Source: Plicaturopsis crispa FD-325 SS-3 (Eukaryota > Basidiomycota > Agaricomycetes > Amylocorticiales > Amylocorticiaceae). From it: 64,000 bases of DNA. Made by a program: the position numbers and the translations under genes. Location: positions 2,592,541 through 2,656,540 of the forward strand of contig KN832555.1 in NCBI GenBank assembly GCA_000827205.1, read 5' to 3'. Positions 1-64,000 of this stretch are shown in pieces. Below the pieces are notes generated by a model. It worked only from the letters and a program-made list of their open reading frames with translations. It did no database searches and was not told the DNA's origin. Each line of letters starts with the position of its first letter. Within the stretch, counting starts at the first letter, position 1.

Positions 1-1
1 A

Positions 2-523
2 CTGTGCAGCCTTACCAGCCTGAATGTCAAATGGCGCCCACTCTCCGAAGTCCACCTCGCGATGCGCCGGAAGGTCGTCGTAAACGCCATCATCAACCCG
101 CTCACAGCACTCCTAGGCTGTCGGAACGGCTATCTCTTCCGCAACGAAGCCGCCCGGCGCATCATGCGTCGCGTCTGCCAGGAGGCCGCAGCTGCCTACG
201 CCGCCGAAGTGAAGGCGGAGACGCAAGCATGGCTGGACGCACACCCCGGCGAGGATATCTCCTCGATCCCTAAAGGCCGTCTGCCGGTGGCGTTGAGTGC
301 AGAGAGCCTGGAGCGGGAGTGCTTGCGCGTAGCGGACATGACGCGGAATAACTTCTCCTCGATGCTGGTCGATGTACGGAAAGGCAACCGCACGGAGATT
401 CACCAGCTTAATGGGTACTTGATGGGCTTGGGGAAGGCGTATGGTGTCCCGATGCCTGGGACTGCCATGCTTTTCAATTTGGTGCAGCTTCGGAGCATCG
501 TCCCCATCGACGACCAGATGTAA
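2..523 (+). CDS. 2-dehydropantoate 2-reductase (ketopantoate reductase), C-terminal part, cut by window edge
   Basis: The reading frame is open from base 2 and ends at TAA 521-523, so the N-terminal NADP-binding domain lies outside the window. What remains is the helical C-terminal domain of the ApbA/PanE family, which reduces ketopantoate to pantoate in pantothenate and CoA synthesis. Recognisable pieces are NAIINPLTALLGCRNG and, near the end, the substrate-binding stretch EIHQLNGYLMGLGKAYGV followed by PMPGTAMLFNLV. There is an in-frame ATG at 62, but the homologous sequence continues upstream of it (WRPLSEVHLAM), so it is not the true start. Fungal members of this broad family are often annotated only as ketopantoate reductase-like, and the exact substrate cannot be fixed from this half. 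Confidence 0.85.
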   Translation: MCSLTSLNVKWRPLSEVHLAMRRKVVVNAIINPLTALLGCRNGYLFRNEAARRIMRRVCQEAAAAYAAEVKAETQAWLDAHPGEDISSIPKGRLPVALSAESLERECLRVADMTRNNFSSMLVDVRKGNRTEIHQLNGYLMGLGKAYGVPMPGTAMLFNLVQLRSIVPIDDQM

Positions 524-1098
524 CCACATTCTGTGAACACATCCACGGTCTTTCCGCCACCATCACAGTCCTCACGGACGCGAATCCTAAAGACAAGAGG
601 GCTCATTCATGTCCTCAGCATCTTCTCCCGAAATCGCAAGCATTCGCTATCGCGATTAGTCCTCAGCAGACTTCCCTTTCAAGAGCATGGATGGTATTGG
701 CGATGCAGAGGGGTGAAACGGTGTGTCTGCGGAAGATGCCTTGCAACACGATGGCTTGCTCTGCGACGTTCAGTGCTTGGCTTTGCACTGTTGGATATAG
801 CATCGCGTGCGCAGTACACCTATGTCATCGGGCGCGGTAATAATAATATGGGGCCTGTTAATATGCCATAGAAAACAATACGATACTGTGTATATGTTAA
901 CGCCTGTACTTAGTGCCGAGTTGACGATTTCAACCGATTTCAACGGAACCAATTTCAATCTGTGTATTCTGCTTCTGCTGTACGCGTAGGCTGTGCTGCT
1001 CTGTACTGCCCTTCTTATAGATACCTTGCCCCGAACATGCTGCCCAGTGCTCATTCGAATGCACCGGCGCTACATATCTCTTGTAATGCTCCTCGACC
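524..1098. other. intergenic, no supported gene
   Basis: About 575 bases hold only short frames without family signal. It should contain the terminator of the reductase gene and the promoter of the next gene. Confidence 0.5.
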
Positions 1099-2660
1099 AT
1101 GTCCGACTCTGAGTGCCCCATTGCTAGTCCGCCGGGCAACTGCACATTCGTCATAAACACGGATATCAGTGGGGTGGGCGTGCGCACGAGTTTCTATGTA
1201 CAGACGTTCATGCTCGGTACGTGTCTACACCCCTCGGTCGATTCGAATGCTTTGGCTAACTTGAGTCTTGGGTACACGTAGTTCTGCTGGTCAATCGGTC
1301 ATGGTGAGGGTCCTCATCTTCGCGGCATATGTACTGGAAACTGAAATGCTACACTTAGGGAAGAAGCACCGACCGCGCTGTGGACATTCATCGCGACCAG
1401 CTTTGGGCTTACAATTTCAGCTGTTGTGCAGGCGATCCAGCAGTCTCTGACTCTGTTCCAGGCACTTCAGGTGTCTAATCTTGTATGGTGCGTACCACCC
1501 TCCAAATGAGCCATGTCTTTCCTCCGAAACACTGACGATCGACGCCGTATACGACGATACATCTAGGCTTGCGAATTTTGGCTGCTTCGTCTCCCTAGCA
1601 TCGTACTCGCGTAAACGCGAGAAACGCGTGCACAACAAACCTCGGGCAGAGAGTTGGAATGCCGATAACCCTGTCCGGATCGCCGCGATGGTACAGACGC
1701 TGTTCTCCATGTCTTTGACAATATACATGTGGTGCGGCATACCCTGATTCCCAAGGCACTGCCTCGGTCTCCTTACGCGCCTGTCATTTCAACAGGGCTA
1801 ATGCAGCCAAATTCTCCTGCCAACAAGACTGCGCGGGCCAAGTTGTATACGTCTTTTTTGTGGGCGACGTTTTGGCGCTGAGGTCTGGGAAGATCGCGGG
1901 CCTCACAATTTCGTCGACTCTCGCGTTGCTCTATCTCGGAGTCACGGTGCACGAGCTGTATGACTACCTTGGATATTGGAGACGTGCGCAGATTACGGAG
2001 CACAGTAGGCCAAGGCATCGCAAGCACAGATCTAGCGCAAGTCGGGATGGCGTAGCTTCCTTGCTGCCCTCGTCCACAGCTCCGGCTCCGGATCTCACCT
2101 CAGCTCCAGCTCCAGCTGCATTGTCTCCGGATTCATCATATAGGCGTGGCAGTAACTCCCTCGCCCCGCCCTCATTACAGTCTCATTCAAGCACTGACTC
2201 CCGATCACGTCACCGCATATCCAGTCAAGCCTCCGCTACCACGCCCCGCCGCGAGGGACGTCCCGACCGCCACAAATGGTCGCCCGAGTTCGACCCGATG
2301 CTCTTGGGCATCGGCAGTTTCCTCATTATCATATTCGCATATTTCATTGTGTCGACGGAGCTCCTCATCACGCACAATCACACGGACAACTCTGCTACCG
2401 AATGGGGATTCGGTCAGGTATGTTGCGTGCTTAATTTCGCCGTCACTTCACTGACGGGGTTCGCTTTAAAGATTATGGCGTTGATACTTGTCGTGCCTTC
2501 GGTATACTCGACAATTTACGCTTTTTACAAACAAGGATTTAAGCCCATCCACAAACATAACAAGGATAAGGATGGCAAGAGCGGCAAGCGCCGCCGTCAC
2601 GGTAAGAGAGATAAGAAAGGTACGTCGCTATCACTGTGTATGTGCCCATAGGAAATCTGA
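1099..2660 (+). CDS. predicted multi-pass membrane protein of a basidiomycete-specific type
   Basis: The start ATG 1099 opens MSDSECPIASPPGNCTFVIN, a stereotyped N-terminus that I associate with a family of fungal multi-pass membrane proteins of unknown function. Splicing short introns (first donor GTACGT near 1214, next GTGAGG near 1302) gives a continuous run of hydrophobic helices: FMLVLLV, then ALWTFIATSFGLTISAVVQ, then TLFSMSLTIYMWC, then LTISSTLALLYLGVTVHEL. A Ser/Pro/Arg-rich loop follows (about 2010-2270), then another helix pair (LLGIGSFLIIIFAYFIV and LILVVPSVYSTIYAFY) and a Lys/Arg-rich tail. The last intron, at about 2618-2651, leaves only two codons and TGA 2658-2660; reading through it stops at 2651. 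Family placement is by memory of the N-terminus and topology, so function is unknown. Confidence 0.6.
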
Positions 2661-2945
2661 TAGCCAGTGGAAGATGGGGAGAAACGCCTAGTAGCTCCCG
2701 ATGTCACCGTTATACCTCCAGCTGATATGGTGTAATGGCGTTGAATAGCACGAAACTGGATTATGCGTCGAATTTTTTTGTATTTATAGGGATACCCCAG
2801 GGACAAACCAATGCATGTACACGCTGTCGCTGCTCTATATTCGAGATGGATGCAGCCAATATTATAAAATACACGAAGAGATAGTAAGTTTGTCCTGTCA
2901 ATGTCACCGATGTCCAACTAGCGATAAAGAAAGCATTTGGGGGCG

Positions 2946-4818
2946 CTAGTGATCGTCCGCTCCAGGACTGCCCCATTTGACCGTCCGAGTCGCCCCTTCC
3001 TGCCATGCCTCAACCCGCCGACGTGCCAACATCGACATCGTCGATCTGTCAGTGCCCACAAACCCGTGCGCCATTGATTGTATCACCGCGTCGATTAGTA
3101 CCGGATACCTGAAAGAGAGTCAGCGTCGCAGAGAGTGCGAGCGAAACATGGCTCACCATTTTCCATAAATTTCTTCCGTCCGTTCCGCAGCAAAGTCTAT
3201 GTGTTTCCAGCCCATGGCTTCGACGTCGTGCCACCACGCCGCATCGTCCTCGTCACTCGTCATGAGGACGTGCTCCACGGTGATGTTTTTCCGCTCTAAA
3301 AGCTCTTGTTTCACTTCCTGTACGCGTCGGTCGTACACCGCTAGCGACGCAAAGCAGTCTTCTTCAGAGTAGTCGCCGCAGTAGACTTTGAAGTCGTGGT
3401 GCCGGACGTGCAGCGCGATCCACTGCCTCCAGTTTAGTATTGGGAACTGACAAGGATTGTTGAGGACTCACGTTTGGAGTTGGTTCGCCGTCCGCGACGC
3501 CAAGGGCTCGTCGGATATGCTCGTCGGCGATTTTGAGGAGACCCTCCGTCCACCGCATATATTGCGTGACTTTATTCCAGGCGGGACTATAGTCGTACTC
3601 CCATTCCCAAGGCTGCTCCTCGTCAAAATCGCACAAGCTAACAGCATAAAACTGGTACTCACCTGATGTGCGGTCAGGTAGTATCCGTAATCGTAGCAAA
3701 ATAATTGCTCGTCCGGAGGGAGCTGCACCCCATGCTGGGGAGAGGGAAGGGGCTCGACGAGATTAGCCGCACGGACTTGGGGGTAGCTGAGTGTCGCAAG
3801 TGACCAGAAGGTCGTGTGCTGATCATGTTCGAAGTTAGGTATTAATTTCAGCCAATCTGGACCTCGTGTGTATGATATATCTGCATTGCATCGACTATTC
3901 AGTGTTGTGGGTACGTGCATGTTCGTAAATGAGTGCCCACCGGTTCGAATAAAGCCAGGGTTTCCACTGTCGCGGGGATTGGACTCGCCGCTCTGGACGG
4001 CCTGCCAGACACTCCAGCATCCCAATTCATCGACAAATTCACTATCCCTATTCTTGACGTCGCGCCACTCAAGAATAGGAATTTCTAAGGATTTGCTGAA
4101 ACGGGGCACATCGAAAACATCGCCAAACGGGATAGGCGCCTGGTCATAACCGATATGGGATGGCATGAAATCGGGTATGATTGGCACTCGGTCGGTGATC
4201 AGTCCCATGTAAACGAGGTTTGCCTAGAAGACGAGTTATTTTCTACCCAATAGATCGCGAAGTGGAAAACATACGAATGTCATAACATCGTTGGCTGCGC
4301 GATACACGACATATTAGCGTGGCTAATAGTGCTATGAGAAGGAGACACGTACTCCAGCCTGCGCCGGTCCAGGATGTAATATATTGGATGTCCTCGCGCA
4401 AGTTGTCTGCCTAGGATCAGAGGCATGGACGACGGCAGGTTACTGTATGCACACCTTTGTAACTCTCTGTTGGCTCCCCCAGAACATAATTTCTGGCATA
4501 AAGAGGATCGTCTTCCCATTCTACAGATTCTCCGTCCAGATTTTGGGAATGTTCACCAGGGCTCGGTGCACCCGTAGAATGTGGTCCAGGGTAATTGGCG
4601 CACACATCTGCAAGATTCTGGCTGGTGCCTTCGTGGTTCCACACATGCGTACTCGTCGCCTGGAATGTCCAAAACGTGTATACGAAAAGTGCGGCCAGGG
4701 ACACTGCAGACAGACTTGCGCATGCCGCGAAGAGTGAGCGTCGGCGGCCTCGAGTTGTATGCGTCAACGGCGTTATGATATTGAGAAAGGGCTTTTCTTC
4801 TTCTCCATCGCCAGGCAT
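2946..4818 (-). CDS. O-fucosyltransferase-like (GT-B) type II membrane protein
   Basis: The start codon is at 4818. The first 60 residues hold a short cytoplasmic tail, RGRRRS, and one membrane anchor (SLSAVSLAALFVYTFW), as in a Golgi type II glycosyltransferase. The luminal part carries MGLITDRVPIIPDFMPSHIG, ILEWRDVKN, DELGCWSVWQAV, LIPNFEHDQH, then CYDYGYYLT, and in later exons ALHVRHHDFKVYC and FVGTDRSTMSMLARRR. The HVRH and STMS blocks resemble the nucleotide-sugar binding motifs of the GDP-fucose protein O-fucosyltransferase superfamily. The intron after GKW (near 3153) joins to YPVLIDAVIQSM; TAG lies at 2946-2948. There are several introns. The donor and acceptor of the sugar are inferred from the family only. 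A nucleotide-sugar transporter gene begins 1.2 kb away, which fits a shared Golgi glycosylation role. Confidence 0.75.
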
Positions 4819-6021
4819 AGCGGCGAGAGAGGCGGTAAGTTCAAACGAGTGAGAGAGGCCGGGGAAATACCCAGAGGTCAGTTAAGATGCATGTACGTGA
4901 GGAAGATGTTGTGATTATAGCGCCCCGGAACGCGGCTTGTTCTGTTTACATGGCGTACGCTAGCCGGCGAAGGGAAAACAACATCGGATTGAAGGTCTCG
5001 ACAAACACGCAGCAAATCCGGCACAGTATTACTAGGTACGTCGGACCATACAAAATGCTTCCGCGTGTGCCTTGAAATTTAAAACAGCTGAACCGACGGC
5101 CTGTTGTGCCCATAGATCGCTCAGCGCAAAGATAACCTTGAAGAGAATCCGATTGCACGAAGAGGCACCAGCGGGAGGAAACTCTACGGCGCGAGGTCAA
5201 CGGGATCGATATAGTCCTATTGTCCGAGTTATGCCCATTGCTGCAGAGTACAACACGCGTCGCGATCTACGTCAAAAGTCGCGCGGTGTGCGCGGATACA
5301 TATGCACCTGCTGGAAAGAGACTCGGTCAGCAACAACAGGACCGGTGGGCACAGTTCCGGGTGAAAAAATAGGGAGCAGAATCACTACTCACAACCCCAT
5401 GGTCATTGGCGAACAGGTCTGGGGCTAGCTCGGCAATAGAAATTGTCCCTCGGGCCTCAAAGCCGAATCCGCATAGAATATTCGGGTCGCAAGTCAAGCG
5501 CGAGAGCCGATAAAGACTCCCGCACGACAGCGGGTGGACATGGAAGAAGATGAAGGGACCGGTGTGGTGTAGTCATTGCCGTATGAGTTGCATCCCTGGA
5601 GCACTACGTCTGTCAATCATCCATTGTCAGGAATAGCGCCATTTTGGCACGCGGTATCTCGAGAGCGCCCGCGTTGACACAGTTTCTAGTCTTGTTCACA
5701 GATGTCGTGAACAAAGAAAGCAATCGAGAGGACATGTTAGTAGGAGCGAAAAGACCGACGTACTCGGCGGACTCGAAATGAACCAGCTGTCGAACCAGTG
5801 TTCGTTCTTACATACTTCGGCAATCAAACTGGTACGGAGCCAATCGCCACACAAATCGACCCGACTCGTTGGCTGCGCTCGCCCCCGGGACTTTACCATC
5901 CCCAGCCACCAGCAGGCCTTAGTCTGCATGCCTTCTTTATACTCGAGGCCCGTCCGTGGCTTGTTCTGCACGTCGCACCTGCTCTCCAAATCCCCCCCTT
6001 GAATTTTTGTCCAGCAGTGTC
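4819..6021. other. intergenic between two divergent Golgi genes, no supported gene
   Basis: 1.2 kb between the start of the fucosyltransferase-like gene and the start of the transporter gene. Only frames of about 60-120 residues occur, none with recognisable family signal. It may act as a shared promoter region for the divergent pair. Confidence 0.45.
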
Positions 6022-7436
6022 ATGGCTCCAAGCACTGAGGCTAGTAGGCTCCAGGTGGCGGCAGTCGTGCTGTTCTACATGGGGGCGGCGCTCGTGGTAA
6101 GTGCAGACGCGTTTTCTTGGCGGTCGATCCCTGATTAAGTGTCTGAAATATGCCCAGATGATATTTGTGTAAGTGTAACATGGGCTTTCTTACTGTTGTC
6201 AAAGCGTTCATACCCAACTTGCAGGAATAAGGCTGTTCTCATCAGCTCTCCACAATTGCCGCTGCTGTTCCTCCTTATCCAACTGGTTCTCGCTGTGGTG
6301 CTGCTTCATGGGGCGGCGCTCATCTCGAAACGCGTGGATATTCCCAAACTCGACCTAGCCGTCGGCAAAAAGCTGGTCCCAGTCATTCTTGTCAATGTCA
6401 TTGGACTTGTCTTCAATACACTTTGCTTGCGCGATGTCGAGGCGTCTTTCTTTCAGGTGTGCTTTTCTATCGTGCATTTACGCGTTTCCCTCTACATATT
6501 TAACGCTTTTTCATTTAGATTGCACGGGGGCTAGTTTTGCCACTGACGATTATCGTATCATCCGTGGTCACACACTCTAAGCCCTCTGCTCGCGTTATTT
6601 TCGCTGCAGGAATAGTAACCATCGGTTTCCTCCTCGGTGTCGCGCCGTCCGCACTCGTTCCTTCCAGCATTTCACCCTCCTTACTCTCTCTCTTCTACGG
6701 CTTCCTTTCTTCCCTATTCATCGCATTCCACGCCGTACTCATCAAGTCGTCGCTGCCCCACTGCAACAATTCCACTATTCAACTCGCATATTGGACTAAT
6801 CTGGGATCGGCCGCATTTCTCGCACCAGCCGTTTTCCTTCACGGTGAAATAACGATCGTCCAGGAACTCAGTTTCGATCCAGCCTGGGACGGACGCATGT
6901 TCCTTTGGGGCAGCCTTATCACCGGGGTGTTTGGTTTTTTACTCTGCGTGGCGGGACTCCTCAGTATCAAGGTCACAAGCCCTATCACCCATATGTTCTC
7001 GAGTGTAAGTGACGGTCTCGATTGTCTATGTGCCCTGACCGAGGTTTGTCCTACAGGCGGCACGGTCGGTACTGCAGACCCTGCTTGGCGTATGGTTCTT
7101 CGCAGACATCCTCACAGTGTACGCCATCTAATCGCCCTCCCCCTGCCCGTGAACTCACATCGAGATCTCCTTTTCTAGTAACCGGGCGACCTCTATTATG
7201 GTCATCCTCGCGGGTACGATGTGAGTAGTTTGCGCCCAGTATATCAGCACTCCACATGCAGGTGTGCTTACGCCTCCCTTAGGTACTTCACATGGGCTAA
7301 ATCCGTGGAGAGCCGACCGCCGCCCACCGCCCACCTCGACCTCGAGGCAATGGGCGATAAGATGCGCCGACCCCAGGGTGCCCGCGACGGCGATTCCGTG
7401 ACGGTGTGGGATGCCGAGGCGAGGGAAAAGGAGTAG
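6022..7436 (+). CDS. nucleotide-sugar transporter, GDP-fucose transporter-like (SLC35C/TPT superfamily)
   Basis: The first exon opens MAPSTEASRLQVAAVVLFYM (ATG 6022) and ends at a GTAAGT donor at 6097. A tiny second exon and the exon from 6225 restore MIFVNKAVL, the signature of triose-phosphate/nucleotide-sugar transporters. About ten hydrophobic helices follow: PLLFLLIQLVLAVVLL, VILVNVIGLVFNTLCL, FQIARGLVLPLTIIVSS, FLSSLFIAFHAVLIKSSL, and GVFGFLLCVAGLLSIKVTSP leading into THMFSSAARSVLQTLLG. The tail is hydrophilic and ends with TAG 7434-7436. The arrangement resembles the Golgi GDP-fucose carrier SLC35C1, but Vrg4-type GDP-mannose or related carriers cannot be excluded. It transports sugar nucleotide into the Golgi lumen in exchange for the nucleoside monophosphate. 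The O-fucosyltransferase-like neighbour supports the fucose reading. Confidence 0.8.
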
Positions 7437-9390
7437 ATTTATTTTTGAACTAATCAGGCGATCGGCCGTCAACTTGTCAGGGCCTCGTCGCGCGTACATG
7501 AAGGCTGGAGGGGACTCAGTTCAGCATTGGGGGATCCTTTTGGACTATACGCCACATAATGTACAGTACTCGGAGATGGACAGGTAGAATGATTCTTAGA
7601 TACTGCACATATAGAACTTGACGCGCCACTTTGGATCATCTCGAGTTTGGAGGCTACTTTTGGGCTAGGAAAGATCTCCATTAGTGCCTTCGTACCGTAG
7701 ATGCACAATAGAGAAGATATCAGCATATATGTGAGTGGAGGTGATGAGCGCTCGCCAACATCTAGCTTAACAGACGGCACTAGTTAGGTACTAGTATTAG
7801 CTTGTGATGCCAGGCTGAATTCAAAGCTCCTTACCTTATGTCGAAGTCACATTGTCGTCGACATATCCGGTGTTGAGCAGAGACGCAAGGAAAGGGGAGA
7901 TCATAGGCATGTCGCGCCACATGTCGGTGTACCTCAACTTGCTGTGGGATTACGCTCGCGGCTAAGATGATCGCCCACATCTGGCAAGGGGGGCTACACC
8001 AGAGTTCCGCCGTTCATACATGCGTCGACGTGGTTGTGCTACAGCTACGCCCGCACAATTAATTCGGGTGATTGATCATCATAATAGACGACATAAAGAC
8101 AAAGAACTCCCTTACCGGGACCTAGACAAAGCAAGAACAAGCGGGTCATTGAGCTTGATACTGCTTGATAGACCATTCACCTTGTGGGTAAGTAGCAGCT
8201 ATGGGAGCGATCACTGCTCCTGCATACATTCAAGGAGAGCGGGGAAGCAGGACGGTAATCCATCATAGATCCGACAAAGGTGGAACCACTGAGCGCAGTA
8301 CCGGAAAACGGCGGATGGCGAACGAGAGCAAAAATGGTCGCACGCGCACATCGATAGCGAGAGCCGGGCGGAACGGTTGCAGACGACGGGGCGAGGCGAA
8401 AAAAATATTCATGTTCGTCAGGAAAGGCCGATTGGATGTCGCAGAATGTCGCAGGCTTGTGCAGCATGTGCAGCAGCGCCGGGATTAACGATAGCGGTCC
8501 TGTCAACGATTCTGCGCGGAAGATATCCTAAAGCCTGAACTTGCCGCACACTTCCTCTAGCCAGTGACACGGAGCATTGGAGGAAAGCATTGAGCAAGTC
8601 GGCCGACATTCCCAGCCTCACAAGCTAGAGTCACCGGTCCGATTGTCAGGACTTTCGAAAGCGGTGGTAGGTTGGCAGAAGATATTGAATACTGAGGACC
8701 TGACGCAGCGCGACAATCCGCCACAGCCGCCACGACTCGGAGTCAAACCGGTTCACAACGCCCACTCGTGACATACACGATGGACGCGACGCAAAAATAA
8801 AATACTCCAACAGACTCCAACGCAAGATAGAAATCTATCACTCATTTTCATCGACAACGCAACGCAACGACGCCAAACATTTCTGGGGTGTTCACCGTTT
8901 CGATCTACTCGAACACGTCCTTTTTTCGCAATGACGCAGTCGATAATGTAGCCCTTGCCGTGACCAGGGGAAATCGGGCTGCTTTGACCGGCTGCGAAAC
9001 AGTGGACACGCCCTAGCCTCGTGCATTCCGGAAACAGAGAGGAAAACGAAAGTATGGGGAGTCCAGATGAGGGCCCGGAACCCTCGGACTGACAGCCTCA
9101 AGGTACCCATATCGTTTTCGCAGAACGGGGAGGGGAACGTCGAACATGGCGTGATGGATCTCCACAAATCTGCCAGCAGTGGCCCGATCCTCGTGGCCCC
9201 GCCTATACGCTCTTCTATTACATGAAAAAGGGCAAGAACTAACCTTCTTCTCCGAGCGAGAAGCCGAACCGAGCAACTGGTTGATTGGGGCACGTCCAGG
9301 GTAGCTGGTCCCATAAATACAAGGCGCATTTGCAATTCTACGGCCTTGTCTGACCCTCCTCCTCGTGTATTTACTCGGACAATCGTCCTA
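7437..9390. other. 1.95 kb gene-poor stretch
   Basis: No frame here shows a family signal or a convincing spliced model on either strand. The largest frame, minus strand 8892-9560, overlaps the start of the next gene and is compositionally a shadow. No terminal inverted repeats or target duplications were spotted. Confidence 0.4.
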
Positions 9391-11395
9391 ATGGCCCTCA
9401 CCGTACCAATCCCGAAGGCAGTCCCCGGAGATGTTTGGGCGCTAGAGTCGCCGAGCGGAACAGTGACACCCGCCACTGCCGTCGGCAGTAAATTTGTCCT
9501 GGACGACGCCGGGTACTCGTCGGACGACACCCTGGACGAGGCTGCTAGATATGAGCGCAAAATGGGGGATAGTGAACTATCCTACTATTTGCCGTCTCGC
9601 GCTAGTGGCGTCAACGACATGTAAGTGTCTACATTGTATGGAGGTCGCGGCTGTTCTGAATGTATGCTAGGTACTTGCACCTCGGATTTCGTGCTCCTGA
9701 GCGCATGGTTCGACGCGCTCGCGTTCGTGTAGTATGGTCTATCCTGCGTAACAGGCACCCCCTGCTTGCTTCCACCATCGAGATGCATGACTATGACGAC
9801 GTTCGCTTTGTGTAAGTCTCCGCACTATACCCTGGGCACAAATTCTTACAGCATAGCGCAGATATACTCCAGCCCATTCATCTGAGCAGGCTTTGATTGA
9901 CGCAGACGACAATCTAGAATACAAGTCCGATGGAAAAGACGGTATGTATCTGGTTGTCAATACGGCATTTTGTTGAGCTAAATCAATTTATGGAATAGAG
10001 TTGATTGACAGTTACCTCAATGGACCCAGAACCTTGTCCAACGAGCGCCTTTCCTACCTGATCATCTCCAAACCTCCGAAGGCTGAGGAATCGTTGCCTT
10101 CTCCGCCTGCGACGCCCGATTTATCTGAGTCGCAGGGAGAAGACTCCGTATCACGGGAATATCACTTCCTCATGTGTGCCGCTCATTTCTTGGGTGACGG
10201 AATGGCGCTCCATGCTTTCGCAAATGATTTCTTCGGCCTCCTTGGTAGCGACAAGACAGTCATGCAACTCGAAGCCATGATGCACCTGGAGTGGGTGGAA
10301 CGTTGGGGTAAGCTGAGCTCAGACGAAGTGAGTCGGCATATAGACATCTCCCAGCGCGACTCTGACCTGACGATTGTTAGGCCTCGAAACTTCCCAATGC
10401 GATGGAGGAAAACTTTGCATCATCCGGAGGCAAGTTCCGACGGGTAGTAGAGCGTGTCGATTTCCAAAGGAGTCAAGAAAAACTCATCGTGAGTGCTCCC
10501 TCGCACCCTGTTCTATATTCATCTCTCTAAATCCCTAAATACATTAGGGTGGCCAAACGTTCCCGCGCCAATCACATGCGGAACGTCATACTGTTGTGCC
10601 CACGGTTCCCTTCGATGCAGAGCGGACTAAGAAGATGCTGAAGAACTGCAAGGCCCACGGCGTGTCAATCTCAGCCGCACTCTTCGCCATTTGCAACATA
10701 GCCTGGGCTAGAATATCGGCGAAACATGACTTGCCCATGTATGTATTGCGTGCTTGTTCGTACACAGAGATTGCATTAATAATTTCTACCACTATAGGCT
10801 GATGTATTCCGCGCTCAACCTCCGCCCGTATTTCACTGCAAAGCCCCTGCACGATTCGTACTGGTACCTTGCCGTCGGATACTTCAACGTAATCCTGCCG
10901 ACCTTCCTGCCCACTTCCACGGATGTGGCCCAGACGTTCTGGCATCGCGCGCGATTGGCCAAGGAGCAGAGCACGCGTGCTGCGAAGAGTCGGATGGTGG
11001 CGTCCCGCAGCCTGGAAATGGCCCGCGAGCGAGGGGAGCGTGCTCGTGCGTGGGGGAAAGAGGACGACGAGAAGGAGCGCGGCACCTGGGTCAAGCCTGC
11101 ACCGTCACCGAAGCCCACCGGCCCTGCTCGTGCACCTTCGTCGGCTCTGCTCGGCCTTTCGCTGCTGGGCAACTTGGACGGCATATACAAACATGCCAAC
11201 TTCCCTTCCATCGAGATGCACACACTCACCACCGGCTCTCGTCAACGCCACGGAGGTATGCTCCTGTTCGGGTACACCTTCGCTGGAAAGTTGTGGGTCA
11301 GCTTGGGCTACGACGAGAACGGTTTCGACAAGGACACGGTCGACACCTTCTGGGCGAACGTCTTGGGTAGCATCGACGAACTTTTGGTCAACTAA
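9391..11395 (+). CDS. HXXXDG acyltransferase (CoA-dependent acyltransferase / condensation-domain-like fold)
   Basis: The start is ATG 9391 (MALTVPIPKAVPGDVWAL); the frame is open further upstream but has no earlier ATG. Short introns near 9621, 9811, 9942, 10328, 10490 and 10738 are removed. The protein is about 520 residues. The catalytic motif is HFLGDG near residue 213, in the context CAAHFLGDGMALHAFANDF: this is the HXXXDG signature of chloramphenicol acetyltransferase-like enzymes such as alcohol acetyltransferases and BAHD relatives. The second half has MYSALNLRPYF, YWYLAVGYFNVILPTFLP and a late GGMLLFGYTFAGKLWVSLGY strand resembling the C-terminal core of that fold. A Lys/Glu-rich insert lies at about 10970-11100. 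No DFGWG-like motif is obvious, and the acyl donor and acceptor are unknown. Confidence 0.7.
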
Positions 11396-11743
11396 CTTTC
11401 TCATTCTTGCTTCATTTCACTCTACTCTTGGGACCCTTTCATGATGGACGTAGTTTTCGGCGTTTGGCTTGTTGCATATGGCGCATAGACATTTATGTAG
11501 ATCTCTTAATAGTTATTCAATGGTGCTTGTAGGTGTACTTCGCATACCCTGGCAACATTTTGGAGACGTTTTCGTTTTGTGGCGGATGTTCGAGCGCCGA
11601 GGGAACAGGACCGGCGGAAATATGGCACTGAAAGTGACGTCGACTATTGGCCTGATCTAATCTGACAGTTTCTCTCTCACCGAGGACTTGACTTTACTGA
11701 AGGCGCTCCTTGAACTCAGACTCCGTAGACTTGAACACTCATC
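11396..11743. other. intergenic, no supported gene
   Basis: Short spacer between two genes on the same strand; nothing recognisable beyond presumed terminator and promoter. Confidence 0.5.
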
Positions 11744-13858
11744 ATGCCCTTTCCCCAGATTCCGTACGACATCTACGTGCATATTCTAGCCCAGCTTCAG
11801 CCATGTCGGTCCAGGGACGATCTCGCAGCCAAGACCATCCTACATTGCACAGAGGCAAACTCGAACCTCAGGTCCGCAGCCACTCTCCCCGTGCTGTGGG
11901 AGTCACACTACCGGACGCGATACATACACTGCGACCCCAGACGGGAAGCAGCGAGGCGCGAGGCTAGTGGCGGAGACTGGAGGCTGATGTACGTCGAGCG
12001 ACGGCGGATAGATAAACAGGTCTTGGATATCCTGGATGCCACGGTCGAAGAGAGCACCGGTCGACACGATCACGCGAGAAAGTTGACGCAGGAGTTCGCA
12101 TACGACGCCTGGGACTCGTTGGAGCTGGAGTCGCAATGCCGGCTGCCTGATAACTTCAGAGACTCTGACGACTCGGAGGACCCGGTGCCGGACGAGACTA
12201 TCGCACCGCACGCCGTCACTCGGAGGTTCTGGGCGAAAGCAATGCTCGGCCTCATCACGCGGCACAATGCCATAGGCGTTTGGAGCAATCTCATGCCCGC
12301 AGAGGGCGCATCTCCTGCTCAAGCTGAAGTGTCCTTGGAGGACGCTTTCTCAGGACTTTCAGCTTTCTTCGGCGTCTCTCCCAAACAGGTCAGCAATCTT
12401 CCGTTCGGACGTATCCATAGTGGGTTACTATCTGACCCACACTATATCAAGTTGTCTTCGACTCTGAATGGCATATTCTTACGCTGCAAGAGCCACCTTC
12501 TTGCACAGAATCTATGCTTAGATTCGGAAGACCCTTCGTACGACCTCACGGAATTGTGCATTAGCATATGCGCATTCATGCGCAGTGAAGGATTCGACTC
12601 AGTAGTCCGTGCGTCCCTGTATCTCTCCTCCCTCAATTTTCAAACTGCTGACGGATGTCCGAACAAATAGCAAATAACTTTCATGACATTCATAACCACT
12701 TCCCACATTTTTATCTCCATTCACATAGAAAAACGATTCCATTACCACTGGTGGCCGTTTTTGTGTCTATCGCAGGGCGGCTTGGCATCCAGGCTTCGCC
12801 TGTGGATTTCCCAGCCAAGGTGATTGCACACGTTTCATCTCCCGACCCTAACACCCCAGATATCTACGTCGACGTATACGCATCCGCGGCTCGCCCGATC
12901 TTGTCTGTGCGCAACGATCTCATGCAGCTGCTCATGAATGCCGGCGTCGCGCCCCCTACTGTTGGACGCCATATTGCCCCGACCTCAGCTGCGCCAATGC
13001 TCCTACGCGCAGCGCGCAATATACTGCAATCCTACCGCCTCATCTACGTGCAGGCAGATGCGAGGCCTGCAGAGGCAATCACCCAGCCTGCGGTGTACGC
13101 AGCTCTATGCGCGAGCCTCTTACTAACGAACGATCCCCGTCTGTGCGCTCCAATGCTGGACTATATCAGCGCATTCCCCCTAGACGTGGCTGCTGTCCTG
13201 CTCGACAGGTTTTCTCCGTGCCTCCAGCCAGCAAGCCAGTCGACCTTGAAGCAAGTATGTCTCTCAGCTCTTGCGGACGACGAGCACGAGGCTTTGACGA
13301 CACACCGGCGCTCCCCGCACTCGGTGCGATTCTTTGTCGGACTGGTATTTCAGCACCTTCACCACGGCTACAAAGGAGTAGTAATTGGATGGGATGTACG
13401 TGTCTCCAGAATGATTTGCTTATAATGATTTCCTTATGCGTTGATTTTGCAGCCAACCTGTCTTGCGACTCCCGAGTGGATCACCAGCATGGGTGTGGAT
13501 AGCCTGTCTCGAGGGCGACATCAACCCTTCTACCATGTCATTGCTGATGTCGGGCCCAAACGTTGTACGTACCAATTCTCCCGGAGTGCTCTCCATATCC
13601 TTCTATGGACTGACCTACTGCTGTCTAGATGTTGCCGAGGAGAACATCAGACCCATCAATGTACCACGCCTTGCCCCGGCCGAATTCTTGAATGAATTCC
13701 CGACATTCGGACGGTACTTTGAGGACGTTTTCGTTAGTGAGGAGGACCACGGGAGGGGGCGTATGCTGATGAGCCCGGAGTTGAGGACGCGATATCCCGA
13801 AGACGACGCGGTTGGAGAGAGGTGGGTGAAGGAAGGGGTGACAGACGTTCTACCATGA
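11744..13858 (+). CDS. FBXO21: F-box protein with SirB1-like and YccV-like domains (FBXO21 homologue)
   Basis: The N-terminal MPFPQIPYDIYVHILAQL (ATG 11744) is an F-box, which would dock the protein to Skp1 in an SCF ubiquitin ligase. The middle (about 12200-13050) matches the SirB1/transglutaminase-like region: FWAKAMLGLITRHNAIGVW, then ICAFMRSEGFDS, then SIAGRLGIQASPVDFPAKV. The C-terminus, after an intron near 13397-13452, is a hemimethylated-DNA-binding YccV-like domain: VRFFVGLVFQHLHHGYKGVV, GVDSLSRGRHQPFYHV and YVAEENIRPIN. That order of domains (F-box, SirB1, YccV) is characteristic of FBXO21. An intron probably begins near 12389, since the frame continues there into less typical sequence. 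TGA ends at 13858. Confidence 0.85.
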
Positions 13859-14105
13859 GGTTTTTTTTCGCAATGATGTTGTCCCTCAGATATACGGTGT
13901 TGTACATTATCTGAACCTATCCGACTAGAGATGCTGCAATGCAGCAAACCGACTAGAAATAGATGTTTTCATGAGGGATTTAGCAGTGGCACACATCCAT
14001 CTACACCGTCTCGTCGTACGCGACTACGCGACTGGGTGCACGTGCCGACAAAAAAGTGCCGCACGACTCGCAGTGGCCCAAGACGCGTCCGACTTTCTCG
14101 CCACC

Positions 14106-16158
14106 ATGTCCTCCGTCGCAAACCGTGCCCCTGCGCAATATAACTACAGAACAACGACATATACAGCCAATAATACCACCCAGCAACGAGCAGTGCACAA
14201 TGTTACAGATGACTACGAACGTACGTCGCTTGCGCGTTTTCCGAGTCCCATTTTTCTCATCGACGCGCCTTGGTTTGCTGCTCCAGGATGGTACACGGAA
14301 CACGCGCCGAACAATCGAATGGTGCTTTCCCTGCAATCAGGTATCGACACTGAGATCGGATGGGCACTGGACCGTATCGCTCGTTTGTGTGATAACGAGC
14401 AGTTCATCTTGAACTCCATCCCCGGCCTTACAGACGCTTTATTCGAGTGGCCCGAATGGTACCTAAAGGAAGGGAAGGACGAAATCACGCCCGCGAAGTC
14501 CCTCTTTGCGCTGGACCCAGTTCTAGTCCGGAGACGTAGACATGCCCTGGAGTCGCTGTTTGTCCTCCGAAATTCCGCACTGAATGAGCCCAACGCCGTG
14601 GAACTCATGAACCATCGACGAACCCAGCCACTCATATTCCTTGCCCTTCATACCATCAAGCCAGACTCGGACGCGAATACAGAGTTCTTGCTGAATATCG
14701 TTGAGCTTCTGCATACAGTATCCTCCAGGGTGTTCTTGTCCTCGGCTACGGCGTTAGAGAGAAACCCCATACCCCCACTCCAGGAGCTTGCAGGCACTTC
14801 CTCAAACCGCTCACTCATAGTGGCCTCGCTCACAGCTCTCTACGCCATTCTCTCGAACCCGCCCAACACCGCGTATATCACATTAAACTCCCCAGCGCTG
14901 TCCGCTTCCCTCCGATATTTGCCCTTATTCATCGACAAACCACTCGTCGACGCATGTCTGAACTTTCTCTACGTCTACCTGTCTCATCCTGCTATGGCTA
15001 AGGCGTTTCTTCTCCACCCCGACATGCCTAGCACGCTCAAACTGCTCGTCTGCCATATACTGTCGGAGCAAACAGAAGAAACGGTTTACGTCGACCTGAC
15101 TGGGCCCACGCACATCGTTCCTTCTGCTGCCGCCGTTACTAGAGACCTTCAACTGAGTAAAGAGGATCTTGAGAGGCTCATGGAAATCCCGGAACCTCAA
15201 CGGTGCTACGACTGGTGTGTCCCACGATTATCGCTTCCATCGAGAATCCGGAACTAATGCGTGTGCGTCCAGGATGAGAACAATGTTCGTCGCTAAAGCA
15301 GACGGGGAGCTCACGCAAGTCGAGTTCTGGAATCTCTACAAGGACGTATTCATGCCCTATCAAGACAGATACCCCCTTCTCGTCGCCTCGGACGTAATTA
15401 AAAACGTGAACGTCGTGTTCCCGGAGGCGCAAGCGATGGTTCTACCAGGCCCGCCGCAACGATTCATCGTCCGCGGTGTCGACCGCCACAAGGAGACCGT
15501 CGACAGCGAAAAATTCCGGTGCAAATGGGACCGTGCGCAATGCCCCGTGCAGCCTTTCAAGTCGCCTGGAGAGCTGTATGAGCATCTCTTGGGGCATATC
15601 AATAGCGAGGAAAGTCCTGAAGGGCCTTGTTTGTGGGCCACCTGTCCGCAGGCGCCGCTTTCGAAGGCTGTACTGCGCAAGCACGTCCTTACCCATCTCT
15701 CAAGCTCGCAACCAGCAGAAAAGCACCCCTCACAAAGCGAGTCGATCACCTCCATCTCGCACATGCCTGCCTACCCCATGGCCTCGCCGCTGGAGCGCCC
15801 GCCCCCACCACCACCCCAGACCATCGTCTCGTACTCCTCCCCGATGATGGACCCGCCCTCGAGCGCGCTCACCGCCCTCCTGTGCATCCGCATCCTCTTC
15901 CGCTCGTCTTTCACTACGACAGACGAGGCGCCGCGTGCGGATGCGGACCATTTTGGGTTCCCGGGGCTTCCGGATGATGTTGAGGAGGAGGATCTTGGGG
16001 GGGATATGACTGTGGACGAGCAGGCGGGGATGGCGAGGGGGCGTCGGGCGTTTGTAGGTGTTAGGAGGTTGATGGAGGGCGTGCGGATACGAGACCCTGT
16101 GTTGATGGGGTGGATTGAGGAGATGGTGGAGGCTGGGCTTTCGGGTGAAGCGCCCTGA
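14106..16158 (+). CDS. RSC9: RSC chromatin-remodelling complex subunit Rsc9-like (ARID2/RFX-like)
   Basis: The start ATG 14106 sits in a strong context (GCCACCATGTCC) and gives MSSVANRAPAQYNYRTTTY. Introns at 14221-14286 and 15215-15273 splice cleanly, keeping DDYERWYTEH and RCYDWMRTMF. Residues 40-330 form an alpha-helical armadillo-like region (LDRIARLCDNEQFILNSIPG; RRRRHALESLFVLRNSAL). The stretch WMRTMFVAKADGELTQVEF into LYKDVFMPY is the RFX-type DNA-binding region typical of Rsc9/BAF200, followed by NVVFPEAQAMVLPG. The C-terminus carries paired Cys/His residues in the style of zinc fingers (FRCKWDRAQC ... LLGHI; CLWATCPQAP ... KHVLTH). Known Rsc9 belongs to the RSC/PBAF nucleosome remodeller in the nucleus. 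Confidence 0.85.
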
Positions 16159-16391
16159 GGCCTGAGTCTTCGTTCTGTCCGTTTCTTTTTTTGATATCTG
16201 TTGTTGTCTTGTTGTACAAGGTATTAATTATCTACTTAATGGGCTGCACCTTGGCCTCCTTCCCCTACCATACTTATACAGTGTGGACCAACTCCAAGTG
16301 TGGACGCGTTAATTGAAGTCGCGTCACGGTCGCGCCTAGGTGGCGCAAGTCTCTTGAACTCGACGTCCACTTCGACTGCAGTCGCAGGCCG

Positions 16392-19049
16392 ATGCATCCC
16401 CGGCGCAACACCTTGCAACTTACCTCCAAGTTTGTGAGCACCTACAATAAGCTATTCCAAGTGCGTACACTATATTTCTCTATGCCGAACGCCACGCTCA
16501 TGTTCTATCGTACGTGCCGTGTCATCATCAGGGTCTGACACCGGAGGAAATCTATCCGAATGAAAACCCCTCGCAATTTTGGGCAAATCTCCTGCTACTG
16601 GACCTTGATACCCAGTATCTAGTCGAGAGACTAAACGCACTATCTTCTGAACAATGCCTTGGTCGATCCAAGGTATGTTACGCGCGCCTGGGGGCACTAG
16701 CTTCCAGTTAGCTGACCATTGCCATTCAGTAGCCGTTCTTAAACACCCTCTTCTCCACCTGTCTACACTACACCCGCACAGCAGGTTACGAAGATGTTCG
16801 GAAATCTCATAGCATTGAGATTCTGTCTATCTTCACGCGATGTATACTCGCGAAGAATCTTGCAGGGTGGGAAGTCATGGAGATTTTCGCGGGGAGTGTC
16901 AGTAGTAGTGATGCTGTATTCATGGTGAGTCTGTATGGTCGCTCTTGCATTTGTACGGTGATATCGATGAAAGCCTCAGAATCTTGTAGAAACTATTGAC
17001 ACGATCATTGGCGACGAGAGCGCGCCAGGTATGTAGAGCTACACTTTTTGTCATGCGAAGGGCATAACTCAAAATTATTTAGCTAGCACCCGCCATCTTG
17101 TCCTGCAGTTGGCTGTCATTTTCATGTGCGGCATAAGCCAGCTCAGCCCCGGGGCGTATTTTCTTCGTCGCGACCTATTTCCCTCTCTGGTGACGGTGAG
17201 TCCCTGCGGATTCTGTATTTACTTGGTTTCATTTCATCCTAAACTCTCTGTTCCAGCTCATCAAGTCACCAGAAACGGCGAAATTCACATTCGAAGCAAT
17301 CCTCCTGCTAGGAGTTCTCTCGAATTACCACAAGTCGGAGGCGGCAAAATTGAACCCGTATATACAATCTATTCGAGAGTCTACGGACAAGGATCTCATG
17401 AGACAAATATGCTGGGCATCGAACTTTGCTGCCGATGCTGCTATAAAGTACGTGCGCTATCGTGGTACGACAGGGGAGCTTGCACTTTATGCTGAACATA
17501 AACTAGAGCTTACCAGGAGATTTCCGATGACTCCCCACCGACGCTGGCCACAACATTCGGATCCTTACTGACGTCTCTCCGACCAGATCGTGCGCTGGCA
17601 TCCAAACCTGTTGATCCCCCTCGAGAGCTATTCAAAAACCAGTGCGTATCATTTTCTGTTTACCCGTACCCAATAGTCATTGAGACCACCTACACAGACC
17701 CATCGAAGCTACCGTCGTTCTTTTGCCCATATTCGAAATCCTATACGCGAATGCGACGTTTGGCTCAGTACTTGCCGAGTACGTCTCCGCAGTGACGGAC
17801 GGGAACGACAACCCAAGCCGGTCGACCCCTCCGCCTTTCACCTTCCTAACGTTATCCTCATATATATTGACGCATGCGTCGTCGCTTTCCTCCCCGCGAG
17901 CGATAGCGTACGCGAGTCTCAGCCTGAATATTTTATTGGCGCTGGCCGAAAACGACGAACTTATGGATGTGTTTTGTAAACCCGCACCTGAGATCAGGTT
18001 GTGCCGCCAGGTAAGTCTCTAAACTGTGCACACGCTACGTTCGTTGGTTTATGAATTTAGTAGAGACTGCCCTTGCTGCCCTGGACAAACTCGCCAAGAC
18101 CCCCGATGTGCGCTCTGTTGAACTGCTGTGTTCTTTGGCTGCGCCACAATCTGCATATGCGATTGGAGGTGTATTCTTATATGTGAGTCTACAGTTACCT
18201 ACTGCGTGGTAATCCAGCTCTTACGCTGTAATGGCAGTACATGTATACGGGTATGTTACCGGGTGTTGTGGTTCTTACAGAAACAGCGCATTCGCTTAGG
18301 TAGCTAACCGCTTGTTACTCTACCGTTGTCTTTTCTAATTTGATTTTGGCTCTAGTGTACGACTGGAAGGAATACTGGGGTGCTGTTCTTGGAGTGCTCA
18401 ATTTTCTAGCAAGCAAGTTGGATAGCTTGGTGACTACAGGCGGCATTGAACAGCTCGTCGAAGAGGTACATATACACAGTACTATATCCATATTATACTT
18501 GTCTGACTTCTACAACGTAGACTGTGGCTTTGCTCGATCTCGCAATGTGCAAAGCCGATACATTCCTCCCAACGCCGCAGGCTGTCCACGAGTTCATTGT
18601 TCGTCCTGTTCCCTTGCTCTACTAAATGTGCAATGCTCATTGCGATTCAGTACGAACTTGTTCGATCCTCCGCCATGCTCAGAAAGCAGTCCTCGATTCT
18701 CCAGAGCCTAGCCAATCCTCGCGGCCATCGGAGGTCGTCTTCGATCTCTGAACGGCCACGGGATACCCTGGCGCACATGCTCGCTACGATTGATTTTTAT
18801 GAAGATATCATTGCGAAGGCCGGTGCACGGAGTGCAAAGGGAGCTATGCAAACCTTGGGAAAGCAGATCGACTCGGACGGTTTACACGGGGTGCAAGACC
18901 ATTCTTTCGAGGAATTACCGTGAGTTTTTCTGTGTTCGTCGTTTTATATCGGACCTGACAAGATGTCCTTTTATTCTAGGAAAAATTCGGCAGAGGTGTT
19001 GGGCTTCATCCGTTATGCCTGTGCAGACGGCCTGTCCCTTATGCCTTGA
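16392..19049 (+). CDS. ARMH3: ARMH3-like armadillo-helical protein (DUF1741 family)
   Basis: The start ATG 16392 gives MHPRRNTLQLTSKFVSTYNK, and an intron near 16461 leads to GLTPEEIYPNENPSQFWANL. At least ten short introns split the gene. Key segments are YLVERLNALSSEQCL, FLNTLFSTCLHYTR, STRHLVLQLAVIFMCGISQL, FTFEAILLLGVLSNYHKSEA, CWASNFAADAAIKAYQEI, WKEYWGAVLGVLNFLASKLD and FIYELVRSSAMLRKQ. These follow the order of the eukaryotic C10orf76/ARMH3 family; the last section corresponds to the conserved C-terminal domain once called DUF1741. In animals ARMH3 acts with PI4KB and GBF1 at the Golgi; a fungal role is inferred only. The final exon restores LPKNSAEVLGFIRYAC and ends at TGA 19047-19049. 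Confidence 0.8.
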
Positions 19050-19575
19050 CCGGTATCGACGTGTGCTACCGCTGCGAATACGACTTTGAATGTCGCGTTG
19101 TCGTCTGCCTTGTCAGAGATTACACATGCGCCCACAAGATAAGATTGAAACCTGCTCCGCTGCGCGCTCGCAGATGCCCGAAGGATGTCCGAAGGGTGTA
19201 AAAAGTTTTAGTTCCCGCCATAGCGCACGGGGGACTCGGATCCGTGCCAAATTGGACCGGCACCCCTGATGATTGCCTACGGGAACATACCACCTCCCGC
19301 TCAACTTTTCCTTGCCAAAAAATATGTATCCTCCATAATACCATGCTATGAACCTGCACGAACAACTTGCGCGAAAACCGATGTCGAACGGAGGTCGCAA
19401 AAGCCTTATCTTCGAGCAACGGGCCTGGAAAGATCGATAAGGGTGTCCAGGGTGAAGTTTACTCGGTGAATGGCTCGGTGAATATTATGTCTTGTCGCTG
19501 CATTTGAGGTCTGAGCTCTGTCCTCTCCCCGCTCCCTACCACATCTACCGCCTCAACTGGTACCTACAGCCGAGC
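19050..19575. other. intergenic, no supported gene
   Basis: About 525 bases. Overlapping minus-strand frames at 19113-19419 lack any family signal. It should hold the promoter of the glycine dehydrogenase gene. Confidence 0.5.
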
Positions 19576-22500
19576 ATGGCTGCCCTGCGCTATGCTGCTG
19601 GCATAACGCGCAAGACTCAGCTTTCCTCTGCGTGTCGTGGAGCGGCGCGCGGTCTTGCGACCCTCAAGCCACCCTCGTCCTTGTTCGACCCGCTCGACAC
19701 ATTTTCAGAGCGCCATCTTGGGCCTGATGATCATGAGGCCAAGCTTATGCTCTCGAAGCTGGGCTATGAGTCGATGGACGCGTTCGTTGGAGAGGCGGTG
19801 CCTCCAGCGATTCGAGTGTCTACCTCTTCCGTGAGCAACGACTCCATCGCCCCTCTCAGCGAGTCGGAGCTCTACAGGAGGGCCAAGGAGCTCGGAGCTC
19901 GCAATAAGCTATTCAAGAGCTACATCGGAATGGGATACCACAACGCGGTCGTTCCTCCCGTGATTCTGCGCAATGTACGTTGGTTCGTTATCCGGATATG
20001 CTACACAAGTTCATCATACGCGCTAGGTCATGGAAAACCCGGCCTGGTATACTCCGTACACGCCCTACCAACCTGAAATCGCGCAGGGTGAGCTCAACGA
20101 CGCGTCGAACGCGGAAAAAAACTCATGTGATTCCAGGCCGCCTCGAATCCCTCGTGAATTACCAGACTATGGTCATGTCACTCACGGCTATGGATATTGC
20201 AAACGCATCATTACTCGACGAAGCCACAGCAGCAGCAGAGAGTATGGTCATGGCCTACGTTGCCTCCGGTCAGAAGAAGAAGACTTTCTTCGTGGATAAC
20301 GGTGTTCTGCCACAAACCATTACGGTGCTCCGCACACGCGCCAAAGGTTTTGGTATCAACTTGATCATTGGGGATGCAGGCTCCGCTTTGGACGATCAGG
20401 CTTTGCGCTCCGATCTATGCGGTGTGCTCGTCCAGTACCCCGACGTCAATGGCAGCATCAAGGACTATGGCGCCCTTGCTAAGTCGGTACACGAAGCGGG
20501 GGCCTTGGTCTCTGTCGCGACGGATCTTCTGGCATTGACCTTATTGAAGCCGCCCGGCGAATGGGGCGCTGACATCGTCTTGGGCAACTCGGCACGGTTT
20601 GGTGTTCCCTCTGGCTATGGTGGTCCTCATGGCGCGTTCTTCGCTGTCACCGACAAATTGAAGCGAAAGATGCCTGGTCGGCTTATTGGACGCAGCAAAG
20701 ACGTGACTGGAAAGCCAGCGTACCGCCTGGCATTACAGAGTGAGTTCACAGTATTGTTCTGATAGCGAATGTGATTGACACGGCACTTGATAGCTCGCGA
20801 GCAGCACATTCGCCGGGAGAAGGCTACCAGCAATATCTGTACTGCCCAAGCACTTCTTGCCAACATGGCGGCCATGTACGTGGTATACCATGGGCCCACT
20901 GGTCTGCGCCGCATCGCACACAAGGTCCACGGTCTTACTCAGGTTCTCAAGTCCGCGGTGGAATCTCTTGGATACAAAGCCACAAACGAGGAATTCTTCG
21001 ACACACTCACGCTTGACGTCTCTGGTGCGGCAAAGGATGCCCAGACTGTCCACGCGGCTGCATTGGCGGCGGGCATCAACTTCCGTCCTGTTGACGACAA
21101 GCATGTCGGTGTCACCCTCGACGAAAGCACCGGTCCCGTCGACCTGCTGGCCATTATCAACGTCTTTGCATCCGCCGCCGCCGCTCAGCCTATCTCTCGC
21201 TCAGCACTCGCGGCACCGACCGCCCCTGCGATCCCGTCCGCGCTGCAACGAACATCAGAGTATCTGCAGCACCCCGTTTTCAACAAACACCATTCGGAAA
21301 CTGAAATGCTGCGCTACATCTTCCATTTGGCATCCAAGGACCTGGGCCTCGTGCACGCGATGATCCCTCTTGGCAGTTGCACCATGAAGCTCAACAGCAC
21401 CAGCAGCATGATCCCGCTCACATGGCCCGAGTTCAGCAACGTCCACCCTTTCGCGCCAGTCGATCAGGTCAAGGGCTACTTGGAAATGATCAAGGTATGG
21501 TGTTAGCCTTCGTTGATAATCTCGCCTCTGACTAGTGTCTATAGGAATTGGAAGATGACCTGTGCAAAATTACCGGCTTCCATGCTTGCTCTCTGCAGCC
21601 CAACTCTGGAGCTGCTGGCGAGTACGCGGGTCTCAGCGTTATCCGGGCTTACCACGAGTCTCGCGGAGAGGCGCACCGTAACATTTGCTTGATTCCTGTC
21701 AGCGCCCATGGAACGAACCCTGCTGTCAGTACATACGGTCACTTGACAAGTTCAGTTACTGACTTTTAATGTAGTCAGCGGTCATGGCTGGTCTCAAGGT
21801 CGTCCCCATCAAGACGCATACAGATGGTAATCTCGACCTAGAGGACCTCAAAGAAAAGGCTGAGAAGCACAAGGACAACCTCGCGGCATTCATGGTGAGT
21901 ACTAGCGCACGAGGTTGCGTGTCGTCTAACATAACATCTACAGATCACGTATCCGTCCACCTTCGGTGTCTTCGAGGATGGCGTGCAAGCTGTACGTTTC
22001 ACTGACGGTCTCGTGCTGCGGGTAGAGGCTGACTTCTACTCCCGTCCAGGCATGCAAAATCATCCACGACAACGGCGGTCAAGTCTACCTCGATGGTGAG
22101 AGAATTCTTCTGTACCAGCGGCAAGGCTTGTGCTCATCCGCTCTTAGGCGCTAACCTCAATGCTCAAATTGGATTGACGAACCCCGCAACCTGCGGCGGC
22201 GATGTCTGCCACATGAATCTGCACAAGACTTTTGCTATGTAAGCTCCCCAGCGGATGAACGTTGACTCTGTTTTTGACGTGCATTTTTTTAGTCCTCATG
22301 GCGGTGGTGGACCCGGAGTCGGGTGCGTACGAACTTGATGAACATTGTCCAAAATGCGTGCTCACCCGCCTTGACAGACCTATCTGCGCGGCCGAGCATC
22401 TCGCTCCTTTCCTCCCCGGACACTCCATCGTTCCCACTGGCGGCAAGCAGGCCATCACCGCGGTGTCTGCTGCCCCCTTCGGTAGCGCGTCGATTCACCT

Positions 22501-23379
22501 CATCTCATGGGCATATATCAAGATGCTTGGTGGCAAGGGATTGGCTGACTCGTCGAAGATTGCTTTGCTCAACGCAAACTACATGGCCCACCGTTTGTCC
22601 GGCCACTACAGCTTGCGGTATAAGAACGGCAATGGACGCGTAGCACACGAGCTTCTCATTGACTTGGCCGAGTTCGAGAAGTCGGCTGGGTTGAAGGTCA
22701 CTGATTTCGCGAAACGTTTGCAGGTGAATACTACTATTCATTGCATCCCGCCCACTCGTATTTACCCATTTATCTCTAGGATTATGGATTCCATCCCCCG
22801 ACCTGCTCTTGGCCCATATCCACTTGCATGCTCATCGAGCCCACGGAGTCCGAAACCCTAGAGGAAATTGACAGGTATTATTCATCCTGACTTTGCTTCC
22901 CCTCCAAGCACTCATTAGTCCTGTCTTTCCAGATTCTGCGACGCCATGATACAAATTCGTCGTGAAGCAGAGGACATCATCACAGGAAAGCAGCCGAAAG
23001 ATAACAACTTGCTCAAGAACGCCCCACACACGTCCTCCGTAATTGCACTGTCCGAAGAAGAATGGAATCGGTGCGTTCCACATCGCATACAGTATGCATA
23101 TGCTGATACCGATCTACATAGTCCTTACTCCCGCAAGACTGCGGTGTACCCCATGCCCTGGCTTGAAGAGACTAAATTCTGGCCCACTGTCTCACGAATA
23201 GATGATGGTACGTGGTGCTCAAACACTTTGTGCGCTCGCTAATAGATACCTTGCAGCCTACGGAGACCTCAACCTTATTGTGAGTGCTGCACCCTTTCAA
23301 CCCTTGCTGTTGCAGCCCCGCTCATCTCTGTTTCTAGTGCGACTGCCCATCCGTAGAGGAGACCGCTTCCGCGATATAG
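19576..23379 (+). CDS. GCV2: glycine dehydrogenase (decarboxylating), mitochondrial P protein of the glycine cleavage system
   Basis: The P protein decarboxylates glycine with pyridoxal phosphate and passes the aminomethyl group to lipoylated H protein in mitochondria. The start ATG 19576 gives [20 protein letters not shown], an Arg/Ser-rich presequence. The N-terminal half has [46 protein letters not shown] and [19 protein letters not shown]. The C-terminal half has [52 protein letters not shown] and VSAHGTNPA. The PLP lysine is in NLHKTFAI; an intron falls directly after it and the next exon gives [10 protein letters not shown]. The last exon spells [12 protein letters not shown] and TAG 23377-23379. 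About nine introns; length about 1,000 residues, as expected for the family. Confidence 0.95.
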
Positions 23380-23530
23380 ACTACTTCCGACATCCATTAG
23401 ACTGCATACATACATCTTGGGCCGCAACGCATATTCCACTAGACGCTCCACGTTGCCCTAGCGCAAGTTCAACCAGGCGCATTATTACTTTTCATATTAT
23501 AATGTACGGCACTCATACATTCATTCCCAA

Positions 23531-25813
23531 TTACACGCATCCTTTCAGCTCTTGTGGCAATGAGTCCCACAACCTCGGGAGGTATCGCTTGAGACGCGCG
23601 CGAATTTCGTTCTGCTGGTTTGTGTTCGTGGCGTACTTCAGCAGAATACGGGCGCTCTCGACGTTCGGCTTGACGCGCCCTCGCTGGTTGCCCATGTCCA
23701 GACAAGCCACCCGCGCAGCCTCGTCTAATTTCCCCATGCGACTCAGACATTCCAACCACGAATTCCAGTTGTGCAGGTTGCATATGAAGCCGGTGGCCTG
23801 CAGCTTTGTCCATATCGCCACAGCGCGCTCCCACGACCTGGAAAAGCTGCAGGCATCTAAGATGATGCTGACGCTGGCATAGTCGAATGTGCCGGACACG
23901 AAAAGGAGGTCCCAGAGCTGATCGGCTTCGTGGAAGCAGCCAGCGCGCTGATACGCGTCCATAAGCTGGTTCCACAGGACCGTATCCGGAGAAACCGAGG
24001 GGTCGATCTTGAGCTGGGTGTGTGCGCGTTTGATGGCTAAAACGATGTCCTTGTGCTCTTCGGCGTCGAAAGGCTTCGTCTTTACTACGCGCGTAGCATG
24101 CTTGGCCAGCTCACGAAGAAGTATAGTGTAAACCTCGACGGTGACGGGATAACCTGCCGTTTTCATGTCCTTCACGATCTGGAAGTAATCGACCGGTGGG
24201 GGAGTACCAAACGGGAGTTGTGTGAATGCGTTTAGAATGACTGCATATCCCTTGGCACCGATAGCCCGTCCTCCAACGTCTTGTACCATGCGCTGGTACA
24301 TCCCAAAGGCTTCCTTGAAGCTGGATGCTGACCGCATGAGCAGGACGGTGAGGGACGTGGTGGTGAGGTTGTCGTTAATCGTGATGTTTCGCGTCTTCAT
24401 CTCGTCGACAAGGGAAGTCGCAACGGGAAAATATTTATGAACGTTTGGCGAGGCCGATAGACCACGAAGTAACGAGTTGTAGATGGCTGCATCGGGGCCC
24501 CCAGCGCCCGAGTGTGTGGATGTCCTGGAATGGTTGTCGCCCTCGGAAACTGTTCGCATGATATCACGATAGATAGAAAGCGCCCTATCTACCGCATTAT
24601 CCGTGGGTGGACGAAAGGATGATCGACAAAGGGCACTAATGAGCGGGTGCGCCATGGGTGCATCAGGTTGAATCCCTGACTCCAAGGCTTCGTCGTAGAT
24701 GGCCAGCGCGACCGAGAGTTTGCCGGCACGCACGTTGGCGTTTATCACCGAAGACCAGTGATTTACACCCGCAGCTAAATCCAACTCCCTCTCGATGTTT
24801 CGAAGGTCCCCTAAATTCGCAGAATTCCCCAGTAAAACCGTAAAGGTATGTAGGGTAGGCTGGAAACCCTCCTCCCGAAACAATCTCACCAGCTTGAGCG
24901 CACTGTGCAAACCATGGGCATGAACGGTCTGTGACAGTACGTCGTTCCAGTCGGAGCCCGCGTCGACTATGGGAGCGAGGTCCTTGAAATGCGAACAGTA
25001 CATCGCCTTGACGTCCGTCGCGTAAGTCAAGAGGCCGCGCTCTTTGAGGCCATCAAAGAGCAGAGCAGCGATAGAGGCATCATATGGTAGATGTAGCCGG
25101 CGCATGTCCTCAAGGATCTCATGGAAAACATGAGGTTTGGGATCATCCTTGAAGAGTGCACGGATGAGGAACTTGTACGATGCGTTCGTAGGATTGCAGC
25201 CGCTGCGCCGCATCGCAGTCATGCTGTGACGAAGCATGTCTACATCGTCCCGCAGGTAGCATTCCTGCAGTAAGATATGCCATTGGCGAAGAGTCGGCGT
25301 GAAATGACCAGGTTTCTGGGGCAACGCAGTCAGCCAGGTCTGAACCGCCTTGCGGCTGCCAGAGGCTAAAAGACCGCGTATGATGGATGTGTGGAGTTCT
25401 TCTGTGGGGTTTATCCCGAATACGACGGGCATATCGGCAAGAATGGTCTCTATCAGGGTCAAGTCGAAGGCGCGACCAGCTCTACCTAGCGTCTCCAGGA
25501 GTAAGGCAAGGTTTTCGGGCTTGAAATAAGAGGAAATGAGTGCGTGACTGCCATCTTTATGTGCGCGTTTGACGGTGTCCGCCAGAGCGGCGTAAGAATG
25601 ATGAACGCGAGGCAGGTCCTTCGAGCGTAATGCTGCCTGCAGATTCTGCGCATAGACCTGGGGTTCGTTCGACGTGCTCGCGAGAGACCGAGCGACACAT
25701 TTCACGGGATGTCTATGGGCATACTTGAAGACGGCGAGCGCATGGTCCTCCCGGGGGATCCTTGGATATAGCGAGCAACGACCGACTCGTATGAGACCAA
25801 TACGCAAGGACAT
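23531..25813 (-). CDS. pentatricopeptide-repeat (PPR) protein, probably mitochondrial
   Basis: A single uninterrupted frame of 760 residues (ATG at 25813) is unusual among its intron-rich neighbours. The N-terminus (MSLRIGLIRVGRCSLYPRIP, with Arg and hydroxylated residues and no early acidic residue) looks like a mitochondrial presequence. Helix-pair repeats of about 35 residues run through the protein: TNASYKFLIRALFKDDPKP, LHTFTVLLGNSANLGDLR, AAIYNSLLRGLSASPNVHK, VEVYTILLRELAKHATR, TVLWNQLMDAYQRAGCFHEA and YASVSIILDACSFSRSWERA. PPR proteins bind organellar RNA and govern its stability or translation. The specific yeast counterpart is not recognisable. Its start faces the Sec61 gamma gene 284 bases away, so the two probably share a promoter region. 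Confidence 0.85.
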   Translation of the reverse strand: MSLRIGLIRVGRCSLYPRIPREDHALAVFKYAHRHPVKCVARSLASTSNEPQVYAQNLQAALRSKDLPRVHHSYAALADTVKRAHKDGSHALISSYFKPENLALLLETLGRAGRAFDLTLIETILADMPVVFGINPTEELHTSIIRGLLASGSRKAVQTWLTALPQKPGHFTPTLRQWHILLQECYLRDDVDMLRHSMTAMRRSGCNPTNASYKFLIRALFKDDPKPHVFHEILEDMRRLHLPYDASIAALLFDGLKERGLLTYATDVKAMYCSHFKDLAPIVDAGSDWNDVLSQTVHAHGLHSALKLVRLFREEGFQPTLHTFTVLLGNSANLGDLRNIERELDLAAGVNHWSSVINANVRAGKLSVALAIYDEALESGIQPDAPMAHPLISALCRSSFRPPTDNAVDRALSIYRDIMRTVSEGDNHSRTSTHSGAGGPDAAIYNSLLRGLSASPNVHKYFPVATSLVDEMKTRNITINDNLTTTSLTVLLMRSASSFKEAFGMYQRMVQDVGGRAIGAKGYAVILNAFTQLPFGTPPPVDYFQIVKDMKTAGYPVTVEVYTILLRELAKHATRVVKTKPFDAEEHKDIVLAIKRAHTQLKIDPSVSPDTVLWNQLMDAYQRAGCFHEADQLWDLLFVSGTFDYASVSIILDACSFSRSWERAVAIWTKLQATGFICNLHNWNSWLECLSRMGKLDEAARVACLDMGNQRGRVKPNVESARILLKYATNTNQQNEIRARLKRYLPRLWDSLPQELKGCV

Positions 25814-26097
25814 TCATACGCGTGAGGTCCCTGTTCATGTATCAGCTCCGTACGCAACGAAATAGAAAACTCAAACTCACCGTCGTAGTCTCCCTGCGTT
25901 GTTTTCTTGGGCCCAACCGCCGAACAATTTTGTCGCTGCAAGGCAAATGGAAAGCGCGGAATTTGACGAAGAGGTGTTGCGACTGGATAACGCCACGTGG
26001 TCGACCACGTCCATGTATTCTGCTGGCGCGTTTCCTTTGCTTTCACCATCCACGTCTCTGTCTTTCTGTATCTGCCGCTCATTCAAACTCGCCCGCC

Positions 26098-26524
26098 ATG
26101 TCTGAAAAAATCAAAGAATTCGTCGAGGTTCCTCAGCAGTTCATCCGGGATGGCAGCCAAGTGCGTATCCAGCCGTCGTGGACGCTTCGCAATGCTCACA
26201 CAGGAAACAGTTCTTGACACGGTGCACGAAACCAAGCCAGTCAGGTCTGCACGCCGCCTCTGTCGACACCATCCCTACATTCTGACAACTATATGGAATC
26301 CAGAGTTTGCACAGATCTGCAGGGCAGTAGCCATTGGGTTTGCTGTCATGGGTTTCATTGGTTACTTCGTCAAGCTTATCCACATACCTATGTGAGTCGC
26401 TTTCTTGTTGCTATCATCCTATATGAGCTGACGCATGTTCCCAGAAACAACATTCTTGTGTATGTCATCTCTGTCACCGTGTCTAATTTCTCGGTCCTCA
26501 CAATTCTACAGTGGTGGTGCATAG
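26098..26524 (+). CDS. SSS1: Sec61 gamma / Sss1 subunit of the ER protein translocon
   Basis: The start ATG 26098 (context CCCGCCATGTCT) opens [20 protein letters not shown]. Five exons are needed for about 70 residues: 26098-26160, 26211-26244, 26304-26391, a 15-base exon after AG near 26444, and a last exon from 26512. They yield [10 protein letters not shown], then [20 protein letters not shown] into [18 protein letters not shown] with TAG 26522-26524. The C-terminal single transmembrane helix, the KPS/EF motif and the short basic-acidic N-terminus are diagnostic for the tail-anchored gamma subunit that clamps the Sec61 alpha channel. Length matches the family. Confidence 0.93.
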
Positions 26525-26718
26525 GCTTCGAGGCGGTCTGTTATGGTCGTGGCAGCCATGACATCGTGTTGTACTGGGAAGCGTCGCGTCACAGGTCGGG
26601 AGTGGTATCAGGACGGGCAGATATCCCAGCCAGGCCTGCATCACAGCGTTGTACTCGTGTCTAGTGCATCAAAATTACAGATATCTATACCCTATCCGCG
26701 AATCGCTACAACTCTATG

Positions 26719-28261
26719 TCAAGATCGTTCAGCTCGTATAGCGCCGTCACGTTCTACATCTCCCGCTATCGAAGGCATATGTGGAGACTCTAATGAGGCA
26801 ACCGTGTGGGTGCTATGTGCATCCCCTATGCCCAACCGCCCAACGTCGAATTCTGGTATCGTCCCTGCCCTTCTCTTCCTGATACAAAAACACCACGTCA
26901 AGAGCACGTCCTAAGGCTATCATCAGCGACCTAAAGAGAGCGGTGCAAAAGTTCAAGAAACAAACCTCGTGTGAACCAAATACAATAACAGCGACAACAG
27001 GTACTGCGGTAGAATATGAGAATCAACATGCCACTCCTAGCCATCGCAAGTGCTCACATGCTGCCTCGAGAATATACGGTGCAAATCCACCATTTTTGGT
27101 TAGGAAAAATATACATGCACTAGGGATGTCGAGTTCAATAATGCCCGCGCCGAATAAATAGACGGACGACTTACACCAGGGTGACCCAGGAATATATCGT
27201 GAATAGACCGACTCGAAAGTACACAGACAGCGACTGCGGCCGGTCGACATGCGGAAACACGCGTTTTATGTGCGCCCACCGCCGGTGATAATTTATGAAT
27301 GTAGCCGCTGCAAGAGGTAATCAGGCGACACATTCATTCGTGAAGGGACAAGGAGGAGCACCTTCAAACATGAGCACCAAAGCCACTACAAGTGTGCAGA
27401 AGGCAGGAACTATATAGCGGCGGCTAACGAATGCCTTTGCGGTTAGCTACTATGCAAGAGAGAAAATTAGGTGGGCGTACCGCGTGTCAATAAATATGGT
27501 ACAATACAAGTCATTGGTCGCGTCAATCATTTCAGGAGGCGGCTACAATCGACCAGGAGGCTGGGGTTAATATGGTTGGTACTTAGCGGATGGTACTGCT
27601 TACCATGCCAGCGCCAACAGAAAATCCAACAAAGGTAGCATACGGAGGTGTCAACATCTGATCAAAATTAACATGTCAATGTGCTGTCCTTCCGTTGGCG
27701 AAAGAGGTGCATTTGCTCACCACCACGTAACGGACGGCAGCAGGTACTTTGCTCAGGAATGCTGGTTCATGGTCTTGGAATGCATACCATGTCTTGAATC
27801 AGTCGCATTGTTTAGTACTCTTGGCGACTGACGGTAAAGCTATTTGACTCACCCGAATGACAACGAATAGCCCGGATAAAACACACCTGCAGGAAGCGGA
27901 GCATTATGATATCATCTCTTAGAACTTTCGAGAAAACGACGCGTACATCGCGGGTGCGCCCTGTATCAAGGAGGCTTGAGACATACATAGAGCACTTGAG
28001 CGGGTCGCGAGCAAGTCTTCCTCCCATCTGCCGTAGAAACTTCGCCGGGGTGTGTTCAGTCGCGATGCAGGGCAAGCAAAATCCAGCGACATACCTTAGA
28101 CAGTAAGTGATAGAATAAACTATCCAAGTGACACAGAAATTGATGAGTGTCGGATGCCGCGAGACGTTCTTCGCGAAGAGGAAAGTCAGAACGAGGATGG
28201 GCAGTCCGATATGTCCCCCAATAAGGTGGAGAGCCAGAAAAGCTTTCGTCAACGACTTCAT
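26719..28261 (-). CDS. seven-transmembrane protein of a basidiomycete family, function unknown
   Basis: The start ATG at 28261 gives MKSLTKAFLALHLIGGHIGL followed by PILVLTFLFAKNV. Removing short introns recovers LINFCVTWIVYSITYCL, ALCMSQASLIQGAPAM, CVLSGLFVVIR, VRYVMLTPPYATFVGFSVGA, SRRYIVPAFCTLVVALVLMF, then AATFINYHRRWAHIKRVFPH and LSVYFRVGLFTIYSWVTL. The topology and the order of these blocks fit a common mushroom family of unassigned 7-TM proteins that somewhat resemble GPCRs. The last helix and tail (CFCIRKRRAGTIPEFDVG, to TGA at 26719) are the least certain part, and one or two middle exons could not be fixed. No ligand can be named. Confidence 0.5.
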
Positions 28262-28817
28262 GCTGACGGGTTCTAAACAGCGAATTCAGTGGGATTTAAT
28301 GGCTTGATATGTGGGTCGCTTACCACAGAGCGTTCATATGGCCAGCAACGAAGGCCCTGCAAAAGCCGAGCGTCCTTTCAGCAAGAAATTTTTGGTCGGC
28401 CGCAGTCTATGGGTCCGAGTCCAGGTTGAAGGAGTGGTCATTATAGAGGGCCTGAAAGTCGAAACGTGCTCATCCACTAATAACCGACATGGCGGTGCTG
28501 GAGCAAGCTTGTCTTCAGGACCCGGAATATTTGAACAATGATAGGCACGCATGACAGATGTACGCGCGCGGCGCTCGCTCATTGACAACTTGAACGGATC
28601 AAAGTGGTCGGGCGGTGTACCCGACGGATACAGTGAGTAGGCATGCAACAACTTATCAATACATAGTTTCAGAGAAAGACGTTACATTTGCTAATGATTG
28701 GCTCAGGGTAACAAGATGCTCCCAGTTCAGCGCTATGCTGACTGTGGCGCTAAGCGCGTAGCAACCGGAGCTCATGTTAGCATCGAATGCGCCGGGTGGA
28801 TATGCGGATCGGTATAT
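28262..28817. other. intergenic, no supported gene
   Basis: About 555 bases between the promoter of the 7-TM gene and the end of COG1. A minus-strand frame at 28334-28651 has no family signal. Confidence 0.45.
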
Positions 28818-31800
28818 TCATCGTGGTGCTGTAGAGCCCCCTACTAGGAGAAGACCAAATCGTGCAGAAGGCTTGGCTAGCTCCATGACCGGATGCGTCT
28901 GTTGCTGATCGACGCGAGGAACACTATACGGTAGGAGTGCGGCAAATTTATCCTCCTTTCCAACCGAGGGAGTCGCGACGGGTGTGGAGGGAAAAGGCGG
29001 CAATAGCGTCGCGAGAAGGGTCTGCACCCTCGCGATATGTTCTATCGAGGCGCTTGGCTCCGAATATTCGCCATGGTTGCCGTTCGACACCACCTGGAAA
29101 GAGGCTGTCAGGTGAAACCCAGGAAGTGCAAGCATCATAGCACTAACCTTCTGTGCGATCTTTTGGTCGATGCGTGCCACGAGCTTCGACCATTGAGGCC
29201 CCCAGAAGCTTAGGATCTTTCGCAGAAACAATAGGTCTCCACGGATGAGCGGATTATCAGTGTCTAAAGCGTCGAGTAGATGGCCAAGGAAACGCCCTAA
29301 TGCATCTTTGACGATACCCTCTCGTCGCGGATGTCCCGAAGTAGGTATTAGCTGCTGGATTGCAGAGGACAACGAAAATAGCGACTGCGTCAAGGGTGCC
29401 GATGGATCCGAGGGGGGTTCTAGTCAGTCACGCGTCAGGAGCCGCAAACGACTGAGAAAGGGATAGTCACACACCCGGCGAGGAAGACTGCCGTGATGAT
29501 TGCAGCGCCCGCGAGTATTCGTGGTTAACCTGGCCAACGGTCTGTTTCAGCCAGCTCTCCAGGATTTGATCATGGACCTCTCGCGTCCGATGCCGGAAAC
29601 CTGTAGCACAATTAGATGTGTGTCCTACAAACTGAAAAGATCTTATACATACTCTGAACCGCGTCTTCGCTGCAACCGATATTGGATATGAACGGTGACG
29701 ACGTAGAAAGCTCGTCGGCAGCCTGGCCGATAAATACAAGGCTGGACATCGAGCTTGCTGAAACCTCTGGTAAGTAAAACAAAACAGACCCAAGGCAAAA
29801 CATACATACTGGGATCGCGCGAATGGACTTCCGAAGCAGCGGTAAGAGCGTCAATCACGCCGGTGCAGAGTGACTCGGCATCCGGTTGGAACGACTCCGT
29901 CAGCTGCCTGGCCAAGGCCCTGAAACGATATTAAGAATAACCGTAGGGGAGCACGGTCATGACTTACTGAGCATCCTCATCGCTGCCGATGACCTCGGGT
30001 GAAAAATCCTCTTGCAGGGCCTGTGCACAGCCCTCAAGGCCACTGAGGACATCGTCCAAGAATGGCGTTCGCCCGTTGATTCGGTGGCGCAAAACAGACT
30101 TGTATCTCTGCAAGGATGTATCGTCCAGGAGTGAACCACCGCCAGTGTGAGACAGCGCCGGTAAAGCTGGACAATCAAACAGAAATTCTATCGGAGACGA
30201 ATCTGTCGTATAATTAGCCGCGGAACGGAAATGGTTGCTGTAACCCAGAACGTACCTGGGGCCGACGAAGGTGCCGAGGTGAACGACGACGCTTTCGACA
30301 ACAAGTGCTCTTTGAAAGTGTTCTGCGCATTTGTCAATGCTAGTTTCCAAATGTCAACCACTCTCCGTTGGAAAGCATCGTCCAACACGGATGTAAATTG
30401 GAGCTTTTCGGCACCATCGAGCCCTGGCGCAGAGTGCAGCCATTTTCGAGTCCAGGAGCGGATTCTCCAGACCTCTTTCGCTCCCTGGATGCAGGTCAGC
30501 CACCGGTCCACGGATGCCCGGAGTTCTGTTGTCGCTTTGTGCGTCCATTCTTGGATCCGGCTTGCCACCGGGCCCTGTGCCACAGAAGATGACGACGACG
30601 AGAGGTCCACGTACGGTTTGTAAGTCCGGATGGCGGCGGGTAGCATTAGGAAGTACGTCGACGATGGCAACGACGCAAGCAAAGCCTGAGTGCTGAGTGC
30701 CAGTTCTGCTGGAAGAGCCTCCGGGGATTCGCCAGAGTTGGCGGACTCGGCCTGCATATACTCTAAGGCATGCTCAATCAAAGAGCGACGCACGCCAGCG
30801 CCTCTTTGGAAGATGAGGCGTGCCGTCCGCAGAGTATTCGAAATTGCTTCAAGGACAGCCTGTGTGGCCTGTCGGACCTCGCGAACGCGTATTTTACGAG
30901 ATCGAGTGGTATCCGTCTGTGTGACCTTCCCTAGAGGGTGACCATTGCCTATAGAGATACTAGGAATAGCCTCGGATGTGGGCAAAGACTTCGATAATAA
31001 GGTTTGCAGAGTTTTCGTCCGTTGCACAAGGAGGGTTGAGAATGTCTCCATCAATGGCTTGGAGTCGAGTAAATGGAGTGTCAACAGGATGGCGCAGGTG
31101 TTCTGGGAAGTAAAATGAGAGCCCGGACAGAATTGGGATGCTTAGAAAACGTACTTCAGCGGAGGAATTGTATTCACGCAGAGACGCTGTCGCCTTATGA
31201 ATAACCTGCGAGCGAAATTGGGAGACCGCTTCCCACTGGCGTTGTATGAGTGGGAATTGCTCCTGGATTATATTGTTAGCTGGTGTGCATGTTGGTAAAC
31301 ATCAAACCTACAAGAACGTCAATACCCCGGCTACTCCAGCTTTCCTCATCCTGTTCGTCGTCGCGCACTAACGCCCGATGAACGACGCGTGCTAGGAGAA
31401 ATAACCATGCCGCCTCGAAATAGCTTTTCCGCTCAATAAGTCGCCAGAGGTGTTCGGGCGCATCCAGAAGGAGTTTCATATGGGCGGAGAGTAGCTGAAG
31501 AGTTTGTAATTGGGCATCTACACCGGAAAGTCAACACGTACGCGCTTGAAATAAGGCGTACTGGTATTCACCATCTTTTCCCGCAAGGTACGAGCGTCGC
31601 GGCTCAGAAGACTGCTCTTGCGAGACGATAGCGTCTTTTGTTTCTTCCAAAGCCTCCATAACGCGTTTGGATGAACGCGCTATAGATATTATAGAAGTCG
31701 AGGCCTGCAAGAGGTCGCGATACCTCTCCCTGTGCTTTCATAGTAAAGTCTAAACACGCCACGGACGAATAGCACACAAATACGCACCCAACCATGAGCC

Positions 31801-32165
31801 GAAGTTCCTCTTGTTTATCCTCCGCATCTGCCCTACGCAAGTGGTTTCGTCATGAACCATTTGCGGAAACTAATATATGGAAGGCAATCTCACCTCAAGC
31901 GTTGTTGGATAGACCGAACTTCTGAGATAGGGTATTTTGTGAACAGTTCCTCCGGGTCCAAATCCGTGCCAGCATTGGGGTTATGGGACTTTGCACCGGT
32001 GTTCGCTGATAGTGACGCCGAACGGGGTGGCCATGACGGTCCGTTCAAAGGCTTGAATGTAGCACCGGACGCATATTGTGAAGAGTCTGATGCAGACGGT
32101 TCCAGCCTAGAGGACGACGACGAAGCTACAGCGTTTACCGACGCAACTGACGGTCGTCGAGGCAT
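28818..32165 (-). CDS. COG1: conserved oligomeric Golgi complex subunit 1
   Basis: The start ATG at 32165 opens MPRRPSVASVNAVASSSSSR, a Ser-rich leader. It is followed by LDPEELFTKYPISEVRSIQ and, across introns, RLRADAEDKQEELRLMVG, then RYRDLLQASTSIISIARSS. This is the Vps51/COG1-type N-terminal region that forms the coiled-coil core of tethering complexes. Then come LLSAHMKLLLDAPEHLWRLI and LLLTLHLLDSKPLMETFST-like helices, a long middle exon at 30188-31084, and C-terminal exons to the stop at 28818 (ALLPYSVPRVDQQQTHPVME). COG1 belongs to lobe A of the COG complex, which tethers retrograde vesicles at the Golgi and so keeps glycosyltransferases in place. About ten short introns; length about 850-900 residues fits fungal COG1. 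Confidence 0.85.
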
Positions 32166-32436
32166 TTACAGTCGGTGCGCGCGAAACAGTTTGAGCGCGT
32201 CGGCGACGATTGCAAGCTGCTGCTGGCTAAATCGCTTACGTAATAAAATAGGTACAATATCTTGTCGCCAGTCGGAGCCTCGCTCAAGCAGTGATAGAGA
32301 TTGTTGTGAGAGAGCTCGAGATTAATCCCAGTTACAGGAGGTAGTGCGACATGCGAAGACGTAAAGGACATGTTCAGACTTTAAAGTGCAAGACATTTTA
32401 AAACGATGCGTGTGTATATACTATGGTGGTCAGGCC

Positions 32437-33776
32437 CTAGTCGCTCTCTGCGCTGGCCTTGCCAAGGTCTCCGGTATCTTCGCTCTTTTTGCGCTCGACA
32501 GACTTTGGAGGGGCTGGAGCAGATGGCATTGCAGCAGCATCTTTCGAAGCTGCTGCAGTCGGCGGGGCCCGAGGAGGTTGAGATTGCGCGCTGCCATTTG
32601 GGGCCTGTGTTGACGGGCCAGATGTGTTGGCTAACCGCTGGTCAAGCGCCCTCAGGGCCATAGCTCTGTGACGGGAGTGAGCAGCTGTCAACACGAAGCC
32701 AGCGTAATTTGGCATACCTCCGCCGCTCAGCTTCCGCCCGAGCACCACCTGGTAGCTGGCTATATCCACCAGATTCGAGGTCGGGCCCTGACTGCGGTAT
32801 CAAATGGAACTTTGTGGCCAACGCGTAGACAGTATTTCCGAGGATGGACAGTGGGTAGCTGCGAAGGCATTTTAGAGAAGCTAATGGGTAAGCTAACGAA
32901 GAAAAACTCACTGCACGGGAGGTGGGAACCAGCTGAGCAATCCAAATGTTTCGCTTCTGTCACCGTACGTGTCTCCTCCACCAACAATATCGCCCGTGTT
33001 CTTCTTGTAGAAACGGAGGTATATCCAGGAGACAAACCAGCCGAATTGTATGATGATGTACGGGCATTGGAATCCAAGAATTGTCATGACCGTGGAGAAC
33101 GTGAGATATGCCATGGGCAGACTCTGCGCTGCGTTAGTACTGTGAAATGCAACGCATAGAGAACATTTACCTTGACTCGGGCTTTAATGAAGCCCATGAC
33201 CTGGACCTGGTGTTCAGGGATCATTTGCGTGAACGCGACCAGTAACCCGATCTGCAGCGCCATTTGTCCGTGATACTGCATGCCGTATCTATAGCAATCT
33301 CAGTACAGTGCACGCCGGACAGAGAGGGGACGACGCACAGGAAGAGGTCTGCATTTCTCGTGGCCACGAACTCTATCCAGTTGAACCCGAAGGTGATGAT
33401 ATTCGATACACCAATGCACACGACGATGAACTTCAGTGTTTCGATGCTTCCCCATATCCGTTCCAAATAGCGTAGGGATGGAGGAACGACAAGAAGTGAT
33501 ACAATGAACTACAGAACGAGTTAGCGCCTCTGCTATACGGAGACCAACAAGACACGGGTCTACCTCCGGTACGCTTGTCTCAACCAAGCCCGACAGCACG
33601 AACGTCCACGGGTAGAAGATACCAGAGCCGGGTTCAAGGGTGAGATACGGTGTTCGAACGTCGTGCCAATGCAGCCAGAAATAAAGCAGGGAGGATACGA
33701 TTGTTGCTGCGGTGAATCCACGCGTAACGGGCGGTATCGAGGCCAAAATCTGCAGCGGCGAAGAGAGGACCGCCAT
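32437..33776 (-). CDS. TMEM115: TMEM115-like rhomboid-fold Golgi membrane protein (DUF1751)
   Basis: The start is set at ATG 33776 (MAVLSSPLQILASIPPVTRG); the frame is open upstream but unlike the family. Hydrophobic helices follow in the rhomboid-like arrangement of DUF1751: AATIVSSLLYFWLHWHDVRT, FYPWTFVLSGLVETSVPEF, PPSLRYLERIWGSIETLKFI, VVCIGVSNIITFGFNWI, GQMALQIGLLVAFTQMIPEH and FGWFVSWIYLRFYKKN. The tail (LDQRLANTSGPSTQAP...) is Pro/Ala/Ser rich and cytosolic, ending at 32437. No catalytic Ser-His dyad of an active rhomboid protease is visible, as expected for TMEM115. Animal TMEM115 works in Golgi retrograde transport with the COG complex, and COG1 is the next gene here; that adjacency may be chance. 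Confidence 0.82.
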
Positions 33777-34025
33777 TGTTTTGTATCCACGTTCTGTCCA
33801 GGCAATTAATGTGATACCTCCTAGGACAGTAAATAGATTGGGGGCGGAGACCAGGCAGTACGGTGAAAAGTCGTCGAACTTTGGCACAGTTGCGCCTCCT
33901 CGCGCGACGCCGTGCTTCACGCCGGCGACCGGACGGGCGCGTCTTCCGCTTCGGGTATTTTGACCGGGGAAATGCACGATTACCGTGGGACTTGTTCCGA
34001 CTCAATCTCTTTCGTCAATGCCTTC

Positions 34026-34590
34026 ATGGCGGATGCGTACGACCAGCGACCAGGTGGCTCCCTAAAGCTCAAGGGTAGTGGGGCAGATGGCGGGATAGTG
34101 AAGAAGTAAGTCTCTCTTGGTAGTTTTGTCATCCGATCGCTCACTCTGAATCGTACCGCAGGAAGAAGAAATCCAAGTCGAAGTCGAAGACTGGTGACAG
34201 TGAACGAGAACGCGACCGCGAACGTCAACGCGTCAAGGACCTACTCTACGAAGAGGCTCGTGCCGTGAGGTCTGAGTCTCCTGGAAGCGGAGGGGACGCT
34301 GGTGCAAGCAGCAGTAGGAAGACCGAGGCAGAACGGCGCTTTGAAGAAGTTCAGAAACGTCGAGTGAGTTATTGTTAGTTGTGGAGACGCCCTCTTTTTA
34401 CTCATACATCGTTAGCTTGCTGAAAGGGTCGCCAAAATGGCCACGAAAACGCACAAGGACCGTGTCAGTGAGTTCAACTCGAAACTAGAGTCGCTCAGCG
34501 AGCACCACGACATTCCCAAAGTGCGTGTTTCGCCACGGTTGATATCCCCCCGCTCATATTTGCCTTGTAACTCAGGTGGGACCTGGATAA
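34026..34590 (+). CDS. FAM32A: FAM32A-like protein (spliceosome-associated)
   Basis: The start ATG 34026 gives MADAYDQRPGGSLKLKGSGA, matching the N-terminal pattern of FAM32A: a short GGSLKLKG motif followed by a Lys-rich stretch (KKKKSKSKSK). Introns near 34107 and 34363 join to TEAERRFEEVQKRRLAERVA and THKDRVSEFNSKLESLSEHH, then DIPK. A last intron (donor GTGCGT at about 34521, acceptor CTCAG at 34575) leaves only VGPG and TAA 34588-34590; VGPG is the invariant C-terminus of the family. In human spliceosomes the FAM32A C-terminus reaches the active centre and helps exon ligation. Its promoter is shared with the divergent TMEM115 gene (249 bases). Confidence 0.9.
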
Positions 34591-34877
34591 CACGTTTGTG
34601 GGGACTGTGTGCGTTGTCTTCGTGGTGCTTGGGCCTGCCGCCGTTGGAGGGCCAACTTGCATCGCTTTTGCGTCTTGTTTTTATCGATTCCTTTGTGAAA
34701 TCCAATGGACGCCCGTTAGCCCGTAAAACAAGTCTGAAATGAGAATAAGCACGCCCGCATAAATTGTATTTCCCTATTTGTGCAGATATATAGTGCAGCA
34801 AAGTCGGCAAGCAAATGTAACCCGCGTCTCTTCTTCCTCCGCCACACCAAGTCGCGCTCTCTTTCGCGCACTTTACC

Positions 34878-37041
34878 ATGTCTACTTCAGCCGAAGACAA
34901 GAAAGGACATCTATGTCCACCTTCACGAGCTACACACCCCTCTGACCGTTGGGAGTCTCTCTTCGTGTACGGTTTTATATGCAAGTTCACGCGCTTGCGG
35001 GGGAAGATTGAAGGACTGGAAACACCTGTCGAGTGAGTACACTGCAACCTCTGCTTTTGCGTTACACGACATCTAACGGCATGGGGTGCTTGAACTTTGC
35101 CAGCTTTGAAAACGCGCTCCTTTCGCGCGAGCCAAACCCTATCCTCACGCAAATCCTAGGGCGTTTCGTGGTGAACCTACGACCCCAGACGCGTAACTTG
35201 AGGTGAGTGCATGTTGGACCACGTTGGGAAGTTGCTGCAAGGCTAAAACTATTATCGTGATGGGGTTAGCACCGACCAGATATCCGCGACCGTAGCTGCT
35301 GTCATGTCAGACTACTTCAAGACGTCGGAGAGAACGGTGTTCTGGGATGAGAATCTGAACAGGAACGTCGACCCCTTCGATGGGCTAGATGGCGGATTTT
35401 TTGCCACAGATTGGGATTTTAAAGTCAGTTTTTCAAATTTCTAGCTTCCAGTCAATGTCAGGCCATCTCACACAACCTTCTGTAGCTCAAGATCCTCCGA
35501 ATACTGGTGGAATTGCAACTATGCCACACGCCTGATGTCAAGAACACCATTGATCAGGCGTGGGGCGTCATCCACAACAAACACAAGAAAAAGGAGACTG
35601 CTTCGACACAACCCGACCCCAACGACCCACACAGTCGAGAAAACCTGCAGCTAGTCCCGATAGGACAGGATAGTCATCGCAAACGCTACTGGGTGATAGA
35701 TGGTCCGTGCTTTTCCACTATTTTTGCCCTTTCGCACCGCGCTCCACGCAGTATTTGCGTGTATTTGCCAGCCACCCGGCAGTCATCACGTTGATTCTTT
35801 TTCATTGTTGGCTCCGGCTTTGGCCGTGTGCGTGCTGCAGTTGTGGAGATTTCCGCTCACGCAGGCTGCCCGCAATGTCTAGATTCACCTCGCATATACA
35901 CGTCAACGAACCCCTGGAAGGTCACGGCCACATTTCAAACGGTCGCGTCTACGCGGGACGAGTACATGGCCACAATCGAGAAACTCAAATCTACTGCAGC
36001 ACCACCGCCGCCAGATGGCCGCAAGACGAAGATGGAAAACCACCATGACGCTTTAATAAAGGCTCTCGAAGACCGAATCGAGATGATCGACGCTGGCATA
36101 GCCGTGAGTTATCTTACTTGTTTCGTTTTCAGTACATACTCTGCATTGCCACCGTGGATATGCACTCACTTTTACCAATACGGAAGCATTTGCTGACCCT
36201 GATTCTTCCAGCGCATAAACAAAGCTCGCAGAAAAATCGAACAGCGACAACTGCTGCTAGCACAAGCAGAACTCCGAGAAACTCGGACACGACGACAGAC
36301 GCGACGACCAGACTATGTGTACCAACAATACCAAGACCCCGATAGCGAGGTATGCGGTCAACAACGCCCTTTCGGTGAAATATCTTGCTCATTTGCGGTT
36401 AGGATGAAGGCGACGAGTATGCGTATCAAGAGCAGGAAGACGATGAATTTGACGATCCCATGGAGGACGATGAGTTCGTCAATTCCCGGTCGAATGGTTC
36501 TCGCGGTGGCAGAGCATCGTCGTCGAGGCAACGGCGCTCGACGAGGCAGTCGACGGGGAGGACGAACGGCAAGCAGCCCGCCGTCGACCCTATGCTTCAA
36601 TGGCGAGGCGAACGACGGTCGACCCGCCTTGGTGCACCGCCAGATCCGCTCGACGATTTATTGGAGACCGGCCGTGCACGCACTGAGGAGAGCACCAGCT
36701 CTTTCGGTCGGAAATCATCTTCCGTTGGTCCATCAAATGGAGATGTTCCGAACGGCCATACGGCGAAAAGTCACAGCGCGGCAGCTATCAAGCCGACAGA
36801 GATTGCCCTCGAACAAGTGAAGGGGAAGAAGAAGAGCAAATATTGGTTTTACGCTGTCGAGCCGATACCAGGGGCGCCCCTCCCTGCGACCGACGCGCCA
36901 CCGAACGGCACAGCCATCGCCAATGGCCAACACGGGAACGGAAACGGAAACGCTGGGGGACACGGCAAAGAGGATGATAGCATGGACGTCGATGTTCATA
37001 GCGAAGGCAGTCTTTCACCCCCTCCCAGTGCGGACTCTTAG
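34878..37041 (+). CDS. DDT/WHIM-domain chromatin protein (ISWI-partner-like)
   Basis: The start ATG 34878 gives MSTSAEDKKGHLCPPSRATH, then RWESLFVYGFICKFTRLRGK. Next come FENALLSREPNPILTQILGR and FVVNLRPQTRN, a DDT-like helical domain. After an intron, WDENLNRNVDPFDGLDGG and WDFKLKILRILVELQLCHTP form a WHIM1-like motif. RKRYWVIDDSPRIYTSTNPW is the WHIM2-type aromatic block. A coiled Arg/Gln-rich segment (INKARRKIEQRQLLLAQAEL) and an acidic, low-complexity tail with RGGR and NGN repeats follow to TAG 37041. Proteins with this order (DDT, WHIM) partner ISWI-type remodellers such as Itc1 or Ioc3. I cannot say which of these this is; nuclear location is expected. Confidence 0.72.
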
Positions 37042-37394
37042 AGGTTTTTTTCCCTTGATGATTTTGCATTTTTTGACCGTACGATACCACATCGCATTTT
37101 TAGCATCCATCTATCTGCACACAAGTATCCATACCATCTTACAGTAATGCATCTATCTATCGCTAGTAAAGACGTTGATCTATGTGTACCTTTACCCTGC
37201 ACTTTCTCTGGTCCGTAGCGCATTGCGATCTTTCGTCGTAGAAATAAAAGGTTTGACAGGCGAATCTTTGGATCTTGAGAATTGAGGAACGTGTGATTCG
37301 TTGAAGGGGTGCGTGACGTATGTGATCCCCGACAAATTTAGGTGTAATTTGAGCAGTCACGTCCACGCCGAGTGCGCCTCGGATCCTCCCCTTT
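37042..37394. other. intergenic between chromatin gene and MIP
   Basis: About 350 bases holding the end of one transcription unit and the promoter of MIP. No additional gene is supported. Confidence 0.5.
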
Positions 37395-39877
37395 ATGCTC
37401 GCATCTTCAGCGAGAAATGTCTTGCCCAAGCCGACACGACATCCCTTCAGGTTTCGTGGCTGTCTTCGTGCAAAACGCCCCGTAAATGCCCGAGTTCTGT
37501 CGACGACTTCCCCCATCTTGCCGGCGTCGGTCGACGACATAGCACTCGTCTCGCTATTTGACCAGCCCAGCCGTTTTGGCTCCAGGAAATCACCGTTATC
37601 GCCGACTGGTATATTCGGGCATCCTGACTTGACGACACCAAATGCCCTGTTGGACCTCACCGACTCGACGCTCCTCCGGGCACAGCTCTTGACGGAACGC
37701 ATCGTACGAGCACGCGAGTCTCACGACGAGCTGTCGAAGGTCGTCAAAAACTTGGACAGGCTCAGTGATATGCTATGTGGGGTCATTGATCTGGCAGAAC
37801 TGATACGGAATGCGCATCCTGACGCTGCATGGGTCGACGGCGCCAATGAAGCGTATGAGAAGTTGTGCGAGTTCATGAACGTTCTGAACACTCATGTTGG
37901 GCTATATGAGGTACGTATCTATGCCGCTTTCTATACGTGTTTAATGAGAATTTATCGACCGCTAGGTTCTCTCTGCTGTGCTGTCAGACGCCTCCATTGT
38001 GAAGTCGCTCACGCCAGAAGCGTACCAGACTGCCCTCATATTTTGGAGAGACTTTGAAAAGTCTGCCATTAACCTACCACCAGAGCAGCGAAACCGTTTT
38101 GTCTCGCTGTCTTCGGAGATCCTCGTTCTCGGCCGTCAGTTTCTTAACGAAGCTGCTAACGCAAGACCACCCGCGACTATAAAGCCCTCCGAGCTGTCTG
38201 GCCTCAAGGACAAGGGCATGGGTGTCCGGCTACAGCTGCAGGCCCAATTCACCCAGCGCGACCTGCATGTTTATCCGGGCTCGTTACAGGCGCAAATGAT
38301 TATGCGCTCGGCACCTAATGAAGAGCCCAGAAAGAAGGTCTATATGGCTACCTACTCGAGCACGCCGGAGCAGATACGCACTCTCGAGCGACTTTTACAC
38401 ACCCGCGCGGAATTAGCCTCTCTCATTGGCAAGGAAAGCTATGGTGACATGACTCTTGGAGATAAAATGGCAAAATCCCCTGGTAAGTCCCAACCACATT
38501 ATGCTGAAACTACTCTGACGTAGTATGACCACAGAAAATGTCCAGTCCTTTTTAGATGCTCTCATGGACCACACGCGACCATATGCGAGGAAGGCCCTTC
38601 ATGCTCTCAGCCTGCGAAAGCAGGCGCATCTCAATACTTTTACTTTACCAGTAATACAAGCTTGGGATAGAGACTACTATTGTCCCCCGGAGCCACCGGC
38701 CCCACCACTACCCCTGCCCCCATTGACAGCGGGAACCGTGTTCATGGGCCTTTCACGACTGTTCCGCCATCTATACGGCATATCACTTCGGCCGGCCGAG
38801 GTCACGACGGGGGAGACCTGGCACACCGACGTGCACAAACTCGAGGTCGTGGACGAGAATGCGGGCGTCATTGGGTGGATCTATGCTGACATTTTTGCGC
38901 GTCGGGGCAAGGCAAGCGGCGCTGCCCACTACACTGTTCGGTGCTCCCGACGCACGGATGACGATGACGAAGCAGGAGATCTTGTGGTCGAAGGTGCCGA
39001 ACAGATCGTTGCCGTGTCTCAAGCGTTCGAACGGGTCAAGCAATTCAAGCTGCCTCGGGAAGCCAAAACGTTCCAGTTGCCACTAGTCGTGCTCTTGACC
39101 GAATTTACCCGCCCGACGATTCGAGGCGGATCGACGGTTCTCGAGTGGCACGAGGTCTTGACGCTGTTCCATGAGATGGGGCACGCTATGCACTGTAAGT
39201 GTCTATCGTCTTGCGTTTTATCGACCGCAAACTAAAATGCAATGACAGCTATGATTGGCCGGACGGAGTATCACAACGTCTCCGGCACCCGCTGTGCAAC
39301 GGACTTCGTGGAGCTACCGTCCATACTGATGGAGCACTTCCTCAACTCCCCGAATGTCCTGTCTTTATTCGACGCCAACGGCACATCTGTCATGAAGCAA
39401 GCGGGGAATCATCACGAGGACCCGTGCCGCTCCATCGACACCTACTCGCAGATCCTCCTCGCCTCGCTCGACCAAGTGTATCACTCGTCGGCCGTCCGCG
39501 ATCCCAGCTTTGACTCGACGGCAGTCCTTGCCGACCTGCATAACAACCGCGGCCTCATCCCCTTCGTGCCCGGCACGTCCTTCCAGACCCAGTTCGGCCA
39601 CCTCTTCGGGTACGGCGCGACGTATTACTCGTATCTCTTCGACCGAGCGATCGCCTCGCGCGTGTGGCGGAAAGTCTTCTCGGGCGATCCGCTGAGCCGG
39701 GACACGGGGGAGAAGTACAAGCGGGAGATCCTGCAGTACGGTGGCGGCAGGGATCCGTGGGCGATGGTCGGCGCTTTGCTTGACGCGCCGGAGTTGGCTG
39801 TTGGTGATGCGGAGGCGATGCGGGAAGTAGGCAGGTGGAGGATCGAGGATGAGGTTGTAGATGCTGGGAGATATTGA
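37395..39877 (+). CDS. MIP1: mitochondrial intermediate peptidase (left border gene of the A mating-type locus)
   Basis: An M3-family zinc oligopeptidase of the mitochondrial matrix that removes an octapeptide from certain imported precursors. The start ATG 37395 opens [20 protein letters not shown], an Arg-rich targeting peptide. Then come [56 protein letters not shown] and [19 protein letters not shown]. The zinc site HEMGHAMH is near residue 560, directly before an intron (donor GTAAGT at about 39195). The next exon has [19 protein letters not shown], and the glutamate of [18 protein letters not shown] is the usual third zinc ligand region. [20 protein letters not shown] closes the catalytic domain; the stop is at 39877. 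MIP flanks the HD genes in nearly all Agaricomycetes. Confidence 0.96.
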
Positions 39878-40073
39878 TAGCTCCTCTACTTACCGTTAGA
39901 CTACTAATCACAGCTCTACTCATAATCTCTATAAGTTCAACGGAGGCAAGCATTATTTGAGTAAGTAGGTTGCAATGCGTATCACGAGAAGCTAACAGAA
40001 GGAGGTACGACTGTTAGTGTCTGTCTAGGAGAGACTAAGACGCTACCGACGACGTTCTCAACACTGCCAAGGT

Positions 40074-41398
40074 TTAACTCTGCCAAATCTCCCGAGATCT
40101 TGCTACGCCATGGTCATAGTAGACTCCGAACTTTTCAAGCTGTGGAAACGTTAGAACAGTCTTCCAGGTAGAATCGTTTGTCGCACTCACGGCCTGACGA
40201 ACGGCGAATACCTCACCAGGCCCTACGAGGAACGCAATGTCGTGCTGATTAACGATTTCTCTTACGGGGTTACCCACTTCGAAAACCTGGGTAAGTAGGC
40301 GCACGATAGTCAGTCCTGCAGCACACAAGGCTACCTGCACGTCATCCAATGTAGTACTATAGGTACTTGACGGCAATATTTTGGGCATCAGGACGCATGC
40401 TTGACATAGAGCTGACGCTAGTAGGGCACTGTTGATGTCCGGAGTGTGCCTGTACGCTAGCAATTCCTCGACTTCAAAGGTGACGATAGCCTGAGGAGGA
40501 GTTTTGCGTGAGATTGAGCTGAAGTGACAAAAGGAGTGAAATTCAATGTGCAGGTACATACATGGTAGGCCGCAATTCTGCCAATGATTACGGGGTATCG
40601 CGTAGTACGTGGTGGTGAATTAGGATTCCTGTAGTAGGCGTCGTGCTCCCTCCATAGTTCAACTATGCCGACGTCCCGAACATGGGAGTGCTTTTTTCAT
40701 GTCAGATTTGAACGCCACGAGAAAAGTTCTAGAGATCATGCAGACCTTGGGATCAAGCGCAAAATATATAGCGTTTCGGAACGTAGACTCAAAGAAAGGG
40801 TAGCAATCACAATATCTCAGTACTGTGTCTGGGTCCACTGGAAAGGATGTAAAGGGTGTATCAGTGGCCGATGCATATCACGCTACTAAAAGACGCCCTT
40901 ACTTGCGACCTCATCCGTCAGCGGTGTTCTGCCAGTGTATCCGGGACCGTGGTATACCTGTTTAAGGTGTGAAACCAGCGCGTCATCCATCATCTTGCGT
41001 TTAGACGTTTCTGGTCTAAGAGATAGCTGCTTCTCGGCAACCTGGAGCTTCATTTCTACCAGCGATTTGGCATGAGGGTTCCACGAATAAAACGCATACA
41101 GGCCAAGAAGGTTTTGTTGATACGCAGCTCCAATTTCCCGGTCGAGCGCTTGATAGTCGTCCGCGAGACTGTTAACGGTGTCGCGAGTCACCGTCATACT
41201 GCCATATAGTAGCGATGCCATTCTGCGGCGTAGAGCGCCCTCCGTCTCTATCCGCCTCATGACATCTCTGCTGCCGCTGGGATTCCAGTATTGACCATCA
41301 GGAAGTACCACCGCGAATTTGATGAACGAAATGGCTTTCGTAGTGTAGCCCTCGAATCCTGGGTGCGGGGTACTAGAGACTAGAGGTATCTGATTCAT
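40074..41398 (-). CDS. hypothetical protein between MIP and the HD genes
   Basis: The ATG at 41398 gives MNQIPLVSSTPHPGFEGYTT; the frame is open about 45 bases further without another ATG. Exon 1 runs to a GTAAGG donor near 40905 (RTPLTDEVAS). Later exons read ELWREHDAYYRNPNSPPRTT into RYPVIIGRIAAYH, then after an intron AIVTFEVEELLAYRHTPDIN and CGAAGLTIVRLLTQVF-like sequence to a stop at 40074. The spliced product is about 350 residues, soluble and mostly helical, with no transmembrane segment. I do not recognise the family. It interrupts the usually short MIP-to-HD interval. It could be an orphan that moved in, or a locally conserved gene of this lineage. Confidence 0.5.
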
Positions 41399-42290
41399 GA
41401 GTGGGAGGGGATTCTGGGAGGCAGGGTGAATTTTGAAAAGCAACAGGGAAGTGAGTGAGTGAGTGAGGACCGTCTAGTGCCACGTCCTTTATAGACTGAG
41501 GGCGCCTGTTGTACCCACCAGCAGGCGTGTCTTGTTGGAAGCTTTACTTCAAGGCTCGCCGTCAACGCCAGCGAGAGACAGCAAGAAGTCATAGAAACCA
41601 GACCGCCATAGTTGCACAGGAGCTGTAAGAATCACCTCAAGTATTCTCCGGCCTGAACAATTCTGGCCACGACGAGAGGCATTGTCACGAAGAGTCATCA
41701 TTGTCTTGTCGATACTGCAGGGAGCGGGCAGTGCAAGGAGTCCCCGTGTACGCCTGGAGGCACTGAACAAGGGGCCTCTATCGACAGAGCACGGCTCTGA
41801 ATGTAAATCCGTGTGACACCGATAGAATGGATGATCAGACACAGACCCGGACAAACGCCTCGGTTCCTCTATCGGCGAACTTCAGATTCTAGCGCCGTCG
41901 ACAACAAGGGGCTTCTTGTGTTGGAACAGGATTGTCTGCGCCCTGGATCGATGTATAGATCGGATTCCACAGTCACGGTAGGCGGTGTCTTCCTTGTCCA
42001 ATTTAAAAAGAATCGACATGAGCACGAGTGACAACTGGCAAAGAAACTCAAGAACCAACTGATAATCGAATATTATGGAGACACGGTACATACAGAAGCC
42101 AGATGTTCGTTGGTTGCTGTTGGTAGTCCATCGTCGAACGAACTTACTGAAGCAAGTACTGCAGTGCTTGAAAGTGCCGCGGCGCCACAAGGTGCCACCC
42201 CTTCGCAAAGCGCACGTGGACTCGACCTCGGATGTGGCGTAGTGGCCGCGGGTACTAAGGCAGCATAACTACTTAGCAGCGCAGCAGTGG
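41399..42290. other. intergenic within the mating-type region, no supported gene
   Basis: About 890 bases between the hypothetical gene and the MITE. Several minus-strand frames of 60-110 residues occur but none shows family signal. Confidence 0.4.
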
Positions 42291-42637
42291 AGGACCCCCG
42301 AATATTAGGGTAAATGCCGTTATGAAAATCGCAAAAGCTGATTTTTTTTGCCCGGATGATTTGCGAGGGACGGATCCCATTTTGCCCGGATGGCAACTGG
42401 CCTTATTGCCTTTTCGGGCGCTTTACCCACCCGAAAAATCACGTGCATAAGCGCAAAATTTTGGTGGCGGCGCCTGCGGCGCCGCCCCTTCCCCCTGCAA
42501 AAATTTTGCCCGGACGCCACATGGCCTCCCTCGCAGAGGGCAAGATTTTTGCCCGGATGGCATATGGCCTTCGGGCGAAAAGTGCAAATTTTGCCCGGAT
42601 GATTCAAACGGCATTTAGCCTAATATTCGGGGGTCCT
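42291..42637. mobile_element. 347 bp MITE with 31 bp terminal inverted repeats and 8 bp target duplication (hAT-like)
   Basis: The left end AGGACCCCCGAATATTAGGG and the right end read in reverse (AGGACCCCCGAATATTAGGC) pair over 31 bases with a single mismatch. The flanks 42283-42290 and 42638-42645 are both AGCAGTGG, a perfect 8 bp target site duplication. That length is usual for hAT elements, though the end bases are not the usual CAGNG. There is no coding capacity. Inside are five copies of TTTTGCCCGGA (about 42348, 42380, 42504, 42547, 42589) and a GC-rich perfect hairpin near the middle (arms of 9 bases, 42466-42486). The perfect duplication and near-perfect ends suggest a recent insertion. 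Confidence 0.85.
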
Positions 42638-42932
42638 AGCAGTGGTCGACAGACTCCTCGTCGCTCAAGCGACTTGTACGCAAGACAGAGAATCCGGAAT
42701 ACATTGCGACTTTGAGTACTATTAGTAACTATAAGGCTAGATGACAGAAAACATGGATAGCAGGATATCAGTAAAACTCGAGAACGATGAAAACAATGAC
42801 GATGATACAGATGCGACAGATAGAAATGTAACCCTTATGAACGATGACGGAAAAGTGTACGAGAGATGCGACGAGTATGAGATGGAGGGAAATAAGGATA
42901 AGGATATATATGGATTGGGTTTCGACAAGACC

Positions 42933-45200
42933 TCATGGATCGGATCTGCAATAGTAGATTAATGAGATAGAAAAACTACGCGTACGAACGATGCGACTTA
43001 CGAGGCAAGTTCTTCCTCAAGCTTCCGCGCCGCCTCGCGGTACCGCCGCAGCTCCTCGAGCTTCGCTTGCTTTACCGCGGCGACATCGGCGTGGGGCGGG
43101 ATAGAAAACATGTCTGCTATTGACGCAGCTGATATGCCCTCGGACCCGTTTCCCGAGAATGGATCCTCGGAAGCAAATCGTGGCTCCAGCATGAACGGCA
43201 CGGATAGACCGTCGGATTCGTTGAGATATTTGTCGTTGCCTAGAGATAGGTAGGGATTCCATTCGTCCGAGGGTGGCGTGACCGGAGCTGACGACGAGTG
43301 AGGGATGTAGCTCGAGAGATCGTAAGAGTCAGTCGGAGCACTATCCTCAGTGTTGTAAGTCGGCAGGTTCGATAAATCGAAAGCAGAAGATGGCAGCGTC
43401 GATTGCGCGTTGCTAGGAGAGGCTTCATCCTGAGAGGAAGTAGACAACGAGTCGGAGAAATGGAAATAATCTCCTGCAGAAAGCGGTGAGATCGCTATCA
43501 AACACCAACGATATATGTGACTTACCATGAGTGAATACCGTAGGATCGCTTTCGAACGCAGGAGGGTTCCACAAGACCTCAACGTCCGTCGTTGTGGAGA
43601 GATCTAGTTCGCCCGCAGTGACGGCAGAGGGCATGGAGAAGTCGAGGAGACTGAAGTTTTGGTGGAACCAATCCTCGACCTCGGGAGCCTTCGCTAATGG
43701 GAACGGGTCAGACACGGTCTGCATACGCGGACCAGCATCCAGACCGCGCGGACGCTTAGGGACACCTTGGAGGCTAGCATCCGATAAGCGGCGCTTACGG
43801 CTCGGGGCAGGTGCAGTTGGGCGGTGTTGACCTTCTGCAGTAGTGGCGGCCGAGCTCTGTGGATGTGCCGCATCGTCGGCCTGCTCAGGAGTATCAGACG
43901 GGTAGACATCGGATAGCCGGCGTTTGTGAGAAGATGGGGCTGGAGCTGACGCCGTGGGCATGGCCGATGTAGAGGCTGTGGACGGCTCAGGGGATGGGGC
44001 AGATGACTGAGGGGATGGTAAAGAGGTACAGCCGTCGTAGACCGATGTGGGCGAAGAGGGACGGCTTATCCTAGATGTGGCGTTAGACGAGGGGCTTCGA
44101 AACAAGGTTATATATTCTCACCTCGGGCGTTTGTTGGACACAGCATCGGTGTGATAGTCAGAATCAGAAGACGAAGATGCACGGCGCTTGCGGCTTGCAG
44201 CAGCGGGAGGTGGAGTAGCGTCGTCCTCGCTTTCGCCCGGCTCAGCGGTCGCTTCGCGTGACGAGGAAGCAGGTGAAGGCAGCGACGACGCCGCGCGCAT
44301 GCGTTCGGTCGCCTTCTCCAGCGCGCGCTCCTTTCGCCTGTCGGCCCTCTCCTGCTCCTTCTGTTGCTGCGCAGCAAAAACAGCCATCTCCTTCGCCTGC
44401 TGCTGCCTCTCCCGGTCCTCTGGCGAGAGGTCCTTCAGCACCGTGTCCAGCGTTCCAGCAAGCTCACTCTTCTTGAACTGCGGAGCGTACAGAGCCTCTG
44501 CGTTGAGCTTCATCTGAACAAACTCGCATTCGATGAGTTTGTTGGAGCTCTGGCTTGATAGATCCTCGACAAGATAGCTGTACGCCGCGGTAAGCATATC
44601 GTGGCGGCAATTATTGAAATGTTTGCGAAGAATCTTTGTCCACCCTATGCGCCGCCGAACGCTTGTAAACCACGCGTTGATCGTTTTGAGGGAGCTCCCG
44701 GAGCTCCTCGCAATTTTTTCCTTGAGTTCTGTGGTGGGATAGGGATTGTGAAGGTTTTTGACCAGCCATTTATAGGCAGACGCGATGTAGGGAGGGCAAG
44801 GCGATGGTTCGGAGGGCATAACAGGTGCTGGGAAGATATCTGTCCTGGATGAATCAGAGGACACGGAGTCGGAGGACCGCGGGTCGCTGTGATAAGATGA
44901 TGACTCTAAGTCGATTTCGGCGAATATTGCAGCGAGCTCCTGTTCTGAGGAAGACGACAATTGCTTTATCTCTGCGCTCTGGTCGAGCAAGTTGCGCGTA
45001 AACACGGCCATGCTAGATGCGATGCGGTTTGCTAAAGCTGTGGTCTCATCCGAGAGTGCGCCATTCTGCATGGCGGCTGCGAAATCGTCTTTCAGCTCCT
45101 CCCACGCAACCTCGAACGCGTCCATGGGTGTGTCCCCGGCCATAGCAGAGAAAAAGTCATTTTGAGCGCGTAGCAATCGATGCTGAATAGAGGTATCCAT
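42933..45200 (-). CDS. HD1-a: HD1-class (TALE) homeodomain mating-type protein, copy a
   Basis: The start ATG at 45200 opens MDTSIQHRLLRAQNDFFSAM. Residues 1-130 form the helical N-terminal region that in this class governs self/non-self dimerisation. The homeodomain covers about residues 135-190: YKWLVKNLHNPYPTTELKEK, then SLKTINAWFTSVRRRIGWTK. The PYP motif and longer loop mark the TALE type, i.e. HD1. A charged coiled stretch (RRKERALEKATERMR) and two basic clusters (SRKRRLSDAS; SHKRRLSDVY) serve as likely nuclear signals. Introns lie near 44121-44070 and 43528-43475. A strong GTAAGT donor just before an in-frame TAA (42998) and an acceptor at about 42948 would end the protein at TGA 42933-42935 instead. 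About 690 residues. It pairs with HD2 proteins of a compatible mate. Confidence 0.92.
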
Positions 45201-46006
45201 GGTCAGACGAAGATGTCGACCAATGTCGGTCAGAAAATAGCGATGAGTGGTAAATTGGGGGAAGACCACGACATGCAGCTAGGACTTGAGATTATCGAAC
45301 GTGACAACAATGGGGAAATTGTGTCGCCGCTCGAAATGACAATGGGAGGTGACATGCCACATGTCTTTTATTTGGCTGTGTTAGGCTGCGGCATCTACAG
45401 CTTCCATTTCCTCCGACAGCATAAGTACATGTTCTGGTCGATTTCATCCAAATTCCATCCAATCTGTGGATAATGATACTGAGGCCTGGTAGGAGAGTAG
45501 AAGAGTACACGGCCTGGACCAGGAAGACAATGCTCTTCAGATAATTGATACATTTATTGATACACTTCCGTAGTTAACGTTACATATCAGACAGCGAGAA
45601 GACAATGCAGTATGTAGCGAGAGCAAAGAGATGGGACAGCGACGACTAGGTATAAGTATGCGATGATGATGTACATGTATATCAGGAAGATAAAGTAACA
45701 AGCGATTGAATATGGAGTTGATAAAAACATAGGTGTGCATGAGAATAGATGTATTTCATGGATGCATAGAATGATGTCATGGTGGACACTGAGTCCTGAG
45801 GGGTGCGGTGTCACGAGAAAGATTTGTCTGCGTAAAGACTAATGCCATGCACACAGATCTCGAGGGCCACGCGGACTCGATGGTCAACGCGTGCCGTCAA
45901 GTCACTGCCACGAATCCAAGCACCGGAGCAGCGAGGCCTGACGAGCCCAAGCACGTCGAGCGGTGAAGCTCCGTGCATAAAATGAGTCCACAAGAACGTC
46001 GTGCGA
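45201..46006. promoter_or_regulatory. HD1-a promoter and HD2-a terminator region
   Basis: Because both genes read leftward, this 800 bp stretch holds the upstream region of HD1-a and the 3' flank of HD2-a. The part next to HD2-a (about 45850-45990) matches the 3' flank of HD2-b (see the repeat entries). No other gene is supported. Confidence 0.5.
45306..45313 (-). promoter_or_regulatory. AACAATGG site upstream of HD1-a (HMG-box/SOX-type consensus)
   Basis: Plus strand reads AACAATGG, so in the direction of HD1-a it is CCATTGTT, 106 bases upstream of the start codon. The same octamer lies upstream of the other three HD genes. Confidence 0.5.
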
Positions 46007-47993
46007 TCAAGGAATGGCGGGCATCGGAGCGGCGCCGAAGGTAAGATTGAACGAAGGGGATTTCTGCGCATGAAGGAATGGCGTGCCCATGTTCGACCGC
46101 ACACCGTACTGCCATTGCGGGGCGCCGACGGTAGCATCGCCCGGGAAAAGTGAATCCATGACGGAGTCGCCGAACAGATCCGTCATGCTCGGGGACGACA
46201 CAGTGAAGTCGAACTGAGAGAACGGGTTTGATGCGGAGGAGGCGACCTCGGGTAGCGCTGAAAACGACGCATCCGGAGTGTTGGCCTCGCTCGCAAAACT
46301 CGAGCCCGAGGACACCCGCTGGGAGGATACCGTGGAAGTGAACGACGAAGTACGGGAGTCTAACGAGCGCGACGGCGACGACCGTGGCGACCCGATGGAC
46401 GAGACCGATGACGCAGAGGAAACACCTCGATGCGCCCGACTCGACCCAGTCGGAGTACGTTTCGGGAGTCCCGCGACCTTCCTCCGTGGAGTGGGAGTCT
46501 CTGCTTCCAGCCGTGCAGACGGAACGAGCGTCGCCGGTTGCGCCGTAGGACTGGGCGACCGGAACGGATGCAGGCGAGACGCAGGCGCGGGCACCGTTGG
46601 CGCAGGTACAGGCCGCTGGCGCCGCGGTGCAAGGAACTCGGTCCTGCGCACGAACGCCGGCAGCGGGGCAGGCGGGACCTGCGTCGTGATCGCAGCTGTG
46701 GCGGCTGCACGATCTGGCTTCGCTACCGGCGGTGTCGTCCTCCGCTTTTTCCCACGGATGTTGTCCTTGTCCTTGCGCACCGTGCGCGCGAAGTTCGTGT
46801 ACTTGACTTGCATTTTGGCGAATGCGTCCGTCAATTTGGCGATGTCGACTGGCGCGTGCTTGATGGGCTTGGTCGCTAGTCGACGGCGCCACTCAGGTGC
46901 GGGGAAATTCCGAACGCCACTCTTGATAGGGAAAGGGTTGAGTTCGGGCGGTGGAGGGTAATTGGTAGGGAATGCATGGGGTGGCGCTGGGGTGTTGAAG
47001 ACATCGACGGCTTCCGGGTCTCTTGATGGTACATATTTGACGGACTGTAAATGAAATAAACACAAGTCTCGAGGAACAGGGCACGTCAAACACTCACACT
47101 CTCGACATCGCTCGAGTCATACTCAATCTCGTATTCGGTCACGTCTGAGTCGACGTATGGCTTCCTCTCTTCTTCGGGGATGACAAGATGGGTGGGCATT
47201 CTGCCCATCATGGGTTCCATTGATTGCATAGGCTTGCTCGACTTGAAATCCTCTTTCTTGAGCTGAATACCCGTCCTCTCTTTGTGTTTGCGGCGGCGAT
47301 TTTGAAACTAGGCGGCTCAATTAACGACGTGGTGTGACAGAAAAGAACTAACATACCCAGACGTATATTTGTTCGTGGTTCATGCTCGACTTGTGTGCTA
47401 GGAACATTCTATCGGCGTGGGAGGGGAACGCGTTATGTTGGAAGTAATACTCGAGGACAGGCACGTATTCCTGCAAGGCATTTCAGAAACGATCATCAAA
47501 CATAGAGCAAGGGTCTCACATTGTTGAACGCTGGTTTCGTCGATTTTGGAGACTTCGCCGACTCTATCGACATGCGGTAAGGCAGCTTGGAGGTTGCTGA
47601 GGATACGGCTTTGCTGATCCATTGGTCCAGTTGCTTCCTGTAGATAATCACGAACGTGCTACGCAATCCTTGTCGTAATGCGGGCACCGAGGGACCCTGC
47701 AACGATTGCATGGCAGATTCGAGTTTGTCGTGCAAGAATGTCCGCATTTCGAGAGCGACGCGCAGAAAGGCTTTGGAAGTGCGCTGCACAACTACGGCAG
47801 GTAAACCCATTTGCGAAAGTGCCGTTTCTAGTACCGTCCGGTCAGGCATCGGTAGGAGGTCGAAACCTAACGAGGGGGTGATCTGTCGGCCAACGTCGAC
47901 TAATAACTGGCGAGAGCCATATGAATCAGAAAGCCGTTTGGCTGTGCCCAGTATGTCCTGTAGCGCGCCTTCATTGACGTGCGCAAGAGCCAT
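46007..47993 (-). CDS. HD2-a: HD2-class homeodomain mating-type protein, copy a
   Basis: The ATG at 47993 (MALAHVNEGALQDILGTAKR) is preferred; the open frame begins a few codons earlier without ATG. Residues 1-158 are a variable helical domain with no visible similarity to copy b. The homeodomain follows across two introns: EYVPVLEYYFQHNAFPSHAD, then MNHEQIYVW, then FQNRRRKHKERTG, a typical 60-residue (non-TALE) type with the WFQNRRRK helix. An intron splits helix 3 between W and F. The C-terminal half is Pro/Ser/Thr-rich with a basic motif RGKKRRTTPP (likely nuclear signal) and ends FNLTFGAAPMPAIP with TGA 46007-46009. HD2 supplies the DNA-binding homeodomain in the HD1-HD2 heterodimer that controls dikaryon growth. 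Confidence 0.92.
46440..46955 (-). repeat. left copy of HD2 tail inverted repeat
   Basis: About 510 bases of the HD2-a tail coding region match 54263-54775 in inverted orientation. By eye the upstream half differs at about one base in a hundred and the rest at about one in twenty; similarity drops sharply past the 46440 end. A second, weaker block of shared sequence lies 3' of the stop (about 45850-45990). Confidence 0.8.
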
Positions 47994-48767
47994 TGCAAGG
48001 GATGTAAGCAAGGAATTTTTGGAGGTGCGTTATGAGCGTAGAACTGGAAGTAGCATGGGCAAAAAGTAGGGAATATATAAGTACTTGTATTTTGAAGCGT
48101 AGGGACGAACACGAGGGCACAGAGTCTCCATTGTTCCGTGGGAAAATGAGGTTTCTGTGTCTTCGTCTAGATATTTTGAAGTACCATCCTGTTAGATCCT
48201 GTTCCATCGATATCATCGGGAAAACTTCAATTTGGTCGTCCCAGGGTCGTCTGCATGGGTCTGAACTACAACTACAGTGGAAAACGGCGATGAGCTGGTC
48301 AAATAATGTAAGAGAAGAGAGATGATAATGTAGCTGCGTAGTACTAGTGACTCGCCCGCGCCCAATGCCCAATGCTCAGGTCTCGGACGCAGAGACGCTC
48401 AGACAAGCTCAGACGTGTACTTACTTACACCGTCGATGGCATATACTTGCGCGCATTGACGGTGCGTTTGCCACAACATGACTGACGACTGCGGTCGGTA
48501 TACATGAATTTATTTGACTACGAGGGTGACCCCAATTAGCGACAACTGTAAGTAGAGACGATTACAAAGACAGCAAGGTACAAGCAGAACGGCATGGACA
48601 GAACATAATGATACATATGATAACTCGATAGCAATGCAACGGCCGTGAGATGCAGGGAGAATGCAGATGAAAAGACATGAGATGGGAATAATGATAGAGA
48701 TATATAGCGACGGGCCCGAAGAAAGCACCATCCTCCTTCGTAGTGCACTCTGTAAAAAACGGCGCGA
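47994..48767. promoter_or_regulatory. HD2-a upstream region
   Basis: About 770 bases between the HD2-a start and the HD1 relic; only short frames. It carries the AACAATGG site listed separately. Confidence 0.5.
48128..48135 (-). promoter_or_regulatory. AACAATGG site upstream of HD2-a
   Basis: Plus strand CCATTGTT; in the direction of HD2-a it reads CGGAACAATGGAG, 135 bases upstream of the start. Thirteen of these bases are identical at the HD1-b site. Confidence 0.5.
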
Positions 48768-49870
48768 TCAGGCGACGGCATACGACACGATGTTCTCAAA
48801 GACGTACCATGCAAGCTCCTCCTGCAGCCTCCACGCGGCTTCAAGGTGCCGCTGCAACTCCTGCAGCTTCGCCTGTTTGACCGCAGCGGACTGGTCCTCC
48901 TTCGACGGCGCAGAAAGCAGCTCCGTGGAGGGACGCTGCCGAGATACCCTCGGACCCTGCGCCCGAGAACGAATTTTCCGACGCGAATCGCGGCTCGGGC
49001 ATATACGACATCGAGAGACCGTCGTACGATCCGAAATACGCGTCGTTGTCGAACGGCGCAAGGGACTGCTGCTCCGCTGAGGGCGGGGTGGCGACAGGGG
49101 CTGCAGGATATGTCGTGGCTCTGTGAGGGTTCGCTCTCGACGAGGCTGGGCAAATCGAATGCGGAAGGAGGTAGGGCGTCAGTAGCCGACGACAGATCGT
49201 AAAGGGGTGCCGACGGGGTAGACATGAGGCTGAAATAATTCACTATAGATTGTGGTCAGTCAGGCCGTTGTGCGCTGATGATAGGCTTTCCTCACCATGC
49301 GTCGGGGAATCATCCACAGAGTGATTATCGAGTTCATGCCAGTTCCACTGGAACTGGACCTCCGCCGAGGCCGTGGTCGACAGGTCTGCAGGCCGCCTGC
49401 AGTGGCGGCGGGGGGCATGCCGAAGTCGAAGAGGTTAAACTCTTGGTCAAACCAGTGCTGCACGTCGGCCGCCTTCGCCAGTGGGAAGGGATCCAACATG
49501 GTCTGCATACACGGACCGGCTTCGAGGCCGCGGGGACGCTAGCCACGCCTTGAGTGCTCGCGTGAGGTTTGTGGCTAGGCGTTGGTGCTTTGAAAAGGCG
49601 TCGAACGTTGAATTTCTAGTAGAGATACTACCTGAGGCTGAGTGCATTCGCCCTGCATTCGCCGGCTCAATAGACGCACAGACATCGAATGGATGTCGTT
49701 GGTGCGAAGGGGAAAACTTGAAGTTGTTAGACACAGCGACGGTGCAGACACGGCAGGTCTTTAGGAGAATCGAAAGACGAAGAATAAGACGCACTGCGCT
49801 TACCGACTCCTGCACAGCGGGCACGCCGTCCCTACAGCACGAAATGGAACTCGATAAATTACTCTCCTGG
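48768..49870 (-). pseudogene. relic of a third HD1 gene, C-terminal half only
   Basis: On the minus strand this stretch aligns in order with the second half of HD1-a and HD1-b. About 49740-49830 resembles the end of HD1 exon 1 (GTTAGACACAGC against GTTGGACACAGC). MQTMLDPFPLAKAADVQHWF matches the HD1-a MQTVSDPFPLAK block. DDSPTHG precedes the conserved donor GTGAGG. PEPRFASENSFSGAGSEGIS matches the last exon. AVKQAKLQELQRHLEAAWRL matches the C-terminal helix. The homeodomain and the N-terminal specificity region are missing entirely, and the frame shifts at least twice (once just after TAGGL and again in the last exon). It ends about 190 bases from the HD1-b start, in the opposite orientation. 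No function as an HD1 partner is possible. Confidence 0.85.
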
Positions 49871-49977
49871 GCCAAGGCTCTGTGCCGCGCTTAAGCGCTA
49901 AGCACCCACGAGTGTAGGAGTAGCCACGGAGTTGTATGTACATGTTTGTTGATATGTACATGATCCATTATTTGGCT

Positions 49978-49985
49978 CCATTGTT
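49978..49985 (+). promoter_or_regulatory. AACAATGG site (reverse) upstream of HD1-b
   Basis: Plus strand CTCCATTGTTCCGTG, 73 bases upstream of the HD1-b ATG; CCATTGTT orientation is shared with HD1-a. The 15-base string also occurs at 48126-48140 upstream of HD2-a. Confidence 0.5.
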
Positions 49986-50057
49986 CCGTGAGAATGTTGT
50001 TGGTCCATATAATCGCAACGCGCTTTTCTGCTCCCTTCAACACACCCACTTACAACT

Positions 50058-52282
50058 ATGGATGAAATAATCCAGCAACGTTTGCTCCAAGCTCAACATG
50101 ATCTTCTCGTCGCTGTTCCCGCAGGTATAGCTCCACTTGATGACTTTCGAGACCAGTGGACATCCCTACGGTCTGATATAGTTGCCGCCACTGCTGAATC
50201 TCGCCTCTGCGACGAAACTCTTCAGCTTGCGCATCATGTCTCATCCGCCATATCTCTCCTGGCTGACAGCTTCTTGACACTGGAGGAGAACTACGAATCT
50301 ATCAGCTCCACTCAACGAACGGATCTGGAGGCTATCTTCGAACGCGTCAGCCTGACAGATTCCGCGCAGTCTGCGAACGACCATATCATCCCATCGACCA
50401 GCTCCGTTTCTGCGTCCCATCTGCTTTCTCCCGCTAGTCCGATTGCCTCCAACGAATCGGCACCATTACCCGACGCTTCATCTCCCTGCCCACCATACAT
50501 CGGCGCGGCCTACAAATGGCTCGTCAAGAACCTCCACAATCCGTATCCATCGACCGAACTCAAGGAGAAAATCGCTAGCAGCTCTGGAAGCTCGCTAAAG
50601 ACGATCAACGCGTGGTTCACCAGCGTTCGGAGACGGATAGGATGGACAAGGATTCTCCGAAAACGCTTCACCAATTGCCGCCACGATATGCTCACCGCCG
50701 CGTATTGCTGCCTTGTCGAGGACGTCCCCAACCAGCCTTACAACAGGCTCATCGAGTACGAATTTCTCGAGATGAAGCTCAAGGCGGAGGCTCTGTACGC
50801 ACCTCTGTTCAAGAAGAGCCAGCTTGCTGGGACACTTGACACGGTGCTGAAGGACTTGTCGCCGGAGGATCGAGAAAGGCAGGAGGAGGCGAAGGAGGAG
50901 GCGGTTGTTGCTGCGCGACAACGGAGAGACCAGGAGAAGATGGAGAGACGGAAGGAGCGTGCACAGGAGAGAGCAGCCGACCGCATACGTGCTGTGTCCT
51001 CGCTCCCGTCCCCCGCCTCCTCGTCTCGTGAGACGACCCTAGAGCTATCTGAGAGTGAGACGGAAGAGGCGGCCCCTACAGCTGTAGCTGGCCGCAAGCG
51101 TCGTTCATCGTCTTCTCATTCTTGCGCCACGGATATGTCTAATAAGCGCCCCAGGTATGGTTGAAAAGCTTATCCTCTTATTGTTTATTTCTTCTAACGC
51201 CTCATTTTAGGACCAGTCGTGCTTCATCATGGGTCGATGACGGTCGCACCTCTCTACCATCCCCTCGATCACCCATCGCATCGCCTTCTCTTCCGTTCCC
51301 GCCTTCTCCTACCGCTATCTCTGCGCCCACTGCCCTAGCATCCCATAAACGACGCTTATCTGATGTATATGCGTCTGATATTCCCGAGCAAGGTGCTCAA
51401 ACATCGGCTCATGCGCACTCTTCTGCTTCTCCTTCGACCACTCAACACGGTACACCTGCTGCTCCCGCGAGCCGTAAGCGCCGTCTCTCCGATGCTTCAT
51501 CCCAGGGTGCTCCTAAGCGTCCACGGGGTATGGCTGGTATCCCTCGTATGCAGGCTGTATCGGACCCGTTTCCGTCAGTCAAGGCTCCTGAAGTCGACTC
51601 GTGGTACCATCAGCACTTCAACCTATTCGATTTTGGTATGCCGTCTGCCGTCACGGAAGGTGGTTTGGATCTCTCCACAGCCACTGACCTTGAGGTGTTA
51701 TGGAGCACACCTGAACCTGAGTCTCATACTTATCCCGCGGAACAGTTGCTGATGCATGGTGAGCTCTATTTCCCCTCCTAATACGATTGCACTGCTGATT
51801 CACATATTGATCAAGATTACTACAATTTTGCGGAGGCTGCTGCTCCCCCTCCCAGTGATGACTCCGCCGTGGACGCCCTGCCCGCGCTACCCCCTTTGGC
51901 CTTCGACTTATCCGATCTCCCTCCCCAAGAATACCGCCACGACCCAGTCGAACATTACGACTTCTCGAGTTTCATGACCCAATCGGCGTCGTCACCTTCT
52001 ACTCCCCCGACAGACGAATCAAATCCTTACGCGTCTCTCGGCAGCGATACATATTCCAGTGGATACGACTGTTCATCTCTGTCGTTCGTTCCGGAACCGC
52101 GATTTGCCTCGGAGAACCCGTTCAGCGGGGCAGGCTCCGAAGGTATCACCCTCTCATCCATAGCCGATATGTTCTCCGTCCCGTCACCTGCAGACCCATC
52201 AGCGCTGAAGCGGGCGAAGCTTGAAGAGCTGAGGCGGCATCAGGAAGCGGCCCGGCAGCTCCAGGCGGAGCTTGAGCTGTGA
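50058..52282 (+). CDS. HD1-b: HD1-class (TALE) homeodomain mating-type protein, copy b
   Basis: The start ATG 50058 gives MDEIIQQRLLQAQHDLLVAV. The first 140 residues are a helical N-terminal domain weakly similar to copy a. The homeodomain spans about residues 143-200: YKWLVKNLHNPYPSTELKEK and SLKTINAWFTSVRRRIGWTR, about 90 percent identical to copy a. A conserved middle follows (AGTLDTVLKDLSPEDRERQ, a coiled charged segment), then basic clusters GRKRRSSSS, SHKRRLSDVY and SRKRRLSDAS. Introns lie near 51155-51210 and 51759-51814. The final helix ALKRAKLEELRRHQEAARQL leads to TGA 52280-52282; a possible GTGAGT donor at this point with an acceptor near 52330 would give the same last residues and stop at 52334. 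About 690 residues. Confidence 0.93.
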
Positions 52283-53149
52283 GTACTTTGCGTCATTCGT
52301 TTCTGGTGTCTGTCTAACGACGCTTCATAGATGAGAATAAATTCTCATTGTGGCTTGTCTCCGTCTGCTTATATCTTTATTAGCATTTATACTTCTACTT
52401 GGATTACCGCATATCTCATCTCTCATCTTTATTTCTATACTCGCTACCTTGTCACATCTGTATCATCCGCATTGTTCATCGCTTGAGATTCTTCCCGACA
52501 CTTCAACGTTTTACTTTCCAGTCGCTAATAGTACTGAAATGCAAATGTACACCGGTTTCTTCGCTATCTCTCCTAGGCTGCACAAGTTTCACATTCGAAG
52601 ACATGAAAACACGCACCATCCATAGAGCCATACTATCCAACGTGTTTTCTGGTCGACACTTTCTTGACGCTCTTGGTCAAACTAGAGTACATAAGTGCTT
52701 GGTCTTGCAGGCGCTTGTTCCTTCTTTACTTTTATTTAAACGCTGTAAGCGTACTGCACCTTTGCGGCAACCGAACCACTGGCGTAAGGACGTCATGCTA
52801 CATGGTCTGCAGTTGGGGCAACAGGCTAGGCTGTCTGAGAAATCGCCGTATATTGACAGATTGATATTCGTAGATGGGTCTATAGGTGAGTAGTATCAGC
52901 CAGAGTACGTGCAATTGGACAATTTGAATGACATTGACAACGACATTGCCGACGCGCCACGTAGTCACGGGACTCTGTGATTCAGTCACGGCCCACGTGC
53001 TATCACAATGCCGAGGAACAATGGCACGGCATCGCAAGTATTCCCACGCTTATCGAACCGCCATTGTCCGTTCCCTGCACATATACTCCACCCCGCATTG
53101 CACTCGCATTGCACTGGAAAACGATTGCACCCCCATCTCTCATCGCAGG
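52283..53149. promoter_or_regulatory. HD1-b 3' flank and HD2-b promoter
   Basis: 870 bases with low-complexity T-rich sequence near the HD1-b end and short frames elsewhere; no extra gene supported. Contains the HD2-b AACAATGG site. Confidence 0.5.
53017..53024 (+). promoter_or_regulatory. AACAATGG site upstream of HD2-b
   Basis: Plus strand AGGAACAATGGCACGG, 126 bases upstream of the HD2-b ATG, same orientation relative to the gene as in HD2-a. Confidence 0.5.
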
Positions 53150-55199
53150 ATGGCGTCTCTGACTCCCTTGCTTTCCCATTCCCGTCACAGTCTTGCAGAG
53201 ATCCTCCAGAACAGCCGCTCTCAAGCTCTCAAACTCGGGCACCATCCACGCCTCGCAGGTTTACCGAAGTCGACTCCGCCTCCCATTGATCCTATCGTTA
53301 TTGACTTCGACCAACATTTCCCCATACCTGAACCACCGCTTGCCGAACTACTCGCCTTAGGTGTCGACCTCGCGACTAGAGAGCGCCTCTCGTCGGCTTA
53401 CCTTCAGACGGCCAAGCAACTGAGAGCAAAATGCGAGCAGCTGATACATCGAACACTGGCTGCATTGCCTCATTCAGCATCGCGGTCGAGTACCCAAGCT
53501 CGGATAACCGCGGCCTACAAATCCCAATATATGCAGATGATCAGTACTTGGGCCGAAGATGTTTTGGAATCGTGTCGGAAACGAGTTATGGACCATCACG
53601 ACAGTCGTGCGATCTCTCGCGTTGTCCAGCGGTCGAGTAGCTCGCCCTCTGCAAAGCACAACGATCGAAGACCATTTAACAATGTGAGTTGCCATCTTTG
53701 TCTGCTCGGAAACGTAGCTGAATCATGGTACAGGAATATGTACCCGTCCTCGATTATTACTTCCAGCACAACCCCTTCCCATCCCACGCCGACAGAATGT
53801 TCCTCGCCCAGAAATCGAACATGAATCATGATCAAATATACGTCTGGGTACGCAGAGATGTATCTCATCCTGTCCTACGTTTGCTGATGTCTTGCTTCGT
53901 TAGTTCCAAAATCGTCGCCGTAAATATAAGGAAAAGACTGGCGTTCAGCTGAAGAAGGAGGATTACAAGTCTTGCAAAACGATGCAATCCATGGACCCAA
54001 TGGTTGGGCAGATGCCCGCACATCTCGTTGTTCCCGAAGAAGAGCGGAAACCATACGTCGACTCAGACGCCACGGAGTACGAGATCGAATACGACTCGAG
54101 CGATGTCGAAAGCGTACGTTTCATTTTCTTCACCAGGGATTTAATACGACTCGCTTACCCATCTTATCAGCCTGTGACATACGTGCCTTCCAGGGAGCCA
54201 GAAGCCGTTGACGTCCTCAACACCCCAGCGCCACCACACGCATTCCCCACCACATACCCTCCACCGCCCGAACTCAACCCTTTCCCTATCAAGAGTGGCG
54301 TTCGGAATTTCCCCGCACCTGAGTGGCGCCGTCGACCAGCGACCAAGCCCATCAAGCACGCGCCAGTCGACATCGCCAAATTGACGGACGCATTCGCCAA
54401 AATGCAAGTCAAGTACACGAACTTCGCGCGCACGGTGCGCAAGGACAAGGACAACATCCGTGGGAAAAAGCGGAGGACGACACCGCCGGTGGCGAAGCCA
54501 GATCGTGCAGCCGCCACAGCTGCGATCACGACGCAGGTCCCGCCCGCCCCCCTGCCGGCATTCGTGCGTAGAACCGAGTTCCTTGCACCACGGCGCCAGC
54601 GGCCTGTACCTGCGCCAACGGTGCCCGCACCTGCGTCTCGCCTGCATCCGTTCCGGTCACCCAGTCCTATGGCGCAGCCGGCGACGCTCGTTCCGTCTGC
54701 ACGGCTGGAAGCCGACACTCCCACTCCGCGGAGAAAGGTCGCGGGACTGCCAAAGCGCACACCGACTGGGTCGAGTCGGGCACATCGGGGGGTCTCTTCG
54801 GCATCATCGGTCTCGTCCATCGCGTCGCCGCGGTCGTCGCCATCGCGTACATTAGATTCCCGTACTTCATCGTTTACGTCCACGGCATCATCCCAGCGGG
54901 TGTCTTCGGGATCGAGCTTTGCGAGTGAAGCTATTACTCCGGATGCGTCGTTCGCAGCGCTGCCAGAGATCGCTCCCTCCCCGTCGAACTCCTTCTCCCA
55001 ATTCGACTTCGCCATGTCGTCTTCCAACATGACAGATCTTTTCGGCGACGCCACTTTCCCGAGCGACGTCGACCTCAGCGTGCCGCAATGGCAGTACGGC
55101 GTGCAGTCGGTCATCGACCTCAGCAGACAACTGTCCGCGATGCAGAAGGCGCCGTCGTTTGATTTCTCGTTTGCGGCCTCCCCGACGCCCGTCTCGTAA
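53150..55199 (+). CDS. HD2-b: HD2-class homeodomain mating-type protein, copy b
   Basis: The start ATG 53150 gives MASLTPLLSHSRHSLAEILQ. Exon 1 ends at 53682 (PFNN) and encodes about 177 residues with no visible similarity to the copy a N-terminus. Exon 2 starts at 53734 (EYVPVLDYYFQHNPFPSHAD, MNHDQIYVW), and exon 3 begins FQNRRRKYKEKTG, so helix 3 is split as in copy a. VVPEEERKPYVDSDATEYEI and the basic RGKKRRTTPP block follow. The Pro/Ser-rich tail is nearly identical to copy a until about 54775, then diverges slightly and ends SFDFSFAASPTPVS with TAA 55197-55199. Function is as for copy a; a compatible HD1 partner must come from the other parent. Confidence 0.93.
54263..54775 (+). repeat. 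right copy of HD2 tail inverted repeat
   Basis: Partner of 46440-46955. The two copies lie 7.3 kb apart in opposite orientation and flank the HD2-a N-terminus, the HD1 relic, HD1-b and the HD2-b N-terminus. Confidence 0.8.
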
Positions 55200-55876
55200 T
55201 CGTGCTATGACCTTGCGGATCTCTTCTATGCTTGGGCTCGCCGGGCCCCGCTGCCCGACGGTGCTTAGACCCTTCGGCAGTGAGCAGACGGCATGCGTTG
55301 ACCGTCGAGTCCGCGTGCCTTTCGCGTCCCGCCCTCGTCGGTGCGCGAGTGTCTCCTCCCTGCGCTACTACATCATCCACATCCACCATACCATTCTATG
55401 CAACTATGACCCATGCCCCATATGTTTTCCCCTGCATTCACCCCCAGGATATATATTCGCTTTAAACCGCTTTTTATTAACTCCATATTCATTCACCCGT
55501 CATTTTACTTTGGCCATACCTTATCGCATACATATACCTACTAACAATCCCCGTGCTTGCTTTCCACATACTGCACTATCTTACTACTACTAACCGCGTC
55601 TTGCTGTCCTGCTATCAAACCAAACATACAAGTGTATCAATAGATGTATCATTTTCCTCGCGATGTTTGAAGGAGCGGCTGAGAGATATACATGTCTGAC
55701 GAGGAGAAGAAGAGCAAGGTAAATGTGCAAAACGTTCATATCAAAGCTCGAGTTACAATTGCAAGGTACAAAGCAAGGTCAAGTTCGTGTACAAGGAGCG
55801 AGCATATCCTGCCGTAGAGATCTTCCGTTATATCCATTACCGCTTACAAGAACTTGGAAGCCTACAACGATAGCAA
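55200..55876. other. HD2-b 3' flank and bfg 3' flank
   Basis: The first 150 bases (GCTTGGGCTCGCCGGGCC; GCATGCGTTGACCGTCGAGT) resemble the reverse of 45850-45990, the flank of HD2-a. The remaining T/C-rich sequence holds no supported gene. A short MSDEEKKSK frame at 55692 has no continuation I can support. Confidence 0.45.
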
Positions 55877-56847
55877 TCAGCCATCGATCTCTACCATATC
55901 ATACGGCTGTAGAGACGCAGATCCACTCACCAAACCCATCATGCTTCCGAGTCCGCCGCTGTTCCCCCCGCCGGTCGCGCCGCTGAACTTCGACTGCACG
56001 AGCAGCTTCATGACGGTCATCCCCGCCGAGTTGACCGCGTCCTGCTTGTTCCCGCCGCCCCCGCCGCCGGACTTCTCGAACAGCTTCGACGCCTCGGCCA
56101 TCGCGAGGCTGATCAGCTGCGTCTGCGAGCCCGCGCTCGAAGCGCTGCCCGAGCCGGAACCGCCAGACGTGAAGCTCTTCAGGATCTGCACAGCGTGCAT
56201 TTAGATTTAGATTAGATTTCCTATAGTAAATATCGCGGGGGGCGCACCTGGAGCGCTGCGGCGCTGCCGATGGACTTCGCGTCGAGGCCTCCTGCGGAGT
56301 CGTTCGAGTACGCCTGCTTGTGCGCGGCCTGGACACCCTCCTCGTCGAGGGGCTCCTCGTGCTGGCTCTGTTTTGAATAAAGCGGGGCCACGCTGCGGTT
56401 GGCGCGACACGACGGGGGGTATGGGTGCGCACCTTGTTCTGGTTCAGGAAGCTGAGGGCGTTGGAGAAGAGCGAGCTCTCCCCGGAGCCGTGCTTGGCGG
56501 CGTTGTTCACCACGTCGTTGTCGTCGACTGTACCAGCGCGTTAGGCGTTAGATCAGAGGCGTTGCGAGGAGTAGGAGATCGCGCGCACAGCTGGGTCCGC
56601 CTGGGGCATGGCTCTGATTGTGCGGGGCGTTGTACTCTGATCCACCGGTCTTGGACACATCGGCTGTTCATGGAATATACGTCGACGATCAGCGACGCGA
56701 TAGTGACGCGATTCAGATGGGAAGGGAGCCTGACATTGGGACTTGCTGTAAGTCTCGTAGCCCTGTTTCGCAATGTTGATGAAGGAGTCCTGTCGCCCGA
56801 TAACCGTAAGCCCTTGTATTAGCAGGAATTTTCTAGCGATTTACCAT
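55877..56847 (-). CDS. bfg: beta-flanking gene product (right border of the A mating-type locus)
   Basis: This conserved fungal protein of unknown function marks the HD locus edge in many mushrooms. Spliced minus-strand blocks are DSFINIAKQGYETY, SKTGGSEYNAPHNQSHAPGG, DDNDVVNNAAKHGSGESSLF, SNALSFLNQNK, then the typical AVQILKSFTSGG, QTQLISLAMAEASKLFEKSG, NKQDAVNSAGMTVMKLLVQS and KFSGATGGGNSGGLGSMMG. The stop is at 55877. The start is placed at ATG 56845-56847, which a GTAAAT donor follows at once; the next exon (acceptor CAG before GACTCC) continues MDSFINIAKQ, so exon 1 would hold only the start codon. The exact joints of the two middle exons are approximate. Gly/Ser-rich and predicted soluble. 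Confidence 0.88.
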
Positions 56848-57303
56848 GTTGTATAATGAAGTGAAGGAGGTTGCGATGGAGGTGAGTGGCGTCGGTGACA
56901 GTGACGACGAGTGAAGCACAGGATGATGATGTATGATCGTGCTCATTCCCGCGGACCCGAGGCAGCGTACTCCGGCTTCCGCTGCCGCATGCACACTCGG
57001 CGCAGAATCAATGTCTGCATTCGCAGTCAATTCGCATGAAATATTTTGTCAATTCAACTAAAAATTCGAAAGTTTGCTCAGAGCAGTGAGGGGTCTGCTA
57101 GGGCTTGACACCAGCTTAACCATCGTGATCAGATGAACTTGAAGGCGCAACGCATTTGTGTGCCACAGAATAACAGATATAATACATACAAATGGAATTT
57201 GGAGTACTTCTTCTCTGCGTGTTACACTCTTTCAGCGTAGTACAGCCCTCGCGCGCGGTTTAAGTAGTTTGACCAAGATAGAAATCCCTGACACCTTAAC
57301 CCT
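56848..57303. other. intergenic, no supported gene
   Basis: About 455 bases between the bfg start and the end of the LEA-like gene; nothing recognisable. Confidence 0.45.
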
Positions 57304-58157
57304 CTATGAACCGAACGCGGTTCCAGTCTGCGTCGTCGCAGGGTACGGTGTAGACGAGGTATTATGCCCGCTCTCGAGCGGTGCGCTCGTCGCCGCTACG
57401 TGACCGGTCGTCTCGGAGTGTGTGGGGTTGGGGCCGCCGATGTATCCCTGCGCAGCTTCCTTTGCCCTGTCGAGCTGTGGCTGGACGGCGGCCTTCGCCG
57501 AGTCGATGTGTGGCTGAAGAGTGGTGCGCGCGGCATCGACGTGGGGCTGGATGGTGGTGCGAGCATTGTCGACGTGTGGCTGCGCGGCTGTCTGCGCGGA
57601 TGCAAGGTATCCCTGAAGAACGGGATCGGGGTCAGAATTTCGGTAGTTAGTCGCACGTGCAAGAGCATAGACGTACCTGTGCGGTAGTCAACGCGTTACC
57701 GGCGAGAGATTTGGCTTGGTCGAGGTACGTGCCGCCGGACGCTTTGGCAGCGTCGACGTCGTGGTGACCTTCGTTAACAGCGGCGTTGGTGGTCGCGCTC
57801 GCCTGCGCGTGTAGCTTATCAAACGCAGAAGGCGGCTCGCCTGTCAACGCAGGGCCCAGGGACTATGCAAAGGAGACGCTTATAAGAATGTAGTGATAAG
57901 CGTTAGGTAGAAAGTAGCCTACCGCTGCTGCCCTCGCGGCTTGTTCGCCCACATCGTGCGTCTTCTCGGCTGTTCTCTCGACTTCATTGCTAGCCGCAGT
58001 GCTGGGCGCGTTGAGACGCGCGTCTGCTGCGGTTGTCTGGTTCTTGACCAGGCTACAATAGAGAGCAACAAGTCAGCTGAAGCCTATGTCGACAAGCAAG
58101 CGGTACGACGTACTCTGCACCGGCGGGGACGTCAACGTTGAAAACTTTTCCTGACAT
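57304..58157 (-). CDS. LEA-like protein with four 11-residue amphipathic repeats
   Basis: The ATG at 58157 opens MSGKVFNVDVPAGAEY. Spliced exons add LVKNQTTAADARLNAPSTAA, VERTAEKTHDVGEQAARAAA, then PPSAFDKLHAQASATTNAAV and YLDQAKSLAGNALTTAQ. The last exon has four consecutive 11-mers (TAAQPHVDNAR, TTIQPHVDAAR, TTLQPHIDSAK, AAVQPQLDRAK) and ends TQTGTAFGS with TAG 57304-57306. Ala/Thr/Gln/Asp richness, lack of Cys and 11-residue periodicity resemble group 3 LEA proteins and related stress proteins that fold into amphipathic helices on drying or at membranes. No signal peptide. A stress-protection role is inferred from composition only. Confidence 0.7.
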
Positions 58158-58960
58158 TGTGGTGGTAGGATGAGAAAGATGAATTTGTGGAGAAGGACTG
58201 CATCTTTGCGCTGGTCTTTATACGATCGAGGATTAACTGGGATGGATTGCAGACGACGTCAGTGGAGGATCGGTGACGCCACGTCCCGCCTCTCCCGAAT
58301 AACGAGCACGTGGTCGCAGTCGCGAGGGACCACGCGATTCGGACACCGGAAGGCACTTGTCTTTTTTTAAAAAAAAGTCTGCGACGAGCACTGAACGTTG
58401 AACAGGGACCGTCAGCGCAGTCCTCAACATACCCCTTACCAGACGGTTCAAAGGTATAGCATCTCAGCGGCAGTGGACGCGGATATCTTTGAGACATCCA
58501 CGTTACAAACAGGACCGAGCCTCGATGTCTCACCGAGAGCGAAGGAGCAAGGTGTTATCTTCTATCGCGCATTCAGCTTGTCACTTTGGTTTAACAAGTT
58601 CTCGTAGACATCTCGTAGACGTGGTAAGTATGCCCATTGACTTTATCTCTGTGTCCCTTCCCCCGTATTGCCATACATGCTGGCCCCACTGGTGCTCACT
58701 AGTCGCCAACTCAAGATGCAACTTACCGCCGGCACTACTCCCAGTCCAAACTAGAATCTCCCCGCCATACCGACATTGCCTGAAAATTGCTCCCCGTTAT
58801 TTTATATCCGCACTATACCCGCTCGTCTCCCGAGGAGATGAAGGTTGCACGAAAGGTATAAAGGACCGCCCAAATGGAAAAGGATCCTCCATCTCAACTT
58901 GTCCTTCTACCACCACCACTCTTTCATCTACATACCATACCCCCCTTCCGTTCTACTATC
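58158..58960. other. intergenic between divergent genes
   Basis: 800 bases between the starts of the LEA-like gene and the next plus-strand gene. Frames in the interval have no family signal; a poly-A/T run lies at about 58363-58376. Confidence 0.45.
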
Positions 58961-59735
58961 ATGAATGCCTTTGCCCCTACCACGAGCTTCAAGCAGGACT
59001 TGGCTCACCTCCAGTCTCCCATCGGCGTGGAGTACAGCGGGACTATGTTCCCCATGTCTCCTTTGCCTCTATCCAACACCGTGCGCCAGTCGCCGGCCCA
59101 CATCTTTCGTGGCGGGCCCACCAAATTTGATGTGCTAGTCACTCCCACTGGCCCTGCCGCCACTTTCTCTCAAATTGCACTCACGCCGCCGATCCGGGTG
59201 ACCGGCGCGCTCAGCGCTGTCGCGCAGTCTGTATACCCATTCTCGCCTGAACAATACCCTGATAGTGGGCAAATGTCCTACTTCCCCCGCATGCCCCCTC
59301 CCACCCCTCCTCTACACGTACGTTTTCCGTCTGATCTCGATGCGGTCCAGTCACTTACACGATTCTTTCATCCAGGATATTCCTATTTTCCATGCCAATG
59401 TGCCTATTGTGGCGCCCGTGGCCCAATACGCGCCGAAGGGGTATTCCCCACGCAAGGCGCCGCGCACCTTGCGGATGGACCTCGACGCCGTGACGCGGGT
59501 CTACTCCCGCTCACCGTCGCCCGCCATCCCGGATTGCGAGTGGGTGTACGCCGCGGACGACGCGGACACAGTCACGCGGAAGTCTGCCATGAAGCCGAGC
59601 AGGGAGCGTGTGTCGACGCCGTTCCCGCGCGGTGATATGGAGGTCGATGAGGATGAGGAGGAGTACTTTGTGATGTCCGACTTGATGTCGCCGTTGCAGG
59701 CAGCCGAGTCGACCATAGTTACGGTCCAAGGATGA
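58961..59735 (+). CDS. hypothetical Pro/Ser-rich protein
   Basis: The start ATG 58961 gives MNAFAPTTSFKQDLAHLQSP. An intron (donor GTACGT at about 59320, acceptor CCAG near 59376) links PPTPPLH to DIPIFHANVPIVAPVAQYAP. The product is about 240 residues, with SPRKAPRTLRMDLDAVTRVY and an acidic segment near the end (MEVDEDEEEYFVMSDLMSPL), stopping at TGA 59733-59735. No transmembrane helix, known fold or catalytic motif is visible. An upstream frame start at 58874 (TATAAA-like sequence at 58858) belongs to the leader. Likely a small regulatory or structural protein of unknown role. Confidence 0.6.
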
Positions 59736-60115
59736 ACAGCTGGTCTGTTCGTGTCCTCTATATCCCTAGATGCTGTCACATAGATGCTGCCAATCCATAT
59801 ATCCTTCTTGCATTAGTCCTAATTCTTGAGTGCAATCGACTGAGTCCCGCTGCTTGCCCAGAACTGTAATTGACAGTGCACACCGCGATGTGCGATTTAC
59901 TCGAAAAGTCTGACGGATTTTCGCCGAACTGACAGAGGATGTTATAAACAAGCAAGTATGATTATCAATGATAGCAGCTGTATAAGACATGCGTCAGGAA
60001 AGCTAATCTCACTGCGCCTGCTGGGAGAAACGTACATGTTGGTATACAGAGACGATGCGTGGGTGTGTCGTAAGTACAAAAATACATGAGATAATAGTTG
60101 TCCGTGAAGCCGTCG
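59736..60115. other. intergenic, no supported gene
   Basis: About 380 bases, the shared 3' flank of two convergent genes. Confidence 0.5.
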
Positions 60116-60830
60116 TCATGCATCAGCTTCTTCATTGTCGGCGTTCACTCGAAGCACCTTGACCCATTCACGGTAGTTGAAGTTGCCCTGTCTGTCGGTG
60201 AAAGGGCCCTTCAGGAATTTGTCGATCTGCGCAGCGCGTGAGTCTAGGAATGTACTGGCAACAGAGCATTACGCACCTCTCTCGCATCCATGCGTTCGCC
60301 CACCTCGCCCATCCACTTCCGCATCTCGTCCACCTTCACCATCCCGGTGTCGCCCTCGTCAAAGCACTCGAATGCCTCGACCAGGTCCTGCTCCGGGTCG
60401 AACTCGAACAGCCGCTCGCTCATCATAGTCAGGAACATCGTGAAGTTGACCCCGCGCTCCGAAGACGCGGGCTCGTCCGTATACGCGATCGCGCTCGAGC
60501 GGTTGTGGCCGCCCGGGCGCGCGCTGAGGAGGTCGTCCATCGTGTGCTTCGAGGGCGTGATGCCTGCGCGTGCGGAGTAAGTATGCGCGCGTGCACGCGT
60601 CGGGATCGCGTCTCACCTAGACTCGTGAATATTTCCTTTAGGTCCTGCTCGTTCACCCAACCGTCTTTGTCGTGGTCGATGAGCTGGAACGCCTCCTTGA
60701 ACTGCTGTATTTGGGACGATTGGAAGAGGGAAAACACTCCGGACGGCTCCCGCCTTGCTCTAGATTTCTGGGCCTTTGTGAGTTTTGTTGGGGTCGCGTT
60801 CGGCGAGAGATAGTCGGGATAGCGAGACAT
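60116..60830 (-). CDS. RLC1: myosin II regulatory light chain (EF-hand)
   Basis: The ATG at 60830 gives MSRYPDYLSPNATPTKLTKA, then RARREPSGVFSLFQSSQIQQ. The Ser in REPSGVF sits where animal regulatory light chains are phosphorylated (TSNVF), after a basic stretch. EF-hand 1 (FQLIDHDKDGWVNEQDLKEI) has intact calcium ligands, D-D-D-W-N-D. Later hands are degenerate: CFDEGDTGMVKVDEMRKWMG and DRQGNFNYREWVKVLR, as in the family. A longer linker (TDEPASSERGVNFTMFLTMM) sits between. Two introns; stop TGA 60116-60118. Such light chains bind the IQ motif of myosin II in the contractile ring. Cdc4-type essential chains are less likely because of the N-terminal extension. Confidence 0.88.
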
Positions 60831-60860
60831 GTTGTGGAAGAATCTTGGAGGAGATGAAGG

Positions 60861-60985
60861 CCTGCCGCCTAGTCTCGTATCACCAGACTCTCTAGACCTT
60901 CCCATTCTGGGTCCCTTGTCTCAGTACAAGGGGCCCAGAATGGGAAAGTACTGAGAGTCTGGTGATACGAGACTACCTGCCGCCT
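60861..60985. mobile_element. foldback element, about 105 bp hairpin flanked by 10 bp direct repeats
   Basis: Arms 60871-60892 and 60953-60974 pair perfectly over 22 bases (AGTCTCGTATCACC... with ...GGTGATACGAGACT). After a short offset the pairing resumes over about 20 bases (CCCATTCTGGG). The loop is about 10 bases. The element is flanked by CCTGCCGCCT on both sides (60861-60870 and 60976-60985), like a target duplication. It lies 30 bases upstream of the light-chain ATG, in its 5' leader or core promoter. It could also be a transcribed regulatory hairpin rather than an element. Confidence 0.75.
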
Positions 60986-61287
60986 GGGGCTAAACCTCGA
61001 CCGAAAGAGATTATCGCCACGTGGTTCGTCAAGTTCGTCAGGCAACAAGTTTCTGCCCTCAACTACTTGTACCTGTAAGTACACAGGCTATACAAGTCAA
61101 GCAGCCACCTTCAAGTACACTTTGCTTGGTATGGTTCATGGCCACAATGAAAAGTAGTTGATACTTACCTGCTGCAGGTGGATAGCTGCGACATCCCGAG
61201 TGTCACCGTACCCTCACTTGAATCCGATCGCCGTGACTGTGTCGATCGGACTTGCACCGTGCCCTTGCCACACAACAGGACATCGAT
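60986..61287. other. intergenic, no supported gene
   Basis: About 300 bases between the foldback element and the F-box gene; presumably promoter of both divergent genes. Confidence 0.45.
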
Positions 61288-62832
61288 ATGGGCTTAAACA
61301 CAGTGCCGATCTCACGGCTGCCACCCGAACTCCTGACTCACATATTTATCTATGTAGCACTTGGCGACGATAGCCACCCCAAGGCGTCTGTGCACCTGTC
61401 GCAAGTCTGCAGTCTATGGCGGGCCATCGCGCTCAATTGCCCACGTCTTTGGACACACATACATATAGGAGAGCAAGGTTGGCCCCCACCGGAGATTATT
61501 CGTCGCTCCAAATCGATGTCTCTCAGCGTTTTCCAATGTGCTCGAGGCGCGCCCTGGGCCATGTCATTGCAGCCCCTACTCACTGAGCACGCCCACAGGG
61601 TAGAATCGCTCCACCTGCATCGTATCCGAAGCCGGGGCGCACAAGCCATCATCCGCCGTTTCGTATCCATCGCCCCGTCGAAACTGAAGTATCTCGTCCT
61701 CGACTGCCACAACCCGTTCAAAGGCTCTCTGTTCGACCTCACTTTGGATGCAGGGCCTGCTGTCTCCCCAGTCCCCCTGCCCGTGATATCGTCCGATCTT
61801 GCTTCGAACCTTCTCGTACTCAAATTACATTATTGCCCCATTTCCTGGGATTTGCCACCTCTTCCTCGCCTTGAGGATCTATCGATCACAGGCTCAGATA
61901 ATACCAACATGGAAGACAGGCCTACGCTCGCTAAGTTGTGTAGCATGCTCACCTTCATGCCCTGTCTGAAGCGTCTGGCGCTCTTGAACAATCTCCCCGC
62001 TGCTCCTCTGACGGACAGTGACTTCACTGTGCACCTGCATTCCCTACAAAACCTTTGCATAGGCTGGAATCAACCGGGCCTCCCGGGGCAGGGCGTTGAG
62101 ACCATCACCCATTTCCTCCGCCACATAACGTGCCCCTCTAACCTTGCGCTCTTCCTCGCGTGCCCGTACATCCCAATGGCGCCGCAATCTCTGTCGAGCC
62201 TCGGCCTAACACTCCGGCGACACTTGCGGAACATAGCGGGGCGACTTCTGTTCGAGCTCGAGGACGGTATGGACGTCCAGATAACGAGTATGCAAGCGGA
62301 GTACGCAGGGAGACGGGACGTGGGGAGGCTCGATGCGATGCTCACGGTGGACACGTCCCTGTTCTTCGAGATGTTCCTCTCCCACCTACGTCCCGCGCGC
62401 ATTTCGGGCGCTCATGTGCGCATCAAGAGACCTCTGTCGCTGGAAAACTTGGGCGCATTCTTTTCTGCGGGGTTCGCTGTGAAGATATTGACTATCTTGC
62501 ACTTCCCCGCCGACTTCGCCGTCCTCATGACACCGTATGGGGGCGAAGGCAGCTGCAGTGTTCCGTGGCCACACCTGCAGCTCGTGCTCATCGACGGAGT
62601 ACCCGACTCCAGTACCTGGGAAGGATCGATCGACGATGGCCTTTACCGTTGGTTATGCTGGCGTCGCGACCAAGGTGTACAGGTCCCCCGATTGTGCTTT
62701 GGCAATGAAAACAAGTATATGCCTACTGCGGTGCAGCGGAGTAGGCTTGAGGGCATCGCAGAGATCGAATGGGCGATGGAGCCACAGATGCCTTCGAAGA
62801 CAGATATATTTCAGGTCTGGCCTATGGACTGA
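61288..62832 (+). CDS. F-box protein (basidiomycete F-box family with weak leucine-rich C-terminus)
   Basis: The start ATG 61288 gives MGLNTVPISRLPPELLTHIF. The frame opens 36 bases earlier without ATG, so an upstream exon is possible. The F-box (ISRLPPELLTHIFIYVALG, then LSQVCSLWRAIALNCPRLWT) is clear. It is followed by alternating hydrophobic segments (VESLHLHRIRSR; LKYLVLDCHNPF; LLVLKLHYCPISWDLPPLPR; LEDLSITGSDNTNMEDRPTL) like irregular leucine-rich repeats, then a long C-terminal part ending QMPSKTDIFQVWPMD. One exon, about 514 residues. Mushrooms carry large expanded sets of such proteins, which act as substrate receptors of SCF ubiquitin ligases; the target is unknown. Confidence 0.8.
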   Translation: MGLNTVPISRLPPELLTHIFIYVALGDDSHPKASVHLSQVCSLWRAIALNCPRLWTHIHIGEQGWPPPEIIRRSKSMSLSVFQCARGAPWAMSLQPLLTEHAHRVESLHLHRIRSRGAQAIIRRFVSIAPSKLKYLVLDCHNPFKGSLFDLTLDAGPAVSPVPLPVISSDLASNLLVLKLHYCPISWDLPPLPRLEDLSITGSDNTNMEDRPTLAKLCSMLTFMPCLKRLALLNNLPAAPLTDSDFTVHLHSLQNLCIGWNQPGLPGQGVETITHFLRHITCPSNLALFLACPYIPMAPQSLSSLGLTLRRHLRNIAGRLLFELEDGMDVQITSMQAEYAGRRDVGRLDAMLTVDTSLFFEMFLSHLRPARISGAHVRIKRPLSLENLGAFFSAGFAVKILTILHFPADFAVLMTPYGGEGSCSVPWPHLQLVLIDGVPDSSTWEGSIDDGLYRWLCWRRDQGVQVPRLCFGNENKYMPTAVQRSRLEGIAEIEWAMEPQMPSKTDIFQVWPMD

Positions 62833-63034
62833 ACGAATACCCAGACTGCGTGCTTGGTCAAAAGGTGGGTGTGCTTATGTTTTGAACGATTTCAACTTTC
62901 AGTCGACCTCAGATGGCATTTCTGTACCATAGCGCGGAATTCAATTGGGCCAAAGCCGATGTGAGAATCCCGATCCATTCTTCTTCACGATCTCACAAAA
63001 CTCACGCCGCAAGACGACTCCGGGCAATCAATAA

Positions 63035-64000
63035 TCAAGGTTTCCTCGAGAACCGTCTCCACATATACCCCAACACCCACACCCTAGGCACCCACCGCAA
63101 AACCCCAAATACCCACGCACTCCCCCCCAGCGTCACATACACAGGCGGCTTGCTTGCCAACGCCTTCGCCGCCACCCTCTCCGCAAACACGTCCGTATCC
63201 ATCGCGCCGCCCGTCTGGCTCAAGTTGACGCGAGCGCGAATCTGCTCGAAGTAGCCGGAGTATAGCGAGTCGGGAGGCAGCGTGTAGTGGCAGTGCAGGG
63301 AATTGTGGTGGTGGGATATGTGCGATTTGACGGCGCCTGGCGCGACCAGCATCACGTCGATGTTGAACGGTTTGCATTCCATCCAGAGGACCTCCGTAAT
63401 CGTGTGGAGCGCGGACTTGGAGGCTGCGTAGATGCCGTCCCATGGGGTTGGTCTAATGCATTAGGAAGGAACACGCGTTGAGGTTCGGGGACGATGGAGG
63501 AAAAGGGAAAGGGAAAGGGGAAGGGAGACTGACGTGTTGCCTACGATGGATCCGATGTTGATGATGAGCCCGCTCTTGCGTGCGGCCATGGAGGGGATGA
63601 CTGCTTTCGCGACGCGGAGAGCGGAGAATGTGTTCGTGTCGAAGGTTTGCTTGACATGCTCGATGGGAATGTCGATCATTGCACCTGAATGAGACATAAG
63701 CGATCGTCCGGAATGAACAACCATGCGAGGGGTGGTATTCACCAATAGAAATTAGTATCCCAGCGTTGTTGACGACAATGTCGATCTTCCCCTCCTTCTG
63801 CAAGACAGTCTGAACGGCGGCGAGGACACTCTCGTCGCTCGTCACATCCAGGGCCAGTTTCTCGATGTTGGCGTGTGTGAATCCCTCCACGGACTCCACC
63901 TTTCGAGAGGTAGCGTACACCTTACATCCCTGCTCAGCAAACTGCTCACATCTGCACACCGCAGTGAGTCACAGTCGGACTTAGATCTACCACCAAGGAT
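63035..64000 (-). CDS. short-chain dehydrogenase/reductase (Ayr1-like), 5' end beyond the window
   Basis: The gene enters from the right edge. Exons near 63720-63990 give CEQFAEQGCKVYATSRKVES, LALDVTSDESVLAAVQ and DIVVNNAGILISIG (NNAG motif). A middle exon has HVKQTFDTNTFSALRVAKAV and GLIINIGSIVGNT; the last exon has the active-site YAASKSALHTITEVLWMECK, LVAPGAVKSHISHH and a membrane-like C-terminal stretch (VFGVLRWVPRVWVLGYMWRR). The stop is at 63035. The pattern fits NADPH-dependent 1-acyldihydroxyacetone phosphate reductase (AYR1) relatives of lipid bodies and ER. The N-terminal GxxxGIG nucleotide motif lies outside or in a split exon at the edge, so substrate assignment is tentative. Confidence 0.8.

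Follow-up and report, generated by a model that had tools for sequence, protein, structure and literature searches.

The wealth of mating types in mushrooms owes much to the HD genes; how an HD locus gains pairs without self-compatibility is, to our knowledge, poorly known. Multi-gene, rearranged HD loci have already been described (our statements on them follow the available excerpts of the reports cited by PMC number). Hypsizygus marmoreus (PMC8686365) has three HD1 and two HD2 genes in the order MIP-HD1...HD2-beta-fg, and expression of the extra middle HD1 was not detectable. The MATA alpha/beta locus of Trichaptum (PMC8970355) has two HD complexes, of which one HD2 is often inverted, and six strains carry a truncated extra HD2. 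In the Polyporales (Pycnoporus, PMC4101180; Grifola, PMC10607315; Polyporus umbellatus, PMC11766841) the pair lies <-HD2 HD1-> with respect to MIP and beta-fg; further HD genes occur in some relatives, such as L. sulphureus with three HD1 and one HD2 (PMC9503964). The HD locus of Agaricus bisporus (PMC8305134) contains extra HD copies and a short HD2 5' remnant, the footprints of lost subloci.

The locus studied here, located in a window of 64 kb (the whole stretch of DNA that was analysed), is a new variant of these arrangements. The gene models, from one haplotype, give the order MIP(+), HD1-a(-), HD2-a(-), HD1 relic(-), HD1-b(+), HD2-b(+), beta-fg-like(-):

37966-39874, + strand: reading frames of MIP (peptidase family M3), left border; Pfam Peptidase_M3 in 3/3 frames given
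42998-45200, - strand: HD1-a, complete frame, 699 aa, 3 exons (45200-44122, 44070-43526, 43473-42998)
46007-47993, - strand: HD2-a, complete frame, 611 aa, 4 exons (47993-47520, 47470-47357, 47307-47098, 47044-46007)
48808-49870, - strand: HD1 relic, parts of exons 2-3 in a broken frame, no homeodomain; 3' flank similarity extends to about 48.43 kb
50058-52282, + strand: HD1-b, complete frame, 703 aa, 3 exons (50058-51154, 51211-51758, 51816-52282)
53150-55199, + strand: HD2-b, complete frame, 628 aa, 4 exons (53150-53683, 53734-53847, 53904-54113, 54171-55199)
55902-56540, - strand: beta-fg-like frame, right border; DUF7721 match

The last frame is tentatively named beta-fg from its position. 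The HD1 and HD2 genes carry the homeodomains and HD1 domains of the agaricomycete HD (MAT-A) locus and MIP stands at one side; we identify it as the HD (MAT-A) mating-type locus of a fungus of agaricomycete type. The gene models confirm the order, strands and head-to-tail arms given in an earlier note on this DNA. That note called HD1 and HD2 not divergent, which is true of the neighbours inside each arm but not of HD2-a and HD1-b, which diverge across the relic at a distance of 2,064 bp. An adjacent divergent HD1-HD2 pair is absent, which we do not regard as excluding this type of locus, since loci with a flipped HD2 have been reported within the group (Trichaptum, PMC8970355). H. marmoreus differs in that its two pairs are described as transcribed divergently outward, whereas at the present locus adjacent genes stand head to tail and only a truncated relic represents the extra HD1. 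The available part of the Trichaptum report does not describe a nested pair, a promoter relic or a homogenised inverted HD2 tail, and that of the A. bisporus report does not describe a mirror order or a conversion tract. The Polyporales orientation is that of the inner HD2-a/HD1-b pair; the excerpts describe one HD1-HD2 pair, whereas here HD1-a and HD2-b stand outside it in the opposite sense.

The four HD gene models were made by hand, and all of their introns (10/10) have GT...AG borders. The frames of both HD1 genes match Homeobox_KN, Mating_N and Mating_C in Pfam; for Mating_C in HD1-b the first-exon frame scores 21.0, below the cutoff of 22.5, and the second 50.4, while the third-exon frames of the HD1 genes have no Pfam match above cutoff. 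HD1-a resembles TALE homeodomains in the PDB. Once spliced, HD2-a and HD2-b match the Homeodomain family PF00046 at 1.2e-12 and 2.7e-13, respectively, whereas the unspliced HD2 frames have no Pfam match. The overall dN/dS values (0.33/1.92 for HD1-a/b and 0.23/0.80 for HD2-a/b) suggest that all four genes have been kept by selection. Silent sites are near saturation between the copies outside the HD2 tail, and the duplications are old. The suggestion that HD1-a may serve in place of the relic finds no support, as HD1-a and HD1-b are both complete and deeply diverged from each other; the signal for gene conversion between these two is borderline (p 0.049 for the best segment and p 0.67 for the longest run), and we do not claim it. 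Each of the two HD1 and two HD2 genes has its own N-terminal region, and HD1 and HD2 proteins of different haplotypes presumably pair via their N-termini, as is usual for such genes, leading to dikaryon development. Rfam and tRNA scans gave 0 matches each. Searches for relatives in viral contigs with the HD2-b exon 3-4 frame (9 pattern matches) and in bacterial and archaeal contigs with the HD1-a first-exon frame (53 pattern matches) yielded 0 confirmed cases each.

How did this order arise? It had been read as a mirror: a head-to-tail HD1-HD2 unit duplicated in inverted form would have lost its left HD1 to decay, and HD1-a would be a surplus copy on the outer side of the left arm. Inverted repeats far exceed what chance would give, with 885 nt (90% identity) for HD2 and 638 nt (76%) for HD1, and the inverted similarity of the HD2 copies continues into the 3' flank for about 460 bp (z 38):

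45535-46006, - strand: HD2-a 3' flank, inverted copy of 55200-55654
55200-55654, + strand: HD2-b 3' flank, copy of the HD2-a 3' flank

The HD2-a/HD2-b axis lies at 50.59-50.61 kb, within HD1-b, and the HD1-a/HD1-b axis at 47.63-47.64 kb, within HD2-a; none falls at the proposed centre near 49.95 kb. The relic/HD1-b axis almost coincides with that of HD2 (50.54 vs 50.60 kb), a position that is compatible with the mirror model too. The relic repeats HD1-a in direct orientation at a distance of 5.78-5.81 kb, and no single mirror includes HD1-a; a mirror plus HD1-a yields the observed order by construction. What stands of the inverted unit is the inversion of the HD2 genes with their flanks and the closeness of the two axes, but HD1-a lies closer to the relic than HD1-b does. 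In addition, the mirror requires a head-to-tail ancestor and leaves HD1-a, a 19-bp direct repeat and the divergent-promoter orientation of a shared 8-mer unexplained. The relic/HD2-a spacer has no similarity to the HD1-b/HD2-b spacer (z 0.8), which proves little with silent sites near saturation; we therefore no longer count the unlike spacers as disproving the mirror. Other readings explain the locus better than a simple mirror, which we consider unlikely.

The relic has no homeodomain, and its matches fall in differing frames. Aligned with HD1-a, it reaches no further into exon 1 than the final 7 bp, and aligned with HD1-b no further than the final 138 bp. The alignment score is 625 to HD1-a and 466 to HD1-b, and the distance is 0.404 to HD1-a versus 0.470 to HD1-b (bootstrap 1.000), in an unrooted comparison of three copies without an outgroup, so that the affinity to HD1-a could partly reflect a long HD1-b branch. 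The relic-HD1-b distance is the largest of the three in 4/4 overlapping partitions, the exon 3 end being not significant (bootstrap 0.676). Identities from cheap-gap alignments (0.762 for HD1-a, 0.786 for HD1-b) are inflated and point the opposite way; scores and distances were used instead. By distance, the relic was rejected as the mirror partner of HD1-b. The changes private to the relic number 8, 2 and 18 at the three codon positions in the exon 2 core, from which it probably functioned as a gene until rather late; at the exon 3 end they are more even (12, 5, 12).

The relic segment is flanked on both sides by a short direct repeat:

48126-48144, + strand: 19-bp direct repeat, left copy; contains the HD2-a 8-bp element (48128-48135)
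48145-49975, - strand: proposed 1,831-bp insertion carrying the relic, bounded by the two 19-bp repeats
49976-49994, + strand: 19-bp direct repeat, right copy; contains the HD1-b 8-bp element (49978-49985)

The copies are identical at 18/19 positions and form the only ungapped same-strand pair of such quality in 42-57 kb at spacings of 200-6000. Under independent bases, 1.3e-5 such matches between the two flanks are expected. Against dinucleotide shuffles the match is less extreme, with z 4.2 and 1/300 shuffles reaching its score, and in the other comparison z 3.7, with a higher shuffle maximum; the flank comparisons formed one set of 15 and one of 11, among which z values of 3-3.7 are weak. 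Lying between these copies, the relic looks as though it had been inserted between HD2-a and HD1-b. About 10 bp of the repeat are the region of the shared 8-mer element, so the copies may instead be two regulatory sites. Minus the relic segment, the HD2-a/HD1-b spacer measures 132+19+63 = 214 bp between a divergent pair; one published spacer, in Flammulina, is 199 bp, and those of Auricularia A14-8 are 153 and 294 bp (the table values in the available excerpt run from 153 to 2,198 bp). An inner HD2-a/HD1-b pair split by the relic is fairly well supported: a promoter of about 214 bp would have been opened by a 1.83-kb HD1-a-like piece, whose entry would have left it flanked by two copies of a 19-bp promoter sequence. 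The stretch of about 285 bp from the left repeat to the relic 3' flank is left unexplained; compared with three segments, it gave z 0.2, z 0.7 and a weak z 3.0.

Two further copies of the 8-bp element lie upstream of the outer genes:

45306-45313, - strand: CCATTGTT element, -113 to -106 of HD1-a
53017-53024, - strand: CCATTGTT element (AACAATGG in HD2-b sense), -133 to -126 of HD2-b

AACAATGG/CCATTGTT occurs 5 times in 64 kb against 1.54 expected, a number reached by 2/100 shuffles, and 4/5 occurrences are upstream of HD genes, one per intact gene. It is the sole 8-mer common to all four upstream flanks, taken as 150 bp or 200 bp. Any common 8-mer appeared in 1/19,464 and 0/19,258 draws of four random window segments, a null taken from such segments rather than from other promoters and applied to an 8-mer found after the fact. 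In 4/4 cases the element is CCATTGTT when read in the sense of an HD1 gene and AACAATGG in that of an HD2 gene, as expected if the flanks were halves of a single divergent promoter. Apart from this 8-mer, the 5' flanks do not resemble each other (z 0.3 for HD2-a/HD2-b, z 2.0 for HD1-a/HD1-b). In Ustilago the HMG factor Prf1 induces bE and bW; an HMG-box-like AACAATGG site in each promoter would link the HD genes here to an upstream regulator.

HD1-a and HD2-b are perhaps the halves of a second, oppositely oriented pair. Their orientation, MIP <-HD1 ... HD2-> beta-fg, is that commonly seen in agaricomycetes, and the nesting of opposite pairs would account for both the mirror look and the head-to-tail arms. 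Against an outer pair, there is no direct-repeat support, and the outer spacers are far longer than a 238-bp spacer requires. In direct orientation these two spacers show no relation (z -0.7), and they are weakly similar when inverted (z 3.0, p 0.023), with the 8-mer as their only common part; compared with the sequence beyond the HD1-a and HD2-b 3' flanks they gave z 0.4-1.0 in 4 comparisons. Counts of inversions are informative only for other starting orders, as the nested and mirror orders need 0 by construction. One such order has canonical pairs in tandem (<-HD1 HD2-> twice), with HD2-a and HD1-b each flipped in place and a dead middle HD1. Two inversions then give the four-gene order. 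For the five-gene order two are enough with a middle HD1 that began on the minus strand, and three are needed otherwise. Type 1 loci of H. marmoreus have HD1.1 beside MIP and HD2.2 beside beta-fg, with three HD1 and two HD2 genes, and 17/52 complete loci carry all five (PMC8686365); in Trichaptum the bHD2 inversion is frequent and a truncated extra HD2 occurs (PMC8970355), and an oyster mushroom haplotype has three HD1 genes. This scheme, which requires two independent single-gene flips and leaves the 19-bp match joining HD2-a and HD1-b unexplained, seems improbable to us. We favour the nested reading as a whole, a divergent inner pair split by an HD1 fragment and lying inside HD1-a and HD2-b, which would probably be halves of an opposite-orientation pair, with a probability of about 0.5.

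The tails of HD2-a and HD2-b are homogenised:

46505-46964, - strand: homogenised tract (best segment) in HD2-a
54251-54710, + strand: homogenised tract in HD2-b

Among codons for the same amino acid, 139/149 are identical in the best segment versus 145/261 outside (p 0.0002), and the longest identical run is 76 codons against a shuffled maximum of 34. Up to the start of exon 4 the HD2-a/b pS is 0.67-0.92; it then falls to 0.00-0.04 and climbs to 0.58. The two homologues, saturated elsewhere, contain a block of identity at silent sites with an internal edge, which points to gene conversion as the likely cause. Third-position GC does not mark the tract (0.70/0.68 inside versus 0.69/0.70 in the rest of the tail). 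The inverted HD2 copies would exchange sequence by conversion, keeping the C-terminal tails alike and the N-termini and homeodomains distinct. For the pheromone genes of Cryptococcus (PMC12510652), inverted MAT duplicates have likewise been suggested as conversion templates, by analogy with the Y palindromes; in the available part of that report the proposal concerns the P/R locus and is worded 'if confirmed', whereas here a silent-site tract is measured in an HD2 tail. An assembly that joined the two haplotypes of a dikaryon in inverted orientation could also place diverged copies side by side, as HD alleles within a species can differ about equally (e.g., P. umbellatus A1/A2, PMC11766841). 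Such an artefact is very improbable: repeats of at least 40 nt in the window are at most 90% alike over their length, the copies are close to saturation at silent sites except in the HD2 tail, and a second MIP or beta-fg piece was not found in 40.3-55.9 kb, where tblastn gave three weak matches (E 0.16-0.68).

A bolder idea, which we regard as distinctly doubtful, is that the divergent HD promoter is itself the growth site of the locus: through breaks at or near AACAATGG, parts of other HD alleles would be taken up, beginning with an entire inverted pair inside HD1-a/HD2-b and followed later by the relic inside HD2-a/HD1-b. Promoter capture, if true, would provide both pair orientations at once, and the loss of one pair would leave the common or the Polyporales orientation. 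On the same idea, any crossing over between the homogenised inverted HD2 tails would flip the interior as well, and populations would then be expected to contain inversion isomers. The window offers a concrete route by which an HD locus may grow, capture at a common promoter, and a contrast inside one gene between heads that differ and tails that inverted neighbours would copy from each other. A possible origin for the opposite orientation of the Polyporales HD pair is suggested as well.

Between 43 and 55.2 kb the HD mating-type gene copies follow one another, from left to right, as HD1-a(-), HD2-a(-), a broken HD1 copy (the relic, about 48.81-49.87 kb, -), HD1-b(+) and HD2-b(+), and the gene models bear out this order and the strands as the earlier note had given them. 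Models of the four intact genes were built by hand from the sequence alone. HD1-a and HD1-b have 3 exons each (699 and 703 residues) and HD2-a and HD2-b have 4 exons each (611 and 628 residues), all free of internal stops and with GT...AG borders in 10/10 introns. The HD1 frames match Homeobox_KN, Mating_N and Mating_C in Pfam, and a PDB sequence search with HD1-a returned 15 TALE homeodomain sequences, e.g., Meis and PBX. The spliced HD2-a and HD2-b proteins each contain a classical homeodomain according to Pfam; the unspliced HD2 frames gave no Pfam match. Helix III of the homeodomain reads WFTSVRRR in both HD1-a and HD1-b, the usual motif being WFxNxR (PMC4101180), and this appears to be a kind of HD1 degeneration known from other cases. 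The surroundings of the HD genes are as follows.

23534-25813, minus strand: PPR-repeat frame of 760 aa, farther out on the left side of the locus
Left of the HD genes, plus strand: MIP (peptidase M3), border gene
Right of the HD genes, minus strand: DUF7721 gene, border gene, which we take from its position to be beta-fg
61237-62829, plus strand: F-box frame of 531 aa, farther out on the right side of the locus

Directly past the 3' flank of HD1-a lies a 347-bp element (42291-42637) with 31-bp terminal inverted repeats that are 97% complementary, flanked by an exact 8-bp duplication, AGCAGTGG; presumably it is like a non-autonomous hAT-type MITE. To the right of the beta-fg-like gene there is a short tandem repeat (57503-57582; 33-bp unit, 2.4 copies), and a 50-bp inverted repeat at 60870-60975 (90% complementary, 6-bp loop) is either a small palindromic element or a foldback artefact.

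Comparing the locus with itself gave four copy relations among the HD genes. HD2-a and HD2-b are inverted copies (45.54-47.47 and 53.73-55.65 kb; axis 50.59-50.61 kb), as are HD1-a and HD1-b (axis 47.63-47.64 kb) and the relic and HD1-b (axis 50.54 kb); the relic repeats HD1-a in direct orientation at an offset of 5.78-5.81 kb. The earlier note had seen here the inverted duplication of one HD1-HD2 unit around 49.95 kb, with HD1-a as an extra copy, but that centre is the axis of none of the four relations. The idea of a mirror arises because the relic/HD1-b and HD2 axes nearly coincide, and it accounts for this common axis. It is nevertheless unlikely, since it leaves unexplained the affinity of the relic, a 19-bp repeat around it and HD1-a itself.

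We hypothesize, with a probability of about 0.5, that an inner divergent pair (HD2-a and HD1-b), split by the relic, is nested in an outer pair of opposite sense (HD1-a and HD2-b). HD2-a and HD1-b would have been an ordinary divergent pair, in the orientation of Polyporales pairs (PMC4101180, PMC10607315, PMC11766841), that was opened by an inserted HD1-a-like piece. That the relic is an insertion is fairly well supported. It is flanked by two same-strand copies of a 19-bp sequence, CTCCATTGTTCCGTG(G/A)GAA (48126-48144 and 49976-49994), which has no further copy in the window at up to 3 mismatches and forms the only ungapped direct pair of at least 18/19 at spacings of 200-6000 within 42-57 kb. 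Such a match between the two flanks is expected 1.3e-5 times with independent bases, and is less extreme against dinucleotide shuffles (z 4.2, score reached in 1/300; z 3.7 in a separate comparison). Removing 48145-49994, with one repeat copy kept, leaves HD2-a and HD1-b divergent across 132+19+63 = 214 bp. Published spacers include 199 bp in Flammulina (PMC3140503) and 153 and 294 bp in Auricularia strain A14-8, and the tabulated Auricularia values span at least 153 to 2,198 bp (PMC7151073).

The relic holds remnants of exon 2 and exon 3 and perhaps the last bases of exon 1, followed by a 3' flank in which similarity extends to about 48.43 kb; it lacks a homeodomain, and its matches fall in different frames. 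From exon 2 to the stop its distance is 0.404 to HD1-a and 0.470 to HD1-b (952 gap-free columns; bootstrap 1.000), which shows affinity and not a tree, because three HD1 copies cannot be rooted. The relic-HD1-b distance is the largest of the three in 4/4 overlapping partitions, its excess at the exon 3 end being not significant (0.676). In its 3' flank, too, the relic resembles HD1-a (z 13.4), with no match to HD1-b there (z 1.2). At codon positions 1, 2 and 3 the relic has 8, 2 and 18 private changes within the exon 2 core and 12, 5 and 12 at the exon 3 end; given this bias, much of the divergence seems to have accrued while the relic was still a gene. The stretch of roughly 285 bp that separates the relic 3' flank from the left 19-bp repeat (48145-48430) weakly matches the HD1-a upstream spacer (z 3.0).

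HD1-a and HD2-b, now outside, could be a former pair of opposite orientation, although this part is not well supported. Their orientation matches the common agaricomycete order mip-HD1-HD2-beta-fg with divergent HD1 and HD2 (PMC8305134). Their flanks are longer than needed and share an 8-mer only, with no direct repeat between them (z -0.7). Nesting a pair in one of opposite sense yields the observed four-gene order by construction. By inversion, the order takes two steps from two tandem canonical pairs and three from each of three other starting orders. Two canonical pairs with two flips have precedents in Hypsizygus type 1, of the same gene content (PMC8686365), and in Trichaptum, where one HD2 is often flipped and six strains carry an extra, truncated HD2 (PMC8970355), yet we consider this history improbable here.

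All HD comparisons were made within one haplotype of one species. Most synonymous sites differ between HD1-a and HD1-b (overall pS 0.69, dS about 1.9, windows 0.43 to 0.85) and, as far as the beginning of exon 4, also between the two HD2 genes (pS windows 0.67-0.92). Within exon 4, pS falls to 0.00-0.04 and then climbs stepwise to 0.58 at the C-terminus. Among same-amino-acid codons of the HD2 copies (Met and Trp excluded), 284/410 are identical, with 139/149 in the best segment (46964-46505 and 54251-54710) versus 145/261 outside (p 0.0002); the longest unbroken stretch of identity covers 76 codons, against a shuffled maximum of 34. Nucleotide identity, 1.00 at first, declines to 0.63-0.83 on the way to the 3' flank and across it, and the similarity stops there at about 45.535 and 55.654 kb. 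The probable cause of this pattern is gene conversion between the two oppositely oriented HD2 genes; its edge, just within exon 4, is abrupt. In windows, the N-terminal 140 or so residues are only 21-26% identical, and this region is the seat of specificity in related proteins (PMC8305134). A silent-site block directly after the HD1 homeodomain (44622-44349 and 50663-50936; 47/66 same-amino-acid codons identical, p 0.049) is at most weak and perhaps reflects old conversion. An assembly join of two haplotypes is very improbable, because no second MIP or beta-fg piece occurs at E<0.16 in 40.3-55.9 kb and, outside the HD2 tail, silent sites approach saturation.

It is already known that an HD locus can hold several genes of each class (HD1 and HD2), and flips, relics and losses are on record too. 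In full-text searches of open-licence PMC papers we found neither an HD pair nested in another nor a relic bounded by a promoter repeat, and no conversion tract measured between HD2 copies in inverted orientation. For the pheromone genes of Cryptococcus, it has been proposed that inverted duplicates at MAT convert one another, on the analogy of Y palindromes (PMC12510652).

The inner eight bases of the 19-bp sequence, CCATTGTT (reverse sense AACAATGG), occur 5 times in the 64 kb versus 1.54 expected.

45306, 48128, 49978 and 53017: AACAATGG/CCATTGTT element, one upstream of each intact HD gene
33773: AACAATGG/CCATTGTT element, fifth occurrence, not among the HD upstream sites

Read along the gene it precedes, the element is CCATTGTT for both HD1 genes and AACAATGG for both HD2 genes, as expected if the sites were halves of a single divergent promoter. 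The four HD flanks (150 or 200 bp) share no 8-mer besides this one, and random sets of four window segments shared any 8-mer in 1/19,464 and 0/19,258 draws. We take AACAATGG to resemble HMG-box sites of the SRY/SOX kind. Possibly the element is an HMG-factor site that couples the HD genes to an upstream regulator, by analogy with Ustilago maydis, where both b genes are induced by an HMG factor, Prf1 (PMC2916880).
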